In this document: positions 1 through 64,000 of the stretch, one piece after another
How the letters are laid out: every line of letters begins with the position of its first letter
How positions within the stretch are numbered: the first letter of the stretch is position 1
Source of the DNA: Enterococcus diestrammenae
Lineage (GTDB): Bacteria; Bacillota; Bacilli; Lactobacillales; Enterococcaceae
DNA: 64,000 nt
Assembly (NCBI RefSeq): GCF_009933255.1
Contig: NZ_MAEI01000011.1
Location: forward strand, 48,381-112,380
Reading direction: 5' to 3'
Notes under the pieces: generated by a model
What the model was told of the DNA's origin: nothing
Seen by the model: the letters and a program-made list of their open reading frames with translations, nothing else
The model's database searches: none
Translations under genes and position numbers: made by a program

Positions 1-737
1 GCATCACTAGGTTTAGCGATGTGGCTGTGGCTGATTTCGGAAACATGGACCAAGCCGTCGATTCCACCAAGGTCTACGAAAGCACCAAAGTCAGTCAAAC
101 GAGCCACGGTTCCTTCAACCACGTCGCCTTCTTTAATAGAAGCCAACAACTCTTGTTTTTTACCTGCTTTTTCAGCTTCCACCACAGCTTTGTGGGAAAG
201 GATCAAGCGATTTTCTGAGGGTTCAATTTCAACAATCTTAAATGCCAAGGTTTGGCCTTTGTAAGCAGAAAAGTCCGCTACAAAGTGATCTTCCACCATC
301 GAAGCTGGAACGAAACCACGGACACCGACATCCACCACTAAACCGCCTTTAACAACATCGGTTACTGGGGCTTCAATCACTTTGCCATCTTGGAATTCTT
401 TTTCGATATCTGCCCATACTTTTTTAGCGTCTAGACGACGTTTTGAAAGTAAGTAGCTACCGTTTTCTTTGTCTTTTCCGATGGATGAGATGACGACTAG
501 GTCCAAAACATCCCCTACTTTGATAATTTCGTTGATGTCTTCAACCGGCAAAGTAGAAAGTTCTTTCGCAGGGACTACCCCTTCGACACCCGCGCCTTCG
601 ATACCTACGACGGCTTGTCTGTCTTCAATAGCTAAGACCTCTCCTTTAACTACGTCGCCAATTTTGACTTCCCCGAAGCTTTCCAGAGCGTCTGCCATTG
701 ATTCAGTGCCTTCTACTTGATTGTTCATTTCTGTCAT
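1..737 (-). CDS. rpsA: 30S ribosomal protein S1 homologue, 3' end cut by window edge
   Basis: Reading leftwards from an ATG at 737, the frame stays open to the window edge (about 245 residues) and shows repeated S1/OB-fold segments. Examples are the VVKGEVLAIEDRQAVVGI segment near residue 28 and a later EGTVARLTDFGAFVDLGG segment with VHVSEISH. These are signatures of S1 repeats, which bind single-stranded RNA. The GGAGGACATGAGTC ribosome binding region precedes the ATG; another ATG 7 bases upstream is in a different frame. The gene lies downstream of cmk, the cmk-ypfD/rpsA arrangement usual in Firmicutes. Low-GC Gram-positive S1 homologues have fewer repeats than the Proteobacterial protein; the total number cannot be counted here because the C-terminus is missing. 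Confidence 0.93.
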   Translation of the reverse strand, partial: MTEMNNQVEGTESMADALESFGEVKIGDVVKGEVLAIEDRQAVVGIEGAGVEGVVPAKELSTLPVEDINEIIKVGDVLDLVVISSIGKDKENGSYLLSKRRLDAKKVWADIEKEFQDGKVIEAPVTDVVKGGLVVDVGVRGFVPASMVEDHFVADFSAYKGQTLAFKIVEIEPSENRLILSHKAVVEAEKAGKKQELLASIKEGDVVEGTVARLTDFGAFVDLGGIDGLVHVSEISHSHIAKPSD

Positions 738-918
738 GACTCATGTCCTCCTAACCAACACAATAATAAAAAATCTTTTATACAAACTTCACTCTTAAGT
801 TTAAAATAAACTTTCGGAAAAATAAAGCGATTTCTCTTATTTCTTGCTAATATTCTTGTTTTCAACGGTTTTTTCACGAAAATCTCGATAGGCTTCTTGA
901 TCAATCCAAAAAACTAGC

Positions 919-1602
919 TCAAGCCAACGCAGGATCCACTTGATCCGCTACAACTTTTTTGATGGCCGCTACGACATCATCGATCCCCATGCCGGTGGTA
1001 TCAATCAAAACAGCATCTTTCGCTTGTTTCAAAGGCGATACTTCGCGATGGGAGTCCAAATAATCTCGCTGCTGGATTTCTTTTTTCAAGGTTTCCAAGT
1101 CAGTGGGAATCCCTTTTTCCAAGTTTTCGCTGTAGCGTCGTTGGGCTCGTTCATCAACACTAGCCACTAAGAAAATTTTGACCCGGGCATCTGGCAAGAC
1201 TTGGGTACCGATATCCCGGCCATCCATGACTACACCACCATCTTTGGCGATTTTTTGCTGTTGCCGCACCAACTCTTCCCGGACTTTGGCGTGGGCTGAC
1301 ACTTCAGAAACATTGTTGGTCACTTCTGGAGAGCGAACCGCTTGGGTCACATCCTCCCCATCACAAAAAACCAATTGGCCAGCAGGGCTTTGGCTAAAAG
1401 TAATAGGATATTTAGCAATCAAATTAACCAATCCCATTTCGTCATCAAAAGCTACCTGATGTTTGATGGCTAAATAAGTCACGCTACGATACATCGCTCC
1501 TGTATCGGTATAAATAAATCCGTAATCTTTGGCTAAAATTTTGGCGACGGTACTTTTCCCAGATGAAGCCGGTCCGTCGATGGCAATGTTGAATTTTTCC
1601 AC
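919..1602 (-). CDS. cmk: Cytidylate kinase
   Basis: Cytosolic (d)CMP kinase, 227 residues, the usual length. It makes CDP/dCDP from CMP/dCMP with ATP. The N-terminus carries the P-loop GPASSGKST. Further on are the substrate-binding [10 protein letters not shown] motif and the [13 protein letters not shown] motif that contacts the nucleotide, followed by the RAQRR region of the lid. The start is a GTG at 1602 with GAGGAG eight bases upstream. It is followed by rpsA after a 181-base gap and preceded by the LysM protein gene. It is probably in the same transcriptional direction as the whole recQ block but separated from the LysM gene by a hairpin. Confidence 0.96.
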
Positions 1603-1720
1603 TAGTTTTACTCCTCAATCATCATTTGGTAGCTTCCACAAAGGCTATGATAAAAGTTACCAGATTATTTCTATCCTTTTTTCGGTCAGTCTCAGCATTT
1701 AGATTCCCAAGTCTCCAAAT

Positions 1721-1750
1721 GAAAAGGCTCACCGTTTTTCACGATGAACC
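1721..1750 (-). terminator. Probable intrinsic terminator after the LysM gene
   Basis: On the minus strand GGTTCATCG and CGGTGAGCC pair (nine base pairs, two of them G-U) around an A-rich loop, followed by TTTTCATTT. It sits just after the stop of the LysM protein gene. Confidence 0.5.
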
Positions 1751-1757
1751 TAATTTG

Positions 1758-2609
1758 TTAACGAATCCGTAGTTCTTGACCGGGAACCAGCAAAAAGTTA
1801 TTTGGATCAATGCCATTTAGCTGGTACAAAGTCTCAACTGAAATTCCTACACGAGCGGCAACTTGATTTGGCCCTTCGCCAGCAAGCACTGTCGTCGTAT
1901 CGCCACTTGTTTGCCCTTGGTCAGTGCCGTTAGCATTGGTGGTACTCCCATCGGCATTCGTTGTAGTGCCGTCTGCATTCATCGTAGTCCCATCGGCATT
2001 GGTGGTTGTTCCATCGGCATTCGTCGTGGTCCCGTCGGCATTGGTGGTCGAGCCATCAGCGTTCGTAACTGAACCATCGGCATTCGTCGTAGTGCCATCT
2101 GCATTGGTGACAGAACCATCGGCATTCGTGGTGCTGCCATCAGCATTCGTGGTTGTCCCATCGCCATTAGCAGTCTCATTATTGTCTTGGTTTGAATCCC
2201 CTTGATCTGCTCCAGCTTGATTGTCGGTCGTGTCATCGTCACCGTTATCTGTTGCTTCGGCTTCAGAGCTTTCAGAAGTGCTAGATGTTTCGGTGCTGGA
2301 ACTTTCAGCCGTTGATGAAGATTCACTGCTACTCGATTCGGTCGTACTCGTAATTGCGGTGGTCTCTGTTGTCGTACTTTCCGGTACCGCCGCCCGTTTG
2401 TCGTCATGAGAGAGTAACGCGTAAAAAATCGAGAGCATCAAAATACAGACTGCTAACATCACCACTAAGGAGATGAGGAATACTTTGTTGCCATTTTTAC
2501 TGCGTCGTTGTTGGGAGCGCGACCCTAAGCCATCCCCTTCTGTGTCATAGATGGGCTGTTCCCACGGTTCTTGTGTTTCATTGTTCTGAAAATCATCTTT
2601 TTTACTCAA
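1758..2609 (-). CDS. LysM domain protein with a hexapeptide-repeat linker (YpbE-like)
   Basis: A 283-residue membrane-anchored cell-wall protein. A short charged cytoplasmic N-terminus is followed by one membrane segment (about residues 45-66), a Ser/Thr/Glu-rich stretch, eleven near-perfect TTTNADG-type hexapeptide repeats (about 151-228) and a C-terminal LysM domain (VAARVGISVETLYQLNG, ending LLVPGQELRIR). LysM domains bind peptidoglycan, so the linker probably spans the wall. The start is taken as TTG at 2609, with GGAGG eight bases upstream; an in-frame codon at 2627 lacks a ribosome binding site. The position between recQ and cmk matches ypbE of Bacillus subtilis. The exact function is unknown. 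Confidence 0.82.
   Translation of the reverse strand: MSKKDDFQNNETQEPWEQPIYDTEGDGLGSRSQQRRSKNGNKVFLISLVVMLAVCILMLSIFYALLSHDDKRAAVPESTTTETTAITSTTESSSSESSSTAESSSTETSSTSESSEAEATDNGDDDTTDNQAGADQGDSNQDNNETANGDGTTTNADGSTTNADGSVTNADGTTTNADGSVTNADGSTTNADGTTTNADGTTTNADGTTMNADGTTTNADGSTTNANGTDQGQTSGDTTTVLAGEGPNQVAARVGISVETLYQLNGIDPNNFLLVPGQELRIR
1926..2159 (-). repeat. Tandem 18-bp coding repeat (TTTNADG hexapeptides)
   Basis: About eleven tandem 18-base units encode TTTNADG, STTNADG, SVTNADG or similar, with the last unit reading STTNANG. Third positions vary between units, which suggests an old or selected array. The frame is kept throughout. Confidence 0.9.
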
Positions 2610-2676
2610 TAGTCTGTCCTCCTGCAATCATTCGTTCGCTATTATACCACAGGATATCAGACCCTGTCCTGTAAAA

Positions 2677-4086
2677 TCATAAGCCAGCGTCATCTTTAAA
2701 TAATTTTAGCAAAATATCCCGCCAGTTTCCCTTTTCCTCCAAAGCAGCTACCCTTTGCTCCCCTTTTGGATAAACCAATGTGGCCCCATGGAGATCACAA
2801 CAAGGTTCTTGGGCAGCTGGTGGCTCTTCATCAAAATAGCGCAAAAGATACTGCCGCCGACAATTAGGTTCGTGAATATAGCCTAGCATCGCTTGCAAAC
2901 GGGCTTCCTTGTTTGCTTCATTATTCGCTAAGGCTTGGGGAAGTTGCGATCCTGACTCCCCTTTGATCAGATGCAACCATTTTTCTTGCAAAGGGGTGGC
3001 GGCTGAGGATTGCTTAGAGGGACTCGTCAATAAACGTTCCAGTCCCTGACGTTCTTCTAGTAACTTTTGGTGAAAATAGCGATGGATTTGTTCATCCCCC
3101 GATTGGTAAAGTAAAATCGCTTGGGCTGCTTCCCCGTCACGGCCAGCGCGGCCACTTTCCTGTAAGTAATTTTCAGGGCTATCAGGCAACTCATAATGAA
3201 TCACAAAACGCAAATCACCTTTATTGATCCCCATGCCAAAAGCATTGGTGGCAATCATCAACTGTAATTTACCAGTGCTAAACTGCTGTTGCAATAGCTT
3301 TCGTTGGTCACTTGCCAGACCACCGTGGTAATAACCGACTGAAAATTCGCCTCGTAAACACTCATACAAAGCTTCCACTTGACTGCGAGTCACACAGTAA
3401 ATCAAGCCACAAGCCTCCGTCTGTCGCAGAAATTCCAACAGCCACGCCCGCTTGTCTGCCGGTTGGTAGACAAAATAAGCGATATTGGGACGATCAGCTG
3501 AAAACTGGTGAATCACCCCTTCTGCGTCCAATAACTGCGTCGCGATATCTTTGACTACCGGTGCTGTCGCCGTGGCAGTCAGAGCCAAAACTGGTAAATT
3601 GCCTAGCGCTTTTTTGCATTCCGGAAGCAAGCGATATTCTGGTCGAAAATCAATGCCCCATTGTGACAAGCAGTGGGCTTCATCCACAACTATGAAAGCA
3701 AGCTCTTGTTTTTGTAACGCAGCTAAAACCGGTGGATTTTGTAGCATTTCAGGACTGACAAATAAAAATTTATACTGGTGGAGTCGTTGCAACAGATAGC
3801 TCTTTTCCTCCCAAGTCAGTTGGGAAGTCAAGGCAATTGCCCGTTTTTCTCCTCTTGCTTGCAAGGCGGCTACTTGATCTTCCATCAAAGCAATCAACGG
3901 CGATACCACAACCACCAGTCCTGAAGTCAGATAGCCCGCCAGTTGATAACACAAGCTTTTTCCGGTACCAGTGGGCAAGATTCCTAAAGTATCATGACCA
4001 GAAAGCAAGGATTCGATGATCTCCCGCTGTCCTGGGCGAAACTCATCATAGTCAAAATAACTTTTCAAAGCTAATTTTAATAACAT
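2677..4086 (-). CDS. recQ: RecQ-family ATP-dependent DNA helicase (RecS-like)
   Basis: Superfamily 2 3'-5' DNA helicase, 469 residues. It shows the RecQ Q-motif region (FRPGQREII), Walker A TGTGKS, the DEAH box VVDEAHCLSQWG, motif III ALTATAT, and motifs V-VI (MGINKGDLRFVIHYELP, QESGRAGRDG). The protein stops after a short zinc-binding/RQC-like tail containing Cys residues (NCRRQYLLRYF, EPCCDLHG). It has no HRDC domain, as in B. subtilis RecS, and is shorter than the second Firmicute RecQ. The gene overlaps the end of ypbB by 10 bases, implying translational coupling. It probably acts in recombination or repair of stalled forks. Confidence 0.93.
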   Translation of the reverse strand: MLLKLALKSYFDYDEFRPGQREIIESLLSGHDTLGILPTGTGKSLCYQLAGYLTSGLVVVVSPLIALMEDQVAALQARGEKRAIALTSQLTWEEKSYLLQRLHQYKFLFVSPEMLQNPPVLAALQKQELAFIVVDEAHCLSQWGIDFRPEYRLLPECKKALGNLPVLALTATATAPVVKDIATQLLDAEGVIHQFSADRPNIAYFVYQPADKRAWLLEFLRQTEACGLIYCVTRSQVEALYECLRGEFSVGYYHGGLASDQRKLLQQQFSTGKLQLMIATNAFGMGINKGDLRFVIHYELPDSPENYLQESGRAGRDGEAAQAILLYQSGDEQIHRYFHQKLLEERQGLERLLTSPSKQSSAATPLQEKWLHLIKGESGSQLPQALANNEANKEARLQAMLGYIHEPNCRRQYLLRYFDEEPPAAQEPCCDLHGATLVYPKGEQRVAALEEKGNWRDILLKLFKDDAGL

Positions 4087-5093
4087 GCCATCACCTGCTT
4101 ACGCTGAATCTGATAAAGAGCAAAACTCAAAAAATCGATTGCCTCTTTCTGAGGAAGACTGCCATAGCGCCAGTGACGGGGATCATCTGGCAGTTGCTGC
4201 AAAAGGGCTAGCGTTTCAGGTTGAAGAAAACGCTGATAGTCAAAGGAAGCATCGCTAATGGCCCATTCAATCAAGTGATCATTGATGGTGCCTGGCCGCA
4301 GCTTACGCACCGCTGCCACTTCTTGAAAAGTAAATCCAGCTGTAAAATAATCTTTCGTTACCATCGCACTGTGATTTTGATCCAGCTGGATAAAAGGCTG
4401 GATGATCTGATAAGTAAGAAAGCTTGGTTGCTGCAACGCCAGTGTAAAGAAACGGTGCTGGCGACTGCGCAGAGCTAAGGGTGACCACGGGTGATCTGCC
4501 AGTTCCTCCGCCACCGTCTGATAATTCGCCAGGCCCTGCACCTGATAGCCAGAAAAGCTTAGAGCTAGCCCATTCGCCGCGGTTTCTGGTAGTTGGCTAA
4601 AAATTTGTTCCAGCTCTTGATAAAGCATTGGCCGCAATTTCGTGCCGTTACTTCTCACCAATTGTCGCACAGGTTCCGTATATTGCGGTCCTGTTTCCAA
4701 GGGAACAAAACTTGTGCTTCGCTGATATTCCGAAGCTGTCTGCACCAATAATCGCAACAACCGCCAAGCCACCGGCGCACTTTTATTAAACTTAAAATTT
4801 TGGAGGCCCGCCACAACTTCAACCTGGGCCTCAGTTAAGTGTGGTGCCATCTTGGTTTTCACAAAATAATCCGGTGCCACTTCTGTCAACCAACCTTTGG
4901 CCACCATTTCCTGGAGCAGCTGAAAAAAAGTTGCCTTTTTCATTTTTGGAAAAACACTCCAGTAAGGTAACAAGTCCCAAAGATAGCCGTAAAGCAACGT
5001 CGAACTACTACGTTTTCCAATCAAAATCTGATAAACCGTACTAGCCTTCAACTTGTCACCTTGCTGAAAGAAGGATAAAATAAAGGTATCCAT
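4077..5093 (-). CDS. YpbB-like helix-turn-helix protein encoded next to RecQ
   Basis: A 338-residue protein of the YpbB family. Its C-terminal part (AAVRKLRPGTINDHLIEWAI) matches the helix-turn-helix segment often found attached to, or encoded beside, RecQ helicases. The start is set at the ATG at 5093 with CGGAGG ten bases upstream. An earlier in-frame start would run into the divergent ferredoxin gene. The stop overlaps the recQ start. The context suggests a partner of RecQ, possibly for DNA binding. No catalytic motif was seen and the biochemical role is not established. Confidence 0.78.
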   Translation of the reverse strand: MDTFILSFFQQGDKLKASTVYQILIGKRSSSTLLYGYLWDLLPYWSVFPKMKKATFFQLLQEMVAKGWLTEVAPDYFVKTKMAPHLTEAQVEVVAGLQNFKFNKSAPVAWRLLRLLVQTASEYQRSTSFVPLETGPQYTEPVRQLVRSNGTKLRPMLYQELEQIFSQLPETAANGLALSFSGYQVQGLANYQTVAEELADHPWSPLALRSRQHRFFTLALQQPSFLTYQIIQPFIQLDQNHSAMVTKDYFTAGFTFQEVAAVRKLRPGTINDHLIEWAISDASFDYQRFLQPETLALLQQLPDDPRHWRYGSLPQKEAIDFLSFALYQIQRKQVMACY

Positions 5094-5124
5094 CTGCAAA
5101 AAACCTCCGAAAGTATGTGAAAAA

Positions 5125-5379
5125 ATGGAACTACTCTGCAAAATCAAACCAGAACTCTGTATCGCTTGCGGGCTATGTGCCATCTATGCCCCGACGATTT
5201 TTGATTACGATGAAGATGGGATTCTTTTATTCAAAGAAGAACCAGTAGCCCGCCAACAATTCATTCGCCCCGAACAGCAAGCTGCGCTTCGCAAAGCCGC
5301 TGGTAAATGTCCCGTCCGAGCGATTTTGCTAGAGCAATTACCCGCGGCAAAAACCACGAAAGACGCCGGACTCCTCTAA
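5125..5379 (+). CDS. fer: Ferredoxin, single [4Fe-4S] cluster
   Basis: An 84-residue acidic ferredoxin of the Bacillus Fer type. Cluster ligands are C12, C15 and C18 in LCIACGLC and C62 in GKCPVRA. The second cluster motif of clostridial two-cluster ferredoxins is absent. It is divergent from ypbB-recQ, with only 31 bases between the two starts, so the promoters must overlap the coding ends. This arrangement is conserved in B. subtilis. The Shine-Dalgarno is weak (GAAAG). It presumably donates single electrons to cytosolic enzymes; the partner cannot be told from the context. Confidence 0.92.
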   Translation: MELLCKIKPELCIACGLCAIYAPTIFDYDEDGILLFKEEPVARQQFIRPEQQAALRKAAGKCPVRAILLEQLPAAKTTKDAGLL

Positions 5380-5532
5380 TAAAAAATACGCCTTTTCTGC
5401 TGAAATACCAACAGGCATATTATTTTGAAAACCAACAGCCCTATTTTCGCCGGTTTTCTCAGCTTGTAGCCAGTCTCATCGTCCTTAGCAGCACGTTTTG
5501 TTCGTAAAACTGAAAAGTGATTTCTCAAGTAA

Positions 5533-5577
5533 AACCAAGATAATAGCTATTTTCATGGCTGTTATCTTGGTTTTTTT
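5533..5577 (+). terminator. Intrinsic terminator after ferredoxin
   Basis: Fifteen-base arms AACCAAGATAATAGC and GCTGTTATCTTGGTT (one G-U) with a ten-base loop, followed by seven T. It sits between the convergent fer and pepV genes and is strong only in the plus direction. Confidence 0.85.
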
Positions 5578-5598
5578 CAATTATTCAAAAATGTATAT

Positions 5599-6948
5599 TT
5601 ATTTTTTGCCACACATGCGGTAAATGGTTTCTGCATAGATTTCCATCACTTGGTAGAAACTTGCTAAAGACCACTGCTCATTTGCTTGATGAACGTAGTC
5701 CGGCGTATCGGCAAACATCGCCCCAAAGGCCACACAATTAGTCATTGCTCGCGCAAAAGTCGCCCCGCCATTGACGAAAGGTTCCGTCTGATCGCCAGTT
5801 AACTCCCGATATGTTGCTAATAAGGTGGTAATCAGAGGACTATCCACAGGCACATACAGGGGTGCCAAATAATCATGTTCGTGGTAGGTTAAGCCATAAG
5901 TCGCTGCTTTTTCAGTCAGAGCTTTCACCAGTGTTTCTTTTTCCAACGTAACGGGATAGCGGAAGTCTAAGCCAATTCGTGTCTCTTCAGGCGTGATTGA
6001 CAGACTGGCTACATTCATGGTCATCGGTCCTGAGACTTCATCACTAAACTCTCCGACAAAACTTGCACCGGTAGCATCCTCACCAATAACTGCACCTAGT
6101 AAGGTTACACCACTGAGTTCAGTGAATAGCCCCGCTTTCACTAAGCCTTGCGCCAAGCGGGTTACCGCATTTTGGCCTTTTGGAGCCAATTTAGAATGGA
6201 CACTTTTGCCCAAAACAGAAAGTCCCATCCCATGTTCCTCATAAGCATAGCCTAATTCATCCAAAGCGGTAGCTAGCAAGTCCCGTGAAGCCCCTCGATA
6301 CTCAGCATGATCAGGCACCACATTTAGCGCGCCACCACAAGACAATGTTAGCTCGTTACTACCAGCTCCCGTCAAATAGACTTGCAATAACCCTTTTTCT
6401 GCAAAGGTCAAGGGGAATTTCGAGTCTGGCGCAAAGCCGGCGGTGATCATTTCTTCTTTTTCGTTGTAACGATTAATACAACGCCAAAGATTTTCCTCAT
6501 CCGTCCCAAAAATAAACCTTACTCGTTGATTAAACTCAACACCGGCATCCATCAAGGCTTTTACCCCAAACAAAGCTGCCATCGTTGGTCCTTTGTCGTC
6601 TTGGACTCCCCGTGCAATAATCTTACCATCTTGAATCACCGGCTCAAATGGATTTGTCAGCCAGCCTTCTTGTCCTTCTGCTGGCACCACATCCAAGTGA
6701 CATAAAATGCCAAACAGCTCTACCCCGGCACCAACTTCGGCATAGCCATAATACCCCTCTGGATCTTGAAATGTTCGAAACCCTAGTTTTTGACAGATTG
6801 CCAAGGTTTCTTCTAAAGCTTTTAAACACCCAGCGCCAAAGGGTTGGCCTGGGTGACTATCTGTTTCATCCAGCACTGAGGGAATTGCTACAATATGAGA
6901 CAAAGCTGCGACTGCTTGTTGTCGATGTTCTTCTTTAATAAATGTCAT
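5599..6948 (-). CDS. pepV: Dipeptidase PepV, M20 metallopeptidase
   Basis: A 449-residue M20 family zinc dipeptidase (the usual PepV length is about 470). Metal-binding and catalytic motifs are visible: the H-x-D motif in GILCHLDVVPAEGQEGW, the aspartate in ARGVQDDKGPT, the Glu-Glu pair in FGTDEENLWR, and the final histidine region PDYVHQANEQW. It cleaves dipeptides with broad specificity, often with N-terminal D- or beta-residues, and completes peptide breakdown in the cytosol. The start ATG follows AAGGAG by seven bases. It is probably monocistronic with its own promoter near 7038-7066. Confidence 0.94.
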   Translation of the reverse strand: MTFIKEEHRQQAVAALSHIVAIPSVLDETDSHPGQPFGAGCLKALEETLAICQKLGFRTFQDPEGYYGYAEVGAGVELFGILCHLDVVPAEGQEGWLTNPFEPVIQDGKIIARGVQDDKGPTMAALFGVKALMDAGVEFNQRVRFIFGTDEENLWRCINRYNEKEEMITAGFAPDSKFPLTFAEKGLLQVYLTGAGSNELTLSCGGALNVVPDHAEYRGASRDLLATALDELGYAYEEHGMGLSVLGKSVHSKLAPKGQNAVTRLAQGLVKAGLFTELSGVTLLGAVIGEDATGASFVGEFSDEVSGPMTMNVASLSITPEETRIGLDFRYPVTLEKETLVKALTEKAATYGLTYHEHDYLAPLYVPVDSPLITTLLATYRELTGDQTEPFVNGGATFARAMTNCVAFGAMFADTPDYVHQANEQWSLASFYQVMEIYAETIYRMCGKK

Positions 6949-7037
6949 GATCTTGCTCCTTGATAACGAATTTTTTCAGTAAAAATGTCATAAAATACGT
7001 TCCCGCTCTTTATGACCAATAACTGATTGCTTCATTT

Positions 7038-7066
7038 ATCGTAGCCGACATTCGCCACTTTGTCTA
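7038..7066 (-). promoter_or_regulatory. Possible SigA promoter for pepV
   Basis: On the minus strand TAGACA and TACGAT are separated by 17 bases, about 90 bases upstream of the pepV start. Both hexamers depart from consensus. Confidence 0.4.
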
Positions 7067-7181
7067 GAACTATCATAGCTTTCACTATTCGAAAAAACAT
7101 TGCCCGCAATCGATGAGCCTGCTTTGGCCTCACTGGTGTTTCCACTGAGACTTTAGAGTTATTTTCATCCTTTACTACAAT

Positions 7182-7215
7182 AAAAAGGCCCCTACTGTAG
7201 CGTTACAGTAGGAGC
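7182..7215 (-). terminator. Intrinsic terminator after ribU
   Basis: The minus strand reads CCTACTGTA, a short ACG-type loop, TACAGTAGG, then GGCCTTTTTAT. It sits 15 bases past the ribU stop. Confidence 0.8.
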
Positions 7216-7229
7216 TAATCTGGTTTAAA

Positions 7230-7829
7230 TTAAGCAATATGGCGGCGACGTTCCCGTTGCTTTTTGGAAAGCCAAGGCAAGAGTTTCATGTACAAGGCCA
7301 TAAAGACCGCACTAACGATAGCGCCTTTGATCAAGTTAAAGGGTACGATACCGACAGCAATATATTTTGCCATGGTAACACCCAGCATTTGATCCGCCGT
7401 CACTCCGTAAAATTGCAAATACAACGGAGTAATCACAAAGTAATTGGCAACACTCATGAAAATCGTCATGGCACCAATCCCAGTGACTAAACCAAGGGCT
7501 TTATTTTTCATTTTACTGGCCCCGCGATTGAAGAAATAATACATCGGCAAAGTGAAGATGGTGGTTGCTAAGAAACTGGCAACATCCCCGACAATATTGG
7601 TGGGTTCCAAGCCACTTAGTAACAAATGTAGACTGGATCGAATCAAGGCGGTAATCACCCCGGCGCCTGGTCCAAAGATAAACATACTCATCAAGACCGG
7701 TGTATCACTAAAATCGATTTTTAAAAAACTGAAAGCTGGAAATAGTGGAAATGCTAAAAACTGTAAAACAACTCCGATTGCTGCGAACATCGCAATGACA
7801 ATCATTTTTTGAACTTTGGTGTTCTTCAT
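7230..7829 (-). CDS. ribU: Riboflavin ECF transporter S component RibU
   Basis: A 199-residue polytopic membrane protein with about six hydrophobic segments. It has the RibU-type N-terminal region, with FPAFSFLKIDFSDTPVL followed by a GPGAGVITALIR segment. RibU captures riboflavin and works with the shared energy-coupling module EcfA1/A2/T, which is not in this window. The FMN riboswitch and conditional terminator upstream give independent support for riboflavin as substrate. The SD GAGGAGAGG precedes the ATG. The C-terminus is basic (KKQRERRRH), consistent with a cytoplasmic tail. Confidence 0.93.
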   Translation of the reverse strand: MKNTKVQKMIVIAMFAAIGVVLQFLAFPLFPAFSFLKIDFSDTPVLMSMFIFGPGAGVITALIRSSLHLLLSGLEPTNIVGDVASFLATTIFTLPMYYFFNRGASKMKNKALGLVTGIGAMTIFMSVANYFVITPLYLQFYGVTADQMLGVTMAKYIAVGIVPFNLIKGAIVSAVFMALYMKLLPWLSKKQRERRRHIA

Positions 7830-7984
7830 CTAGAAATCCTCTCCTCTTGTGTCGGGAAACCAGTTAGGCTTCCTCGTTAGTGGTAAAGGATCCATCTTCA
7901 AACGAACCTCTTTGCTGCCGTTTGCCAAATCCCGCGGGACTCCTGTCTTTTAAAAGAGATATTTCGAAACCCTCTTGTTAAAAA

Positions 7985-8023
7985 AGACACAAAAAACTCT
8001 GCTTTCCAGGGGAAAACAGAGTT
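7985..8023 (-). terminator. Conditional terminator of the FMN riboswitch
   Basis: Minus-strand arms AACTCTG and CAGAGTT enclose a further TTTCC/GGAAA stem, followed by a T-rich run. It lies between the aptamer and ribU, which is the expression platform expected for transcriptional control by FMN. Confidence 0.82.
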
Positions 8024-8057
8024 AGAGTCATCTGGCAATCGTGCGCGCAAATAAGCT

Positions 8058-8178
8058 CTATCTTCTTTATCCAGACTTTACTGTCGGTATCGGAATTGCA
8101 CCGATTCAACCGCCGCAGTACGACGGGTCGTGGACTATACCACCGGTCGGGAATTTCACCCTGCCCCTGAAGACGAAC
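8058..8178 (-). promoter_or_regulatory. FMN riboswitch (RFN element) controlling ribU
   Basis: The minus strand carries the conserved RFN blocks in order: AGGGGCAGGGTGAAATTCCC, GACCGGTGGTATAG, a CCACGACCCG segment, GGTTGAATCGGTGCAATTCC and GATACCGACAGTAAAGTCTGG. A P1 stem pairs TCTTC with GAAGA at the two ends. FMN binding is expected to favour the downstream terminator and turn off ribU. A short open frame across this region is a by-product of the RNA. Confidence 0.96.
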
Positions 8179-8200
8179 CTTTATTAAGTTGTACAAGCTT

Positions 8201-8228
8201 ATTATACCGAATCCTTCCACTAATGCAA
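8201..8228 (-). promoter_or_regulatory. SigA promoter of the riboswitch-ribU transcript
   Basis: TTGCAT and TATAAT with a 16-base spacer on the minus strand, placed just upstream of the aptamer P1 stem. It lies directly behind the rluB stop. Confidence 0.72.
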
Positions 8229-8242
8229 GGTCTTTGTTTTAC

Positions 8243-8959
8243 TTACTTCGACTGTTGTAACAGAGAAGTGATTTCTTTGCGACTTAATTGACGGAATTCG
8301 CCAGGCCGCAAGCCAGCTAAAGTCAACTCCCCATATTTTTCCCGTTTCAATTTTTGAACCGGTAAGCCGATTGCTTGAAACATATTTTTCACTTGATGAT
8401 TGCGCCCTTCATGAATCGTCAACGAGACAATACTCGTTTGAGCTACTTTATCAGTCGAAAGAATCTCATAGCGAGCCGGCGCCAAACGATGGCCTTCAAT
8501 CCGCATGCCTTTTGTTAATGGATAGAGTTTTTTTTGATCGGCAATGCCTTTGACTTTAGCCACATAGACTTTATCCACCTCGTGCTTAGGGTGAGTCAAG
8601 CGTTGGGCAAAGGCACCATCATTGGTTAATAACAATAAGCCCGAGGTATCGTAATCCAAACGACCAACAGGATAAATCCGTTCAGGTACATCAATGAAAT
8701 AATCCACTACGGTTTTGCGACCTTTGTCATCGGTCACTGCTGAGATGATCCCACGAGGTTTATACAAGACAAAATAAACCGGCTCTTCTTGATAAATCGG
8801 CACATCATCCACTTCGACGCGATCTTTAGGACCGGCTTTGGCACCAAGTTCTTTCATGGTGACACCATTGACCTTGACACGTCCAGCTAAAATCAATTCT
8901 TCTGCTTTCCGACGGGAGGCAATCCCGGCATGGGCGATTACTTTTTGCAATCTTTCCAT
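8243..8959 (-). CDS. rluB: 23S rRNA pseudouridine synthase RluB family
   Basis: A 238-residue RsuA/RluB-type pseudouridine synthase. An N-terminal S4 RNA-binding domain (MERLQKVIAHAGIASRRKAE to about residue 60) is followed by the catalytic domain with the motif VGRLDYDTSGLLLLTNDG, whose aspartate is the nucleophile. RluB family members modify U2605 of 23S rRNA (E. coli numbering). RsuA-type 16S activity is less likely given the scpAB context, where rluB is standard in Firmicutes. It overlaps the scpB stop by one base and is the last gene of the xerD-scpA-scpB-rluB run. No terminator is seen before the ribU promoter. Confidence 0.9.
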   Translation of the reverse strand: MERLQKVIAHAGIASRRKAEELILAGRVKVNGVTMKELGAKAGPKDRVEVDDVPIYQEEPVYFVLYKPRGIISAVTDDKGRKTVVDYFIDVPERIYPVGRLDYDTSGLLLLTNDGAFAQRLTHPKHEVDKVYVAKVKGIADQKKLYPLTKGMRIEGHRLAPARYEILSTDKVAQTSIVSLTIHEGRNHQVKNMFQAIGLPVQKLKREKYGELTLAGLRPGEFRQLSRKEITSLLQQSK

Positions 8960-9720
8960 TAGTTTTCCTCATTTCCTGATGGGAGGTTAAACCCCATCAA
9001 CTCGTGATCTTCTTCATCATCGATTTCTTTTGGTTGCATACCCGAAAAAGTTGGTGATGCACTAGATACGACTTCATCTTCTGAAGTTTCTGACTCATTG
9101 GCTTGGCGCTTTTGATCTTGGAAAAGCTCAGAAGCGGTATCAGCTTCAGCCAACTCCTCTTGATAACGGTCAAAGAAAAGATCCAGGGGCATTTCTTCAT
9201 CCAGTTCTGATTCCATTGCTTGAATATCTGGTAACTCCTGTAAATCCTTTAATCCGAAATAATCCATAAAGTAGGGCGTCGTCCCATACAAGATTGCCCG
9301 ACCAGGCCCATCTACCCGCCCTTTTTCTTCTATCAATTGACGAGCTACCAATTTTTGTACCGAACCGGAAGATTGGACCCCACGGATTTCATCCACCTCA
9401 ATGCGAGTAATTGGTTGTTTGTAAGCAATAATCGATAAGGTTTCTAAAGCCGCTTGTGACAGACGATTGGCTAACGGGGATTGGGCGTATTTTTTTAGTA
9501 ACGGAGCAAACTCCCGCTTTGTCGTCAATACAAAATGGTTCCCCACCTCTAAAATATTCAAAGCTGAAGTCCGGCTTTCCTGATAATCCTTTTGTAGTTC
9601 TTGAATCAAATCATAAACACCAGCCGTTTTGGTATTCAACAAAAAACTCAGCTCTTCCAAGCCAATGCCTTCGTCGCCTACCACAAACAGTAGCGCTTCT
9701 AGTTCACTCTTTTTGTTCAT
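8959..9720 (-). CDS. scpB: Segregation and condensation protein B
   Basis: A 253-residue kleisin-binding protein with tandem winged-helix domains (about residues 1-170), including ALETLSIIAYKQPITRIEVDEIRG, a highly conserved ScpB segment. It forms the Smc-ScpA-ScpB condensin that compacts and segregates origins. The C-terminal 70 residues are a long, acidic, probably disordered tail (EADTASELFQDQ through EIDDEEDHELMG), longer than in B. subtilis ScpB. Its start overlaps the end of scpA by 17 bases, consistent with coupled translation and a fixed subunit ratio. Confidence 0.95.
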   Translation of the reverse strand: MNKKSELEALLFVVGDEGIGLEELSFLLNTKTAGVYDLIQELQKDYQESRTSALNILEVGNHFVLTTKREFAPLLKKYAQSPLANRLSQAALETLSIIAYKQPITRIEVDEIRGVQSSGSVQKLVARQLIEEKGRVDGPGRAILYGTTPYFMDYFGLKDLQELPDIQAMESELDEEMPLDLFFDRYQEELAEADTASELFQDQKRQANESETSEDEVVSSASPTFSGMQPKEIDDEEDHELMGFNLPSGNEEN

Positions 9721-10468
9721 TTTGATTTTCCTTTTCTATAGGGTAAAGCATAATTTCACCATAATTTTCGGTTTGGACCACCTGTAACTGGCGGTTTTTC
9801 ATCAATTCCAACAAAGCCATAAAAGTGGTGACAATTTCTGATCTGGAGTAGGTCAAAAAATACGAACTAAGACTGCGACCCGTTTTCGATGTCAGCTGTC
9901 CCAGTGATGCTTGAATTTCTGCCATCTTTTCCTCGATAGTGTTTTCATCAGAAGCAATCGTCGTTTCCACTATTTGGCGTTTTTTGCGTTTTTCCAGCAT
10001 TTGATGAAAGGCCAAGAATAAATCGATAGTGGTTATTTGATGAGCTGGTAACAGGGGATTTTCTTCCTTGTAGTCATCCACATCCATCGGCTCTTTCGTA
10101 TAGTACTGACTTCGTTCCTCTTCTTTTTCCGAAAGCAATTCAGCCGCATATTTAAATTTACGATATTCCAACAGTTGGGTCACCAGAGCATCACGGGGAT
10201 CTTCTTCATATTCCTCAGCCTCTGGGGCAAACTCTTGTTTCGGTAAGAGCATTTGTGACTTGATTGCCATCAAAGTAGCCGCCATCACTAAGTATTCCCC
10301 AGCGACTTCTAATTCTAACGTAGTCATGGCATGGATATAGCCCATGTATTGCTCGGTAACTGCAGCAATCGGAATATCATAAATATCGATTTCCAGTTTT
10401 TGAATCAGATGTAACAAAAGGTCTAACGGACCCTCAAAAACATCCAATTTAATCTTGATCTCTTCCAT
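9704..10468 (-). CDS. scpA: Segregation and condensation protein A (kleisin)
   Basis: A 254-residue kleisin subunit of the Smc complex. The N-terminal EIKLDVFEGPLDLLLHLIQK motif is diagnostic. The domain that binds the Smc neck follows, and the C-terminal winged helix (VTTFMALLELMKNRQLQV) binds the Smc head. It bridges the two Smc heads and recruits ScpB. The gene is 26 bases after xerD and overlaps scpB. The length matches the family. Confidence 0.96.
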   Translation of the reverse strand: MEEIKIKLDVFEGPLDLLLHLIQKLEIDIYDIPIAAVTEQYMGYIHAMTTLELEVAGEYLVMAATLMAIKSQMLLPKQEFAPEAEEYEEDPRDALVTQLLEYRKFKYAAELLSEKEEERSQYYTKEPMDVDDYKEENPLLPAHQITTIDLFLAFHQMLEKRKKRQIVETTIASDENTIEEKMAEIQASLGQLTSKTGRSLSSYFLTYSRSEIVTTFMALLELMKNRQLQVVQTENYGEIMLYPIEKENQNEQKE

Positions 10469-10494
10469 GATCCGTTTCCTTTCTAGCGCCGTCT

Positions 10495-11385
10495 TTACGC
10501 ACGAGGGAAGTACTCTTTGTAGACGTCCGTCATCCGTTTTTTGGTGATATGGGTATAGATCTGAGTGGTGGAAATATCAGCATGCCCCAACAACTCCTGA
10601 ACGGTCCGCAAATCGGCCCCATTTTCCAACAAATGGGTCGCAAAACTATGGCGTAACGTATGGGGGGTCACTGTTTTATGGATTCCCGCTTGGCGCACGA
10701 TTTGCTTCAAATTTTTCCAAATGCCTTGTCGCGACAAACCGGTGCCATGATGATTAACAAAGAGATGTTCCTCTTCAGGATGCTTGGCAGTCAGTTGAGG
10801 TCGTGCTTCTTCCAGATAGCGTTGCACCCACGTAATCGCGTAATCTCCTAAAGGGACGATGCGCTCTTTGTCCCCCTTACCTAGAGTTTGCAATAACCCA
10901 ATACTTAAATGGAGGTCCTTGAGTTTCAAACCGATCAACTCACTCACCCGCAAGCCAGTGGCATACATGACTTCTAAAATCGCCCGATCCCGCAAACCCA
11001 AGAGATCTTTGGTATCCGGTGTTTCAATCAAGCGTTCCACTTCCGCCAAGCTCAAGGTATCTGGTAACCGCTGTTGCTTCTTCGGTGTTTCAATGTGTTG
11101 CATCGGATCATGCTCTGTATAACGTTCTTGTCGCAAAAACTGATGAAAGCGACGCAAACTAGAAATCATCCGAGCCAGGGTCGCTGAAGACTTGCCCGCT
11201 TTTTGTAAGGACTGCAAAAAACTTAGAATCATAAAACGATCAACCTCTTGCCAGGAGTTGACCTGTTCTTTTTGTAGATAAGCTAAATATTGATGCAAAT
11301 CTCGCCGGTAACTTTCGCGAGTGTTTTTCGACAGTCCCCGCTCAATTAGTAAATAATGAAGGTAATCCACGATTTGCTCTTCCAT
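10495..11385 (-). CDS. xerD: Tyrosine recombinase XerD
   Basis: A 296-residue site-specific recombinase that resolves chromosome dimers at dif with XerC. It has an N-terminal SAM-like DNA-binding domain (about 1-90) and a catalytic domain with all expected residues: Arg in TGLRVSELIGL, Lys in LGKGDKERIVPL, HTLRHSFATHLLENGADL, and the His and Tyr of LGHADISTTQIYTH. It heads the scpA-scpB-rluB operon, the usual Firmicute placement for xerD rather than xerC. A TGCTATGAT extended -10 about 25 bases upstream of the start could be its promoter. Confidence 0.93.
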   Translation of the reverse strand: MEEQIVDYLHYLLIERGLSKNTRESYRRDLHQYLAYLQKEQVNSWQEVDRFMILSFLQSLQKAGKSSATLARMISSLRRFHQFLRQERYTEHDPMQHIETPKKQQRLPDTLSLAEVERLIETPDTKDLLGLRDRAILEVMYATGLRVSELIGLKLKDLHLSIGLLQTLGKGDKERIVPLGDYAITWVQRYLEEARPQLTAKHPEEEHLFVNHHGTGLSRQGIWKNLKQIVRQAGIHKTVTPHTLRHSFATHLLENGADLRTVQELLGHADISTTQIYTHITKKRMTDVYKEYFPRA

Positions 11386-11733
11386 AGCAATCCCTCAACT
11401 TTCGCTTTACTATCATAGCAAATAACCAAGAATTACGATAGTAGAAATCTTCTTTCCCCGGATTTTTCAAGTTTTTCTTAGGTAAAACCTGATTTTGGAT
11501 ATTGTGAAAACATTGATTTAGTTTTGTAGTATAAGTAAGCTGGCGAGCCTTATTTTTTGGTCAATCATTCGTAAATCAAAAGCACTACGTCCAAAATCGC
11601 TAGGTGAAAACTCATTTTTCTCCACAATTACCACAGATAAAAAGAACCCACCGACTAACAATCGATGGGTTCTTTCGAGTTACGTTTCAGATAATAATCG
11701 TTTTCGGCGCCGTAAATCCCGGTCGCCAGCTGC
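11386..11733. other. Intergenic region between xerD and the CNNM-type gene
   Basis: About 350 bases with no supported gene. It holds the candidate extended -10 of xerD near 11410-11416 and the terminator of the upstream-lying CNNM-type gene at 11639-11675. Nothing else was recognised. Confidence 0.6.
11639..11675 (-). terminator. Intrinsic terminator of the CNNM/CorC-type gene
   Basis: Arms AAAGAACCCA and TGGGTTCTTT with an inner CGA/TCG extension. The minus-strand product ends in a T-run. Confidence 0.83.
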
Positions 11734-13110
11734 TCATCTGCGAGGTTCATCCTCTTCAAAATCTTTACGGAAATGGCGCCGTTCTTCTTCCGGTTCGACG
11801 TCAATATCCTCTGGGTCATGAAAGACGACACGGATTTTCAACACCCGAGAACCTTCCAACTCCTCAGAAATCAAGGTCACGTTGTCAATATCAAAAGACA
11901 GCACTTCATCAGCATCTGGGATAGTGCCCAACGCGGTGATTAAATACCCCGCCATCGTATCCACATCACTCATGTGCAGATTGGTCCCAAAGGCTTCGTT
12001 AAATTCGTCGATCAACATCCGCCCTTGAATAATATATTCGTGATCGGCAACTTTTTCATAGAGGGTTTCGACTTCGTCAGACTCATCATCGATTTCACCA
12101 ACGATTTCTTCCAACAAGTCCTCTAAGGTTACCAAACCAACCACGCCACCATATTCATCCAACAAGATAGCCATCTGGTTTTGCGTTTTCTTCAATTCAT
12201 ACAGTAGGTCATCAATAAAAACAGTTTCTGGAACAAACAACGGCTCTTGCAGTAATTCTTTGATCTGCAAATTGTCAAAACCATCTTTGAAAGAAGCTTT
12301 CAAAAGTGTTTTGGTGTGCAAAACCCCTACTACTTTGTCTTTATCATCGTTGTACACCGGAATTCGTGAATAGTTTTCAGCTAAAATCCCGCTGAGAATC
12401 TCGTGTACTGGATCATTGATATCCACCATGAAAGCATCTGTGCGGGGAACCATGACTTCGCGAGCTACTTTGGTATCCAAGGCAAAGATTCCCTGAAGCA
12501 TTTCCAGTTCATCCTCTTCAAAGACCCCTTCTGTTTCCAACATGTAGCGCATCTCGTCGCGGGTCATCTTGGTATCTTCATCGTCAAATTCCATCGGTGT
12601 AATCCGCGCCAATAAACTCGTAGAAGCCGAAAGTAACCAAACAAAAGGCTTCGCAATTATCCCGATAGCCCGAATGATTCCAGAGCTAAATTTAGCCACT
12701 TCTTCGGATTTATTCATGGCGATTCGTTTTGGATATAACTCACCAAAAACAATCGAAACATAGGTCAAAATCGCCAAGACGACAATACTTGCGATACTTT
12801 TGGCAGCCGCGGAATTTCCAAATACAGGTGCTAGCCGACTAGACAGGGTATCTGCTAAAGAAGCCCCTGACAAGATATTGACTAAAGTAATCCCCACTTG
12901 AATCGTTGATAAAAAGTTTGTGGGTTCTTGCAATATCTTTAATAATTTTTGGGATTTAGTATCCCCTTCTTCTGCTTTTTGTTCGATCCTATTTTTGTTG
13001 ACGGTGACGACAGCAATCTCGGATGCAGCCAGAAAGGCATTGATCAAAGTCAAGACGATCAACAACAGTATCTGTACAAAAAGCGACTGACTCTCGGGGT
13101 CAGCATTCAT
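11734..13110 (-). CDS. CNNM/CorC (HlyC/TlyC) family transporter-like protein
   Basis: A 458-residue membrane protein in three parts. A DUF21 (CNNM) transmembrane domain (about 1-190) contains a LLIVLTLINAFLAASEIAV segment and the FGELYPKRIAMN motif. A tandem CBS pair (about 215-335) follows, with MVPRTDAFMVD and NQMAILLDEYGGVVGLVT. A C-terminal CorC_HlyC domain (about 345-435) contains GTLPDADEVL-like sequence. Older annotation calls this family haemolysins; characterised members handle Mg2+ efflux or related ions. The CBS pair normally senses adenine nucleotides. It is monocistronic between two terminators. Confidence 0.88.
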   Translation of the reverse strand: MNADPESQSLFVQILLLIVLTLINAFLAASEIAVVTVNKNRIEQKAEEGDTKSQKLLKILQEPTNFLSTIQVGITLVNILSGASLADTLSSRLAPVFGNSAAAKSIASIVVLAILTYVSIVFGELYPKRIAMNKSEEVAKFSSGIIRAIGIIAKPFVWLLSASTSLLARITPMEFDDEDTKMTRDEMRYMLETEGVFEEDELEMLQGIFALDTKVAREVMVPRTDAFMVDINDPVHEILSGILAENYSRIPVYNDDKDKVVGVLHTKTLLKASFKDGFDNLQIKELLQEPLFVPETVFIDDLLYELKKTQNQMAILLDEYGGVVGLVTLEDLLEEIVGEIDDESDEVETLYEKVADHEYIIQGRMLIDEFNEAFGTNLHMSDVDTMAGYLITALGTIPDADEVLSFDIDNVTLISEELEGSRVLKIRVVFHDPEDIDVEPEEERRHFRKDFEEDEPRR

Positions 13111-13153
13111 AATGGCACTCTCTCTCTTTCATGTTGAAAATTAGTTTTAAGTA

Positions 13154-13179
13154 GAAAAAAACGTGGATAAATCCACGTT
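13154..13179 (-). terminator. Intrinsic terminator of the AI-2E family gene
   Basis: Arms ACGTGGAT and ATCCACGT with a two-base loop; the minus-strand product is followed by seven T. It separates the permease gene from the CNNM-type gene. Confidence 0.85.
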
Positions 13180-13230
13180 AAAAGCGTATCATAAAGCGGT
13201 TTTCTTTGCAATAAAAATAAATTGCTACAC

Positions 13231-14355
13231 CTAGCTATTTTTATCTGTCAACAAGGATTGCTTTTGCTTAGATTTGTCATCTCTGACTATGCGCGCCAAG
13301 AAAATCACGATTGTCCGACAGATGGCATAAAAAGGAACACCTAAAAAGATTCCTAGCAGCCCAGCAATATTTCCGGCTACCAACAAAATCAAAATAATCG
13401 TCAAAGGATGAATCTGTAGTGATTTCCCGATGACATTTGGATAGATAATATTGCCATCAATCTGTTGCACTACTAATACCACCACACAGCACAACAATGC
13501 TTGAACAGGTGAATGGAAAATTGATACCGCCACAGCAGGTAGCAAACCAAGATAAGGTCCTAAATAAGGGATTAGGTTGGTCACTCCAGCAAGCATGCCA
13601 AAAAGAAAAGCATAATCCAAACCGATCAGCAGATAGCCAATGAAGGTCCCAGTGGCTACGAAAATACACTCAATCGCCTGTCCACTGATATAGTTGGATA
13701 AGGTTTTGTTCATTTCGGCTAGCAATTCTACAATCTGCGTTCGGCGATTCTCCGGGAAAAAGCGTTGAACATTTGGTACTAGGCGATGACCGTCTTTTAG
13801 CATATAGAATAAGATAAAAGGAACCGTCACCACTAACATCGCTGTCGAAGCAATACCACCAACAATCGAACCTAAACTGGTGGATAAACCATTGATAAAT
13901 TGTTGAATCAAACCACCATAGGAGATATTCAGCTTATCAATTTGCTTTTCAATGTCCACGTCATTGAAGATTGGATTTTTAGCTAAATCGAGCGCCCAAT
14001 TTCTCACCGCTTTAACAAAGCTTGGCATACTTTCTGCCAAAGAGGTCAGCTGGTTCACCAAGCTTGGAATCACTGCTAAAATCGTCCAAATAATAATACC
14101 TAATAGCAGTAACAAAACAATGGCAATTGCTAAAATACGTTTCATTTTGGTAAGTTTTGTCAATAGGTTCACCACTGGATTCAGTAAATAATACAAGAAC
14201 CCTGCGATCAGTACTGGTGCAAATAACGTGGTAAAAAAGGTCACCACTGGTTGGAAGATAAACCCAATCTTGGTGGAAACCAAAATCAAGGTGGCTACAA
14301 CCAACAACTCTACCGACCAAAAGAGTAACTTAGAATTTTTCAGTTTCTCAAACAA
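13231..14355 (-). CDS. AI-2E family (PerM-type) membrane transporter
   Basis: A 374-residue polytopic membrane protein with about seven hydrophobic segments and the family's C-terminal AGVTNLIPYLGPYLGLLPAV motif. A conserved GNIIYPNVIGKSLQIHP segment follows. Characterised relatives include YdgG/TqsA (AI-2 release) and Na+/H+ antiporter-like members, so the substrate cannot be assigned. The start is taken as TTG at 14355 because GAGGAG lies eight bases upstream. The next in-frame start upstream lacks a ribosome binding site. It is divergent from the GNAT gene. Confidence 0.85.
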   Translation of the reverse strand: MFEKLKNSKLLFWSVELLVVATLILVSTKIGFIFQPVVTFFTTLFAPVLIAGFLYYLLNPVVNLLTKLTKMKRILAIAIVLLLLLGIIIWTILAVIPSLVNQLTSLAESMPSFVKAVRNWALDLAKNPIFNDVDIEKQIDKLNISYGGLIQQFINGLSTSLGSIVGGIASTAMLVVTVPFILFYMLKDGHRLVPNVQRFFPENRRTQIVELLAEMNKTLSNYISGQAIECIFVATGTFIGYLLIGLDYAFLFGMLAGVTNLIPYLGPYLGLLPAVAVSIFHSPVQALLCCVVVLVVQQIDGNIIYPNVIGKSLQIHPLTIILILLVAGNIAGLLGIFLGVPFYAICRTIVIFLARIVRDDKSKQKQSLLTDKNS

Positions 14356-14640
14356 AGGCACAACTCCTCTCAATCTAGACGACAATCAGCCATGAGTCGA
14401 GAACGCCCTACTACTTAGCTTTTGTCATGGCTCCATCATACCAAAAATCGCCCAAAAAGAATAACCCTAAGACAAATAAAAAAACAGCGCAATCCAAGGG
14501 TCATCAGGTATACTAGAGAAAAGCCTTTCCTACTAATAAAAGCTGTGACAGAAAAAAACACTGCGACAATAAACGGTCAGAATCAGCTAGCTAACTTATT
14601 TCTTAAGAAAATTTATACTTTATAAGGAGTGATTTCCACA

Positions 14641-15072
14641 ATGGTTATAGTTCACACGAAGGATACCATGAGCGATATTTACTTAGACGCCGTGAAGATT
14701 CGTCACCAAGTTTTTGTACAAGAACAAGGCGTTCCGTTAAACCGCGAGATTGACAAAGATGAAGCCTACGCCATCCACTTCGTCCTCTATGAAGACGGAC
14801 AACCCTTGGCCACCGCCCGCCTCCTGCCTTTAGCGGATCACAAAATCAAACTACAACGTATGGCCGTCGTAAAAACTAGTCGGGGGAAAGGACTGGGGCT
14901 AAAAGTTATCCAAGCCGCAGAAACCTTTGCCAAAGAACAGCATTTTACCGAAATTTTCCTAGGGGCGCAGTTAACCGCCGAAGCCTTTTATCAAAAAGCG
15001 GGCTATCTCCCCTACGGCAAACCCTTTCTCGACGCTGGCATCCAACATATTGCTATGAAAAAGAGGCTTTAG
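14641..15072 (+). CDS. GNAT family N-acetyltransferase
   Basis: A 143-residue single-domain acetyltransferase of the ElaA/YjcF-like group. The first helix and strand region (KIRHQVFVQEQGVPLNREID) is typical of that group. The acetyl-CoA-binding motif A is LQRMAVVKTSRGKGLGLKVI, with R-G-K-G-L-G as the pyrophosphate loop. YQKAGYLPYGKPFLDAGI near the end is the motif B region. The start is the ATG at 14641, twelve bases after GGAG; an in-frame GTG at 14629 overlaps the ribosome binding site. The substrate is unknown. Confidence 0.85.
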   Translation: MVIVHTKDTMSDIYLDAVKIRHQVFVQEQGVPLNREIDKDEAYAIHFVLYEDGQPLATARLLPLADHKIKLQRMAVVKTSRGKGLGLKVIQAAETFAKEQHFTEIFLGAQLTAEAFYQKAGYLPYGKPFLDAGIQHIAMKKRL

Positions 15073-15078
15073 CAAGTA

Positions 15079-15300
15079 AGAAAACCGAGCAGCCTTGCTT
15101 CCGGAGAATCCCTCAGGTGGTAATCGGGCCGGTAAATGCCAACCAAAGAACAGTCGTATTTTGCTAGTCCATTTTAGCGATTTCTACTTAGATGAACTTG
15201 CAAGGACAAATCCGGTTTACGTGTGACATTTCCCGGTCCAGCTACAGCTATTTCAATTTCTACGGAGCCAAATTTCACCATTCTTGTGTCATCGAAAAAA
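15079..15300. repeat. Dispersed intergenic repeat, copy at 15.1 kb
   Basis: The left module (15079-15197) resembles 43506-43626, sharing the exact blocks CCGGTAAATGCCAAC, TTAGCGATTTCT and CTTAGATGAACT. It is followed directly by the start of the right module (15232-15295, CCCGGTCCAGCTACAGCTATTTC), which resembles 50680-50720. The rest of 15073-15441 holds only the amidase terminator. The position is between convergent genes. Confidence 0.75.
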
Positions 15301-15390
15301 TCAGATGAACTTCTCTATAAACCTTGGTTCTCTATAAACCTTGGTAAAATGAGATTTCATATCGATTAAAACTTATACCTTAATCTATTA

Positions 15391-15443
15391 AAAAACAATC
15401 GTCGAAAGCAGCGCCGGACCCAGCTGCTTTTGACGATTGTTTT
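15391..15443 (-). terminator. Intrinsic terminator of the amidase gene
   Basis: Long arms AAAACAATCGTC-AAAGCAGC and GCTGCTTT-GACGATTGTTTT around a ten-base loop, overlapping the last bases of the amidase gene. A T-run follows on the minus strand. Confidence 0.87.
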
Positions 15444-16428
15444 ATTCTGCGACATATTGTTCCAAAGCCTTCAAAAGCCCCTGAGCAACTTTCTCGGGAT
15501 AATCCTCTTTGGTAATTTCCGATAAATCATGGTCACTATTGACATAGCCTAATTCCAACAACAAGCTGGTAGGAATATAGGTCTGACGAATGACATAGTA
15601 ATTGCCAAAACGTACATCATTGTTTGTTAAAGGCAGACTAGCTGCTAACTGTTGTGATACCAGATTTCCCAGTTTTTGACCATCCCGGTAGTAATAATAA
15701 GTGGTAAATCCATGGGCTTGATTGGGATAATCATAATTATCGTAGTGAATACTGATAAAAATATCTGGATTTGTCTTCAGCGAAAGCTTATTTACGTTTT
15801 CCAAAGAGAGCAAGGTATCGTCGGTTCTTGTATAAGTGACCGCCACACCATTTTCTTCAAGCAACTTACCAACGACTTTGACGGTATTTAGCGTCAAATC
15901 TTTTTCGTAGACATTGCCGTCCAAACTCTCAGCGCCAGTATCGATCCCGCCGTGACCAGCATCTAAGACGACCGACAATTGACTGACGTCGGTGGCTTTT
16001 TCCAAACGTTGAATTGTCTGCACTTCATTGGTATTGGCTTTAGGGATATACCCTTCTTTCCCAGAATCCGCCCGTACTTTGACATAGTCCCCTTCTGTCT
16101 TTATATAGGTGGCCCATTCCCCCCGATGGAGTTTGGTTAAGACTTCACTTTCAGTATCCGCTTTTTCCCGAACCGAAACATAATCATAGGGCGTTTCTTC
16201 CGCACTACTCGTATCATATAAGGCCGGATCGACATAAACTTCCACCATTTTTTCTTCTGTAACCCCTCGTTCTTTTGCCTCAGAAGTGGTGGTTGTCTGA
16301 AGGTCACTATTGGTGGTAGAAGTCTCAGGGGTGACTTCTGGTGCTTGATCTTGCATTTTCATCCCGGCGACAACGATACCGGTGGCCAGCGCTGCCAATG
16401 CGACTAGCCATAACCATTTATTTTTCAT
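15442..16428 (-). CDS. N-acetylmuramoyl-L-alanine amidase with SH3 domain
   Basis: A secreted or membrane-anchored peptidoglycan amidase of about 328 residues. An N-terminal hydrophobic segment (about 4-22) is followed by a Thr/Ser/Glu-rich linker, a bacterial SH3 domain (about 75-135, with YDYVSVREKADTESEVLTKL) and an Amidase_3 domain to the end. Zinc and catalytic residues are visible in VVLDAGHGGIDTG, the following YEKDLTL glutamate, FISIHYDN and LLLELGYVNS. It cuts the bond between muramic acid and the stem peptide. The start is set at the ATG at 16428; a GTG nine bases upstream has too short a spacing to AAAGGA. Confidence 0.92.
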   Translation of the reverse strand: MKNKWLWLVALAALATGIVVAGMKMQDQAPEVTPETSTTNSDLQTTTTSEAKERGVTEEKMVEVYVDPALYDTSSAEETPYDYVSVREKADTESEVLTKLHRGEWATYIKTEGDYVKVRADSGKEGYIPKANTNEVQTIQRLEKATDVSQLSVVLDAGHGGIDTGAESLDGNVYEKDLTLNTVKVVGKLLEENGVAVTYTRTDDTLLSLENVNKLSLKTNPDIFISIHYDNYDYPNQAHGFTTYYYYRDGQKLGNLVSQQLAASLPLTNNDVRFGNYYVIRQTYIPTSLLLELGYVNSDHDLSEITKEDYPEKVAQGLLKALEQYVAE

Positions 16429-16534
16429 ACGTCTCACTATTCCTTTGCTTTATCATCATCAATTCTACCTGATTTATCTTAAAAACGCCTTAAGTTTCAT
16501 CTGAATATCTATGTACACTCCTACTTTAAGGTGG

Positions 16535-16569
16535 AAAAAAACCGCTGCATTCCTTGTGCAACGGTTTTT
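16535..16569 (-). terminator. Intrinsic terminator of the DUF402 gene
   Basis: Arms AAAAACCG-TGCA and TGCA-CGGTTTTT with a short loop; both flanks are T/A-rich so it may work in both directions. Confidence 0.78.
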
Positions 16570-16573
16570 CTCT

Positions 16574-17107
16574 TCATTTTTGTGACAATTGCTTGTAGCG
16601 ATCATACCAGATATCGATATAGCCCTCAGAAAACGGTCCTTTACCATTATTAATCCAATCCACTAGAATCTTGACATTTTCTTTCAAAATAAAGTCAATA
16701 TCTTTCGGATAATGCATGATTTTCGAATGCAATTCATACTCATCCACATCTAGCAACCGTTTCTCACCATCTGGAAAAACTTTGATATCCAAATCATAAT
16801 CAATGTACTTCAAAGCTTCTTCATCTAACAAAAAAGGTGAGGCTAGATTGCAATAATAGGAAACCCCTTTCTCTCTGATCATCGCTATCACATTGAACCA
16901 GCATTCTTTATGGAAATAGACTATTGCTGGTTCTCGTGTCACCCAACGTCGGCCATCAGACTCGGTCACCAACGTGTGGTCGTTAACGCCAATCATTGAG
17001 TATTCACTAGTTTTCAATACCATAGTATCACGCCACGTTCGATGCAAATTGCCATCGTGTTTGTAACTTTGAATCGTTACAAACTCGCCTTCTTTCGGAA
17101 TTCGCAT
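16574..17107 (-). CDS. DUF402 protein, probable nucleoside tri/diphosphatase (Ntdp-like)
   Basis: A 177-residue DUF402/FomD-fold protein. The conserved block [20 protein letters not shown] is followed by [20 protein letters not shown] and [20 protein letters not shown]. These carry the acidic and aromatic metal-binding residues typical of this family, formerly UPF0374. The Staphylococcus relative Ntdp hydrolyses nucleoside tri- and diphosphates. The start is set at the ATG at 17107 behind GGAAGGG, dropping twelve upstream residues. It is a single gene between two non-coding gaps. Confidence 0.87.
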
Positions 17108-17328
17108 AATTACCCTTCCCTCGCAAGCATGATTGCTTATCAATTGAGGATTGTGACTACTGCCAAAGTAGATACCTAGCTAGCATTTGGTCAGATTATC
17201 TCAGTTTTCGAGCTTTGGACGACAAGTAGCAACAAAGAAAATCTAGCGAAATAACAGCAAAAAATATCTAGAGTGGTGTGTCATAAACCCAGCATCGAAA
17301 ATATTATATCAATAAAAGCTAGGATTGA

Positions 17329-18522
17329 CTAGGAATCTTTGTTGGCTCCGAAATTTTTATCAAGCAGGGCCACCAATTTTTGTTGAGGTTTCGGGAAAAC
17401 TCGCTGGGAGAAATCTGCTTCTGCCACCCAGTCTGCTTCAGAAACAAGGGAAAGTTCGCAATCTTTGGCTCGTCCATAAAATAATAGAACGTGCCATTTC
17501 AAGTGGCTAAAAACGTGGGTAATTTCACCTAAATGACGTTTTTGCCAAACGACGGTGTCGGGTAAGTGGGCTGCGACTGGTGACCCCTCGTAGTTATCTG
17601 GCTCCTCAGCCACCAGCAACTCCAACTGCTCTTCTCGTGTCGCTTGCAGACTTTTAAAAGTTTTTTTATAGTGCTGATATTCCTCTTGGGTTACTTCAAT
17701 TAAGGGAAAAGTCCACATTTTCGCTAACAATCCCGTTGCCGGTCGTTGCACCAATAAAAACTCATGCTCTTCATTTTCAATAGCCATAGCGAGATAATAC
17801 AGGGGTTTTGGTGGTTGTTTTTTCGTTTTTACAGGATAGTTGGCTACTTGGTCTTGTTGAAAAGACTGACAAAAGTTTTTTAACGGACATTTAGGACATT
17901 GGGGATTTTTTGGTGTACAGATACTTGAACCCAAATCCATCATCGCCTGATTGAAGTCTCCTGGGGCATCATGAGAAATAATCTTGCGCATGGCTGCATC
18001 AAAGACTTTTCGAGAACTTGCTTTTGCGATATCATCAGTGATTTCAAACAAGCGACTGACTACCCGCATGACATTCCCATCGATGGCTGGTTCAGGAAGT
18101 CCAAAAGAAATACTAGCAATCGCCCCTGTGGTGTAGGGCCCGATCCCCTTTAAGCTAGCAATGGCTTCCGGCGTCCCGGGCATTTTCCCAGCGTAGTCGG
18201 TGACAATCTGTTGCGCCGCTGCTTGCAAATTACGAGCTCGAGAATAATAGCCCAAACCTTCCCAAACCTTTAACAATTCCGCTTCCTCCGCCGCAGCCAA
18301 GTCAACGATTGTTGGAAAAAGGGTCATAAAGCGGTAATAATAATCAATTACCGTATCCACTCGCGTCTGCTGTAGCATAATTTCAGAAATCCATACGCGA
18401 TAAGGATCGGTATTGACACGCCACGGTAAATTTCGTTTGTGTCGGTCGTACCAATCCAAGAATTCTTCTTGCAACTGCTGGATAACTACCGGTGAGAGTT
18501 CATTCCATGGCTCGTTCTTCAT
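17329..18522 (-). CDS. mutY: Adenine DNA glycosylase MutY
   Basis: A 397-residue base-excision repair enzyme removing adenine paired with 8-oxoguanine. The N-terminal domain has EIMLQQTRVDTVIDYY (catalytic region), the helix-hairpin-helix LKGIGPYTTGAIASISFG with DGNVMRV, and the [4Fe-4S] loop CTPKNPQCPKCPLKNFC. A C-terminal NUDIX-like domain (about 235-370) reads the 8-oxoguanine strand, with HVFSHLKWHVLLF near its end. The ATG follows AAGGAAG by six bases. It overlaps the end of recX by 23 bases, suggesting a repair operon. Confidence 0.95.
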   Translation of the reverse strand: MKNEPWNELSPVVIQQLQEEFLDWYDRHKRNLPWRVNTDPYRVWISEIMLQQTRVDTVIDYYYRFMTLFPTIVDLAAAEEAELLKVWEGLGYYSRARNLQAAAQQIVTDYAGKMPGTPEAIASLKGIGPYTTGAIASISFGLPEPAIDGNVMRVVSRLFEITDDIAKASSRKVFDAAMRKIISHDAPGDFNQAMMDLGSSICTPKNPQCPKCPLKNFCQSFQQDQVANYPVKTKKQPPKPLYYLAMAIENEEHEFLLVQRPATGLLAKMWTFPLIEVTQEEYQHYKKTFKSLQATREEQLELLVAEEPDNYEGSPVAAHLPDTVVWQKRHLGEITHVFSHLKWHVLLFYGRAKDCELSLVSEADWVAEADFSQRVFPKPQQKLVALLDKNFGANKDS

Positions 18523-19312
18523 CTTCTACTTCCTTTATTTCAAGATATTGTTGAATTGCGTCCAAATCAAACCCCTTTTGATAGAGACTTTGCTTGACTT
18601 TTTGTTTGCGTTCCCGCAACGGTTTCCGTTGGTGACGACGCCAAACTTTATCCCCTTCACGAGTCAGGGCCTCAGTTTCTGCTGCGGTTTCTTTCTCTAA
18701 AGAGAGCTCCCCCATCACCCAATCGATAGTGGTTTGTTCAAAGCCTTTTTGCATCAACGTTTGCCGAATTTTTTGCTGGGTTTCTTTAAAACTTTTCCCG
18801 TGGATTTTCCGTAGAGCCTTTTCAGCAGTCCGTAAAGCCACCGCTCCTTGGTCTTCGTCTTGATACAATGACAAGGCTGTGAGAGTTATTTCTTCGGCGA
18901 TGCCTTTTTTATTCAGTTGTTGCTTGAGATTGCGCGGACCTTTATCTGAAAGCCGCATCTGAGTGCGCACATAGCTTTCCGCAAAGACCAAATCATCCAC
19001 CAAATGGAGTTCTTTTAATTGATTGATAATTTTTTGGCTAGCTTCATAAGGAATTTCTTTATCCTTTAAAAATTGCTTCACTTCTTTTTCTGATCGTAAC
19101 TGATAACTAATATAACGATAGGCCTCTTGTAGTCCCAAATCATAGCGGGTATTCTTTTTGATTTCGACAAATTCATCTTCCTCAAGCGTCATCCCCTTTA
19201 ATAAGCGGTGCCTGACTAACTGATCCTCTGAGACCACCAACTTCTCCTGATTGGAAAACTTGACCTGATACAAGCCACCTTTTGCTTTAGCAATACCGTT
19301 TACTGTAATCAT
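18500..19312 (-). CDS. recX: Recombination regulator RecX
   Basis: A 270-residue RecX, close to the 264 of B. subtilis. It is made of repeated three-helix units; YRYISYQLRSEKEVKQFLKD and LVDDLVFAESYVRTQMRLSDKGPRNLKQQL (cited in two parts as the family signature) are visible. RecX binds RecA filaments and modulates their growth. The start is placed at the ATG at 19312 with GGAG ten bases upstream. The earlier in-frame ATG is too close to that site. It is divergent from rlmCD and overlaps mutY. Confidence 0.9.
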   Translation of the reverse strand: MITVNGIAKAKGGLYQVKFSNQEKLVVSEDQLVRHRLLKGMTLEEDEFVEIKKNTRYDLGLQEAYRYISYQLRSEKEVKQFLKDKEIPYEASQKIINQLKELHLVDDLVFAESYVRTQMRLSDKGPRNLKQQLNKKGIAEEITLTALSLYQDEDQGAVALRTAEKALRKIHGKSFKETQQKIRQTLMQKGFEQTTIDWVMGELSLEKETAAETEALTREGDKVWRRHQRKPLRERKQKVKQSLYQKGFDLDAIQQYLEIKEVEDEERAME

Positions 19313-19474
19313 TTCACTCATTCTCCTCTTCTTCACTGTGGTTTCATTAGGGGGAACGTACATTCCAGTTTACCACAAAAAACCGATTTTCTCCGGAAAG
19401 ATGTGTTAAAATTAGGAAGCAGAACGCAAAAGTCCGGGATAAACTCCGGCTACTTTTCAGAAAAGAGGCTACCT

Positions 19475-20857
19475 ATGTTACAAACTATTGTAAAACCAGG
19501 ACAATCGCTTAAACTGAAAGTCAAACGCCTCGGTATCAATGGCGAGGGAATTGCCTATTACCGTCGATTGGCTATTTTTATCCCTGGTGCCTTACCCAAC
19601 GAAGAAGTCCAAGTAACGATTACAACTACTGAAGCCAAATACGCTCAAACTAAACTCCAGCAAGTGATAAAAGCCAGCCCTCAACGCATCACCCCACCCT
19701 GTCCCTTTTACGAACGCTGTGGCGGCTGCCAATTGCAGCATTTGGCTTATCCCGCGCAGTTAACTTTCAAAAAAGATCTCCTGTGGCAGGCGTTAAGTAA
19801 ATTCAAACCCGCCGGCTGGCAAGAATACCAACTACTGCCCACAATCGGCATGACAGATCCTTGGCACTACCGTAACAAAGCCCAATTTCAACTACGTTAT
19901 GATGACCATCTCAAAAAAATCGTCGCCGGTCTTTATGAAGGTGATAGTCATCGTTTAGTAGCTATTGACGCTTGTCCAGTCCAACTTCCCGATACTCAAG
20001 AAGCAATCAATACGTTAGTGCGTCTATTAAACAAGTACCAACTGCCGATTTTTAACGAAAAGAAAAATAGTGGTATTTTGAAAACCTTGGTGGTGCGTTC
20101 CGGACTCGCGACAGGTGAACTTCAGGTGGTTTTCGTCACGGTCACCAATAAACTTCCACAAAAAAATGCCTTGCTTCGTGAAATCACTGAACGGCTCCCA
20201 CAAGTGGTCTCAATCATGCAAAACGTTCAAAGTCGTAAAACATCTTTGATAATGGGAGAAGAAACCTACTTGCTTTGGGGGAAAGAAGCGATTTCAGAAG
20301 AATTGGCAGAGTTGCGCTTTGATTTATCTGCTCGGGCCTTCTTTCAATTAAACCCTATCCAAACGACTGTTTTATACGGTGAAGCAGCTAAAGCCTTGGA
20401 CTTGCAAGACCAAGAAACCTTAGTTGACGCCTATTGTGGGGTTGGGACTATCGGTTTAAGCATGGCCCAAAAAGCCAAAGAAGTCCGGGGAATGGACGTC
20501 ATCCCCGCGGCGATTACTGATGCTAAAAACAACGCCGCACAAATGGGTTTTAGCAATACTCGCTATGAAGTAGGCACTGCCGAAGAATTACTACCAAAAT
20601 GGCTTCAAGAAGGTTTCCGACCAGATGCCATCGTAGTCGATCCCCCACGGACAGGACTAGATGTCAAACTTCGCCAAGCGCTTAAACGCTATCCCGCAAA
20701 AAAACTTGTTTACATCTCTTGCAACGTCTCCACCCTGGCCCGGGATTTGGTGGAACTAGCTACTGTCTATGATGTTCACTATTTACAATCCGTAGATATG
20801 TTTCCTCAGACGGCTCGCTGCGAAGTCGTGGTGAAGCTGACCTTAAAGAATGCTTAA
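19475..20857 (+). CDS. rlmCD: 23S rRNA (uracil-5-)-methyltransferase RlmCD/RlmD type
   Basis: A 460-residue SAM-dependent methyltransferase, the length of B. subtilis RlmCD. The N-terminal TRAM domain (about 1-65) is followed by [4Fe-4S] ligands in CPFYERCGGCQLQH and a later DACPVQLP. The SAM-binding VDAYCGVGTIGLSMAQKA and D-P-P-R-T-G-L motifs follow, with the catalytic cysteine in YISCNVSTLARDL. Firmicutes often use one enzyme for both U747 and U1939 (E. coli numbering). The ATG at 19475 is chosen with AAGAGG upstream; the earlier GTG has no site. Confidence 0.92.
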   Translation: MLQTIVKPGQSLKLKVKRLGINGEGIAYYRRLAIFIPGALPNEEVQVTITTTEAKYAQTKLQQVIKASPQRITPPCPFYERCGGCQLQHLAYPAQLTFKKDLLWQALSKFKPAGWQEYQLLPTIGMTDPWHYRNKAQFQLRYDDHLKKIVAGLYEGDSHRLVAIDACPVQLPDTQEAINTLVRLLNKYQLPIFNEKKNSGILKTLVVRSGLATGELQVVFVTVTNKLPQKNALLREITERLPQVVSIMQNVQSRKTSLIMGEETYLLWGKEAISEELAELRFDLSARAFFQLNPIQTTVLYGEAAKALDLQDQETLVDAYCGVGTIGLSMAQKAKEVRGMDVIPAAITDAKNNAAQMGFSNTRYEVGTAEELLPKWLQEGFRPDAIVVDPPRTGLDVKLRQALKRYPAKKLVYISCNVSTLARDLVELATVYDVHYLQSVDMFPQTARCEVVVKLTLKNA

Positions 20858-20937
20858 AGCAACGATTGGACATGACCTGATCCACCTTTACTTACAGCCC
20901 GATTTTATACTCCAACTTTGACCCACCAATCTATTTG

Positions 20938-20972
20938 AAAAGGCGAACCAAATTTACATGGTTCGCCTTTTT
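20938..20972 (+). terminator. Terminator between rlmCD and fur, probably bidirectional
   Basis: Arms AAAAGGCGAACCA and TGGTTCGCCTTTTT around an eight-base loop between convergent genes. T-runs exist on both strands, five on the plus side. Confidence 0.87.
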
Positions 20973-21029
20973 AGACAACATATTGCCAAGATTTCAAGAA
21001 TATTTGACTTTAAAGTAGGTTTTGCTTGC

Positions 21030-21482
21030 TTATTCGTGCTTTGCCTGGCAATTGCTACAAATACCATGAAAGGTCAGACGATGATCTTTGACGATAAAGT
21101 GATAGCGACTTTCTACGACCGCTTCGACTTCACCTAATAAATCATCCTCTATCTCCTCAATATTGCCACATTCCAAGCAGAGCAGGTGATGATGGAAATG
21201 TTTGGCACCTTCTTTGCGGAGGTCATAACGGGCAACCCCGTCATTAAAACTCACCTTGTCTACCACACGAAGGTCCGTCAAAATTTCCAACGTACGGTAA
21301 ACCGTAGCCAACCCGATTTCTGGACTTTTCCGTTTGACAAAAAAGAAGACTTCTTCGGCGGATAGATGGTCCTTTTCATTTTCTAGTAAAACCAATAAAG
21401 TGGCTTCTCGTTGCGGAGTCAATTTAAACCCCGCTTCATGGAGCTGCTTCTTCACTTTTAATAATGTACCATTTGCGTTCAT
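21030..21482 (-). CDS. fur: Fur family metalloregulator (probably Fur)
   Basis: A 150-residue DNA-binding repressor. The winged-helix region has FKLTPQREATLLVLLEN and GLATVYRTLEILTDLRVV. The metal site is FHHHLLCLECGNIEEIED, and the C-terminal zinc site is completed by the final ICSNCQ. The paired CxxC motifs indicate structural zinc. Sequence features (DGVARYDLR, HFHHHLLC) fit Fur better than PerR, since the PerR-typical oxidation-sensing asparagine/aspartate pattern is not evident. Zur cannot be excluded. The SD AGGAGAG precedes the ATG. A separate promoter with a Fur-like half site lies upstream. Confidence 0.85.
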   Translation of the reverse strand: MNANGTLLKVKKQLHEAGFKLTPQREATLLVLLENEKDHLSAEEVFFFVKRKSPEIGLATVYRTLEILTDLRVVDKVSFNDGVARYDLRKEGAKHFHHHLLCLECGNIEEIEDDLLGEVEAVVESRYHFIVKDHRLTFHGICSNCQAKHE

Positions 21483-21556
21483 GTTTTGGCTCTCCTCATG
21501 ACTACTTTATAATAAATACAATTAAGAATAACGAACATACTTGTTAGATTAAACTT

Positions 21557-21585
21557 ATTATAAAGTCTTTTTGTCAATAAGACAA
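21557..21585 (-). promoter_or_regulatory. SigA promoter of fur
   Basis: TTGTCT and TATAAT with exactly 17 bases between them on the minus strand, about 75 bases upstream of the fur start. The bases just upstream of the -35 read AATGAGAATGAC, partly matching a Fur box half site. Confidence 0.65.
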
Positions 21586-21592
21586 GTCATTC

Positions 21593-22450
21593 TCATTTAG
21601 ATATGAGATAAGTATAGCCATCTGCTTGCTTGATGCGTTTTTCTTTCAGTAAATGTCCGATAGCTCGTTTGAACTGACCTTTACTAATACCAAACATTTT
21701 TTTGATAGCTTCTGGATCTGACTTATCTGTGTAGGGCATTTTTTGCTCAGCGGAACGTTCCAAATAAACAAGCAGCATTTCTGCATCGTCATTGATTACT
21801 TCATGGGCCCGAGGTTTCAAGGAAGCATTTAATACCCCATCTGGTCGAATACCGATCACACGGCCTTTCACCTGTTCTCCTAAACGAGGCTCCATATATC
21901 GCTCAGAAGGATGTACAAAAGCAATGTAAAAATCATCTGTCAGCAGATACGTTCCAGCTAATTTCAAGCGGAAAACCGTCCCGGTAATATCTTTATTTTT
22001 TTGTTCGTCAACACCATGACGACTGAGAGAACGAAAAATTTTCTCATCTGCCAGCGTTCCCCAGATGCGATCTTTTTGATCCACTCGTAATGAAACCATC
22101 AATCGATCGCCTTTTTTAGGCCATAGTTCCCGCATCGTCGGCAGTTCATCCAACGAAACAGCGATGTCTTTGTCAGGCAAACCAATATCCACAAAAGCCC
22201 CCAAATCCCGGCGTGTTTCTTTCACCTCGGCAAAGGCATAGTGACCAATACGGCTTTTGGGAATCACCGTGGTGAAGGCTAATTCCTGCTTTTGGTTTAC
22301 ATAACCAAAACCTTCGACCGCCTCTCCTAGCTGATGTTCCCCTTCAGTTTTTGCTAAGCGAAAAGTAAAGCCATTTTTTTGGACGAAATAATGGCTATCA
22401 TTTTCATCAGTGATTAACCCACTAAATACATTGGCTAATAATTCATTCAT
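21593..22450 (-). CDS. cvfB: CvfB family S1 RNA-binding protein
   Basis: A 285-residue protein of the CvfB (conserved virulence factor B/YitL) family. Three S1-like OB domains are followed by a C-terminal winged helix (IKKMFGISKGQFKRAIGHLL). A second-domain segment (ETRRDLGAFVDIGLPDKDIAV) is typical of S1 folds. In staphylococci CvfB binds RNA and influences virulence gene expression; in enterococci its role is inferred. It starts at an ATG behind GGAGG. It lies between fur and azlD in the same direction. Confidence 0.88.
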   Translation of the reverse strand: MNELLANVFSGLITDENDSHYFVQKNGFTFRLAKTEGEHQLGEAVEGFGYVNQKQELAFTTVIPKSRIGHYAFAEVKETRRDLGAFVDIGLPDKDIAVSLDELPTMRELWPKKGDRLMVSLRVDQKDRIWGTLADEKIFRSLSRHGVDEQKNKDITGTVFRLKLAGTYLLTDDFYIAFVHPSERYMEPRLGEQVKGRVIGIRPDGVLNASLKPRAHEVINDDAEMLLVYLERSAEQKMPYTDKSDPEAIKKMFGISKGQFKRAIGHLLKEKRIKQADGYTYLISK

Positions 22451-22483
22451 AGTCGTTCCTCCATGGGGATTCTCCCCGTCTGA

Positions 22484-22816
22484 TTACAAGACTCCCAGCA
22501 GGAATCGCAACAAGGCAATTCCAATAATGCCTACGATGACGATTTTCATGAGGTCTTTCGTATAATAGCCTACCACTAAAGCAGGCAAACATGCTACTAA
22601 TTCGGGTAATTTGATGGTGGGCCACTGTCCTTGCCGAAAATTCAGCAAACTTTGGATCAACAGCGCCGTCAAAATACACAATGGTAAATAACTTAAAAAT
22701 ACGTTCACTTTTTCCGGGAAAACCAATTTATCAGCTACTGTAAAAGGTAAAATTCGGGGAAGCCACGTTACCAAGGCACAGCCAATAACTAAAAAAAGAA
22801 AACTACTGGAAGTCAT
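22484..22816 (-). CDS. azlD: AzlD-type branched-chain amino acid exporter small subunit
   Basis: A 110-residue membrane protein with four hydrophobic segments and the AzlD signature WLPRILPF near the N-terminus. It pairs with AzlC to export branched-chain amino acids or analogues. The start is the ATG at 22816, which overlaps the azlC stop in an ATGA arrangement; a longer frame upstream lies inside azlC. The Shine-Dalgarno AAGGCGG is modest, as expected for coupled translation. Confidence 0.88.
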   Translation of the reverse strand: MTSSSFLFLVIGCALVTWLPRILPFTVADKLVFPEKVNVFLSYLPLCILTALLIQSLLNFRQGQWPTIKLPELVACLPALVVGYYTKDLMKIVIVGIIGIALLRFLLGVL

Positions 22817-23535
22817 ACAGTCACCGCCTTTTCTGCGGTTAGCGTTCCCACAAGACAACCGATCAAGGTCGCGCCAATAACGGCTAACTCTCCCGTCGCT
22901 AGGCGCATCAAAACCAGTAATGATACAATCACCGCTCCCAAGACTTTCAGGCTTTGCCGGGTGCGTTTTTTAAGAGGTAATTCAACTTGAAACAACCACA
23001 ACCCTAAAAACATCGCCGTCAAGGCAAAATCTAAGCCAAATCTTTCAGGGTTAGGAATAAACTGACCTAAAAGTCCCCCTAATAAATTTGCCACAATCCA
23101 AGTCAGATAAGCTGCGACATTCAAGCCGTGGGTCCAAGCAGAAGTGACAGTCCGCCCTTCTTGCAACGCTGTCGTCAAAACACCATAAGATTCATCTGTG
23201 AGTAAAGTACCAAGACCGATATTACTCAGCAACGAGTTGCCACGAAAATAAGGGGTTACCGATAAACTCATCAAAAAATGGCGCAAGTTTACCAAGAAAA
23301 CCGTAAAAATAATCGAGGAAGTTGGTGCACCGATGGCAAGCAAACCACAAATAATAAACTGCCCACTACCAGCATAAACCAACATTGAAACCAGTAAACT
23401 TTCCAGAAGTGACATCCCCACGCCTTTTTCCACTACGCCAGCAGCAAAACCAATCCCTAAATACCCCAGCATTGTGGGCACACACGCTTGGATTCCTTCA
23501 CGAAAATTTTGGTAACGCCTATTTCCTATTTCCAA
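22813..23535 (-). CDS. azlC: AzlC-type branched-chain amino acid exporter large subunit
   Basis: A 240-residue inner-membrane permease with about six membrane helices. The segments CVPTMLGYLGIGFAAGVV, YAGSGQFIICGLLA and NLRHFLMSLSVTPYF are conserved in the AzlC/YgaZ family. It forms a complex with AzlD. The start is set at a TTG at 23535, seven bases after an AAAGGGGGG ribosome binding site; ATG codons further upstream in the frame lack one. It is followed by azlD with a four-base overlap and preceded by mapZ, whose stop is 98 bases away. Confidence 0.87.
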   Translation of the reverse strand: MEIGNRRYQNFREGIQACVPTMLGYLGIGFAAGVVEKGVGMSLLESLLVSMLVYAGSGQFIICGLLAIGAPTSSIIFTVFLVNLRHFLMSLSVTPYFRGNSLLSNIGLGTLLTDESYGVLTTALQEGRTVTSAWTHGLNVAAYLTWIVANLLGGLLGQFIPNPERFGLDFALTAMFLGLWLFQVELPLKKRTRQSLKVLGAVIVSLLVLMRLATGELAVIGATLIGCLVGTLTAEKAVTV

Positions 23536-23633
23536 AACAATGCCCCCCTTTTTATCGATTGAAAACATCATATCGAAAAAAAGAGGGACGAACAAGAATT
23601 TTTCAGAATTTTTCTAAAAATCATTTTTGGCTT

Positions 23634-26477
23634 TTAGCGGACGGTGTGATCATTCCCGTTTCCACGAAAATAGCCTGTTTTACAATTAATTGTCACCAAG
23701 TAGAGTGGGAGATCGTTATCAGTCATTCCTTTAGTTAGTGAGGCTTGATTATTGGTCGCATATAGATTGTAGTAGCCTTCCCCATTTTCGATACGCACGG
23801 GTTCTAAAGTGTAGCCACCTTCAACGATATACCCTCGTTCAATACAAGTAGCTAAGACATCGGCTTTTACACCAGGTGCCCAGGTCCACGCTGGATTTTC
23901 ACTATCGGCAATATCCGCGGCCACGCTATCTAAAATCGGCCGGTTATCGCTGTTGGGTTGCATATTTGCCGAAGCATCTGCTGGCAATGAACTTCCTTGA
24001 TTATCGGTACCCTCAGCTGAGTTATTTTCTTGAGTAGCATTGGCTGCTTTTTCAGTTTCGGCTTCGGCTTTGGCTGCAGCCTCCGCAGCGGCTTTCTCAG
24101 CAGCAGCTTTTTTGGCAGCCTCAGCAGCTTCGGCTTGCGCCTTTTTAGCAGCTGCTTGGTTTTCAGTAATTTTCTTCTGGACCAAACCCAGTTGTGTCAG
24201 AAGTGCCTGTTTGTCCCCACTATCAACTAAAGCCGACACAAGTTTTTGGGCTTCTTTGAAATCGGCTTCCGCGGGTTTGGCGATTGCTTGCCCATCTTTT
24301 AATAATGGGGCAACCGCGTCTTTAGCAGTCGCTAAGGCCTCGAACTGTTGGTTGTAGTTGGCAACAGCCTTTGTCATCAATTGGTTAAAAGCTGTCTTAT
24401 CCTTTGGTACCGTAACCGCCAATTTTGGTCCTGATTTAATAGCAACATTTTCTTTGAGTTGATCACCATCAATCACTGACTCAGAAAACAACTCATTGAC
24501 TTCGGATTGCAATTGGAATTTGTCATTGAGGGTGGTTAAAGCTTTTTCCAAAGTTGCCTTTTCCCCTTTGAACTGTTCCAATTGATTGGTCACAGCACTG
24601 AGATCAGCAGCAGTAATCCCCTTTTTCAAAAATTCTTGGTCAGCATCTTGATACAAGGCTGCCAAGGATTGTTTGATGGCGTCGCTCTCAGCTTTTTCTT
24701 TCCGTGCAGCTTCTACCTTAGCCTGCGCAGCCTGTTGTTGATTGTGATAAGCAGCATAGCCTCCTCCACCAATCAAAGCAATCGTCGCAGCAGCTACGAA
24801 GATTGGCCATTTTTTACGTGGCTTTCGTGGTTCGTTTGAATCCTGATTGGCTACATCTTCCACAGCAGTATCCGTTTCGACTGATGGTTCAGCAGCCATT
24901 TCCTCAGTCTCATCGTCAGCGTAAGTCACCGGATCTAAGACGTATTCCTGCGTTTTATGGGATTCTTCGGGGACTGAATCAGCTAATATAGGATCTGGAA
25001 CTGGATCAGTATCAAGCGATTCTGTGCCTGCTGGCGTGAGGTCAGTGGCAGTTTGGCTTTCATCGGTTGTCAGGGAATCCAGCTCAGCCTCAGTTAGGCC
25101 TTTTTGTCCTTCTAAATCCAAACTAGATTCCTCAACGCCCAATTCCTGTGGCTCTGAAATCGGTGGTGTAGTTGCTGGTTCTTCCCCATTTGAATCCGTC
25201 GCCAAATCAAGCGTCTCAGTGAAATCTAGTAACGGATCCAGATCTGCTCCTGCTTCCAAACTCAGATTGTCCACTACTGACGTAGCAACGTCGTCAGCAG
25301 CGTTTATTCCAGAGACCGCGGCCGCCGTCGTCACAGTTGTAGCGAGGGAGTCTTCTTGTTTCCCATCAGAAAACTTCTCAGGGTCATCTGTCATTGCTGC
25401 TTCAGAGACATCTCGATCATCCAACGTATCTGATTCGTCAATTTCAACTTCACCCATCTCTGCAGTCGTAGGTACGTCTTCTTCATCAAGCGCTTGTTCT
25501 AATTCTTCAAGTGGTTGGTTATCACTACCTTGTTCTTCTGATAACTGTGCTTGACTGTCTATCTCCTGTTGATCGCGATTGGTAGCTAGTTTTTCACCGG
25601 TATCCGACTCGTCAACAACCGTATTAGGAACTATAGTGGGAAATTCTGTTGGAGCAGAATCTTTTTCAGAAGGCGCCAGACCTGACGCTTCTGGTACGTC
25701 ATCACCAGTTAACGCAGCTGCCGGGTCAATGGCAGTCGTTTCAGCGGAATCACCATCTACTTCTGTGGTCTCCTCACTAGCATCTTCAGACGGCGCATCT
25801 GCCAATTCAGGGGCAGCTTCTTCCAAGGTTAACTTCTCCTCAAGGGCGTTTTCTGCTTTTGCTGAGGCTTGCTCATTGATATCTTCATCATCCAAAGCTG
25901 ACACAACTTCTTCAGATACCTCTTCAACGCTTTCATTTTCAACATCGCTGGACTCGTCATTATCAGCGACTGCTGTATCAGCAGTCGACTTTTGCTCCTG
26001 GTTTGCTTCAGCTGAGTCAGTCGGATCTGCTACGGTCTCCGCGGTATTTTCTTGACTGGCTGCTACTAGCTCCTCTAAAGTCGGACCATCACCGACATCC
26101 CCTTCCCGATGCTGGCGAATATAGGCAGCCAAGATTGGGTTTTCAGCAAAGACGTCATCAGCAGCGACTGCTGTTTTTGGTGGGTCCTGTTCTTTAATGG
26201 TTGGCGCATCCTCTGTGCTCGTTTCTTCCGTGTTCGTTTCTTTTGGCGGTACTTTTTCGTCACTTTTCTCGTCACTTTGAGTCATTTGTGACATCAAGGC
26301 ACCCAAAGAGACGTCTGCAAAATCCGACCAAGCGACTGAATCATTGGTTTTGCGATTCTTTTCGCCAATATCTTGGAGTTTTTGTGCGATATTTTCTTGT
26401 ATTTCATGGCCGCACCGTGGACAAACCAATTTGCCGTCCAAGGGTTCAAAGCCGCAATGTGGACATTTATTGATCAA
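23634..26477 (-). CDS. mapZ: MapZ-like division-site protein with zinc ribbon and very long acidic cytoplasmic domain
   Basis: A 947-residue bitopic protein. The N-terminus is a zinc ribbon with two CxxC pairs (CPHCG and CPRCG, residues 4-22). Residues about 60-550 are extremely acidic and Ser/Thr-rich low complexity, typical of a phosphorylatable disordered region. One membrane helix (about 557-577, WPIFVAAATIALIGGGGY) follows. The exterior part has a helical domain (about 600-775), an Ala/Lys/Glu-rich coiled-coil linker and a C-terminal domain ending in GEGYYNLYATNN and TGYFRGNG, features of the MapZ extracellular domains. Streptococcal MapZ marks the cell equator and binds FtsZ and peptidoglycan. 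Start TTG at 26477 with AAGGAG nine bases upstream. The assignment rests on the C-terminal half. Confidence 0.75.
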   Translation of the reverse strand: MINKCPHCGFEPLDGKLVCPRCGHEIQENIAQKLQDIGEKNRKTNDSVAWSDFADVSLGALMSQMTQSDEKSDEKVPPKETNTEETSTEDAPTIKEQDPPKTAVAADDVFAENPILAAYIRQHREGDVGDGPTLEELVAASQENTAETVADPTDSAEANQEQKSTADTAVADNDESSDVENESVEEVSEEVVSALDDEDINEQASAKAENALEEKLTLEEAAPELADAPSEDASEETTEVDGDSAETTAIDPAAALTGDDVPEASGLAPSEKDSAPTEFPTIVPNTVVDESDTGEKLATNRDQQEIDSQAQLSEEQGSDNQPLEELEQALDEEDVPTTAEMGEVEIDESDTLDDRDVSEAAMTDDPEKFSDGKQEDSLATTVTTAAAVSGINAADDVATSVVDNLSLEAGADLDPLLDFTETLDLATDSNGEEPATTPPISEPQELGVEESSLDLEGQKGLTEAELDSLTTDESQTATDLTPAGTESLDTDPVPDPILADSVPEESHKTQEYVLDPVTYADDETEEMAAEPSVETDTAVEDVANQDSNEPRKPRKKWPIFVAAATIALIGGGGYAAYHNQQQAAQAKVEAARKEKAESDAIKQSLAALYQDADQEFLKKGITAADLSAVTNQLEQFKGEKATLEKALTTLNDKFQLQSEVNELFSESVIDGDQLKENVAIKSGPKLAVTVPKDKTAFNQLMTKAVANYNQQFEALATAKDAVAPLLKDGQAIAKPAEADFKEAQKLVSALVDSGDKQALLTQLGLVQKKITENQAAAKKAQAEAAEAAKKAAAEKAAAEAAAKAEAETEKAANATQENNSAEGTDNQGSSLPADASANMQPNSDNRPILDSVAADIADSENPAWTWAPGVKADVLATCIERGYIVEGGYTLEPVRIENGEGYYNLYATNNQASLTKGMTDNDLPLYLVTINCKTGYFRGNGNDHTVR

Positions 26478-26648
26478 AATAACTTGCTCCTTACTTTTCC
26501 ATAATTTCCAAGCAAGATTACAATTGCCTAACAGTAAATCTATCACATAATCCTAGCTACGCCAATATTGGGAAGGTTACGATTTCTTTAAAATTAACAC
26601 AGCGTAGCAAAAATCCCGCAATATTTCCCCAGCTATTGTCAAACATTG

Positions 26649-26680
26649 AAAAAACCACCACTCTCCGTAGAAAGTGGCGG
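26649..26680 (-). terminator. Intrinsic terminator of rpoD
   Basis: Minus-strand arms CCGCCACT and AGTGGTGG with a ten-base loop, followed by six T. Confidence 0.85.
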
Positions 26681-26694
26681 TAGTCTGTAAAAGT

Positions 26695-27801
26695 TTATTC
26701 TAAGAAATCTTTTAACTGTTTTGAACGGGATGGGTGACGCAGTTTCCGCAGAGCTTTGGCCTCAATCTGACGAATCCGTTCCCGAGTCACGCCGAAAACT
26801 TTTCCGACTTCTTCTAAGGTGCGAGTGCGCCCATCATCTAAACCAAAACGCAAGCGTAGCACATTTTCTTCCCGATCAGTCAAGGTGTCTAACACGTCTT
26901 CCAATTGTTCTTTTAGCAATTCATAAGCCGCATGGTCAGCAGGACTAGTAGCTTCTTGGTCTTCAATGAAATCTCCTAAGTGGGAATCATCTTCTTCCCC
27001 GATTGGCGTTTCCAAAGAGACAGGCTCTTGAGCGATTTTCAAGATTTCCCGAACTTTTTCAGTTGGCAAGTCCATTTCCGCCCCGATTTCTTCTGGTGTT
27101 GGTTCTCGACCTAAGTCTTGTAACAATTGACGTTGAATCCGAATCAATTTATTGATGGTTTCCACCATATGCACCGGAATCCGAATCGTTCGTGCTTGGT
27201 CAGCAATCGCCCGCGTAATTGCTTGACGAATCCACCAAGTCGCATAAGTCGAAAATTTGAATCCTTTGCGATAGTCGAATTTTTCGACAGCTTTCATCAA
27301 ACCCATATTTCCTTCTTGAATCAGATCCAAGAATTGCATCCCACGCCCAACATAACGTTTGGCAATGGAAACTACTAAACGTAGGTTTGCTTCCGCTAAT
27401 CGTTGTTTTGCTTCTTGATCGCCTTCTTCGATTTTCAAAGCCAAAGCGACTTCTTCTTCTGCTGTCAGCAATTGGACGCGACCGATTTCTTTCAAATACA
27501 TCCGAACTGGGTCATTGATTTTGACTCCCGTCGGTGCGGAGAGATCTTCATTTTTGACTTCAGCGGCTTTTTTTTCGTCTTTTTTGAGACTGTGAACGGA
27601 CGGTTCGCCATTTTCATCTACAACACTGATACCAGCGTCTTCTACTTTTTGAATCAGCTTATCCATGCCATCTGCATCCAGTGAATAAGGTGTGGCCAAT
27701 TGATTGGACAATTCGTCGTAAATCACTTGTCCTTTGGGTTTGTTTTCTTTGATAAAAGCAGCTACTGCCTTATCGTAGTCTTGTTTTGCTTCGTTAGCCA
27801 T
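26695..27801 (-). CDS. rpoD: RNA polymerase primary sigma factor SigA
   Basis: A 368-residue housekeeping sigma factor. Region 1.2 has [16 protein letters not shown]. Region 2 has [25 protein letters not shown] and the -10-reading [15 protein letters not shown]. Region 3 has HMVETINKL, and region 4 ends with the helix-turn-helix [23 protein letters not shown] that reads -35. The N-terminal acidic part is region 1.1. It follows dnaG by 18 bases, the conserved macromolecular synthesis operon. Confidence 0.97.
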
Positions 27802-27819
27802 AGTGTAAGAAGGCCCCCC

Positions 27820-29721
27820 TTAAAAAATGTCGGTTTGCTTCAATTGTTTCCTTAAATTTATAATCTCAACTGCCAACTCGAGTTCCCGTTGCGTGTTACC
27901 TACTCGCCCAGCTTCTTGCTGCCGAATTACTTTTTCATTGATTTCATCAGCTAATCTGGTTTTGTAGAGCACTCGCAGAAGGGCACGAATTTCCTGTTCC
28001 GTACTTTCTTCCGGCATCGTCAAGGTGGCAATATTGATGACTTTATTTTTGATTTCCTGATCTTCCAGGAAATCGAGAAAGGCGGCGACTTCAAAGGCTC
28101 CCCGACTTTCATAAAACTCAGTAAATAAACGGTAAATCTCCTGATAATCTTCGTGTAAAAAAACCAACTCTGCTTCTTGCAAACGATACAGCAAGCGTGG
28201 CTCTCCAAATAGCCGAAAGAGCAATTGTTGTTCTGCTCGCTCTCCTTGAGTCAAGGGACGCCTTGGGGTTTGTGGGGCATTGGCTTGTGATAGCCCAGCG
28301 TAACTGTCCCCCTCAAATTCCATTGGTGGAGGGGCATCGTAGGCGTAATCAGCCGTAGTTGGCGTCTGGCGGGTAGCAACACGAGTCGTTTTTTTTGCTT
28401 GCTTCAAACTTCGAAGCTGTTGTTGGAGCGTTTCTCGTTGGAGATGAAACTCATTGGCCAATTGGGTCAAATAATGATCTTGTTGAATCAATGAATCAAC
28501 CTTGGTCAACTCCTTCAGAACGGTTTCCACATAAGCCAACTGATCATTTTCGTTGGCAAGATTAAACTTGCGCCGATAATAATCCAGCTGAAAACTAAAA
28601 ATCGTCTCGCGGCCATGTTGCGCCAACTGTGCAAAAGCCTCACTACCAAATTTTTGGACGTATTCATCAGGGTCCAAGCCATCAGGTATGCGAATAATCG
28701 CCACTTTCATTGGACTGTTTTCTGTCACCAAACCAATTGCTCGTTGGGTTGCCTCAATCCCTGCATTGTCCCCATCGTAGCAGATGACCATCGTATCTGC
28801 CAAACGTTCCACTGCTGAAATCTGTTGCTGAGTCAGACTAGTTCCCATACTGGCAATGCCATTTTTGACACCTGCTTGCCATGCCGCAATCACATCCATA
28901 AACCCTTCAAATAAAAAGACGGTATTTTCTTTGCGAATCGGATTGCGAGCTTTATCAAAGTTGAAGAGAATCATCCGCTTGTTAAAGAGTTCTGTCTCTG
29001 GTGAGTTTAGATACTTTGGCTGATCCTCCCCAGGAAAAGCCGCTGTTGCAAAAAAACGACCCGAAAAACCAATCGTCTTCCCTTGCGGATTGCGTATGGG
29101 AAACATGATACGTTGATAAAACCGATCAGCAACCGAGGCATCATCTCGGACTACAAACAAGCCACTCTCAGGATACAACTGCCGGTCAAAGCCTTCATTC
29201 TGAAAAACCTGTTCCAAAAACTGCCGCTGATTTGGGGCAAAACCAATTCCAAAATCGCTAATCAACTCGTCACTAAGCCCTCGTTCATGAAGATAAGCCA
29301 ATGCTTGCTCCCCCACTGCCGTATTCACCAACATATGGTGATAAACCTCTTGTGCTTTTTCGTGTAAAGCGATGAGTTGGCGTTGTTGGGTATTGACGAC
29401 AGCCTCAGTTGAAGCTTCTCGATATTCTTGAGCCAAGGGGATATTTTCTAAATCGGCAACCTTAGCCACCGCTTCAGGAAAACTGATACCTTCGATTTCT
29501 TGCAAAAAACCAAAAACATTGCCACCTCGACCACAACCAAAGCAATGATAGAACTGCTTATCTTCTGCTACTGAAAATGAAGGTGTTTTTTCATTGTGAA
29601 ACGGACAGAGCCCTGAGTAATTTTTACCGGCTTTTTTCAGCTGAACATATTGACCCACGACATCAACGATATTGGCTTTTTCCCGGATTTCATCAATCAA
29701 CTGCTGGGGAATCCTTGCCAT
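27820..29721 (-). CDS. dnaG: DNA primase DnaG
   Basis: A 633-residue primase. The N-terminal zinc domain has CPFHNEKTPSF and YHCFGCGRGG. The TOPRIM core has LFEGFMDVIAAWQAGV and CYDGDNAG for metal binding. The C-terminal helicase-binding part (about 450-633) interacts with the replicative helicase. It synthesises RNA primers at the fork. The start is the ATG at 29721, with GGGAG eight bases upstream; six upstream in-frame codons are dropped. It begins the dnaG-rpoD operon from a promoter at 29863-29890. Confidence 0.96.
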   Translation of the reverse strand: MARIPQQLIDEIREKANIVDVVGQYVQLKKAGKNYSGLCPFHNEKTPSFSVAEDKQFYHCFGCGRGGNVFGFLQEIEGISFPEAVAKVADLENIPLAQEYREASTEAVVNTQQRQLIALHEKAQEVYHHMLVNTAVGEQALAYLHERGLSDELISDFGIGFAPNQRQFLEQVFQNEGFDRQLYPESGLFVVRDDASVADRFYQRIMFPIRNPQGKTIGFSGRFFATAAFPGEDQPKYLNSPETELFNKRMILFNFDKARNPIRKENTVFLFEGFMDVIAAWQAGVKNGIASMGTSLTQQQISAVERLADTMVICYDGDNAGIEATQRAIGLVTENSPMKVAIIRIPDGLDPDEYVQKFGSEAFAQLAQHGRETIFSFQLDYYRRKFNLANENDQLAYVETVLKELTKVDSLIQQDHYLTQLANEFHLQRETLQQQLRSLKQAKKTTRVATRQTPTTADYAYDAPPPMEFEGDSYAGLSQANAPQTPRRPLTQGERAEQQLLFRLFGEPRLLYRLQEAELVFLHEDYQEIYRLFTEFYESRGAFEVAAFLDFLEDQEIKNKVINIATLTMPEESTEQEIRALLRVLYKTRLADEINEKVIRQQEAGRVGNTQRELELAVEIINLRKQLKQTDIF

Positions 29722-29862
29722 ACGCCTCACTCCCTTCACAATCTGTTCAACAACTATCTATGGTACATGTTGTTATTGCAAATATAAGCGGTCCGTCGCG
29801 GTAAAAAATCGCACCAATAGACATCAGCGCGACCGTTAAAAAGACCTAATTATACATCATTT

Positions 29863-29890
29863 ATTGTAACATATTAAATTTGATTTTCAA
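29863..29890 (-). promoter_or_regulatory. SigA promoter of dnaG-rpoD
   Basis: TTGAAA and TACAAT with 16 bases between them on the minus strand, leaving a leader of about 130 bases. Inside the leader GTCGCG and CGCGAC can pair (29790-29840). Confidence 0.65.
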
Positions 29891-29920
29891 GTCTTTTGCA
29901 TAAGCTCTTTCATGTCAAAA

Positions 29921-29966
29921 ATAAAAGAGAACGTCGGCGATCATGAAAAATTCTTCGCAGACGTTC
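29921..29966 (-). terminator. Intrinsic terminator of the DUF368 gene
   Basis: Arms GAACGTC-GGCGA and TCGC-GACGTTC (one mismatch) with a long loop; the minus strand continues TCTTTTATTTTTG. Confidence 0.78.
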
Positions 29967-29972
29967 CAATGA

Positions 29973-30821
29973 TTATTTGTATTTTTCTTCCAAACGACTC
30001 ATCCAAGCCCCTAAAGCAATCCCAGCAAGGCATAACACCACGCAAGCTACATAGTTGCCAGCAGTAAAGCCACTGTAATCAGTCGGTACAATCATTACGG
30101 TGGAAGCAAAGACAATGCCCATAATAAAATGGAACAATTGCGGATAGGCTTTACTAAAGATGTAATCCATTACTTTGGATAAGCCTAAGACGCAGACAAT
30201 CCCGCCAATGCCGATGGGAATGATAATCCCGAAGTTCAACGTTTTAATTCCATCAGACATCGCTTTGTACATCCCCATATAAACGAGGAAGTTTGACGGA
30301 CTCAAACCCGGTACAATCATCCCCAACCCAATTAATGCCCCAGCAATAATCCAAGTAAAGAAGTTTTGATCCACATGGCTAAACAATGCTGAACCTTTCC
30401 ACAAGAACAGTAGCCCTGCCACAAAGCTGATCACTAAAATCAGGACATCACGATTGCTCCGTCCTTTCTTACCTGCTTCTTTCCAGAGAGCCGGGATGGT
30501 TCCCAAGATACATCCGACAAAAAACCACAAGACGATATTTTCATAGGTTCCTAAGGCGAAACTCACCACAAAGGATAAAAGGAAAACCCCCGTAACGCCC
30601 CCTAATCCGACAGGAATAAAGAAAAGGACGTTTTCTTTAAAATTGCGGGTAATATGAGCCAAAAAAGTAATAATCCGTTCATAAATCCCAAAAATTGCTG
30701 CCAAGGCCCCGCCACTGACCCCTGGTAAAATAAATCCCGAACCGATAAACATCCCTTTGACAAAACGCAAAAGCCAGTCTTTGCTCTGGTGTTTTTCTGT
30801 GTTTGCTATTTGCTTTTTCAT
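29973..30821 (-). CDS. DUF368 membrane protein, probable polyprenyl-phosphate transporter (PopT-like)
   Basis: A 282-residue polytopic membrane protein with about eight to nine hydrophobic segments. It carries the DUF368 signatures GSGFILPGVSGGALAAIFG and, in the second half, LGMIVPGLSPSNFLVYMG, an internal repeat of the same PGxS motif. DUF368 proteins have recently been implicated in recycling undecaprenyl phosphate across the membrane for cell wall synthesis. The start is taken as the ATG at 30821; a TTG nine bases upstream is an alternative. The next gene upstream is a cell-wall-type lysozyme-like protein. The assignment to transport is from family knowledge. Confidence 0.85.
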   Translation of the reverse strand: MKKQIANTEKHQSKDWLLRFVKGMFIGSGFILPGVSGGALAAIFGIYERIITFLAHITRNFKENVLFFIPVGLGGVTGVFLLSFVVSFALGTYENIVLWFFVGCILGTIPALWKEAGKKGRSNRDVLILVISFVAGLLFLWKGSALFSHVDQNFFTWIIAGALIGLGMIVPGLSPSNFLVYMGMYKAMSDGIKTLNFGIIIPIGIGGIVCVLGLSKVMDYIFSKAYPQLFHFIMGIVFASTVMIVPTDYSGFTAGNYVACVVLCLAGIALGAWMSRLEEKYK

Positions 30822-30888
30822 TAAACTCAAGCCACCTCTATTTCATTGCATATGCTACAGTGTACCACACCTGGTCTGTAGGGCAAAT

Positions 30889-31509
30889 TTAAAATAAAAA
30901 TTTCGTCATTTCAATTTTCCATTGATTCCATTGGACGATTTCCGAATAAAACAAGTTACCACCGTTATGATAAAGGTAGCCTCCGTTATACAACAAGGAA
31001 TGCAACCCCCAATAGCGATATTTCGATTGCTGATCATTGCCCAGTTGTGGCGATAAGACATCTCGTGAATAGCTCTCGGCAATTTTTTTGGTGTTTTTGC
31101 CGCCATTTTTTGCCACATAGTCAATATAGTCAAGGCCAAAATTATACGCTTGAATCGCGGTTGATTCATTACACCCCGCTTCATCGGCAGCTTTCAAGGC
31201 TTCCGCTAAAAAAGCGACCCCAGCATCGATAGAATCCGCTTCACTGCTGATTTGCCCAGCTTCCCCATAGCGACTTTCAGAACTTTGCATCAAATCTTCG
31301 TGACGACCCTTGGTTTCCGTAAAAATAATCGCCGAAATCAAATCCGTCTGGTCATCCACATCATATTTTTTGGCTGCTGTGGCAATCTCATCATCATATT
31401 GATGCACATCTTTTAATATCATGTAATTACGAAATCCCAAATAGACAGCTCCAACGATGAGGATTAAGAGCCCAAGTTTCAGAAGGATCTTACAAATTCG
31501 TTTTACCAA
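30889..31509 (-). CDS. Lysozyme-like (Pmp23-type) membrane-anchored protein
   Basis: A 206-residue protein with an N-terminal signal-anchor (about residues 8-28, ILLKLGLLILIVGAVYLGF) and an extracytoplasmic lysozyme-like domain. Visible elements are the glutamate in SAIIFTETKG, SSESRYGEAG, and AIQAYNFGLDYIDYVAKNGG, a pattern shared by the Lysozyme_like family including pneumococcal Pmp23. A muramidase or transglycosylase action on peptidoglycan is expected, with E in ETKG as the candidate catalytic residue. It is transcribed with or just before the DUF368 gene, 67 bases away. Confidence 0.83.
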   Translation of the reverse strand: MVKRICKILLKLGLLILIVGAVYLGFRNYMILKDVHQYDDEIATAAKKYDVDDQTDLISAIIFTETKGRHEDLMQSSESRYGEAGQISSEADSIDAGVAFLAEALKAADEAGCNESTAIQAYNFGLDYIDYVAKNGGKNTKKIAESYSRDVLSPQLGNDQQSKYRYWGLHSLLYNGGYLYHNGGNLFYSEIVQWNQWKIEMTKFLF

Positions 31510-31883
31510 GCGTTTAGCCTCCTAAACTTTTTGACCAGAATCATTTATCAGGCTACGGGATTTGCCATAAATTAGCCCTTACCGATAAAAAGGTCTTTTT
31601 TCATACTACTATTTTCAGTATTTCTTGACCAGAATCCCCGCAATTCTTTTTAGAAACTTAAACAAAACAGCTGTGTTGGCTTTGCTATGACAGTTTCATT
31701 TATTTCTCGTAAGCACAACAAAACGATTCATTGTTTGCAACATCAAAATGGCAGGTTACTCCCGGCTTTTATTTCTAGTCCATGAACTTTTTTGGGAACT
31801 TGAAATATTATCAGGCCTTCTCCTTCCATCCACAACAGGAGTGAAATTACTTCCGCCAAATTACTTGGATTGTAGTTAGCATG

Positions 31884-31917
31884 TGCCGGTCTAGCAACCG
31901 TCAACTTAATTACTACG
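31884..31917. repeat. Fragment of the dispersed intergenic repeat (31.9 kb)
   Basis: TGCCGGTCTAGCAACCGTCA with a following AATTACTACG resembles TGCCGGTCTAGCTACCGTCA at 43931. It is the shortest right-module fragment and lies between genes in tandem rather than convergent. Confidence 0.55.
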
Positions 31918-32028
31918 AAACTATAATTCAGCTTTTCCTAAAAATCAGTATCAGAGTAGATTTGCCTCCTAATTTTCGGTATGTTAGCTTTTTGATGCTT
32001 AAGTTTGTATAATTCCCTGATTTATTAG

Positions 32029-32066
32029 AAAAGAGCGTTGGTCTCACTCATACCAGCGCTCTTTTT
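32029..32066 (-). terminator. Intrinsic terminator of the flavin disulfide reductase gene
   Basis: Arms AAAAGAGCG and CGCTCTTTTT with an inner GGT/ACC pair; the minus strand gives CGCTCTTTTC. Confidence 0.78.
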
Positions 32067-32072
32067 ACATTT

Positions 32073-33404
32073 TTATTTTGCCACATTCCCCGCGATATTC
32101 AGGACATCCCATGTTCGGGCAAATGGTGGTGCGTACATCAAATCCAGTAAGCCTAAATCTTCAGTGGTGAGTTTTCCTGCAATAGCAGCCGCCAGTACAT
32201 CAATTCGCAAAGCTGCGCCATTCTCACCAGCAGTTTGGCCGCCTAAGAGCCGTCGTGTCCCTGCTTCGTAGATTAATTTTACCCGAATATCTTTTTGCCC
32301 AGGGTAGTAATCCGTTTGGTTCTTGTCATTGATCACAATCGTCTTATAAGCCAAACCCAACAATTGAGCTTCTTTTTCCGATAAACCTGTACGAGCCAAC
32401 TCCAAGGTCGTAAACTTCACGCCAGAAGTTCCCAACGTACCAGGATAGGTGGTAGTCCCACCGGCAATACTTTCCCCCGCTACCCGTCCTAACTTGTTGG
32501 CGCCAGTTGCTAGTGGCAAGTATTTATCTACACCAGAAACCAGATGTTTCACGGTAGCATTGTCCCCAGCAGCCCACACATCAGGGACGTTGGTCCGCCC
32601 TTGGTTATCGACAATCAAAGCCCCGTTTTTCAAGGTATCAAACTCAGCTCCCAAGAACTGATTGGCAGGGCGCACCCCGATGGCTACCAATACTAAATCC
32701 GTGGCATAACGCCCTTTATCTGTGACGACCGTTTCGACTCTTTCGTTACCAACAAACTCAGTGACAGCTTCATTCAAATGGACTTCGACGCCTACTTCGG
32801 CCATTTTTGCTTCCAAAAGTTCGGTTACTTCTGAATCAAAAGAGTCCTTCATCAAACGATCATCCAATTGGATTAGGCGAACCGTTTTCCCTTGATGGAG
32901 TAAGGCTTCCGTGAACTCGACACCGATAAAGCCGCCCCCTACCACCGTGATATGCTCAATCGTCGGATCAGCTAAGGCTTCTTTGACCCGAACGCCATCT
33001 GCCATCGTTTTTAAGGTATACAAATTTGCAAAGTCCGTTCTTGGTACCGGTGGCATGATTGCCGTCGAACCGGTAGCTACCATCAAGCGATCATAGTGGT
33101 CTACAAAATCCACTTGTGTCGTTAAATCACGGACAGTGACGATTTTCTTAGTTGTATCTACCGCCAAAACCTCGTGATGTAAAGCCACTTTAATGCCTTG
33201 CTTTTCAAAAGCTTCTTTGGAACGAGCGATCATTTGATGTTTATCAGCAAAATAATCCCCCACATAATAAGGCAGGCCGCAAGCTCCAAAACTGACTAAG
33301 TCGCCTTTTTCATAAATGACGACTTCTGGATCCTGGGCCATTTTTTGAACTTTAACTGCGGCACTGGTACCAGCTGCCGTCCCTCCAACGATGATCGTTT
33401 TCAT
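32073..33404 (-). CDS. CoA-disulfide reductase/NADH oxidase family flavoprotein
   Basis: A 443-residue FAD- and NAD(P)H-dependent enzyme. The FAD-binding VGGTAAGTSAAVK segment opens the protein. The single redox cysteine is C42 in SFGACGLPYYVGD. The NAD-binding motif is VVGGGFIGVEF, and a second FAD motif is VWAAGDNATV. A C-terminal dimerisation domain completes it. The one-cysteine architecture is shared by CoA-disulfide reductases, NADH oxidases and NADH peroxidases, so the electron acceptor (CoA-disulfide, O2 or H2O2) cannot be decided from sequence. It is probably monocistronic from a promoter near 33447-33476. Confidence 0.85.
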   Translation of the reverse strand: MKTIIVGGTAAGTSAAVKVQKMAQDPEVVIYEKGDLVSFGACGLPYYVGDYFADKHQMIARSKEAFEKQGIKVALHHEVLAVDTTKKIVTVRDLTTQVDFVDHYDRLMVATGSTAIMPPVPRTDFANLYTLKTMADGVRVKEALADPTIEHITVVGGGFIGVEFTEALLHQGKTVRLIQLDDRLMKDSFDSEVTELLEAKMAEVGVEVHLNEAVTEFVGNERVETVVTDKGRYATDLVLVAIGVRPANQFLGAEFDTLKNGALIVDNQGRTNVPDVWAAGDNATVKHLVSGVDKYLPLATGANKLGRVAGESIAGGTTTYPGTLGTSGVKFTTLELARTGLSEKEAQLLGLAYKTIVINDKNQTDYYPGQKDIRVKLIYEAGTRRLLGGQTAGENGAALRIDVLAAAIAGKLTTEDLGLLDLMYAPPFARTWDVLNIAGNVAK

Positions 33405-33446
33405 ATTTGCACCTGCTTTTCATATTGTTCTTGCTTCGTCACTTTC

Positions 33447-33476
33447 ATTTTACACATTACCAGCATAATCTGCCAA
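33447..33476 (-). promoter_or_regulatory. Probable SigA promoter of the flavoprotein gene
   Basis: TTGGCA and TAAAAT with an 18-base spacer on the minus strand, with a TG just before the -10. It lies about 45 bases from the start codon. Confidence 0.5.
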
Positions 33477-33796
33477 AAAACTGTTTTTACCTTCTTGGGA
33501 AAATCCTCCCGTCACCCTAGTTTTGTCGCCAATTACTTTTTCATAAGGTAATGATTGCTGGCAATAATCTAACTGTGGAAGATATCCAATCCTAGGTTGA
33601 ACTATTCATGGGGACACCCATGGCTACAAAAATACGCTGCCCTAACATCTTTATAAGCAATTGCCGGTCTCACGCCAGCCAATCTATCGCGATCGAAGGC
33701 ATATCACTTTTTTCGTAACCTTTAGATTTCGACATGCTTAACAATGTCTTCTTAAAATAGACTTTTGAGCATTTAAACCCATCTAGGGCCGCGACG

Positions 33797-33833
33797 AAAA
33801 AAGGCCGCAATCCAATAAAAGACTGCGGTCTTT
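33797..33833 (-). terminator. Intrinsic terminator of tuf
   Basis: Minus-strand arms AAAGACCGCA and TGCGGCCTTTTTT with GTC/ATC-type inner pairs, ending in a T-run. Confidence 0.82.
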
Positions 33834-33843
33834 AAAAGACTTG

Positions 33844-35031
33844 TTAAGCTTCGATATCGGTAACCATCCCTGAACCGACTGTTCGGCCACCTTCACGAAT
33901 TGAGAAGGTTGTACCTTGTTCAACGGCGATTGGATGAATCAATTCGACTTCAATCGTAACATTGTCTCCAGGCATTACCATTTCAGTGCCTTCAGGTAAA
34001 GTAATTGAACCGGTAACGTCTGTCGTGTGGAAGTAAAATTGTGGACGATAGTTATTGAAGAATGGCGTATGACGACCCCCTTCTTCTTTCGTCAAAATGT
34101 ACACTTCCCCTTTAAACTTGGTGTGAGGAGTGATGGAACCTGGTTTTGCCAAAACTTGGCCCCGTTCGATTTCTTCACGACCAACGCCACGAAGCAAGAC
34201 ACCGACGTTATCGCCAGCTTCCCCAAAGTCCAAAGTTTTACGGAACATTTCCAAACCGGTAACCACTGCTTTTTGAGTTTCAGGTTTAATGCCGACGATT
34301 TCGACTTCTTCACCGACTTTCACCATCCCCCGTTCGATACGCCCGGAAGCTACGGTCCCACGACCAGTAATAGTGAAAACATCTTCCACTGGCATCAAGA
34401 ATGGTTTATCCGTATCACGAACTGGTGTTGGAATGTATTCATCGACAGTGTCCATCAATTCCATGATGACTTTTTCTTGTTCGGGATCCCCTTCAAGGGC
34501 TTTTAGAGCGGAACCTTTGATGACAGGAATATCGTCACCAGCAAAGCCATATTCACTCAACAATTCACGAACTTCCATTTCAACTAAATCTAAAAGTTCA
34601 TCATCATCCACCAGATCAACTTTATTCAAGAAGACGATAATATCTTTAACCCCGACTTGACGAGCCAACAAAATGTGTTCACGAGTTTGTGGCATTGGAC
34701 CATCCGTTGCCGAAACGACTAGGATGGCACCATCCATTTGGGCTGCCCCGGTAATCATGTTCTTCACATAATCAGCGTGCCCTGGTGCATCGATATGAGC
34801 GTAGTGACGTTTTCCTGTTTCGTATTCAACATGGGCCGTATTGATCGTAATCCCACGTTCCCGTTCTTCTGGTGCTGCATCAATGGCTGCATAATCTTGG
34901 GCATTGGCCAAACCCTTTTTCGCCAAAACCGTAGTAATCGCTGCGGTCAAGGTTGTTTTCCCGTGGTCCACGTGACCAATCGTCCCGATATTTACGTGTG
35001 GTTTACTTCTATCGTAATGTTCTTTTGCCAT
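33844..35031 (-). CDS. tuf: Translation elongation factor Tu
   Basis: A 395-residue GTPase that delivers aminoacyl-tRNA. The G1 motif GHVDHGKT (residues 18-25) is followed by the switch region [32 protein letters not shown] (G3), NKVDLVDD (G4) and GSALKALEG (G5), then the two beta-barrel domains. The start is the ATG at 35031 with GGAGGG upstream, giving [10 protein letters not shown]. It stands alone rather than next to fus, as usual in enterococci and lactobacilli, and has its own strong promoter. Confidence 0.98.
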
Positions 35032-35379
35032 AATAGATCCCTCCAATATAATGTCTGCTTACAAGTGATTGGCAGTGCTTGAAAGCTTGTAGGGTCAAGG
35101 TTAGTTGGCTCTCAACAGTTTCAATTATAGACCTGACACCAGTCCTTGTAAAAAATTTACACTCGAACGCTTACTTTTTGTTAGTTTCGAATCTGACTTT
35201 ATTATAGGTCAAATTTGATCAAAGTCAAAAATTTTGTCTCGCATAAGGATCCTCGTGTCAGCAAACTAGATTTCCGACTATTTTGAGAGGCCTCTATGGC
35301 ATTTTCTTCCCTTGGATAAGGTATAATCAACATAGAGTGGATCAAATGAACTTAAGACCAAGATAAATGAGGTGGCGTT
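35032..35379. other. tuf leader and divergent yxeA upstream region
   Basis: About 350 bases with the tuf promoter at 35201-35228, a 160-base tuf leader, and a TATAAT at 35322-35327 suitable as the -10 for yxeA in the opposite direction. No open frame is supported. Confidence 0.6.
35201..35228 (-). promoter_or_regulatory. SigA promoter of tuf
   Basis: TTGACT and TATAAT with 16 bases between. The spacer contains the palindrome TTTGATCAAA. The leader to the tuf start is about 160 bases. Confidence 0.75.
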
Positions 35380-35718
35380 TTGAAAAAATGGTTTATTGGC
35401 TTCATCGTCCTAGCAGTTTTTTGCGCTGGAAGTTACTATACTTACCAGTACTTTTATGGTGGCAATGAGTTTTATACCCGCATCACAACCACCGGAGAAA
35501 AATCCGGAACTGGAGATGATACCCACTATCACTATCAACAACCTGCTTATGATGACCAAGGAGATGCAATTACGATTGAGCTGAATGAATATCGTAGTCA
35601 GCCACTACGACAGGGAGCTTACTTAAAACTTTTAGTCAATCCTCGAAAAAATGTCCTCAGTTGGGATGAAGTCCCTGTTGAAGAAGTACCACAAAAAGCG
35701 CTAGATCAATTGGAATGA
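35380..35718 (+). CDS. YxeA family (DUF1093) exported protein
   Basis: A 112-residue small exported protein. The N-terminal hydrophobic segment (about 4-22, FIGFIVLAVFCAGSYYTY) may be a signal or anchor. The rest matches the YxeA beta-barrel family: GNEFYTRIT, the tyrosine-rich linker, GAYLKLLVN and WDEVPVEEVPQKALDQL at the end. Function is unknown; B. subtilis yxeA sits near an ABC transporter and two-component genes, a context not repeated here. The start is TTG behind GAGGTGG. It is convergent with the nucleoid-associated protein gene. Confidence 0.82.
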   Translation: MKKWFIGFIVLAVFCAGSYYTYQYFYGGNEFYTRITTTGEKSGTGDDTHYHYQQPAYDDQGDAITIELNEYRSQPLRQGAYLKLLVNPRKNVLSWDEVPVEEVPQKALDQLE

Positions 35719-35771
35719 TTGATATAAGAGAAATACTGAAAGACTTCGTGAATCCACCGATGATTAGACTT

Positions 35772-35826
35772 AAAAAGGTTCAGCCGACGTGTTTGACGAA
35801 GAAACACGCTGGCTAAACCTTTTTTT
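35772..35826 (+). terminator. Bidirectional terminator between yxeA and the NdpA-like gene
   Basis: Arms AAAAAGGTT-AGCC-CGTGTTT and AAACACG-GGCT-AACCTTTTT, with short internal bulges, followed by seven T on the plus strand. Confidence 0.85.
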
Positions 35827-35841
35827 GTTTTAACATATTTC

Positions 35842-36846
35842 CTACAAGCGATTGACGACATCTTCCACATTTTTGATGGTGACGGAAATCGTCCCATCCG
35901 GATTATTGACAAACTCGATCAGATTGGGATCACGATAAACATCCAAGGGTACGATGAGTTCAATCCCATTGGAAAGTTTTAGTTTTTGCTTACCGTATTT
36001 TTTCTCTGTCAATTCTTTCACTTCTCGTAGCAGTGGTGCCCGATCCACGAAACCTTTTTCCGCTACTTCTTCTTTAAACGCCATTTTGGCAGTGATGTTG
36101 TCTTTGAAAACTTTAGCAGCCACTTCTTCCACCGCCAGTTCCCCAGTTTCTTCAATGGACTCATAGACGGCTTCTTTCACATCAGCTAGCAAGTCGTGTT
36201 TCGGCGTTTCAAATTTTTTACCGATTTTTTCGGCGACTTTTTTGATGACCTTCACATTGTCTTCCAGAGAAAGCTGTGGCTCGCTTTCGATGACTTCCGT
36301 CGAAAAATACAAACGCTTCTCACCAGAAAAAGTATATTTTTTCTCCACCAACTCATACGCCATATTGGTTAAATCGACAGTAAAGCCTTCATCTGCTTTT
36401 TGTGTTTTATTCGCTAAAATCGCTCGATTAATAATTAATTGATTTTTTAGGCTACCATCCTCGCTATCGACAAAATGAGTGTAACCTTCGTTATAATTCA
36501 CTTTCAAAAAAGCGACACAGGGCGTCGTATCTAATTCATAAAGAACCACAAAAACATCACAACCCGGTGCATCTTCACTTTGGTTATAGCTTTCATACCA
36601 GCGTTGCGTCAAATCCGCCGATGCCGTCACAAAATCTTGGGGCAAACGCTGGATTAGCTGGGTAAACGCCCCATCTTCAGCCAAAATACCGGTTTTGGTT
36701 TGCGGCGTTGCTAGCTTTTGAATCTTCTTCGTCAGGTACTCACGAATATATTCTGTCGTCAAATCTAGGGGTTGCTGAGAAAAGACCGGTGCTCCTGATT
36801 CCCGATCCAGCAAATGTAAAATTGCATGTTTTAAATAAATATCCAT
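35842..36846 (-). CDS. Nucleoid-associated protein (NdpA/YejK-like, 37-kDa family)
   Basis: A 334-residue protein recognised as a member of the 37-kDa nucleoid-associated family from its N-terminal MDIYLKHAILHLLDRESG and the GCDVFVVLYELDTTPCVAFLK-type beta region. FTVDLTNMAYELVEKKY and FFET-like helices follow, with the C-terminal NGIELIVPLDVYRDPNLIEFV. In E. coli YejK binds double-stranded DNA; in Gram-positives the role is untested. No catalytic motif is seen. ATG with AAGGA upstream. It is monocistronic between yxeA and the aldo/keto reductase, both on the other strand. Confidence 0.75.
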   Translation of the reverse strand: MDIYLKHAILHLLDRESGAPVFSQQPLDLTTEYIREYLTKKIQKLATPQTKTGILAEDGAFTQLIQRLPQDFVTASADLTQRWYESYNQSEDAPGCDVFVVLYELDTTPCVAFLKVNYNEGYTHFVDSEDGSLKNQLIINRAILANKTQKADEGFTVDLTNMAYELVEKKYTFSGEKRLYFSTEVIESEPQLSLEDNVKVIKKVAEKIGKKFETPKHDLLADVKEAVYESIEETGELAVEEVAAKVFKDNITAKMAFKEEVAEKGFVDRAPLLREVKELTEKKYGKQKLKLSNGIELIVPLDVYRDPNLIEFVNNPDGTISVTIKNVEDVVNRL

Positions 36847-37098
36847 TGGTCAGTTCCTTCTTTATTCCTCTTCAGGAAATTTTTTTATGCCTATCCAGTG
36901 TACACAAAAAAAATCGTTTCTGCCAAGTTTTTCTGCCTTATTGAAAAGTAAAAATAGGCCTGCTATTGATTTTTCCCTATGAAGCTCCCCCAAATGATAA
37001 GCGGAACATATGATTTTTCATTCTCCATGAGTTACACTTAAATAGAACTTTTCGTGAAGCGTTCACAAAAATACCCAAAGGATTAAGGAGGCCCTAAA

Positions 37099-37950
37099 AT
37101 GGCACTAGAAACAGCAACTTACACCTTAGCTAACGGCATCACCATTCCCCAGATAGGTTTTGGCACGTGGCAAACTCCCGATGGCGATGTTGCGGTAGCT
37201 TCCGTTAAAGCAGCTTTAGCAGCTGGCTACCGTCACATCGACACAGCCCAAGGTTACCACAACGAACAAGGCGTCGGGCAAGCCATCAAAGAAAGCCCAC
37301 TTCCCCGCGAAGAAATATTTGTTACCACGAAATTAACCAACTCTAACCACAGCTACGAACTGACGCGCTCTAGTTTCCAAGAATCTCTGGATAAATTGCA
37401 ATTGGATTATGTCGACCTTTTCTTGATTCACTGGCCAAATCCCATCGCTTTCCGAGATCATTGGCAGCAGGCCAACGCCGATTCCTGGCGAGCGATGGAA
37501 GAGCTCTATGAAGCTGGCAAAATTAAAGCGATTGGCGTTTCCAATTTCCGTCCCCACCATCTTGAAGAATTGAAAAAGACGGCAAAAATTATGCCCATGG
37601 TCAACCAAATCTTCTTGGCTCCTGGCGAAAAACAAGAAACGGTAGTCAGCTATTGCAAGGACCATAATATTTTGTTAGAAGCTTATAGCCCGCTAGGCAC
37701 TGGACGCATTTTTGAGGTACCAGAAATGAAGCAATTGGCAGATAAACATGGCAAAACGATTGCTCAAATCGCCTTGCGTTGGTCCTTACAACATGGTTTC
37801 TTGCCGCTACCAAAATCGGTAACACCAAGTCGTATCGAAGAAAATATCCAGGTCTTTGACTTTGAATTATCAGCAGCTGATATGGCACTTTTGGATAGCT
37901 TAGATGGTGTTGTCGGAAAAACCAGCGATCCTGACCAAGCTACCTTTTAG
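37099..37950 (+). CDS. Aldo/keto reductase (2,5-diketogluconate reductase-like)
   Basis: A 283-residue NADPH-dependent oxidoreductase with the (beta/alpha)8 fold. The catalytic tetrad is D48 and Y53 (RHIDTAQGYHNE), K78 (VTTKLTNS) and H111 (FLIHWPNP). The NADPH-binding end is LPKSVTPSRIEENI. The substrate is probably a small aldehyde or ketone such as methylglyoxal, not determinable from sequence. The ATG follows AAGGAGG. It is followed nine bases later by a short unknown gene, probably in one operon. Confidence 0.9.
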   Translation: MALETATYTLANGITIPQIGFGTWQTPDGDVAVASVKAALAAGYRHIDTAQGYHNEQGVGQAIKESPLPREEIFVTTKLTNSNHSYELTRSSFQESLDKLQLDYVDLFLIHWPNPIAFRDHWQQANADSWRAMEELYEAGKIKAIGVSNFRPHHLEELKKTAKIMPMVNQIFLAPGEKQETVVSYCKDHNILLEAYSPLGTGRIFEVPEMKQLADKHGKTIAQIALRWSLQHGFLPLPKSVTPSRIEENIQVFDFELSAADMALLDSLDGVVGKTSDPDQATF

Positions 37951-37959
37951 GTAATAGCA

Positions 37960-38220
37960 ATGAACAAAGAAGACTTAAATCAACTACCAAAAGCCGTCAC
38001 CGACACATTTAAACAGCCCTTTGTGTTTCTGATTTTCCCGGAGCTCGTCCAACATTTTCCGGCCCGCAATTGGAGTCAGAAGCAATTGATGACTAAACTT
38101 CATGAAATTCTTGGAGAGACGGTTTATTTCGATCATTGGCAAGGTTATTTGATTGCCAAAAATGCCGATGAAGCGCTAATTGTTTTGATACCAGGCTATG
38201 AAACCCTCACAGATGACTGA
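37960..38220 (+). CDS. Unknown 86-residue protein following the aldo/keto reductase
   Basis: Not recognised. The 86-residue soluble-looking product starts MNKEDLNQLPKAV and contains LMTKLHEILGETVYFDHWQG and DEALIVLIPGYE. It alternates helices and strands without transmembrane segments or Cys pairs. The ribosome binding site is weak (AGG at nine bases), fitting translation coupled to the upstream gene nine bases away. A strong terminator follows at 38336-38384. Codon use resembles neighbours. It is likely a genuine gene, but the function is unknown. Confidence 0.65.
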   Translation: MNKEDLNQLPKAVTDTFKQPFVFLIFPELVQHFPARNWSQKQLMTKLHEILGETVYFDHWQGYLIAKNADEALIVLIPGYETLTDD

Positions 38221-38636
38221 TCATCATCACGTTAGCCGCTTCCGAGACAAAATCAGTTTTCTTCTTCAAAAGACGTCTAACAAGAAAGGCAAAGAGAGCT
38301 CGTTCGTGAAGCTAAATATCTCTATGCCTGGTACTAAAAGAAGCCTATCTTTCAAGCATCAGCCTTGAAAGATAGGCTTCTTTTCATTTATATGAGGCGC
38401 TCTGTTCAGTTTTTGAGTACTAACTTACAAATTTTTTGTCAAGTTGAGAACTAGGATTTCAATGCTTGAAAAGAATTAGTGAACCCTCATTAGTCTTACA
38501 GAAAACTTTCCGATAGGCCATCTTTTTTTACATATCTCTTTTCAAAAATCGTTTTATTCATTATAATCAGAGAGGATTTTATTCGCTTGCAAGCCTATTT
38601 TGGTGGCAAAGCGCTATCATGTAAAGGAGTTTCATT
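38221..38636. other. Non-coding gap with a short repeat fragment and terminator
   Basis: About 415 bases. AAGAAAGGCAAAGAGAGCTC at 38282 resembles 54783-54807, and GAGCTCGTTCGTGAA at 38296-38310 recurs exactly at 54937-54951. The terminator is at 38336-38384. The remainder leads to the next gene, which has AAAGGAG before its ATG. Confidence 0.6.
38336..38384 (+). terminator. Strong intrinsic terminator, bidirectional
   Basis: Perfect 21-base arms (AAAAGAAGCCTATCTTTCAA plus G on one side and its complement on the other) around a seven-base loop. Confidence 0.9.
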
Positions 38637-39374
38637 ATGAAGAAAAAACAAAAAGAAAAGTTGATGAAGGCTTTTCGCCCCTCTTTTGACAGCACTCGTC
38701 AAAAATTATTTCGTCATCTAGAACAAACTGCAACTAAGCTGTACAACTTGGATATCACCGCTAGCTTGAACCCCAAAAACCATGAGCAATTGCTAGTTGT
38801 CAACAACACACCTGGGACCGAAACCAAACCTTTGATCGTTCCCATCGATGAGACTTTTGTCAGCATCATCAAACGAGTTCAAAAACAAGAAAAAGCGGTA
38901 TTGGAACAGTTTACTACCAATTTAACCCACGAAATTGCCAGCTACTGGTACGTTCCTGCAACGGAAGCCACCATCGCCTCCGCTTCAGCTCCAAGTGAAA
39001 CAGCTCCAGCCCAAGAAACAGCTGCAGCACTTGTTGATGAGCCCGCAAGTACTAGCCAAGAAACCGCTGAAGAAAAAGCACCTGAAGCCAAAACAGCTGC
39101 GTCTGCTGAATCCACTGAGAAAACAGCAGCCTTAACGACAGCTGCTTTCACAAAGGCCATGGAAGAATTCCCTAAATTCTTTGTAACCACAGCCGCTGAT
39201 CAAATCCTTGTAAAAGAAAAAACGGCCAAAGAAGACCGACTATTAGCAACGATTGGAACGCAAAAGGTTGGCGAATTTACCATCGAAAAAGCTTTGGATC
39301 GTAAGTACAAACTAAAAACTGAAGTGATTCCTGTTATCGAAGCATTTGCCAACACACCGTTAGCACAACGCTAA
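38637..39374 (+). CDS. Unknown two-domain protein with Ala/Thr/Glu/Pro-rich linker
   Basis: Not recognised. The 245-residue soluble product has a basic N-terminus (MKKKQKEKLMKAF), a folded-looking region (about 15-105), a low-complexity Ala/Glu/Thr/Pro/Ser linker (about 115-175) and a second compact region (about 180-245) with MEEFPKFFVTTAADQILVKE and IGTQKVGEFTIEKALDRKYK. No signal peptide or membrane segment is present. The ATG has AAAGGAG at seven bases. It is flanked by terminators on both sides, so it is monocistronic. The layout of two domains on a flexible linker suggests an adaptor role, but this is inference. Confidence 0.7.
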   Translation: MKKKQKEKLMKAFRPSFDSTRQKLFRHLEQTATKLYNLDITASLNPKNHEQLLVVNNTPGTETKPLIVPIDETFVSIIKRVQKQEKAVLEQFTTNLTHEIASYWYVPATEATIASASAPSETAPAQETAAALVDEPASTSQETAEEKAPEAKTAASAESTEKTAALTTAAFTKAMEEFPKFFVTTAADQILVKEKTAKEDRLLATIGTQKVGEFTIEKALDRKYKLKTEVIPVIEAFANTPLAQR

Positions 39375-39392
39375 ATCGCTGTTTAGACCAGT

Positions 39393-39440
39393 AAAAAAAG
39401 CGTATCTCTCATTGATAAACTTTGGGAGATACGCTTTTTT
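39393..39440 (+). terminator. Intrinsic terminator of the two-domain unknown gene
   Basis: Arms AAAAAAGCGTATCTC and GAGATACGCTTTTTT around a loop of about 18 bases. Confidence 0.85.
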
Positions 39441-39483
39441 GCATGCTTGGCTTAATCAGCATCAAGTTCTTATAGGCTACGAA

Positions 39484-39592
39484 GCAAAATTCCACCTTTT
39501 TCGTAATATCACAATGACGGCGTGATACGCCACTTATATCGTGAACCATCAGCCGTTTTAGAGCTTAATTTTTTATATGTTCATTATCTATT
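39484..39592. repeat. Dispersed intergenic repeat, right module at 39.5 kb
   Basis: This matches 43970-44076 and 50735-50822 in order: TTCCACCTTTTTCG, ATATCACAATG, CGTGATACGCCACTTA, GTGAACCATCAGCC and TTAATTTTTTATATGTTCAT, then TTATCTAT. It ends at the A-run of the mvaE terminator and lies between convergent genes. Confidence 0.75.
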
Positions 39593-39637
39593 AAAAACGA
39601 GCCCGTTTCCAGCACTACACTAGAAAGGGCTCGTTTT
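39593..39637 (-). terminator. Intrinsic terminator of mvaE
   Basis: Arms AAAACGAGCCC and GGGCTCGTTTT with a 22-base loop; the minus strand then reads TTTTAATAG. Confidence 0.82.
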
Positions 39638-39650
39638 ATTGGGAAAAGTC

Positions 39651-42089
39651 TTATTTTCTTTGACGAAGTTCAGCTAATAATGCTTTAGCTGTAGCTTCAT
39701 TTTTTTGAGGAGCCGTTTTCAATAAACGACTCAGTTGGGAAACTTCTTCACCTACTGCTCCAACTGCCATGGCCAACGAGCGGACTTGTAACCCCATGTG
39801 TCCTTGTTGAATTCCTTCCGAAACCAGCGCTCGCAAGGCCGCCAAATTTTGTACAAGTCCGGCGGCTACGATAACTTGCGCTAGTTCAGTAGCAGAAGAT
39901 ACCTTTAGGATTTGCAAAGCTGCTTGCGCTTTTGGCAAGACTCGAGTACCTCCTCCTACCGTAGCAACTGCTAAAGGCAAGGTCAATTGTCCCACCAAAT
40001 TATCCCCCACAACTTGCCATTGGCTTAAGCCTCGATATTGTCCCGAGTGTGCCGCATAAGCATGACAAGCTGCGGCTTGGGCTCGGGTATCATTCCCCGT
40101 TGCCAATAATATGCCATCTACGCCATTCATAATTCCTTTATTATGAGTGGTTGCACGATAAGGATCCAACTGTGCAAAATCAGAAGCAGCAGCGATTTTG
40201 GCAGCCACCTCTGCCCCATTTCCCCCTCGATTTAGATGGGTGATAGGTACTGAACAAGTGGCAGTCACTAAGGATTCTGTGGTGAGATTGGATAAAATAC
40301 TCATCAAAATCCCTTCATTGGGAAGTTTTTGACGTAAATAATCAGCACAAGCTTCCAACATCGTATTCAGTAAATTTGCACCCATCGCATCTTTTGTATC
40401 CACCAAAAAATCTACAGAGACAAAGCTTGATCCCACTGCCCGAAGTTGGATCTCTTGAAGACCGCCTCCTCGTTGATAAATCGATGGATAGGCCTCACGG
40501 GCACAGGCAAACAACGCCGCCCGCAACGATTCAATGGTTTTGATAAGCGCTTGTTGATCAATGATTTGCTGTAAGACAATCTGCCCGCGAACAAATCGTT
40601 GGGGCATTTCCACCGTGATATTACTAGCCATCTTACTACCATAATTCATCGCAGCAATCACGGAAGGTTCCTCAGTAGCCACTGGTACGGTGTAGGTTTT
40701 ACCATTCACAGTCAATTGCGGGACTAACCCTAACGGAATCTCCACCTCACTGATACGGTTTTCGATAAGATGGTCAGCCACTTCTTCGGCCAAAGCCGTT
40801 TTTTCTAGTTCCTTTTTTACTTCCTCATTGATGACTTCGTTTTGCAGAAGTCGCTCTAACCGTTCTTCAGTGGTTAACTCATAAAACCGATGGCGTTTTT
40901 TTTTTGCTGTTTCCTCAGTTTTTTTTGGGGGAACGGCTTCAATCAAAATGGCTAATCCTAACCCGCCACCGATACACAAAGAAGCGACGCCATAACGTTT
41001 TTGATGGGTTTGCAATTGGTGGCTTAAACTTGTTAAAATCCGAGCACCCGTTGCACCGATGGCATGCCCCAATGAAATCCCGCCACCGTAAATATTGACT
41101 TTCTCTGGTGGAAGTTTGAGTTCGCGTTCTACCACGATAGAAGATGCCGCAAAGGCTTCGTTGATTTCAAAAAGATCGACATCCGCCACTGTTAGATTCG
41201 CTTTTTTTAGTAATTTTTGAATCGCTTGAATCGGAGAAATCCCCATAATACTTGGGTCGATACCGACTTCAGCTGTTTCACGAATCACTGCTAAATAAGG
41301 GATTTGGTGCTGATCAGCATAGTCTTTCGATGCCAATAACAACGCCGCAGCCCCGTCATTAATGGTGGAAGCATTGCCGGCAGTCACGGTACCCTCAGCT
41401 TTAAAGGCTGTTTTTAAAGTGGCGAGTTTTTCAACACTGGAATCTGGTCGAACCCCTTCATCGGCTGTCATCACCCCGTCAGGAAGTTGGACGGGGATGA
41501 TTTCTGGAGCAAAAGCCCCGGTTGCTTGAGCAGTGGCAGCTTTTTTTTGGGAAGCTACCGCAAAAGCATCTTGTTCTTGTCTGGTTACATGAAATTCTTC
41601 AGCAACTTTTTCGGCTGTTAACCCCATGTGTTGTCCGCTGTCAGCATCTGTCAAGCCATCAATAATCATGCTGGCTAGCGGTTCGCCATACCCGCCTGTA
41701 GCAGCATCGTAAGGCAAGAGTTTTGGCGCATTGGTCATGCTTTCAATTCCACCGACTAAAACTACTTCGGCTTCGTCTAATAAGATAGCTTGACGACCAA
41801 ACATGACGGCTTTCAAACCGGAACCACACACTTCATTGATGGTGGTCGCTGGTACCGTGTTGGCCAAGCCACTGGTTAAAGCTACTTGGCGTGCCGGATT
41901 TTGGCCATTCCCCGCCTGCAAGACATTGCCAAAATAGACCTGGGTAATGTCTTTTTTGAGGCTTGGATATTTTCTTAATAATGCTTGGGTTACCTGGGTC
42001 CCCAATTCCACCGCGGTCAAATCTTGTAAACCGCCACGAAATTTTCCAATCGGGGTACGTAGTCCGTCTATAATGACAACTTCTTTCAA
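39651..42089 (-). CDS. mvaE: Bifunctional acetyl-CoA acetyltransferase/HMG-CoA reductase MvaE
   Basis: An 812-residue fusion of the first and third mevalonate pathway enzymes, as in Enterococcus faecalis MvaE. The thiolase half (1 to about 390) has the active-site C88 in NEVCGSGLKA, NASTINDGAAALL, and the C-terminal CIGGGLGLA. The class II HMG-CoA reductase half (about 405-812) has TEEPSVIAAMNYG, KDAMGANLLN, RATTHNKGIMNGVDG and HMGLQVRSLAM. Start TTG at 42089, six bases after GGAGGTG; upstream in-frame codons lack a site. It is divergent from mvaS across 265 bases. Together they make mevalonate from acetyl-CoA. Confidence 0.97.
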   Translation of the reverse strand: MKEVVIIDGLRTPIGKFRGGLQDLTAVELGTQVTQALLRKYPSLKKDITQVYFGNVLQAGNGQNPARQVALTSGLANTVPATTINEVCGSGLKAVMFGRQAILLDEAEVVLVGGIESMTNAPKLLPYDAATGGYGEPLASMIIDGLTDADSGQHMGLTAEKVAEEFHVTRQEQDAFAVASQKKAATAQATGAFAPEIIPVQLPDGVMTADEGVRPDSSVEKLATLKTAFKAEGTVTAGNASTINDGAAALLLASKDYADQHQIPYLAVIRETAEVGIDPSIMGISPIQAIQKLLKKANLTVADVDLFEINEAFAASSIVVERELKLPPEKVNIYGGGISLGHAIGATGARILTSLSHQLQTHQKRYGVASLCIGGGLGLAILIEAVPPKKTEETAKKKRHRFYELTTEERLERLLQNEVINEEVKKELEKTALAEEVADHLIENRISEVEIPLGLVPQLTVNGKTYTVPVATEEPSVIAAMNYGSKMASNITVEMPQRFVRGQIVLQQIIDQQALIKTIESLRAALFACAREAYPSIYQRGGGLQEIQLRAVGSSFVSVDFLVDTKDAMGANLLNTMLEACADYLRQKLPNEGILMSILSNLTTESLVTATCSVPITHLNRGGNGAEVAAKIAAASDFAQLDPYRATTHNKGIMNGVDGILLATGNDTRAQAAACHAYAAHSGQYRGLSQWQVVGDNLVGQLTLPLAVATVGGGTRVLPKAQAALQILKVSSATELAQVIVAAGLVQNLAALRALVSEGIQQGHMGLQVRSLAMAVGAVGEEVSQLSRLLKTAPQKNEATAKALLAELRQRK

Positions 42090-42354
42090 ATTTGCCACCT
42101 CCAACTTGCAATATACCATTTTAAAGCCCAAAAACAAATACTCTCTTCTCCAGTGTCCGCTGACAATTAAAAAGTTTTAACAAACTTTAAATAATCAATT
42201 TTTACTACCGCTTTTTGCTGTTTTTATGCTAACGTTAAGAAGGAATTTTTTCCTTGTAAAAATAAGCCTATTCCTGTTACCATTGCCCTTTCAGGAATAA
42301 ACCGAGCCTGCTTTTTACATAAACCATCCCATCACACTATCAAGGAGGTCCTAT

Positions 42355-43506
42355 ATGACTGCAGGGATTGATAAACTCAATTTTTTTGTACCACCTTACT
42401 ATTTAGAGATGACAGAGTTGGCCAACGCGCGCAACGTGGACCCAGCCAAATACACCATTGGTATCGGTCAAGATCAGATGGCCATCTCTCCAATCACCCA
42501 AGATATCATCACCTTAGCCGCCAATGCAGCCCAACCAATCTTAACTGACGAGGATCGTCAAACCATCGATTTAGTCATCCTCGGAACCGAATCCAGTGTC
42601 GATGAATCCAAAGCCGCCGCTGTCGTTTTGCATCGCCTGTTAGGGATTCAACCCTTCGCACGAGGGATTGAATTAAAAGAAGCCTGTTATAGCGCAACAG
42701 CTGGCCTCCAGTTTGCCAAAGAGTACGTCTTGGCTCATCCCGAGCGGAAAGCCTTGGTGATTGCCTCTGACATTGCGCGATACGGCTTACACTCAGGAGG
42801 AGAACCGACCCAAGGTGCTGGCGCCGTGGCTATGTTAGTAACTAGTCAACCGCGGATTTTAGCTCTCTCTGATGAAAGTGTCCCCTACACCCAAGATATC
42901 TATGATTTTTGGCGTCCAACAGGGGAACCTTATCCTGTGGTCAACGGCCCGCTTTCAAATCAAACCTATATCCAAGCTTTCGAAACCGTCTGGCAAGAAT
43001 ACCAGCAACGATATCAAAAAACATTGGCTGATTTTGCCGCTCTCGCTTTTCATATTCCATATACAAAAATGGGCAAAAAGGCCTTGCTGGCAGGCTTGGC
43101 ACAGGAATCTGAAGCAGAACAAAATCGCATCCTAGCTCAATACGAAGAAAGTATTCGTTACAGCCGTCGCGTGGGCAACCTCTATACCGGTTCTTTGTAT
43201 CTTGGCTTGATTTCTCTCTTAGAAAATAGCCAAACGTTAAAAGCAGGGGACAAACTTGGCTTATTTAGCTATGGTTCTGGCGCTGTTGCTGAATTTTTCA
43301 CAGGACGACTAGTGCCGGGATATCAAGAGCATCTGCTGACTGACGCCCACGAAGCCCTGCTTGCAAATCGCCAGGCATTATCCGTGGCAGCTTATGAAGA
43401 AGTATTCCAAACTCCTCTAACCAACGAAAACTTAACTGCCTCGACCGATACGACCGCTTTTCGTCTTACTGCGGTAAATGACCATATTCGCTATTACCAA
43501 GAATGA
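42355..43506 (+). CDS. mvaS: Hydroxymethylglutaryl-CoA synthase MvaS
   Basis: A 383-residue enzyme that condenses acetoacetyl-CoA with acetyl-CoA. Catalytic residues are E79 (LGTESS), C111 (KEACYSATAG) and the histidine in AFHIPYTKMGKKAL. The GQDQMA, YDFWRPTGEPYPVV and GLFSYGSGAVAEFF segments are typical of the enterococcal enzyme. The ATG follows AAGGAGG. Divergent placement from mvaE in a shared 265-base control region suggests co-regulation. A perfect hairpin lies further downstream at 43848-43885. Confidence 0.97.
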   Translation: MTAGIDKLNFFVPPYYLEMTELANARNVDPAKYTIGIGQDQMAISPITQDIITLAANAAQPILTDEDRQTIDLVILGTESSVDESKAAAVVLHRLLGIQPFARGIELKEACYSATAGLQFAKEYVLAHPERKALVIASDIARYGLHSGGEPTQGAGAVAMLVTSQPRILALSDESVPYTQDIYDFWRPTGEPYPVVNGPLSNQTYIQAFETVWQEYQQRYQKTLADFAALAFHIPYTKMGKKALLAGLAQESEAEQNRILAQYEESIRYSRRVGNLYTGSLYLGLISLLENSQTLKAGDKLGLFSYGSGAVAEFFTGRLVPGYQEHLLTDAHEALLANRQALSVAAYEEVFQTPLTNENLTASTDTTAFRLTAVNDHIRYYQE

Positions 43507-43632
43507 GAAAGCCGGCCGGTCTTGCTTCCAGAGAATGCCTCGGGTGATAGTGGGACCGGTAAATGCCAACAATAAACAGTTGTCATTTTGCTAGCTCATC
43601 TTAGCGATTTCTGCTTAGATGAACTGTATGCG
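43506..43632. repeat. Dispersed intergenic repeat, left module at 43.5 kb
   Basis: It resembles 15079-15197 over its full length. It contains the hairpin CTCATCTTAGC...GCTTAGATGA (43590-43632), whose counterpart at 54888-54930 has changed both arms in a compensating way. Confidence 0.75.
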
Positions 43633-43847
43633 CAATGGTCTTTTAGCCCTCGGACATCCTTAACACTACACCCCGAGTCATTCTCCTCCAGCAAGTCCGC
43701 CCTGTTTTATCGATAAGCGATTTATTCTCTTTGCTCCGTAAATCCAGCAAATCATTTTCTTGTAGGGTAGCAGATGTACCGTGAAAAAGGTGAGATTTAT
43801 AAGAGTAGAATTGGATTGACAGTAGCTCTAAAGATGCGTAATGAACT

Positions 43848-43885
43848 ACTTAGAGTAAGTGGTGCTTGCACCACTTACTCTAAGT
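43848..43885. terminator. Perfect 38-base hairpin, possible mvaS terminator
   Basis: Arms ACTTAGAGTAAGTGGTGC and its exact complement, separated by TT. Only three T follow on the plus strand, so termination efficiency is uncertain. Confidence 0.5.
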
Positions 43886-43930
43886 TTGAATGCGCAAGGC
43901 AAAAGACAAACAGATTTTTCGTTCGGCTTT

Positions 43931-44076
43931 TGCCGGTCTAGCTACCGTCAACCCAATTCATACGGAGATAAATCCCACCTTTTTCGGGCATCACAATGTC
44001 GGCATGATAGGCCACTTAATTCCTGATACATCAACCTTTTTGGAGTTTAATTTTTTTATAAGGTTTTTATCTATAA
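43931..44076. repeat. Dispersed intergenic repeat, right module at 44.0 kb
   Basis: The longest right module: TGCCGGTCTAGCTACCGTCA, CCCACCTTTTTCGGGCATCA, CATGATAGGCCACTTAATTC and TTAATTTTTTTATAAGG, ending TTATCTAT. It ends ten bases before the rbsK terminator. Confidence 0.78.
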
Positions 44077-44085
44077 AATAGCAAA

Positions 44086-44132
44086 CTGCCAACTGACTTA
44101 TCACCTTTAACCGGTGATAAGTCAGTTGGCAG
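44086..44132 (-). terminator. Intrinsic terminator of rbsK
   Basis: Twenty-base arms beginning CTGCCAACTGACTTATCACC and its complement around a seven-base loop. Confidence 0.85.
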
Positions 44133-44198
44133 CTTTTATTTATCCTAACAGATCAAACTTGACTGTTGACCAAAATAGCTTAGTAGCGAACGGCAAGC

Positions 44199-45110
44199 TT
44201 ATTTTGCTTCAGTTTGGGCAATGAGGTCGGCTAATTGCTTTGGGGTCGGCATTGCGCTTTGAGCACCCATTTTGGTGACTGACAGTGTTGCACCATATGT
44301 CGCTTTTTTCACAGCAGCGTCTAAGTTTTCCCCTTTTGCCAAGGCAGCTGCCAAAATACCATTGAAAGTATCTCCTGCACCAGTGGTATCTGCCACCGCG
44401 ACTTTCGGAGCTACGACGGTTTTGACCGTACCATCGCAAACATAAGAAACTCCCGCACCACCGCGAGTCACGATCAAGTGAGTCTTATGGGTTTGAGCCC
44501 ATGCCAACATCGCTGTCTCCACCTCATAGACCCCTCGTTTGCTACCAATCATCCGTCCAAACTCGGTTTCATTTGGTGTGATGTAATCTAAATAAGGAAG
44601 CATCCCTTGTACCTCATCTGTGTATGGGGCTGGGTTTAAAATCGTCACGAGGCCCTTTGACTTACCACGTTGCAACGCATCCAAAACCGTGGCAGGAGGA
44701 ATTTCCAGTTGCGCTAACAGAACATCAGCCTTAGCCAGCATCTCATCTTTTAAATCGGCAGGTGTAACCAATTGATTGGCACCTGGCAAGACGACGATAG
44801 CATTGTCTTCCGGCAATTTCATAATGGCCGCCGTACCAGTAAGTGCAGTGGCTTCCCGCTTCACTTGGGACATCTCAACTTGGGCCATATTCATATGAAT
44901 CAATAGTTTGTCCCCAAAAGTATCATTGCCAACTTTGCCTACCAACGAGACCGCTTCTCCCATCTTGGCACAGGCCACTGCTTGATTGGCTCCTTTGCCT
45001 CCAAAAAAGTAGTTAACCTCATCCCCCAAGACCGTTTCCCCGATAGCCGGCATGTGAGCAACTTCCATTACGATATCCATATTGAGACTACCAATTACTA
45101 AGACCGTCAT
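44199..45110 (-). CDS. rbsK: Ribokinase RbsK (PfkB family)
   Basis: A 303-residue sugar kinase making ribose 5-phosphate from ribose and ATP. Motifs are the N-terminal GSLNMDIVMEV, substrate-binding FFGGKGANQAVACAKMG, and the anion hole with catalytic base DTTGAGDTFNG near the C-terminus. PfkB relatives for other sugars or nucleosides cannot be excluded, but the first motif fits ribokinase well. The start overlaps the stop of the acetyltransferase gene by four bases. No ribose transporter or repressor is adjacent, which is unusual for rbs operons. Confidence 0.88.
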   Translation of the reverse strand: MTVLVIGSLNMDIVMEVAHMPAIGETVLGDEVNYFFGGKGANQAVACAKMGEAVSLVGKVGNDTFGDKLLIHMNMAQVEMSQVKREATALTGTAAIMKLPEDNAIVVLPGANQLVTPADLKDEMLAKADVLLAQLEIPPATVLDALQRGKSKGLVTILNPAPYTDEVQGMLPYLDYITPNETEFGRMIGSKRGVYEVETAMLAWAQTHKTHLIVTRGGAGVSYVCDGTVKTVVAPKVAVADTTGAGDTFNGILAAALAKGENLDAAVKKATYGATLSVTKMGAQSAMPTPKQLADLIAQTEAK

Positions 45111-45721
45111 CTTAATCCCTCCCCGTTTGGCAATTGTTCTTCACTGGACAACTGACGAATCACTTGGCAAGGCGTCCCGAAAGCTAGCACATTGGCTGGC
45201 ACGTCTTTAGTCACTAGCGAATGCGCACCAATAACGGTGTTTTCTCCGATAGTTACCCCAGGCAGCACGGTTACACCAGCCCCTAACCACACGTTATCCC
45301 CGATAGTTACCGGTTTATTAAATTGCGCCGCTTGCCGACGTAACTCCGGTGATAAGGGATGCCCCGCTGTACATAAGCTCACATTTGGCCCCATCATCAC
45401 GCGATCCCCGATCATAATTTTCGTATCATCCACCAAAGTTAAATGGGAATTGGCATAAACGCCTTTGCCAAAATAAGTATTTTTGCCCCAATTAGCAGAA
45501 AAGGGTGGTTCAATATAAGAGCCCTCACCAAAGGCTCCTAGTAATTTTTCCAAGATTGCTTGTTTTTCCGCTGTTTTACTAGGCAAGGTATGATTAAACT
45601 GAAACAACAGGTCTCGATAGCCCGCCTGTTCTGCCAATATTTCTTCATTTTCAAAATAGATTTCACCAGAAGCCATCTGTTCCTTGATTGCCTCCGTTTG
45701 TTTACTTTGCATTTCTTTCAC
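45107..45721 (-). CDS. Sugar O-acetyltransferase (maltose/galactoside type)
   Basis: A 204-residue left-handed beta-helix acetyltransferase of the Maa/LacA/NodL group. An N-terminal helical region (MASGEIYFENEEILAEQAG) is followed by hexapeptide repeats such as NTYFGKGVYANSH and GPNVSLCTAGHPLSPELR, which holds the catalytic histidine. Further elements are VWLGAGVTVLPGVTIG and GAHSLVTKDVPANVLAFG. It acetylates non-metabolised sugars in the family model. Start GTG at 45721 behind AGAGGA at five bases. It is coupled to rbsK by a four-base overlap, so a sugar-related function is likely. Confidence 0.88.
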   Translation of the reverse strand: MKEMQSKQTEAIKEQMASGEIYFENEEILAEQAGYRDLLFQFNHTLPSKTAEKQAILEKLLGAFGEGSYIEPPFSANWGKNTYFGKGVYANSHLTLVDDTKIMIGDRVMMGPNVSLCTAGHPLSPELRRQAAQFNKPVTIGDNVWLGAGVTVLPGVTIGENTVIGAHSLVTKDVPANVLAFGTPCQVIRQLSSEEQLPNGEGLR

Positions 45722-46203
45722 CAAAATCCTCTCACTTTTCAAAGACTGCCTTTTTCAGTCGCTATTTTCCTCCGCTATTATACCATGTTTCCCTGCTGAG
45801 ATACGGTTTGAAAAAGAGAAAAAACGAAAGGCTCAAGACATTCTAGCAGCCAAGCATGGTCAGCCCTGGTATGAGATTAGCTAGAAAAGTGACGCTGGCA
45901 TAAAAGCCATTATTCTACACCGAGAACACCAAGCGAAAAAAGGACTGAAGAAGCCCGTTTCCTTTAACATTTGCTAGCAAAGTAGCGACATACCAAACAC
46001 TGGCCTACTCCCTTTGGCCTTTAGAAAACGCAAAATGACAGATCCCCCGCTCATTTAATCTTGGTCTTTAAACTTTTTGGAATTTTGAAAAACAGCTTAA
46101 TTGCTAAAAAAAGAGTGATTCCTGATCAATCATCAGAAACCACTCGCAACTATGACTTACTTCCCTGACTAACTTACTTATTTACAAATCAAAATTTTGA
46201 ACC
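45722..46203. other. Non-coding gap before rbsK operon, possible gene remnant
   Basis: About 480 bases. Plus-strand codons 45798-45884 read RFEKEKKRKAQDILAAKHGQ and continue PWYEIS-stop, protein-like but without a start codon. The terminator of the ABC exporter lies at 46104-46145. Otherwise no signal was recognised. Confidence 0.5.
46104..46145 (-). terminator. Intrinsic terminator of the ABC exporter gene
   Basis: Minus-strand arms GAGTGGTTTCTGAT and GATCAGGAATCACTC, with a few mismatches and a short loop, followed by seven T. Confidence 0.83.
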
Positions 46204-48546
46204 TTAATCTGCCCGCAACGCGATTGCAGCATCTTTTTTCGCTGCCATACGAGCCGGGATATGGCCGCCCAGAATCGTCAAGACAGTGGAGACCACCACC
46301 AAGATTAACGCGTGCCCCAAATCTAGTTGGGCGACATTTTTCAATTCCGTCAACCGATAAATCACGGCATTGATTGGGAAGGTCAAGAGATAAGCAATCC
46401 CGATTCCTAATAATCCGGAAAAAACTCCGAGAATAGCCGTCTCCGCATCAAAGACCCGAGTGATATCTTTTTTGCGGGCCCCTAAAGCTTTTAAGACCCC
46501 GATTTCTTTCGTACGTTCGATTACCGAAGTATAAGTGATGATGGCAATCATAATCATACTGGTAAACAAAGAAATACCTGCAAAAGCGACGAGAACATAA
46601 GTGATAGCATCCATCACCCCTCCTGTCAGTTGGGTCATAGTACCAGCCAAATCAGAATAAATAATCTGTTCTTTTTTTGACTTGCCTGCATTCCATTTGT
46701 CCAAGTAGTCCAAGACTTTCTCTTTGTCTTTGAAGTTATTGGGATAAATCATCATCGAATAAGGCACTTCACTAGCCCCGAGGTAATCCAAGAAATTACT
46801 CTTAGTCGCCTCATCCAACGCTTCATTGCTCATGACATTGACATCACTAGCTTGTTGGGCTTTGACAATTGCTGATTGTTGATTTTCAGCAATCACAGAC
46901 TGGGCTAGACTATCGGAATAAGCAACACCAGGAGCCAATAAATCCATATTAGAAGACGATTTTGCTCGCAAAATCCCAGCGATTGTCAACTCCCGATTGT
47001 CTTTATTGTCATAAACGGCTGCTAAATCTTGGTTAGGAATGAAATTTCCGGTAGGTAACTTCGTATAGTAGGCATCATTGGCAATCAATTTCATCTTAGT
47101 ACCAAGAACATCATCAAAAGCCAGCTTGTCACCATCTGCCACATCAAAGCCCAGATTTTTTAAAGCATTAATGTTGATATTATTACTTTTATCAACCACT
47201 AATACCAAGTCTGTCTCTGCTTCTGGATAGCTTCCTGCTAATAATTTATAGTTGTCCTTAAGAAAGTTGGTTCCGTCTTTTTCCAATTGCTTAGGAAATG
47301 AAGAGACTCCTACCCCAGTCATGGAAGACATCATCGACATCATGGAGCCCGTTTCGGAATTTTCTGGTGCATTGTTGGATAAAGTCACTTGTTGGACTTT
47401 GCCATCCACTTCTCGCATCAAGTTTAAATTGACCAACCGCGTGTAGCCGATATTATTAGACAGTTCCGGATCGATGTCATTGATATAGGCCACGTATTTC
47501 TCGTCCAACTGATTGGTGTGCTGCGCTTTATCGGCATCACTAGTCTTGGCGGTCAGTGTTTTTTCAGAAGGAAAAGTCGCTTTAGCCGTAGTCGAGGCTA
47601 ACCCTTCTGGATCATTATCCGTGGTCACTTTGGTAATAGTGATGGGGAACTTGGCTAAGGCCTCAGACTGGGTAGCATCGATTTGCTTTTGAAAACCATT
47701 GGACAAGGATAAAACTACAGCGATACCAATGATCCCGATACTGGAGGCAAAGGCCGTCAAAAACGTCCGTCCTTTTTTAGTCCGGATATTGTTAAAAGAC
47801 AAATGCAGTGCAGTGCTAAATTTCATCTTGGTATGCTTCAAGTTAAACATATCCGGTTTGGAACGTTCTTTGTGGGGATGGGAATCATGGCGAATCTGAC
47901 CATCAGAAAACTCGATGATACGATCAGCGTATTCTTTTGCCAATTGGGGATTGTGGGTCACCATGATGACCAGCTTTTCTTGTGACAACTCTTGAATCAG
48001 TTTCATGATTTGGACACTAGTCTCTGAATCCAAAGCACCAGTGGGTTCGTCACACAATAAAATATCTGGATCGTTGGCCAACGCTCTGGCAATAGCTACC
48101 CGTTGCATTTGTCCACCAGAAAGCTGGTTTGGCTTCTTGTGCATATGCTCCTTGAGGCCCACCCGTGTCAAAGCTTCTTCAGCTCGCTGCTTTTTCTCTT
48201 CTTTCGAGACGCCACTCAAAGTCATCCCCAACTCCACGTTATCGATGATTCCTAAGTGGCTGATCAGGTTATAGCTTTGGAAGACAAAACCGATGGAATT
48301 ATTGCGATAGGCATCCCAATCGCTATCCTTGAAAGTTTTGGTGGATTTGCCATTGATGACCATATCTCCTGAATCATAATTATCCAAGCCACCAATAACA
48401 TTGAGCATCGTGGTTTTTCCTGAACCACTGGGACCCAAGATAGCGACAAACTCCTGTTTCCGAAAAGCTACCGAAACCCCATCCAAGGCCTTCGTAGTCG
48501 TTTCCCCGGCCTTGTAGTATTTTTTAATATCTTTTAATTCTAACAA
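46204..48546 (-). CDS. MacB-type ABC transporter, ATPase fused to FtsX permease
   Basis: A 780-residue fusion. The ATPase (1 to about 235) has Walker [10 protein letters not shown], the Q-loop FVFQSYNL, signature [15 protein letters not shown], Walker [12 protein letters not shown] and the switch [15 protein letters not shown] membrane helix (about 270-290) is followed by a large extracytoplasmic domain (about 290-640), then three C-terminal FtsX-type helices (about 655-775). This is the mechanotransmission layout of MacB-like exporters. Start TTG at 48546 with AGGAGG eight bases away. It is divergent from a two-component system that probably controls it. Likely roles are peptide or antibiotic resistance, but the substrate is unknown. 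Confidence 0.88.
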
Positions 48547-48670
48547 CAATAAAACCTCCTGCTCATTTAAAGCCATCCCTTGTGGTGAGTAAACAATCCC
48601 TTTGATACTTATTGCGTCCAAATTGGGCCAAAAAAGATGTCTGTTCTTCACAGCACTAGATTAACAGCTG

Positions 48671-48697
48671 TTTATGAACTTAAAATGAATTCATAAA
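48671..48697. promoter_or_regulatory. Candidate response-regulator site between ABC exporter and two-component genes
   Basis: On the minus strand TTCAT recurs with 11-base spacing (TTCATTTTAAGTTCAT), and TTTATGAA/TTCATAAA form an inverted repeat spaced by 11 bases. OmpR-family regulators bind such 11-base-phased direct repeats. Confidence 0.45.
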
Positions 48698-48794
48698 AAG
48701 AACTCCTTTCCTGATACATCTAACCACAAAACATGCTACACTCTAACTGCAAATACGTGATGATTTGCGATTATCTTTAGTGAGGAAAACTGAT

Positions 48795-49475
48795 ATGAAT
48801 CAACTATTAGTAATTGAAGACGAACCAAATTTGCTAAAACTTTATCAACGGGTCTTAACTGATCACCACTTTCAAGTCATTACCGCTGAAAATGGCCAGC
48901 AAGCATTAGAAAAATTAGAAACAAACCATGTCGATTTGATCATCACCGATCTGATGATGCCGACACTAGACGGCTTTACCTTTACCCAGCTTCTACGAGA
49001 CGCCGGCTATGACTTGCCAATCTTGATCATCACCGCCAAGGATAGTTTTGCCGACAAAAAACGCGGCTTTCATCTAGGAGCCGATGACTATATGGTCAAA
49101 CCGGTAAACTTAGAAGAAATGCTGCTACGGGTGGAGGCTTTATTGCGCCGAGCCAAAATTGCCCACGAACAAGAACTAACAGTAGGTGGTACCATACTTA
49201 ATCAGCAGCAGTTGACCCTTACGTCTGCTGGTCAGACGATTTTATTGCGGAACAAAGAGTTTCAATTGCTCTTCAAATTGCTGAGCTATCCCAACAAGAT
49301 ATTTACCCGCCAACAGTTAATGGCAGAAATTTGGGGATTAGATAGCGAAACAGATGAACGGACTATCGATGTTCATATCAAGCGTTTACGGCATCAAGTA
49401 AAAGACAATCCTGACTTTTCGATTGTCACGATCCGTGGACTCGGTTATCAGGCGGTGTTTACACATGAAAAATAA
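48795..49475 (+). CDS. OmpR-family response regulator
   Basis: A 226-residue DNA-binding regulator. The receiver domain has acidic residues E8/D9, the phosphoacceptor D52 (DLIITDLMMP), T80 (IITAKD) and K102 (DDYMVKPVN). The C-terminal winged helix (about 130-226) has ILLRNKEFQLLFKLL and DERTIDVHIKRLRHQ, with the last strand TIRGLGYQAVF. The start is the ATG at 48795, thirteen bases after GAGG. It overlaps the histidine kinase by eight bases. Its probable target is the divergent ABC exporter and itself. Confidence 0.94.
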   Translation: MNQLLVIEDEPNLLKLYQRVLTDHHFQVITAENGQQALEKLETNHVDLIITDLMMPTLDGFTFTQLLRDAGYDLPILIITAKDSFADKKRGFHLGADDYMVKPVNLEEMLLRVEALLRRAKIAHEQELTVGGTILNQQQLTLTSAGQTILLRNKEFQLLFKLLSYPNKIFTRQQLMAEIWGLDSETDERTIDVHIKRLRHQVKDNPDFSIVTIRGLGYQAVFTHEK

Positions 49476-50505
49476 AATTTATTCGAAGCTCTGGATCTAT
49501 TTTTCTTGTCTCATTTTTTTCATGCTAGTCTTTTTTGCAATTTTTATTGTCTTTCTTTTGTATTTTCTGATGCAACTCCACGTTGTGACACCTGGCAAAG
49601 GCAACCAACTGCTAGCGTTTAGTCTGCTACTAGCATTCAGTATCTTAGTCGGCACCTTAGCTTCCACCATTGTCAGCCGTCGCATTTTGGCCCCCATCAA
49701 AGAGTTGACCGAAAACATGAGTAAAGTAGCTACCGGTGATTTTTCTGTTCAGGTGAATCCCAGTCAAAAAGTCGAAGAAATTCAACAGCTTTTTAGTGAT
49801 TTCAATCTCATGGTGGCTGAGCTGAACAGTATCGAAACCTTACGCAATGATTTCGTGGCCAACGTCTCTCATGAGTTCAAAACCCCCATCGCTACCATGC
49901 AAGGCTATATCCAACTGCTACAACAAGGCCATCTTTCCGAAGCGGATACCCAAGATTATTATTCCCGTATCGCAGAAGGCGCTCAGCAATTAACAACACT
50001 GAGCAACAATATTTTACGCCTTACTAAGCTAGAAACCCAAAGCATCCCTTTAGAGCAGCAAGTGTTTCGAATTGATGAGCAAATTCGTGAAGTCATCTTA
50101 TTTCTACAACCCCAGTGGGAAGAAAAACAACTGGCTCTTGACCTACACTTGCCACGAACCACCTATCCTGGTAACGAAGAATTATTATACCAAGTCTGGC
50201 TTAACTTGATGGACAATGCCATCAAATATTCTCGACCGAAAGAGACAGTGACCGTATCTTTAGAAGAAGAGCCGCAGCAACTAGTCATTTCCTTCATTGA
50301 CCGAGGGATTGCTATTCCCGCCGATGAAACCAAACGCATTTTTGACAAGTTTTATCAGGGGGATACCAGCCGCAAAACCGCTGGCAATGGCTTAGGCTTA
50401 ACCTTGGTTAAAGAAATCCTGCAACTTCACGAAGGACGCGTAGCAGCCAAAACTCTCGCCAATCAACAAACCTGTTTCACCGTTTACCTACCAAAGAATC
50501 ATTAA
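49468..50505 (+). CDS. Membrane sensor histidine kinase
   Basis: A 345-residue kinase with two membrane helices (about 10-36 and 48-70) and almost no external loop, which suggests sensing inside the membrane. A HAMP domain (about 72-125) follows. The phosphorylation site is H136 in NVSHEFKTPIATMQ. The ATPase has the N box QVWLNLMDNAIKYS and the G2 box GNGLGLTLVKEI. The G1 box reads DRGIAIP, with Ala where most kinases have Gly. Start ATG at 49468 inside the regulator gene. Intramembrane-sensing kinases often pair with ABC exporters and respond to cell envelope stress. Confidence 0.92.
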   Translation, partial: KNKIYSKLWIYFSCLIFFMLVFFAIFIVFLLYFLMQLHVVTPGKGNQLLAFSLLLAFSILVGTLASTIVSRRILAPIKELTENMSKVATGDFSVQVNPSQKVEEIQQLFSDFNLMVAELNSIETLRNDFVANVSHEFKTPIATMQGYIQLLQQGHLSEADTQDYYSRIAEGAQQLTTLSNNILRLTKLETQSIPLEQQVFRIDEQIREVILFLQPQWEEKQLALDLHLPRTTYPGNEELLYQVWLNLMDNAIKYSRPKETVTVSLEEEPQQLVISFIDRGIAIPADETKRIFDKFYQGDTSRKTAGNGLGLTLVKEILQLHEGRVAAKTLANQQTCFTVYLPKNH

Positions 50506-50842
50506 CTCACACCAAATGTGCAAAAACACCAATAAGGTTTAACATCATTCGCAAAGAACTTTGCTTCATTTTCCACCCAAGCTATCGCCCTAGCCCTCGC
50601 ATCCTTATCCAGGTTAATGCGAATAACCGGCCTCATAAGTCCCAAATGTGCCAAACTTCTAACTTAGACAGACAGATTTCTGGTCCAGCTACGGCTATTT
50701 CAATTGCTAGGTCGTTAAAATGCAGCTCTTTCGTGACAGCAATATGGCAGCATGATATGCCTCTTAATTCCTGAACCATCAGCCTTTTCGGCGCTTCATT
50801 TTTTATAAGTTCGTTATCTATCAGAAAAACACAGGGAGCAGA
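50506..50842. other. Non-coding gap between the kinase gene and yjdF
   Basis: About 340 bases between convergent genes. CCAAATGTGC occurs twice (50517 and 50642 areas). TAGCCCTCGCATCCTTA (50590-50606) resembles 43644-43662. The right repeat module is at 50680-50822 and the yjdF terminator follows. No gene is supported. Confidence 0.65.
50680..50822. repeat. Dispersed intergenic repeat, right module at 50.7 kb
   Basis: TGGTCCAGCTACGGCTATTT resembles 15236. CATGATATGCCTCTTAATTC, CTGAACCATCAGCC and TTCATTTTTTATAAGTTCGT match 39.5 and 44.0 kb. It ends TTATCTAT at the A-run of the yjdF terminator. Confidence 0.77.
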
Positions 50843-50862
50843 TTAATGCCCTCTGTGTTTTT
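50824..50862 (-). terminator. Intrinsic terminator of yjdF, overlapping its last codons
   Basis: Arms AAAAACACAG-GG and CC-CTGTGTTTTT around a 13-base loop; the stop codon of yjdF lies in the loop. Confidence 0.78.
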
Positions 50863-51262
50863 CGTGACGTTTCTTTTGTCGGAGTTCAAATTGCTTTTGT
50901 TTTTCTGCTTCCCGTTGTTCACGACTGCTTTTCTTACATTGCAATTTTCCCTCTTCCTGTTGAAGTTTTAGTGCCTGCTGAGCTTTCGTCCCAATACCAA
51001 CCTCAGAGACTTGCTTCTTAGCCAATTTCTGGAGCCGTTTCGGATTAATTCTCCTAGCACTAACAACCTCAGCTGCGATTGTTGAGCTGAATTTCAAGTG
51101 ATGATATTCGGTCAAAACAAAGTCATAAACCTCATAATCTTTGGGCTCTTTCCCAAAGGTTACTTTGGTGACCTCAATCTTGTCCGCATACCTTCTCTCA
51201 AAAACACCAACCCAGAATGGATTTTCGAACAACACAGTCAATGTTGCACTTATCTTCTCCAT
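50843..51262 (-). CDS. yjdF: YjdF family (DUF2992) protein
   Basis: A 139-residue protein of the DUF2992/YjdF family: an N-terminal beta region (SATLTVLFENPFWVGVFERR), YDFVLTEYHHLKFSSTIAAE, then a long basic coiled-coil tail rich in Lys/Arg/Gln/Glu that ends in HEKHRGH. In Bacillus the gene is controlled by a riboswitch sensing azaaromatic compounds; the protein's role is unknown, though RNA binding is plausible from the basic tail. The ATG at 51262 follows GGAGGG by six bases. A matching leader RNA sits upstream. Confidence 0.85.
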   Translation of the reverse strand: MEKISATLTVLFENPFWVGVFERRYADKIEVTKVTFGKEPKDYEVYDFVLTEYHHLKFSSTIAAEVVSARRINPKRLQKLAKKQVSEVGIGTKAQQALKLQQEEGKLQCKKSSREQREAEKQKQFELRQKKRHEKHRGH

Positions 51263-51289
51263 CACAATCCCTCCTTTATCTTAAATAAG

Positions 51290-51371
51290 AAGAAGGGACA
51301 ACCAAGGAGGCAGGTTACTGACGACTGCTGTCGCTCCCGGACTACCTACCGGGACGTGTTTTTATCTTCTA
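51290..51371 (-). promoter_or_regulatory. Candidate yjdF riboswitch (azaaromatic-sensing RNA)
   Basis: The minus-strand leader shows AGAAG/CTTCT closing pairs, then ACACGTCCCGGTAGGTAGTC, CGGGAGCGACAGCAGTCGTC, and AGTAACCTGCCTCCTTGGTT before the yjdF ribosome binding site. The order and composition fit the yjdF motif RNA as I remember it, and the downstream gene is yjdF. A formal covariance-model match has not been made. Confidence 0.7.
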
Positions 51372-51664
51372 TAGATGATTTTATCACGGATTGGCTCATG
51401 AGCGTGAACTATCAAAAAAAATAACAACTCTCTAGCATCAGGAAGGTTCGTTTCACAAAGAAATAGTTGGGATTGCCTAATAGTTTTACAAAAATGGATA
51501 TTTTTCTTAGCTTTCGTAAGATCACATATTCGTTTTTTTCAATTACATTGTAAAAAGTTCGTCATTTAGGGTCCCCTTTCCACTTTGGCACAAAGCCCTT
51601 TTCAACAAGTTTTCTCCAATCTTCTCAAAAGTCGTACAATTATTCAGAAAATTATGAAATCTAG

Positions 51665-51694
51665 TTGACTTATACTAGAAAATTCCCGTATAAT
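51665..51694 (+). promoter_or_regulatory. SigA promoter of the trpXYZ leader
   Basis: TTGACT and TATAAT with an 18-base spacer. Transcription would begin near 51701, giving a leader of about 255 bases. Confidence 0.7.
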
Positions 51695-51700
51695 CTAAGA

Positions 51701-51887
51701 AATCTCTTTGAAAGTTTAAAGAAAAACCATTACAACCTACACCTTTTTTGCGCTACTTTTTGATAGGCTCTCATTTACTAGCGATAATCGCTTACGGTTG
51801 AAAGAAACATAAAAGCAAGCAGCTCTGTTTCATTACCGATGCAACTAACAAAAAAACCATCCAGACAGCCTTTCCGGATGGTTTTTT
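51701..51887 (+). ncRNA. Candidate attenuator leader or small RNA before trpXYZ
   Basis: A promoter at 51665-51694 and an intrinsic terminator at 51851-51887 delimit a transcript of about 187 bases. Internal AGCGA/TCGCT can form a short hairpin near 51780. No T-box consensus and no Trp-rich leader peptide were found. It could be a cis-acting attenuator of unknown ligand or an independent small RNA. Confidence 0.4.
51851..51887 (+). terminator. Intrinsic terminator within the trpXYZ leader
   Basis: Arms AAAAAACCATCC and GGATGGTTTTTT with a 13-base loop, 69 bases upstream of the first structural gene. Confidence 0.88.
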
Positions 51888-51956
51888 CTATATCAAAGTC
51901 TCTAAGTAGTGCAGAATTTGGGTGTAAAAAAGCATAACGAATCGGGGGAATGACAA

Positions 51957-52949
51957 ATGAAAATGAAAAAATGGATGAAAACAGCTTTAGTGACTACCCT
52001 TTTGCTGAGTTTAGTAGCCTGTAGTAATAACGGTAGCAGTCAATCAGCTGGTAGTGAGTCAAACGCGGAAAACGGTAAAAAGAAAGTGGGTGTTCTACAG
52101 TTAGTCGCTCATGCTTCTTTGGACGCCTCATATGAAGGATTCTTAGAAGGGCTAGCAGAAAATGGCTATCCAAAAGAAGCAATCGAGTTAGACTACCAAA
52201 ATGCCCAAAATGACCAAGCCAATTTGAAGTCCATGAGTGAAAAATTGGTCAAAGAAAAACCCGATGTGTTGCTGGCCATCGCTACCCCAGCTGCGCAGGC
52301 TTTGGCTAATGAAACCAAGGACTTGCCGATTACAGTGACAGCTGTCACCGACTTAGTAGGCGCCAAACTCGTGGCCACCAACGAAGCTCCTGGTGGCAAC
52401 CTCACTGGGACCACCGACTGGGCCCCAGTTGAAAAACAAGTGGAATTATTGCTTGCCATCGTACCTGATGCTAAAACTGTTGGAATCGCCTATAACGCTG
52501 GCGAAACCAACTCAAAAATCCAAGCCGAAGCCGCCGAAGCAGCTTTAAAAAAAGCTGGTGTCAAAGCTAAGGTGTTGACTGCTAATACCACCAACGATGT
52601 CCAACAAGTCATCACCAGCTTAGCAAAAGATACTGATGCCATCTACATCCCTACTGACAATACCTTTGCCACGGCTGCACCTGTGGTTGGTGAGGTCGCC
52701 AAGCAGACCAAAACACCAGTCGTGACAGGCTCCGTGGAACAAGTAGACGGTGGCGCTTTGGCAACCTACGGAATCGACTACAAATCTTTAGGCAAGCTCA
52801 CTGGCAAAATGGCCGCCACGATCTTAGATGGGAAAGACCAGCCGGCCAAAATGCCCGTTCAATCAGCCGAGTCCTTTACCTTAGTTGTAAATGAGGAGAT
52901 GGCACAGGCTCTAGGGATTGATCCAAATACGATTCAACAACCAAAGTAA
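51957..52949 (+). CDS. ABC transporter substrate-binding lipoprotein (TrpX-like)
   Basis: A 330-residue lipoprotein. The signal peptide ends with the lipobox LSLVAC (cysteine about residue 22), followed by a Ser/Asn/Gly linker. The remainder is an ABC_sub_bind (PF04392-type) periplasmic-binding-protein fold: VGVLQLVAHASLDASYEGFL, AIATPAAQALANETKD, AVTDLVGAKLV and AIYIPTDNTFATAAPVV. Streptococcal TrpX homologues bind tryptophan or related aromatic amino acids. Start ATG, with GGGGGA seven bases upstream. It is first in a three-gene operon with a permease and an ATPase; the ligand is inferred from family members. Confidence 0.87.
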   Translation: MKMKKWMKTALVTTLLLSLVACSNNGSSQSAGSESNAENGKKKVGVLQLVAHASLDASYEGFLEGLAENGYPKEAIELDYQNAQNDQANLKSMSEKLVKEKPDVLLAIATPAAQALANETKDLPITVTAVTDLVGAKLVATNEAPGGNLTGTTDWAPVEKQVELLLAIVPDAKTVGIAYNAGETNSKIQAEAAEAALKKAGVKAKVLTANTTNDVQQVITSLAKDTDAIYIPTDNTFATAAPVVGEVAKQTKTPVVTGSVEQVDGGALATYGIDYKSLGKLTGKMAATILDGKDQPAKMPVQSAESFTLVVNEEMAQALGIDPNTIQQPK

Positions 52950-53058
52950 AGCCGACCGTAAAAAAATAATTAGTCCCGCCAGTTTCCTTCAGTCGTTGGA
53001 ACAATCCAACTGATTGCTTGGTGGTTCGCGGGAAATTTGAAAGATTTGGGGAATGATT

Positions 53059-53970
53059 ATGAGTATCCAGACGATTTTAGTCCTATTACAATCTGCTTGT
53101 TCGCAGGGTGTTTTGTGGTCCTTACTAGCGTTAGGCGTCTTTTTTACTTACCGTATTTTAGACATTGCTGATTTGACAGCCGAGGGAACTTTCCCATTAG
53201 GCGCCGGGATAGCTGCCTTAGCGATAACTAAGTCCTACTCCCCTTTCCTTGCCTGCTTATTTGCCTTTGCTGGCGGGGTCCTAGCAGGTTTAGCAACGGG
53301 AATTTTTCATACAAAACTAAAAATTCCAGCTTTGTTAGCTGGGATTATCACCATGACCGGTCTTTATTCCATCACCAACCGCGTCATGGGCGCACCCAAT
53401 ATTGCCCTTTTAGGTAGCAATAGTGTTTACACTTGGTTAGAAAATACCGGATTGTCCAAGAACAACGCTACCATTCTTGTGGGAAGTATTTTTGCCTTGT
53501 TAGTAGTCTTGCTTCTTCATTTCTTCTTTAAAACGGAGATTGGACTAGCGATTCGAGCAACCGGTGACAATGACGCCATGAGTGAAGCTAACGGTATCAA
53601 TACTGACAATATGAAGTTAATCGGCTATATGCTATCCAATGGCTGTATCGCCTTGTCAGGGGCATTGATTGCCCAAAACAACGGGTATGCCGACCTTAAC
53701 TCTGGGGTCGGAACAATTGTGATCGGCCTAGCAGCGATTATCATCGCTGAAGTCCTCTTCCGTAATTTACCTTTACTTCCTCGGATGTTGACAATAGTTT
53801 TAGGGGCGATTATCTACCGCTTTATTCTCGCAATCGTCTTTGAATTTGATGTGCAACCACAAGATATCAAACTTTTTAGTGCCTTAATCTTGGTGGTTTG
53901 CCTCTCAGCGCCACAAGTTCGGAGTCGTTTAGCCACCAAAAAAGCAGCCAAAGGAGGTGGTGTCAAATGA
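53059..53970 (+). CDS. ABC transporter permease (TrpY-like)
   Basis: A 303-residue permease of the branched-chain amino acid type (BPD_transp_2) with about eight hydrophobic segments. The N-terminal GVLWSLLALGVFFTYRILDI and DLTAEGTFPLGAGIAAL motif is characteristic of the TrpXYZ/LivH-like group. LAIRATGDNDAMSEANGI is the cytoplasmic coupling segment that contacts the ATPase. Start ATG at 53059 with GGGGA at six bases. Its stop overlaps the ATPase start (ATGA), indicating translational coupling. Confidence 0.88.
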   Translation: MSIQTILVLLQSACSQGVLWSLLALGVFFTYRILDIADLTAEGTFPLGAGIAALAITKSYSPFLACLFAFAGGVLAGLATGIFHTKLKIPALLAGIITMTGLYSITNRVMGAPNIALLGSNSVYTWLENTGLSKNNATILVGSIFALLVVLLLHFFFKTEIGLAIRATGDNDAMSEANGINTDNMKLIGYMLSNGCIALSGALIAQNNGYADLNSGVGTIVIGLAAIIIAEVLFRNLPLLPRMLTIVLGAIIYRFILAIVFEFDVQPQDIKLFSALILVVCLSAPQVRSRLATKKAAKGGGVK

Positions 53971-54770
53971 CTCCAGTATTAGAAGTCCAGCACCTTCATC
54001 AAATTTTTGAAGCTGGCACCGTTAATGAAAACCATGTGCTCCGAGGAATCAACTTAACCATCAATCCTGGCGACTTTATGACCATTATCGGAGGCAATGG
54101 CGCTGGCAAATCGACTTTACTCAACAGTATCGCTGGCACGATTCCCGTCGAACAAGGTACGATCACCCTCAATGGTGAAAATATCACTCGCCATTCTGTC
54201 ACACGCCGTTCGAAAGCCATCAGTCGGGTCTTTCAAGATCCCAAAATGGGCACAGCCGTCCGCTTGACTGTGGAAGAAAATATGGCTTTGGCTATGAAAC
54301 GGGGGCAAAAACGAGGCTTTCGCTATGGGGTCAAAGCGAGTGATCGCGGTTTTTTCAAAGAACAACTTGCTCGACTCGGCCTAGGACTAGAAAATCGGCT
54401 AACAGCTGAAATCGGTCTATTATCTGGTGGCCAGCGTCAAGCCATCACTTTACTGATGGCTACTTTACAACGACCGGATTTGATCTTATTGGACGAACAT
54501 ACCGCGGCCTTGGATCCTAAAACCTCTATTACAGTGATGGAACTGACTACTAAACTCATCCAAGAGCAAAACTTGACGACTTTCATGGTCACCCATGATA
54601 TGGCAGATGCTATTCGCTATGGCAACCGGCTAATTATGCTTCATCAAGGTCAAATCGTGGTGGATCTTGATCAAGCGAAAAAACAAAACCTCACCGTTCC
54701 ACAACTGATGGAGATGTTTCATCAAAACAGTGGCAGTGAGCTAAAAGATGATCAGCTATTGCTAAGTTAA
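53967..54770 (+). CDS. ABC transporter ATP-binding protein (TrpZ-like)
   Basis: A 267-residue ATPase. Walker A is GGNGAGKST, the Q-loop ISRVFQDPKMG, signature LLSGGQRQAITLLMA, Walker B LILLDEHTAALDP and the switch MVTHDMADAI. The Walker B glutamate is followed by His-Thr-Ala rather than the usual Pro-Thr-Ser/Ala. The ATG follows AAAGGAGG. It powers the importer formed with the preceding permease and lipoprotein. A possible terminator is at 54837-54872. Confidence 0.93.
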   Translation: MTPVLEVQHLHQIFEAGTVNENHVLRGINLTINPGDFMTIIGGNGAGKSTLLNSIAGTIPVEQGTITLNGENITRHSVTRRSKAISRVFQDPKMGTAVRLTVEENMALAMKRGQKRGFRYGVKASDRGFFKEQLARLGLGLENRLTAEIGLLSGGQRQAITLLMATLQRPDLILLDEHTAALDPKTSITVMELTTKLIQEQNLTTFMVTHDMADAIRYGNRLIMLHQGQIVVDLDQAKKQNLTVPQLMEMFHQNSGSELKDDQLLLS

Positions 54771-54782
54771 GGGATCAGGCAT

Positions 54783-54951
54783 AAGAAAGGCTGAAGGAAC
54801 TCGTTCAGCTCGCGAGAATTAAGACTAAGGTAAACCAATACATGATATTCTTTATCATGAGTCGGTTTTACCTGAATTTTAGAAGATGCTAGTTGGACTT
54901 AGCGGTTTATGCTTAGTCCAACTGTCTGCGGTAGCTGAGCTCGTTCGTGAA
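54783..54951. repeat. Dispersed intergenic repeat fragments at 54.8 kb
   Basis: AAGAAAGGCTGAAGGAACTC at 54783 resembles 38282. A hairpin AGTTGGACTTAGC...GCTTAGTCCAACT (54888-54930) is the counterpart of 43590-43632 with compensating arm changes. GAGCTCGTTCGTGAA (54937-54951) is identical to 38296-38310. Confidence 0.65.
54837..54872 (+). terminator. Possible terminator after trpZ
   Basis: AGGTAAA-C and GGTTTTACCT flank CATGATA/TATCATG; the following GAATTTTAG is a weak T-run. Confidence 0.4.
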
Positions 54952-55183
54952 ACCAGACATAGTTAAACTTTGTATTGTGAAATTTCATTTGTGAAAAATT
55001 CATAATACCTTAATCAGTTAGAGTGTCAAAAGCCATTTTTCTATATATCCCCGTCCCTTGAAGCAAAAAAGCAGATAGTGCTATCGATTTAGGTCGATTG
55101 GCTCCAATTATTGCGCTTTTTTAATCAAAGTAGGGGATTGCGTTTTTCAACATTTGTACTTTTAATCCGCTAATCTCAGTCGA

Positions 55184-55230
55184 TAAAAAACGCCGATGAA
55201 TTCTTGACGATGCAAGATTCATCGGCGTTC
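55184..55230 (-). terminator. Intrinsic terminator of the SIMPL operon
   Basis: Arms AACGCCGATGAAT-CTTG and CAAG-ATTCATCGGCGTT with a six-base loop; the minus strand continues into six T. Confidence 0.87.
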
Positions 55231-55336
55231 TTTTGGCTTGCCAAGAAAAGGCCGTGAGATTGATTGGCTCATCAATCAATCCCACAGACAGTTGCCCAAG
55301 ATATCAATTAAATATCGCTAGACGAAGCTTTTAGCT

Positions 55337-55993
55337 CTACTTTTCTACGAGCTCCCAGATACAGGTCACCGTTTCCTGCCCCTTGACATCAGCTGGTGTA
55401 ATGTCTGGTATAGCGGATTTTGCTGCTGATGCCTCCATCAGCCGTGGCGCAAAATTGGTCTCCGAATGGAAATGAACATCCGTCCAATCGTAGTGAATGG
55501 CTTGAATTGCTCCTAATTGACAGGAAGCTGCTGTTGCTAGAATGACAGCATTTTTTTTAGCCTCTTTGACAGCTGCTTGTAATAAGTCCTCCTTAAAGGC
55601 CGTCTCATCTGCTATCGTAAAAGCGATAGTCAGCTCTGGTTGACTTTTCGAATCCGCGACTGCAGCGATTACTTCTCCTAATCTCTCAGGACTAAAAGCA
55701 AAGACTAGTTTCACTCCTTGAGATACTTGATACCCCACAAAGCGTTGTTGCCAATTTCCTTGCTCGGTCTGGTAAGACTCATAAGTACTGCTGACATCAA
55801 AATTCAAGGTTTTGATGTCATTTTTTTGAAAACCAATCCCTTGAAGACATTCTTGGACTGCCTCAATCTTTTGAGTCGCTTGTTGCAAGGCTTCTCCGTA
55901 CACGAGAGCGACCGTTTTAAAATCTAAGCCCAACTCGATTTGATCGGCAGCCTGACGGTTTTTACCAGTACCTTTAACAGTGATTGTTGCCAT
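55337..55993 (-). CDS. SIMPL domain (DUF541) protein
   Basis: A 218-residue protein matching the SIMPL/DUF541 family, with the N-terminal ATITVKGTGKNRQAADQIEL, GFQKNDIKTLNFDVSSTYES, FVGYQVSQGVKLVFAF and KNAVILATAASCQLGAIQAI. No signal peptide is visible, so it appears cytosolic here, unlike many exported members. Relatives are linked to oxidative stress (E. coli YggE) or to kinase interaction (mammalian SIMPL); the molecular role is unclear. It starts two bases after the stop of the upstream unknown gene, with GAGGAG inside that gene, so the two are coupled. Confidence 0.85.
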   Translation of the reverse strand: MATITVKGTGKNRQAADQIELGLDFKTVALVYGEALQQATQKIEAVQECLQGIGFQKNDIKTLNFDVSSTYESYQTEQGNWQQRFVGYQVSQGVKLVFAFSPERLGEVIAAVADSKSQPELTIAFTIADETAFKEDLLQAAVKEAKKNAVILATAASCQLGAIQAIHYDWTDVHFHSETNFAPRLMEASAAKSAIPDITPADVKGQETVTCIWELVEK

Positions 55994-56812
55994 CTATTTC
56001 TCTCCTCTCTCGTAGTCTTGATGGGAATTTTTCTGTGCCTGATGTTCATCAGCAAAAAAAGCCGCCAGTTTGGCATCCAGTTGCTGCGCGTTATAATGTT
56101 TGGCCAACAGTTTATCGGCATCCAATTGTTCTTGTTGAACATCTGCCAAAAGCTCTTGTTTCATGCTGTCGACATTTTCTCCTCCGAAAAAATAAGTCTC
56201 ATACAGGAAATCCGCCAAAATCAGGCTTACTGGTAAGCGACTACGATCCGTCTCAGATAACTCTATCGGCAAATGTAGCAATTGCTCTATCGGAATGAAA
56301 TCAATGGCATAACCGTATAGAAAAGCATCCTGGGCTTGCAAAAACTTTTCCTCAGTAGTAAAGTCTTCCGGTTGTGGTGGCTGACCTCCATCGAAATAGC
56401 TAAAATCGGGGTAATAGGTTTCTTCCCAGGCATCATTGGCCATCTCTGCTTCCAGACGCCGAATTTCAGCAGCCAAAGTTGGCAGTGGCGGTCCTTGAAT
56501 TTTATCCCCATTTTCCGCGATATAGTAAGGATACTCCGGTTCTTCAGCGGCTTTAGGATCCGCTAAGGCTTTTTCTTGATAAGCAGCTAAAAGTCGTGCG
56601 CCATTGTCATACTCACTAAAACTAGTGATTTTTAAACGTGCCCCCATTGGTATCGCTGGCAGTGGCCTCTGTAGCCGTTGATATAAATCTTGCAAAACCG
56701 GCAAAAAGTCCGGTTCCTCCCTTTCAGCAAAATGTCGCTGATAGTTTTTAGCTACCTCTTGTTTTTCTTGATCGGTCAACCCTAAAAATAACTCTTTAAT
56801 CGTCTGGCTCAT
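55994..56812 (-). CDS. Unknown 272-residue acidic protein coupled to the SIMPL gene
   Basis: Not recognised. The 272-residue acidic soluble protein has no signal peptide or membrane helix. Features are an N-terminal helix pair (MSQTIKELFLGLTDQEKQEV), a Tyr/Pro/Glu-rich middle (EEPEYPYYIAENGDKIQGPP, YYPDFSYFDGGQPPQPEDF) and a helical C-terminal half ending in charged, His/Gln-rich sequence. Its stop codon is directly adjacent to the SIMPL start, so co-translation is expected. It may act with the SIMPL protein, but no function can be assigned. Confidence 0.65.
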   Translation of the reverse strand: MSQTIKELFLGLTDQEKQEVAKNYQRHFAEREEPDFLPVLQDLYQRLQRPLPAIPMGARLKITSFSEYDNGARLLAAYQEKALADPKAAEEPEYPYYIAENGDKIQGPPLPTLAAEIRRLEAEMANDAWEETYYPDFSYFDGGQPPQPEDFTTEEKFLQAQDAFLYGYAIDFIPIEQLLHLPIELSETDRSRLPVSLILADFLYETYFFGGENVDSMKQELLADVQQEQLDADKLLAKHYNAQQLDAKLAAFFADEHQAQKNSHQDYERGEK

Positions 56813-57127
56813 CTACATCCCTCTTTCGGGCTTTTCCTTATTCTACCACCCTCTTTATTGAAATACGATTAGAAAGCAAGGGACACCCTTTGCGGAAAAA
56901 TAAACAAGTCCCACTTGTCTGGCAACGCCTAATAACTTGTCTAGTGAAGTTAACTTTTTTCACTTACTCTGAAACCGTTATCTCATTGAAAATCCATAGC
57001 TTTTTACTCTTTTGGTTTTATGTATATACAAGTTAAAAGCAGTGATTTATTCATGTTTTTACTGTTTTTATAAAAATTGGTATGGTAGTATAGAGGTACA
57101 TACTAACAGAAAAGAGGTTATTTGAAC
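56813..57127. other. Upstream region of the small Cys-pair gene
   Basis: About 315 AT-rich bases between divergent genes. A promoter candidate for the 74-residue gene (TTTACT, 17 bases, TATGGT) lies at 57058-57086. No other feature was recognised. Confidence 0.55.
57058..57086 (+). promoter_or_regulatory. Probable promoter of the 74-residue gene
   Basis: TTTACT and TATGGT with a 17-base spacer, followed by GAAAAGAGG before the start. Confidence 0.45.
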
Positions 57128-57352
57128 ATGCACAATGAAATCATTTTAGGCAAAAAATACGAAGTGAAACCGGCTGCCTACCATCGAAATATCGTGGGTG
57201 TAGCCAAAGCGGTAGCAAACGGAGGGATTGTTTTCCAAATTGATTTCTGTGAGCTTTGCGACCGGGATACCGCAAAAGCAAATGATGGTCAAGTAACAGC
57301 CCAACTGGCGGATATCAAAGGGCCACTAGGAGAAAGTTGCTTTTTTAGTTAA
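57128..57352 (+). CDS. Unknown 74-residue protein with a CxxC pair
   Basis: Not recognised. The 74-residue product begins MHNEIILGKKYEVKPAAY and looks like a small beta-barrel: GKKYEV, HRNIVGVAKAV and GGIVFQIDFCELCDRD. The CELC pair could bind metal or be redox-active. An extra Cys is near the end (GESCFFS). The start is the ATG at 57128, ten bases after GAGG; a TTG two codons earlier is possible. It has its own promoter candidate and a good terminator, which supports a real gene. Confidence 0.62.
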   Translation: MHNEIILGKKYEVKPAAYHRNIVGVAKAVANGGIVFQIDFCELCDRDTAKANDGQVTAQLADIKGPLGESCFFS

Positions 57353-57377
57353 ACATAGCAAATAGAACCTTCCCTAC

Positions 57378-57408
57378 ACCAGCCGTCAATTTTCGACGGC
57401 TGGTTTTC
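57378..57408 (+). terminator. Intrinsic terminator of the 74-residue gene
   Basis: Arms ACCAGCCGTC and GACGGCTGGT around AATTTTC, followed by TTTC. Confidence 0.83.
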
Positions 57409-57414
57409 TAGTGA

Positions 57415-57434
57415 ATAAGAAAGCCTTGCTTCCA
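57415..57434. repeat. Fragment of the dispersed repeat left module (57.4 kb)
   Basis: AATAAGAAAGCCTTGCTTCC resembles the starts of the left modules at 15079 (TAAGAAAACC...CCTTGCTTCC) and 43506 (GAGAAAGCC...TCTTGCTTCC). It is truncated afterwards. Confidence 0.5.
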
Positions 57435-57589
57435 ACAACTCTTTTTTTTGTATCCCTCATTCAATTGATTAAGACGACGCCCTTGCTCTCACATTTTGAC
57501 CTTGTGTATGCTGAAAAAACGCTAATTTTCCCTTTAGTCCTTGATGCATAGGCCGTTTGACAGCTTGAAATTTTGGTAGCTCTTGTCGA

Positions 57590-57635
57590 TAAATAAAACG
57601 GCTACTGACAGTCTTCAAGCTGCCAGTAGCCGTTT
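57590..57635 (-). terminator. Intrinsic terminator of the uxa/uxu operon
   Basis: Arms AAACGGCTACTG-CAG and CTG-CAGTAGCCGTTT with an eight-base loop; the minus strand continues TTATTTAT. Confidence 0.85.
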
Positions 57636-57682
57636 GCTCACCCACTCTGTTAAGACCTCCACAGTTTGGAGGCACAGAGTAA

Positions 57683-58768
57683 TCATTTGTTTCTATCGAT
57701 TTGGCGTGTTGCCATGTCCCAACTTCCTAACAAATACATGACACCCAATGCGCGATCATACAACCCGTAACCAGGACGAACATTGGTGGCATTCTCCCCA
57801 AAAATATGTCGGCCATGATCAGGACGGATGTACCCTGTAAAATTAATTTCAGCTAGTACTTGCATAACTCCTGTGATATCCACGGTACCATCTTGAGTAC
57901 GATGGGAAACTTCACTAAAATCGCCGTTAGCCGCCACTCGGACATTACGGACATGCATAAAATGCACCCGCTGGTTAAACTCTTTTAACAATGAAACCAG
58001 GTCATTATTCGGATCAGCCCCTAATGAACCTGTACAAAAAGTTAGGCCGTTGTAAGGACTGGGGTTAGTCGCTAGCAATTTTCGAATGTTTTCAGCATTG
58101 TTCACTAACCGCGGCAAACCAAAAATCGGAAACGGCGGATCATCCGGGTGTATTGCCATTTTGATATCATATTCTTCACAAGTAGGAATAATCGCATCCA
58201 TAAAATACTTAAAATTTTCCCGTAGCCGCTCCTCGTCGAATCCTTCATACGCTTGAAAGAGCTCTTTAATACGGGCCAAACGTTCCGGTTCCCAACCTGG
58301 TAAGGTCAAACCATTACTTTCTTTTTCCACCATATCCACCAACTCTTGGGGATCGGCATTGATTATTTTCTCTTTGTCAAAAAAGAGGGCGGTGGAGCCA
58401 TCAGCCAGCGGATGGAACATATCAGTCCGGGTCCAGTCAAAAATCGGCATGAAATTATAGCAAACGACTTTGACCCCATTTGCTGCTAGATTTTTCAAAC
58501 ATGTTTTGTAAGTCTCAATGTAGGCATCCCGGCTAGGCAAACCCAATTTGATATCCTCGTGAATATTCACAGATTCCACGATGGTCCCTTTAAGACCATG
58601 ACTTTCAATCACATCGATTTGTTCCTTGATTTCTTCTTTGGTCCAAAGAGCTCCCGCCTGTTTCTCATGCAAAGCCCAAACGACCTCTTCTACGCCAGGA
58701 ATTTGGCGAATATAGTCCAAGGAAATGGGATCGTTGTTTTCTCCGTACCAACGAAACGACATTTTCAT
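57683..58768 (-). CDS. uxuA: Mannonate dehydratase
   Basis: A 361-residue TIM-barrel enzyme that dehydrates D-mannonate to 2-keto-3-deoxygluconate, needing Fe2+ or Mn2+. Motifs: MSFRWYGENNDPISLDYIRQ at the N-terminus, VCYNFMPIFDWTRTD, MAIHPDDPPFPIFGLPR (metal-binding His), GLTFCTGSLGADP and IRPDHGRHIFGE. It is the third and last gene of the operon, 30 bases after uxuB, and ends at a terminator. The length is as in the family. Confidence 0.95.
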   Translation of the reverse strand: MKMSFRWYGENNDPISLDYIRQIPGVEEVVWALHEKQAGALWTKEEIKEQIDVIESHGLKGTIVESVNIHEDIKLGLPSRDAYIETYKTCLKNLAANGVKVVCYNFMPIFDWTRTDMFHPLADGSTALFFDKEKIINADPQELVDMVEKESNGLTLPGWEPERLARIKELFQAYEGFDEERLRENFKYFMDAIIPTCEEYDIKMAIHPDDPPFPIFGLPRLVNNAENIRKLLATNPSPYNGLTFCTGSLGADPNNDLVSLLKEFNQRVHFMHVRNVRVAANGDFSEVSHRTQDGTVDITGVMQVLAEINFTGYIRPDHGRHIFGENATNVRPGYGLYDRALGVMYLLGSWDMATRQIDRNK

Positions 58769-58798
58769 AACAATTCCTCAATTCTTTTTATTGATTTT

Positions 58799-60403
58799 TT
58801 AGGCAATCGTTTGTTGAATCTGCTGACGGACGGCTCCAGGTGCTTTAGACATTTGGTAAAACAAAGTCAATACCTTATCCGCCAAGCCAACTTCCACCAA
58901 ATTCACACCGAAGATTTTTTCCTCTTGCAATAAGTCCCATAACGCCTCACGATTGCTGTGAGCGCCAAAACTAAAATCGGCAAATAATGGCGTCAAACGT
59001 CCCAACAACGGATCCGGACTCAAAGGCATCACCTGTCCTTCATCATCCACACCTGTCAAATAACGTAGCCATCCTGCATAAACCAAAGGAATAACCTGTA
59101 AATTAGCCACATCTAGCGTATCCGATTTCAAGTAAGCCTTCACCGTCTCACCAAAACGCACAGACAATTTTTGTGAGGTATCTGTGGCAATTCGTTGGGG
59201 GGTATCCGGAATAAATGGATTGGGAAAACGAACCTTAATAACTTCATCGAGAAATTGTTTAGGATCAAGAATTTGTGGATCCACCACCACTGGCAATCCT
59301 TCTTGATAGCCTAATTGTGAGATTAAGGCCACCAGATCCTGGTCTTTCATTTCTTCATGAATGCTTTGATAGCCTAATAAACAGCCAAAAATAGCTAAAG
59401 TTGTATGAAGGGGATTAAGGCAAGTGGTGACTTTCATCGTTTCCACGAGATTGACTGTCCGACGATCTGTGAAAATAACGCCTGCTTGCTCCAATGGGGG
59501 GCGCCCATTAGGAAAATCATCTTCAATCACCAAATACTGAGTTTCTTCGCCATTGACATAAGGTGCAACAAACGTGTGCTTTTTAGTCTCTTGAGCAGCC
59601 ATCTCCTCCAAGCCAGCTTCGGTCAACAGCTTAGCCACTGAGGCATCTGGACGTGGGGTAATTTTGTCGATCATTGACCAAGGAAAACTAACTTTGTCCC
59701 CATCGGTGAGATAGTGGACAAACGCTTCTGAAACAAAACCCTTTTGCGCCCATTCTTGTGCAAATCGGCTGATTGCAGCCTGTAATTTTTCGCCATTATG
59801 GCTCATATTGTCAAGGCTTACCAAGGCCACCGGGTACGCCCCGGCATTGAAGCGTTCGACGAGTAAAGCACAAAGTTTCCCCAGATAACTTGTAACATTT
59901 TCCGGTCCATTTTGAAAATCGGCAGCCACAGCTGACAACAATGCACCTTGACCATCCACCAGAGAATACCCTTTTTCGGTAATCGTCAGACTGATCATCT
60001 GAAGACTCGCTGATTGAAAAATAGCTTTTAGCGCTTTAAAATCCGCCATTTGTGGATCCATTTTATAATAGTCTACGATGCTGGCAATAATTTCTTGGGA
60101 GACTTGGCCATCTCCTTTTAAAGTGACATTAACCGTCAAATTATCAAAAGCCTGTAGCCGGTCCACGATTTCATAGTCGTACCCTTCTGCCACTAAAACG
60201 CCTTTAGCCATCTCGCCACTATTTAAAAGGTGTTGGACATCGGCTGCCAAAAAAGCGCGAAAGATATTTCCTGCCCCTAGTTGCAACCAAATCGGTGCTG
60301 CTAACGTATCTGCTTTTACACTGGCAATATCAAACTGGGGCAAGATAAAGTCTTGGCTCACTAAAGAAGATGCTTGTTGAAGTGTGAAACGATCTAATTT
60401 CAT
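58799..60403 (-). CDS. uxuB: D-mannonate oxidoreductase/fructuronate reductase
   Basis: A 534-residue NAD-dependent enzyme of the polyol dehydrogenase family that reduces fructuronate to mannonate. The N-terminal domain has LQLGAGNIFRAFLAADVQ, the nucleotide-binding motif; VALVSLDNMSHNGEKLQAAI and the C-terminal FPNPFIPDTPQRIATDTSQK carry family residues. The start is set at the ATG at 60403 with GAGGGG nine bases upstream. The long open frame upstream runs into uxaC. It sits between uxaC and uxuA, in pathway order. Confidence 0.93.
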   Translation of the reverse strand: MKLDRFTLQQASSLVSQDFILPQFDIASVKADTLAAPIWLQLGAGNIFRAFLAADVQHLLNSGEMAKGVLVAEGYDYEIVDRLQAFDNLTVNVTLKGDGQVSQEIIASIVDYYKMDPQMADFKALKAIFQSASLQMISLTITEKGYSLVDGQGALLSAVAADFQNGPENVTSYLGKLCALLVERFNAGAYPVALVSLDNMSHNGEKLQAAISRFAQEWAQKGFVSEAFVHYLTDGDKVSFPWSMIDKITPRPDASVAKLLTEAGLEEMAAQETKKHTFVAPYVNGEETQYLVIEDDFPNGRPPLEQAGVIFTDRRTVNLVETMKVTTCLNPLHTTLAIFGCLLGYQSIHEEMKDQDLVALISQLGYQEGLPVVVDPQILDPKQFLDEVIKVRFPNPFIPDTPQRIATDTSQKLSVRFGETVKAYLKSDTLDVANLQVIPLVYAGWLRYLTGVDDEGQVMPLSPDPLLGRLTPLFADFSFGAHSNREALWDLLQEEKIFGVNLVEVGLADKVLTLFYQMSKAPGAVRQQIQQTIA

Positions 60404-60422
60404 CTGTTTTTTCCCCTCTTTA

Positions 60423-61823
60423 TTAATCCTGTAAGTCAAAGTAAGTACGGGCATTCTCGTAACAAATGCCTCTGACCATTTTTTCCAACAGCTTTTGATC
60501 ATTTGGATAAAAGCCACTTTCGACTTTTTTACCAAGATAATCGCAAAGGATTCGTCGGAAATAATCATGACGCGGATAAGAAATAAAACTCCGCGAGTCC
60601 GTCAACATGCCGACAAAATTCATCAACAGACCTTGGTTCGCCAGGGTATCCAACTGCTTCGTCATGCCATCAAACGTATCATTAAACCACCAACCAGCGC
60701 CAAATTGTACTTTATTTTTGATGCCTTGTGAATTACTTTGAAAATTACCACAAGCTGTTGCGACCAAGTCATTAATCATCGGATTGAGATTGTATAAAAT
60801 GGTTTTTGGCAACTCTTCTGTCTGATCCAAAGCGTCCAGAAACGCGTTTAAATGCATTGCAGTATCTCCTTGATCCAAGATAGAGTCACAACCAATATCC
60901 GCGCCTAATTTGTTAAACAGACGGCTATTTGCGCTCCGAACCGCTCCAAAATGGATTTGCATCGTCCAGCCACGTTTAGCATATTGCCGGCCTAAGTCCC
61001 GCATCAACCGGCCTTGCCATTGCCCTAGCTCTAGCCGCGTAATCGTTTGATTATGCAATCCTTTTTGATAGATAGTTTCGATTTCCTCATCCGTTGCCTC
61101 CTGGTATAAAAACTCATTGAGGCCATGATCAGAAATTCGACAGCCCACTTCATGAAAATAAGCGACCCGCTCTGTCAAAAATGCGACTAAATCAGCATAA
61201 GTTGCTAGCCGTTTACCACTAACTACTTGGCATTGTGCCACATAAGCCGCTAACCCTTTCTGGATATGCAACAATGGATCTGGACGGAAGGTTGGCGCCA
61301 CTACAAAACTATTTTTTCCTTTTAACTGCCGATGCTCCTTCAAATCGCTCAACACATCATCTGTAGTACCGATATAGCGAACAGCGGCACGTTGAATAAG
61401 CATCTTTGAAGTATATTCATTTTCTGCCAACACTTGGTTACAAGTCTCGTATATCTCCCGTGCCGTCGCTTGATTTAATAAGTCTGTCACACCAAAGTAT
61501 TCTTTTAGTTCCAGATGGGTCCAATGATATAAAGGATTGCCCACTAGATTTTCCACGGTTGCTGCCCAAGCATTAAACTTTTCCCAATCATCGCCATCAC
61601 CAGTAATCAATACTTCGGGAATCCCGTTGGCTCGCATTGCCCGCCATTTGTAATGATCTCCGCCCAACCACAAATCAGTTATGGAAGTGAAACGATGATT
61701 ATTAGCAATTAATGCGGGATCCAAATGACAGTGATAATCAATAATCGGCAAATTTTTAGCCACCTTGTGATAGAGTTGGCGCCCTGTTTTAGTAGTCAAC
61801 ATAAAATCTTCATCAATAAACAT
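60423..61823 (-). CDS. uxaC: Glucuronate isomerase
   Basis: A 466-residue amidohydrolase-fold isomerase turning glucuronate into fructuronate (and galacturonate into tagaturonate). Motifs are LPIIDYHCHLDPALI near the start, RAMRANGIP, NPLYHWTHLELKEYFG, MQIHFGAVRSANSRLF and SYPRHDYFRRILCDYLG. It is the first gene of uxaC-uxuB-uxuA, from a promoter at 61867-61895 overlapped by an inverted repeat. No uronate transporter, KDG kinase or aldolase lies in the window. Confidence 0.95.
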   Translation of the reverse strand: MFIDEDFMLTTKTGRQLYHKVAKNLPIIDYHCHLDPALIANNHRFTSITDLWLGGDHYKWRAMRANGIPEVLITGDGDDWEKFNAWAATVENLVGNPLYHWTHLELKEYFGVTDLLNQATAREIYETCNQVLAENEYTSKMLIQRAAVRYIGTTDDVLSDLKEHRQLKGKNSFVVAPTFRPDPLLHIQKGLAAYVAQCQVVSGKRLATYADLVAFLTERVAYFHEVGCRISDHGLNEFLYQEATDEEIETIYQKGLHNQTITRLELGQWQGRLMRDLGRQYAKRGWTMQIHFGAVRSANSRLFNKLGADIGCDSILDQGDTAMHLNAFLDALDQTEELPKTILYNLNPMINDLVATACGNFQSNSQGIKNKVQFGAGWWFNDTFDGMTKQLDTLANQGLLMNFVGMLTDSRSFISYPRHDYFRRILCDYLGKKVESGFYPNDQKLLEKMVRGICYENARTYFDLQD

Positions 61824-61854
61824 GACTGCACCTCAATGCTTTTATTTAATAAAC

Positions 61855-61895
61855 TGATATATTAGTATCATACAGTTTTATAATCTCGGATGCAA
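61855..61895 (-). promoter_or_regulatory. uxaC promoter with overlapping inverted repeat (operator candidate)
   Basis: TTGCAT (61890-61895) and TATGAT (61867-61872) have a 17-base spacer on the minus strand. TGATATATTAGTATCA (61855-61870), an inverted repeat of TGATA with six-base centre, overlaps the -10. This suits a GntR-type uronate repressor, which is not encoded here. Confidence 0.6.
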
Positions 61896-61997
61896 GGGCT
61901 TTCGCTAATTTTTGTTCCCCATCAGAAATGAATTTCACTTCATTTTTTCTGACTCCAAGAAAATTGCAAAAAAATCTAGAAAAGTTGCAAAAAACTA

Positions 61998-62026
61998 TTG
62001 AAAAATTTTTTTAAGGACGGTATAAT
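61998..62026 (+). promoter_or_regulatory. SigA promoter of the single tRNA-Leu gene
   Basis: TTGAAA and TATAAT with 17 bases between them, 37 bases upstream of the tRNA 5' end. Confidence 0.82.
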
Positions 62027-62062
62027 CATTTAAGTAATGAGAGTTACCGTTTGTGTTATTTT

Positions 62063-62147
62063 GCCGGCGTGGCGGAATTGGCAGACGCGCTGGACTCAAA
62101 ATCCAGTGCCCGTTGAGGGCGTGCCGGTTCGACCCCGGCCGCCGGTA
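62063..62147 (+). tRNA. tRNA-Leu (CAA), plus-strand copy
   Basis: An 85-base class II tRNA with acceptor GCCGGCG/CGCCGGT, anticodon loop CTCAAAA and a variable arm. It is identical in sequence to the copy at 62853-62937 but inverted, and has its own promoter and terminator. CCA is not encoded. Confidence 0.95.
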
Positions 62148-62148
62148 T

Positions 62149-62189
62149 TAACTTCTAACGAATAAAATCGTTAGAAGTTATTTTTTTGC
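62149..62189 (+). terminator. Intrinsic terminator of the plus-strand tRNA-Leu
   Basis: Arms AACTTCTAACGA and TCGTTAGAAGTT around ATAAAA, followed by ATTTTTTT. Confidence 0.92.
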
Positions 62190-62651
62190 TCAAAAACACA
62201 AAAATAAACCCACTTTTTCTAGGCAAGTTGGTTCGCTATTATCTAATATCTATAAATGAATTTCCCTCTTTTTTAACTATATCTATTCTACGATGATTTT
62301 TAGATTATCCTTCATTATTGTTGCCTACTTAGAACTTACATATGTTTTTATCCTTGTATGTCCTACCCAGCTTGCCCCTCTAATTAATCAAGCATTGGTA
62401 AAATAGCAGCATATTTTTCCCCCACTCGAACTGTACGCTGGAGGCTATTAAGCATTTGGAATTCCTAGCCACTGGAAATGGCCACTAGCTGATTCAAGTA
62501 AACAAAAAAGCCTACTATCTTTAAAATTTGATCTTTGCCTTCCCTTTCAAATCTGAATCCTGACTAGCAAAGGACTAATCAGGGTTCTATGATATGTGGT
62601 GCTGTTACTCTCAAATGAGTAAGGACACCAAGTATTTTTTTATAACAAAAA

Positions 62652-62712
62652 GACATTTGGTTGCCCTATAATTAAATCGCCAAACCCAATCATAGGAGGA
62701 TAACCAAATGTC
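62652..62712 (+). promoter_or_regulatory. Inverted repeat masking a ribosome binding site
   Basis: GACATTTGGTT (62652-62662) and AACCAAATGTC (62702-62712) can pair. The second arm contains the ATG at 62708 and adjoins AGGAGG, so the hairpin would hide the start in RNA initiated upstream. Confidence 0.5.
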
Positions 62713-62845
62713 CATAACTAAATATATCAAATGTACTGATGAAAATACAAGTAAATCAATTATTCAGCATGCCTACCAAGATAGCTGGATTCAATTGATC
62801 CCTTTCGACAAAAAAACAAAAAAGACACCAAGATCAACATCTTGA
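62708..62845 (+). CDS. Small unknown frame of 45 codons, possibly a remnant
   Basis: Starts MSITKYIKCTDENTSKSIIQ and ends FDKKTKKTPRSTS. AGGAGG lies seven bases upstream, an excellent site. The C-terminal codons run through the terminator of the opposing tRNA array, so the frame probably was cut short by a rearrangement. It could be the N-terminus of a lost mobile-element protein. No family was recognised. Confidence 0.3.
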   Translation: MSITKYIKCTDENTSKSIIQHAYQDSWIQLIPFDKKTKKTPRSTS

Positions 62846-62849
62846 TGTC
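62811..62849 (-). terminator. Intrinsic terminator of the tRNA array
   Basis: Minus-strand arms GACATCAAGAT and ATCTTGGTGTC (one G-U) with a four-base loop, followed by TTTTTTGTTTTTTT. Confidence 0.87.
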
Positions 62850-62852
62850 AAA

Positions 62853-62937
62853 TACCGGCGGCCGGGGTCGAACCGGCACGCCCTCAACGGGCACTGGATT
62901 TTGAGTCCAGCGCGTCTGCCAATTCCGCCACGCCGGC
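62853..62937 (-). tRNA. tRNA-Leu (CAA), last gene of the array
   Basis: Identical to the plus-strand copy at 62063-62147. Class II tRNA with anticodon CAA; it is the distal gene of the rRNA-linked array. Confidence 0.95.
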
Positions 62938-62962
62938 AAGTTGAAGGATAATAGTAGTACTA

Positions 62963-63033
<71 letters not shown>

Positions 63034-63066
63034 ATTATACTATTGTTTGATTTCTAATGAAACCAA

Positions 63067-63138
63067 CTGGGGTAGCTGGATTCGAACCAACGCATGAGGG
63101 AGTCAAAGTCCCTTGCCTTACCGCTTGGCTATACCCCA
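63067..63138 (-). tRNA. tRNA-Gln (TTG)
   Basis: A 72-base tRNA, acceptor TGGGGTA/TACCCCA, anticodon loop CTTTGAC (TTG), T-loop GGTTCGAATCC. Confidence 0.95.
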
Positions 63139-63146
63139 ATAAGAAG

Positions 63147-63220
63147 GGCGATCGATGGGAATCGAACCCACGAGTGCCGGAGCCACAATCCGGTGCGTTA
63201 ACCACTTCGCCACGATCGCC
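63147..63220 (-). tRNA. tRNA-His (GTG)
   Basis: A 74-base tRNA with anticodon GTG in loop TTGTGGC and an extra 5' G able to pair with the discriminator C, the histidine identity element. The 3' limit may be one base further. Confidence 0.94.
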
Positions 63221-63231
63221 ATAATAAATGG

Positions 63232-63302
63232 CAGGGGTAGCAGGAATTGAACCCACACTAACGGTTTTGGAGACCGCTGTTCTACCTTTAAACTATACCC
63301 CT
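63232..63302 (-). tRNA. tRNA-Trp (CCA)
   Basis: A 71-base tRNA, acceptor AGGGGTA/TACCCCT, anticodon loop CTCCAAA (CCA), discriminator G. Confidence 0.95.
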
Positions 63303-63312
63303 AGGTAAAATA

Positions 63313-63393
63313 TGGAGGAGAGTGGATTCGAACCACTGAACCCGAAGGAACGGATTTACAGTCCGTCGCGTTTAGCCTCTTCGCTACTCCTCC
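63313..63393 (-). tRNA. tRNA-Tyr (GTA)
   Basis: An 81-base class II tRNA, acceptor GGAGGAG/CTCCTCC, anticodon loop CTGTAAA (GTA), long variable arm. Confidence 0.95.
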
Positions 63394-63394
63394 A

Positions 63395-63470
63395 TGGTGG
63401 CGCGGGACAGAATCGAACTGCCGACACATGGAGCTTCAATCCATTGCTCTACCAACTGAGCTACCGAGCC
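63395..63470 (-). tRNA. tRNA-Phe (GAA), with encoded CCA
   Basis: A 76-base tRNA with loop TTGAAGC (GAA) and 3' CCA in the DNA. The acceptor 5' strand is GGCTCGG and the 3' strand CCGCGCC, leaving a U-C mismatch at pair 4-69. Confidence 0.93.
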
Positions 63471-63507
63471 ATACTTTTATTTAAATATAATAATCAAAAC
63501 TTTAAAA

Positions 63508-63583
63508 TGGCGGTCCCGACGGGACTCGAACCCGCGATCTCCTGCGTGACAGGCAGGCGTGATAACCACTACACTACGGGACC
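63508..63583 (-). tRNA. tRNA-Asp (GTC), with encoded CCA
   Basis: A 76-base tRNA, acceptor GGTCCCG/CGGGACC, anticodon loop CTGTCAC (GTC), discriminator G followed by CCA. Confidence 0.95.
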
Positions 63584-63592
63584 AACATTTAA

Positions 63593-63665
63593 TGGGGGTT
63601 AACGGGTTCGAACCGCTGACCCTCTGCTTGTAAGGCAGATGCTCTCCCAGCTGAGCTAAACCCCC
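63593..63665 (-). tRNA. tRNA-Val (TAC)
   Basis: A 73-base tRNA, acceptor GGGGGTT/AACCCCC, anticodon loop CTTACAA (TAC), discriminator A. Confidence 0.95.
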
Positions 63666-63682
63666 AAAAGGTATTTGATTAA

Positions 63683-63754
63683 TGATCCGTACGGGATTCG
63701 AACCCGTGTTACCGCCGTGAAAGGGCGGTGTCTTAACCGCTTGACCAACGGACC
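63683..63754 (-). tRNA. tRNA-Glu (TTC)
   Basis: A 72-base tRNA, acceptor GGTCCGT/ACGGATC with one G-U pair, anticodon loop CTTTCAC (TTC). Confidence 0.95.
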
Positions 63755-63764
63755 AGTAAGACAA

Positions 63765-63854
63765 CGGAGAGTAAGGGATTTGAACCCTTGAGACAGGGTA
63801 TACCCATCTACATGATTTCCAATCATGCTCCTTCGGCCACTCGGACAACTCTCC
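63765..63854 (-). tRNA. tRNA-Ser (GGA)
   Basis: A 90-base class II tRNA, acceptor GGAGAGT/ACTCTCC, anticodon loop TTGGAAA (GGA), long variable arm, discriminator G. Confidence 0.95.
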
Positions 63855-63899
63855 AAATAATAAAGAAGCGCATTACTCTACCATCTCTAAGATAGAGAA

Positions 63900-63973
63900 C
63901 TCCGGCAGTAGGACTCGAACCTACGACATCATGATTAACAGTCATGCGCTACTACCAACTGAGCTATGCCGGA
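63900..63973 (-). tRNA. tRNA-Asn (GTT)
   Basis: A 74-base tRNA, acceptor TCCGGCA/TGCCGGA, anticodon loop CTGTTAA (GTT). It is first after the 5S rRNA. Confidence 0.95.
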
Positions 63974-63984
63974 ATCTTTAAACA

Positions 63985-64000
63985 GCGTGGCGACGTCCTA
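63985..64000 (-). rRNA. rrf: 5S rRNA, 3' end only
   Basis: The last 16 bases, read on the minus strand, are TAGGACGTCGCCACGC, the usual 3' end of enterococcal 5S rRNA. The tRNA array is therefore the tail of an rRNA operon that lies beyond the window. Confidence 0.85.

What the first reader, a model, noticed from the sequence alone, without database searches (positions are those of the whole stretch)
39484..50822. Family of diverged intergenic repeats with a common right end
Three stretches (39484-39592, 43931-44076, 50680-50822) align in order over more than 100 bases: CACCTTTTTCG-like, CATGATA(G/T)GCC, CTTAATTCCTGA(A/T)(A/C)CATCA, then a T-rich block and TTATCTAT. Each stops at the A-run of the terminator of the opposing gene. 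Shorter pieces are at 15232-15295 and 31884-31917. The frames are not conserved, so this is not a decayed gene in any obvious way. A fixed end next to a terminator suggests an element that targets, or grew from, terminators.
Basis: seen in the sequence. Interest (0 to 1): 0.72.

Follow-up and report, generated by a model that had tools for sequence, protein, structure and literature searches.

The report
Terminator-seeking rolling-circle transposon remnants
Scattered repeats in this bacterium look like the remains of a jumping DNA element that lands exactly behind the hairpin-plus-T-run "stop signs" at the ends of genes, probably because its own start site looks like such a stop sign.

Summary
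The three stretches are real copies of one repeat family. This genome holds about 70-80 copies of its right end; blastn finds no core copy in 104 other genomes of the family. Long copies are modular, hairpin-rich and about 310-620 bp. In 45 of 50 testable copies the conserved right end abuts an A-run plus hairpin, the terminator of the facing gene (control 6.1%). That gene faces the element in 46 of 47 cases. Two window sites are empty in two related species.

A profile of the right end led to autonomous IS91-family (Y2/HUH, rolling-circle) insertion sequences. Their ter end aligns without gaps to the repeat's right end (best z 11.3, but 3 of 10 ter ends show nothing). They start directly behind host terminators at 23 of 26 sites (control 4.2%). 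Their ori end is hairpin-TTTTCTTA; the repeat's left end is hairpin-TTTYTTA.

Best explanation: non-autonomous derivatives of an IS91-like element whose nickase accepts intrinsic terminators as if they were its own origin. No such transposase was found in this genome. Mobility is inferred, not observed.

The parts
43504..44073 (-). longest copy in the window; on the minus strand it runs from ter end (44073) to ori end (43504)
43504..43511 (-). outermost bases of the ori end (TGAGAAAG on +, CTTTCTCA on -); the mvaS stop codon TGA 43504-43506 lies in it
43508..43710 (.). first large hairpin (ori hairpin), outer arms about 43508-43555 and 43663-43710
43781..43987 (.). second large hairpin with inner hairpin 43848-43885
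43985..44073 (-). ter end: about 90 bases, no consensus structure, homologous to the ter end of IS91-like elements
44086..44132 (-). terminator hairpin of the facing ribokinase-like gene (44199-45110); A-run 44075-44078
39475..39590 (-). copy cut at its left side; ter end at 39590
39593..39637 (-). A-run and terminator hairpin of the facing mvaE-like gene (39651-42137)
50680..50820 (-). core-only copy; ter end at 50820
50825..50862 (-). A-run and terminator hairpin of the facing gene (50843-51265)
31884..32024 (-). diverged core-only copy; A-run and hairpin follow at about 32029-32064
15077..15387 (-). copy with ori end at 15077 and the second type of ter end (..CTTAATCTA); A-run and hairpin follow from 15390

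Best explanation
The repeats are old, non-autonomous, modular derivatives of an IS91-family rolling-circle insertion sequence that uses intrinsic transcription terminators as its target. Read on the minus strand each copy is: host terminator hairpin, T-run, mostly a purine, then the ter end (TAGATAAAGAACTTATAAAA..), a variable set of hairpin modules, and the ori end (hairpin, TTTYTTA). Proposed steps: (1) a Y2/HUH transposase, supplied in trans, nicks one strand at ori, after hairpin-TTTTCTTA; (2) that strand is peeled off up to ter; (3) the enzyme nicks a target of the same shape, hairpin plus T-run plus purine, which is what an intrinsic terminator looks like, and joins the ter end there. 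Hence the element always lies behind a gene, in one orientation. Shown here: the copies, their ends and orientation, the terminators, the homology of the ter end to ter ends of Y2 insertion sequences, and the same target at those insertion sequences. Inferred: mobilisation in trans, the nicking steps, and that resemblance to ori is the reason for the choice of target. No Y2 transposase was found in this genome, so the family is probably immobile there now.
For: Right ends: 45 of 50 abut A-run plus hairpin, control 6.1% of 2966; the facing gene is on the minus strand in 46 of 47 with an ORF. Ter homology: profile hits in other genomes lie at ter ends of IS91-like elements; ungapped alignments, shuffles never reach the score for 4 of 10 IS ter ends and reach it 3-4 times in 1000 for 3 more. 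IS target: 23 of 26 distinct sites are hairpin plus T-run, control 70 of 1679; plasmids without the IS are identical up to ..TTTTTTTA exactly at two sites. IS ori: hairpin-TTTTCTTA with 10 distinct flanks behind 13 copies (the pattern demanded TTTTCTTA). Repeat left ends: 23 of 36 read YTTTYTYA on the minus strand, next to a large hairpin. Base before ter: A or G in 24 of 26 IS sites and 35 of 48 repeats; C in 0 and 2, against 51 of 196 ordinary terminators (that background excludes T by construction). Transposases carry PF04986 and PF14319 and HVH and YISRY motifs.
Against: No transposase of this family in this genome (0 matches). The inside of the repeats shows no similarity to the IS. The ori resemblance is a short motif plus a hairpin and could be convergence. 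3 of 10 IS ter ends show no similarity to the repeat, and the second type of repeat end resembles IS ends only weakly. No complete empty site of an IS was seen: beyond ori the flanks did not match the empty plasmids. Two of the 30 IS loci had no recognisable ter boundary. No transposition was observed.
Confidence: 0.77

Rival explanations
1. Selection only: an ordinary miniature element inserts widely, and only copies behind genes survive because they do least harm there. Pneumococcal repeats have been read this way.
For: [quoted passage not shown] pneumoniae are over-represented between convergent genes (PMC3049150, passages). Copies here are old and diverged (75-92% identity).
Against: Selection does not explain one orientation with the junction at the T-run, nor that young IS copies of G012 sit at the same kind of place. 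The left neighbour is free: 17 '+', 22 '-' of 39.
Confidence: 0.08
2. Mobilised by another hairpin-reading enzyme, such as an IS200/IS605 or REP-type Y1 transposase. There too the target lies 5' of the element and a second cleavage site lies inside its 3' end (recalled).
For: Same arrangement of target and right cleavage site, hairpins at the ends; one Y1 transposase gene in the genome.
Against: That Y1 gene has two stops. The ter end is homologous to Y2 (IS91-type) elements.
Confidence: 0.07
3. Derivatives of group IIC introns, which insert behind a DNA stem-loop.
For: Same kind of target (PMC10190682, passages).
Against: No group II intron family is matched in the window or in L001, L018, L151, L153 at Rfam gathering scores; the ends match Y2 elements.
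Confidence: 0.02
4. The repeats are now kept as transcription terminators or RNA-stability hairpins of the left genes (may be true in addition to the best explanation).
For: In 10 of 17 convergent cases the left gene ends within 43 nt of the element with nothing terminator-like between. Three full copies fold at -196 to -235 kcal/mol. Complementarity of the ori-hairpin arms is higher within copies than between (34.4 vs 33.1 of 48; 0 of 2000 permutations; 22 copies).
Against: Copies differ in modules and many are truncated. The permutation result may reflect subfamilies. No expression data.
Confidence: 0.15

Closest known systems
IS91 family (IS91, IS801, ISCR): Y2 rolling-circle insertion sequences
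   Same: The autonomous relatives carry the IS91 zinc domain and the Y2 transposase domain and match NCBIfam IS91 family (N-terminal parts, below its cut-off); ter and ori ends, and miniature derivatives, are known for IS801 (PMC3189936, passages).
   Different: The targets given for IS801 are tetranucleotides GAAC, GGAC, CAAG, CGAC. Here the target is an intrinsic terminator lying 5' of ter. The window repeats carry no transposase and have multi-hairpin insides.
EFAR repeats of Enterococcus faecalis (Venditti et al. 2007, recalled; paper not held). The Efa-1 family of Petrillo et al. 2008 is probably the same
   Same: Modular intergenic elements; recalled as inserting at stem-loop sequences. 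Efa-1: 163 bp, 65 copies, intergenic, two adjacent stem-loops (PMC2267715, passages).
   Different: No sequence comparison was possible. EFAR targets are recalled as partly deleted on insertion; no mover is known to me.
BOX, RUP and SPRITE repeats of Streptococcus pneumoniae
   Same: Species-restricted intergenic repeats, BOX modular, enriched between convergent genes (PMC3049150, passages).
   Different: BOX and RUP have inverted termini and target duplications; SPRITE is itself terminator-like. Here the element lies next to a separate host terminator and its ends match an IS91-like element.
Group IIC introns
   Same: Insertion behind a DNA stem-loop (PMC10190682, passages).
   Different: A ribozyme and a reverse transcriptase; no intron family matched here.

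Membership tests
IS91 family (autonomous relatives, e.g. L179, L180, L182) | Y2/HUH transposase with zinc-binding domain | tested here: met
   PF04986 1e-37 to 2e-40 and PF14319 for 3 of 3 proteins; HVH and YISRY in 4 of 4
IS91 family (autonomous relatives) | no target duplication | tested here: inconclusive
   ter junction is exact at two sites, but the ori-side flank does not match the empty plasmids, so a complete empty site was not seen
IS91 family (autonomous relatives) | tetranucleotide target as described for IS801 | tested here: not met
   10 distinct flanks behind ori share no tetranucleotide (by eye); in front of ter lies hairpin-T-run-R at 23 of 26 sites
IS91-derived non-autonomous element (window repeats) | ter end homologous to an IS91-like ter end | tested here: met
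   7 of 10 IS ter ends reached by at most 4 of 1000 shuffles, 3 of 10 not
IS91-derived non-autonomous element (window repeats) | ori end of the same kind | tested here: inconclusive
   hairpin plus TTTYTTA; the motif is short
IS91 family (window repeats) | encodes a transposase | tested here: not met
   no remnant in 69 own-genome regions; none in the genome
MITE in the strict sense | terminal inverted repeats and target duplication | tested here: not met
   the two ends differ: left NTRARAAARCCGG, right TTATCTA; no clear duplication by eye
EFAR | sequence membership in the E. faecalis family | not testable with these tools
   paper and sequences not held
Group IIC intron | intron RNA domains | tested here: not met
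   no Rfam match at gathering scores

The most novel reading that the evidence does not exclude
A branch of IS91-like rolling-circle transposons in lactic acid bacteria has an origin that is itself an intrinsic terminator, and therefore uses any intrinsic terminator as a landing site. It seeds swarms of modular, non-coding derivatives behind genes; species-specific enterococcal repeats such as EFAR may be of the same kind. Terminators would then be a genome-wide, safe docking site recognised as single-stranded hairpins.
Probability: 0.5. Interest if true: 0.85.

Novelty: new variant of a known kind. Interest (0 to 1): 0.73.

Why it matters
It ties a kind of bacterial intergenic repeat whose mover is usually unknown to a named enzyme family and a testable mechanism. 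It describes a transposon target, the intrinsic terminator, that explains insertion behind genes without invoking selection. If the transposase reads hairpin plus T-run in DNA, its target is structural rather than a fixed sequence. It also predicts where such elements extend 3' regions of genes and join plasmids.

Tried and rejected
The one viral hit of the core pattern (L031) is a chance match: 26 aligned bases inside an ORF of the viral contig. The phage collection gave no match to the 591-base element. TA target duplication (IS630-like) was considered because both ends carry TA; dropped when the IS91-like ends explained both. A duplicated A-run was considered; dropped because the left A-run is the element's own ori T-run on the other strand. 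Profile hits L154, L156, L157, L158 look like chance (my reading). Similarity of the second ter type to IS ends is weak and is not counted as support. Terminator targeting by IS91-type elements: searches (listings) and passages of PMC5714925, PMC3189936, PMC12044253, PMC1781477 show no such account; the library lacks most subscription papers.

Rows dropped before counts: one search used 50 of the 57 tails (model end below 133, or too little flank). One search used 48 right and 36 left ends. One search used 39 left ends after an ad hoc filter against internal arms. One search examined 30 loci: 2 repeated a site, 2 had no recognisable ter boundary, 26 counted; the sites of L186 and L207 share similar flanks and may not be independent. 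Of the 27 matches, L191, L193 and L199 were not used. blastn counts over many genomes are capped (one search scored at most 8 candidates a genome, at most 30).

Full report
What is there. The three stretches are copies of one repeat. The genes at 39651-42137 and 42355-43506 match acetyl-CoA acetyltransferase/HMG-CoA reductase and HMG-CoA synthase, a pair typical of enterococci (recalled). The same genome gives 43 blastn matches to the 146-base core (40 of 84 candidates scored), 61 to the left part (40 of 102 scored; both at E<=10), and 144 to a sequence profile of the right part at E<=0.1 (150 of 1336 candidates scored). Of the first 100 rows of the last list, 78 reach model position 120 and 71 reach 130 of 141. 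None of the other 104 genomes of the family has a blastn match to the core at E<=0.001 (at most 8 candidates scored per genome). The left part has matches in three of them (G001, G047, G061; the 21-base one in G061 looks like chance), and in 11 E. faecium plasmids (71-76%). The right end is on one E. hirae plasmid (81%), where it is again followed by AAAAAA and a hairpin.

Anatomy. Three long copies fold into two large hairpins with inner hairpins; the right 90 bases or so have no consensus structure (31 sequences). The longest copy in the window runs 43504-44073. Parts are optional or inverted: a module of about 60-80 bases inside the second large hairpin, whole left halves, inverted segments. 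The left terminus reads N|TRARAAARCCGG and the right one ..TTATCTA|NNAAAAA; conservation ends there apart from the A-run (36 left and 48 right ends). A second type of tail (..CTTAGTSTA|) occurs in some copies; all 6 exact pattern matches, and the copy at 15077-15387, also abut an A-run and a hairpin by eye.

Terminators. Of 50 testable right ends, 46 have a run of at least four A next to them and 45 also a fold of -8 kcal/mol or better behind it; 6.1% of 2966 random intergenic readings do. The next gene on that side faces the element in 46 of 47 cases with an ORF (3 had none). On the left side 17 genes are '+' and 22 '-' (39); in 10 of the 17 the left gene ends within 43 nt of the element. Exceptions among the 50 include ends abutting other repeats or lacking a plain A-run. 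Two window sites, between 39374 and 39651 and between mvaS and the ribokinase-like gene, could be compared with G004 and G001: both species have no element there and one terminator between the convergent genes (by eye). In the window the mvaS stop codon lies inside the element's outermost bases.

The mover. A profile of the right part (31 sequences, no structure) was searched in 105 genomes; besides this genome 9 gave a match at E<=0.01. Five of the nine look like ter ends (L151, L152, L153, L155, L159) and four like chance (my reading). In L152 and L153 the matched end lies just upstream of an open frame with the IS91 zinc domain (PF14319, 8e-14 and 3e-22). Full relatives of 434-442 aa carry Y2_Tnp and Zn_Tnp_IS91 (3 of 3) and HVH and YISRY motifs (4 of 4). 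tblastn finds relatives on 13 plasmids (Pediococcus 5, Enterococcus 4, Cetobacterium 2, Lacticaseibacillus 1, Fusobacterium 1; the last genus and Cetobacterium only at about 30% identity) and in 13 of 105 family genomes, with 12 matches in G012 and none in this genome. Within the genus only fragments were found (G004, G006, G007), most with stops.

The link at the ends. Read on the minus strand, the repeat's right end aligns without gaps to the IS ter end, e.g. TAAAGAACTTATAAAAAATTAAGCTCCAAAAAGGCTG to TAAAGAAAGTATAAAAAGTTAAGGACTAAAAAGGCTG. Against dinucleotide shuffles, 4 of 10 IS ter ends are never reached in 1000, 3 are reached 3-4 times, and 3 are not significant. Read on the minus strand, the repeat's left end is a hairpin followed by TTTYTTA (23 of 36 fit YTTTYTYA), and the IS ori end is a hairpin followed by TTTTCTTA with 10 distinct flanks behind 13 copies (the pattern demanded TTTTCTTA, so only the change of flank at that point is informative).

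The same target. At 26 distinct IS sites with a recognisable ter boundary, 25 have a T-run and 23 also a hairpin in front; 70 of 1679 control positions in the same loci do. Plasmids without the IS are identical up to exactly ..TTTTTTTA at two sites (L180 against L212 and L213; L179 against L214 and L215), so the junction follows T-run plus A. On the other side the flank beyond ori did not match the empty plasmids, so these plasmids were rearranged or joined there. In the G012 copies the base before ter is A or G, and over all IS sites it is A 16, G 8, T 2. The repeats show A 24, G 11, T 11, C 2 of 48. Ordinary terminators in the same regions are followed by G 74, A 71, C 51 of 196 (T excluded by construction).

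Mechanism. IS91 transposition starts with a nick at ori and ends at ter (PMC5714925 and PMC3189936, passages). Here the ori (hairpin, TTTTCTTA) and the target (hairpin, TTTTTTTR) are the same kind of structure. The simplest account is that the enzyme accepts an intrinsic terminator as an ori-like nick site. This explains the fixed orientation, the place behind genes and the terminator shape of ori. That the window repeats were moved in trans by such an enzyme is an inference from their ends.

Comparison with what is known. The autonomous elements fall in the IS91 family by protein. The targets described for IS801 are tetranucleotides, and I found no account of terminator targeting by this family in searches (listings) or in the passages seen of four papers. 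EFAR of E. faecalis, recalled as modular and stem-loop-targeting, is the nearest repeat family; its paper is not held, and only passages on Efa-1 in PMC2267715 were seen. The shared target with group IIC introns (PMC10190682, passages) I take as convergence. I rate this a new variant of a known kind.

Limits. No transposition was observed; no transposase of this kind was found in this genome; a complete empty site was not seen; the source of the inner modules is unknown. Complementarity of the two arms of the ori hairpin is higher within copies than between (34.4 against 33.1 of 48; 0 of 2000 permutations; 22 copies), but subfamilies could cause this.

Noticed in passing
L018:1-60 (own genome, edge of contig C13): The element's right end abuts a stretch that resembles the 3' end of a group II intron (recalled); Rfam gave no match at gathering score.
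   Followed up: partly
L023, L025, L030: A second short repeat (GGCTGAACAAACTTGTTCAGCTCTCGAGAATTAAGGCGAAACTGACACATGA and variants) next to or inside copies; in L025 it begins with TAAGAAAG like the ori end.
   Followed up: no
L120, L123, L126 (G001, same genus): G001 has hairpin-rich intergenic repeats of its own that share one hairpin module with the window family.
   Followed up: no
L204-L211 (G012): All eight partial IS91-like matches in G012 run into N stretches inside the transposase gene, so they are not proven truncations.
   Followed up: no
L182, L218, L219: In an L. paracasei plasmid the IS joins the repB terminator of a small plasmid type to a treR region that carries an ori remnant on another plasmid: it looks like replicon fusion at this IS.
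   Followed up: partly
G000:C9:1303-1659 (L149): A Y1_Tnp gene with two stops.
   Followed up: no
window 8056-8178, 51278-51375, 62063-63973: FMN riboswitch, yjdF-type riboswitch and a group of 13 tRNA matches.
   Followed up: no
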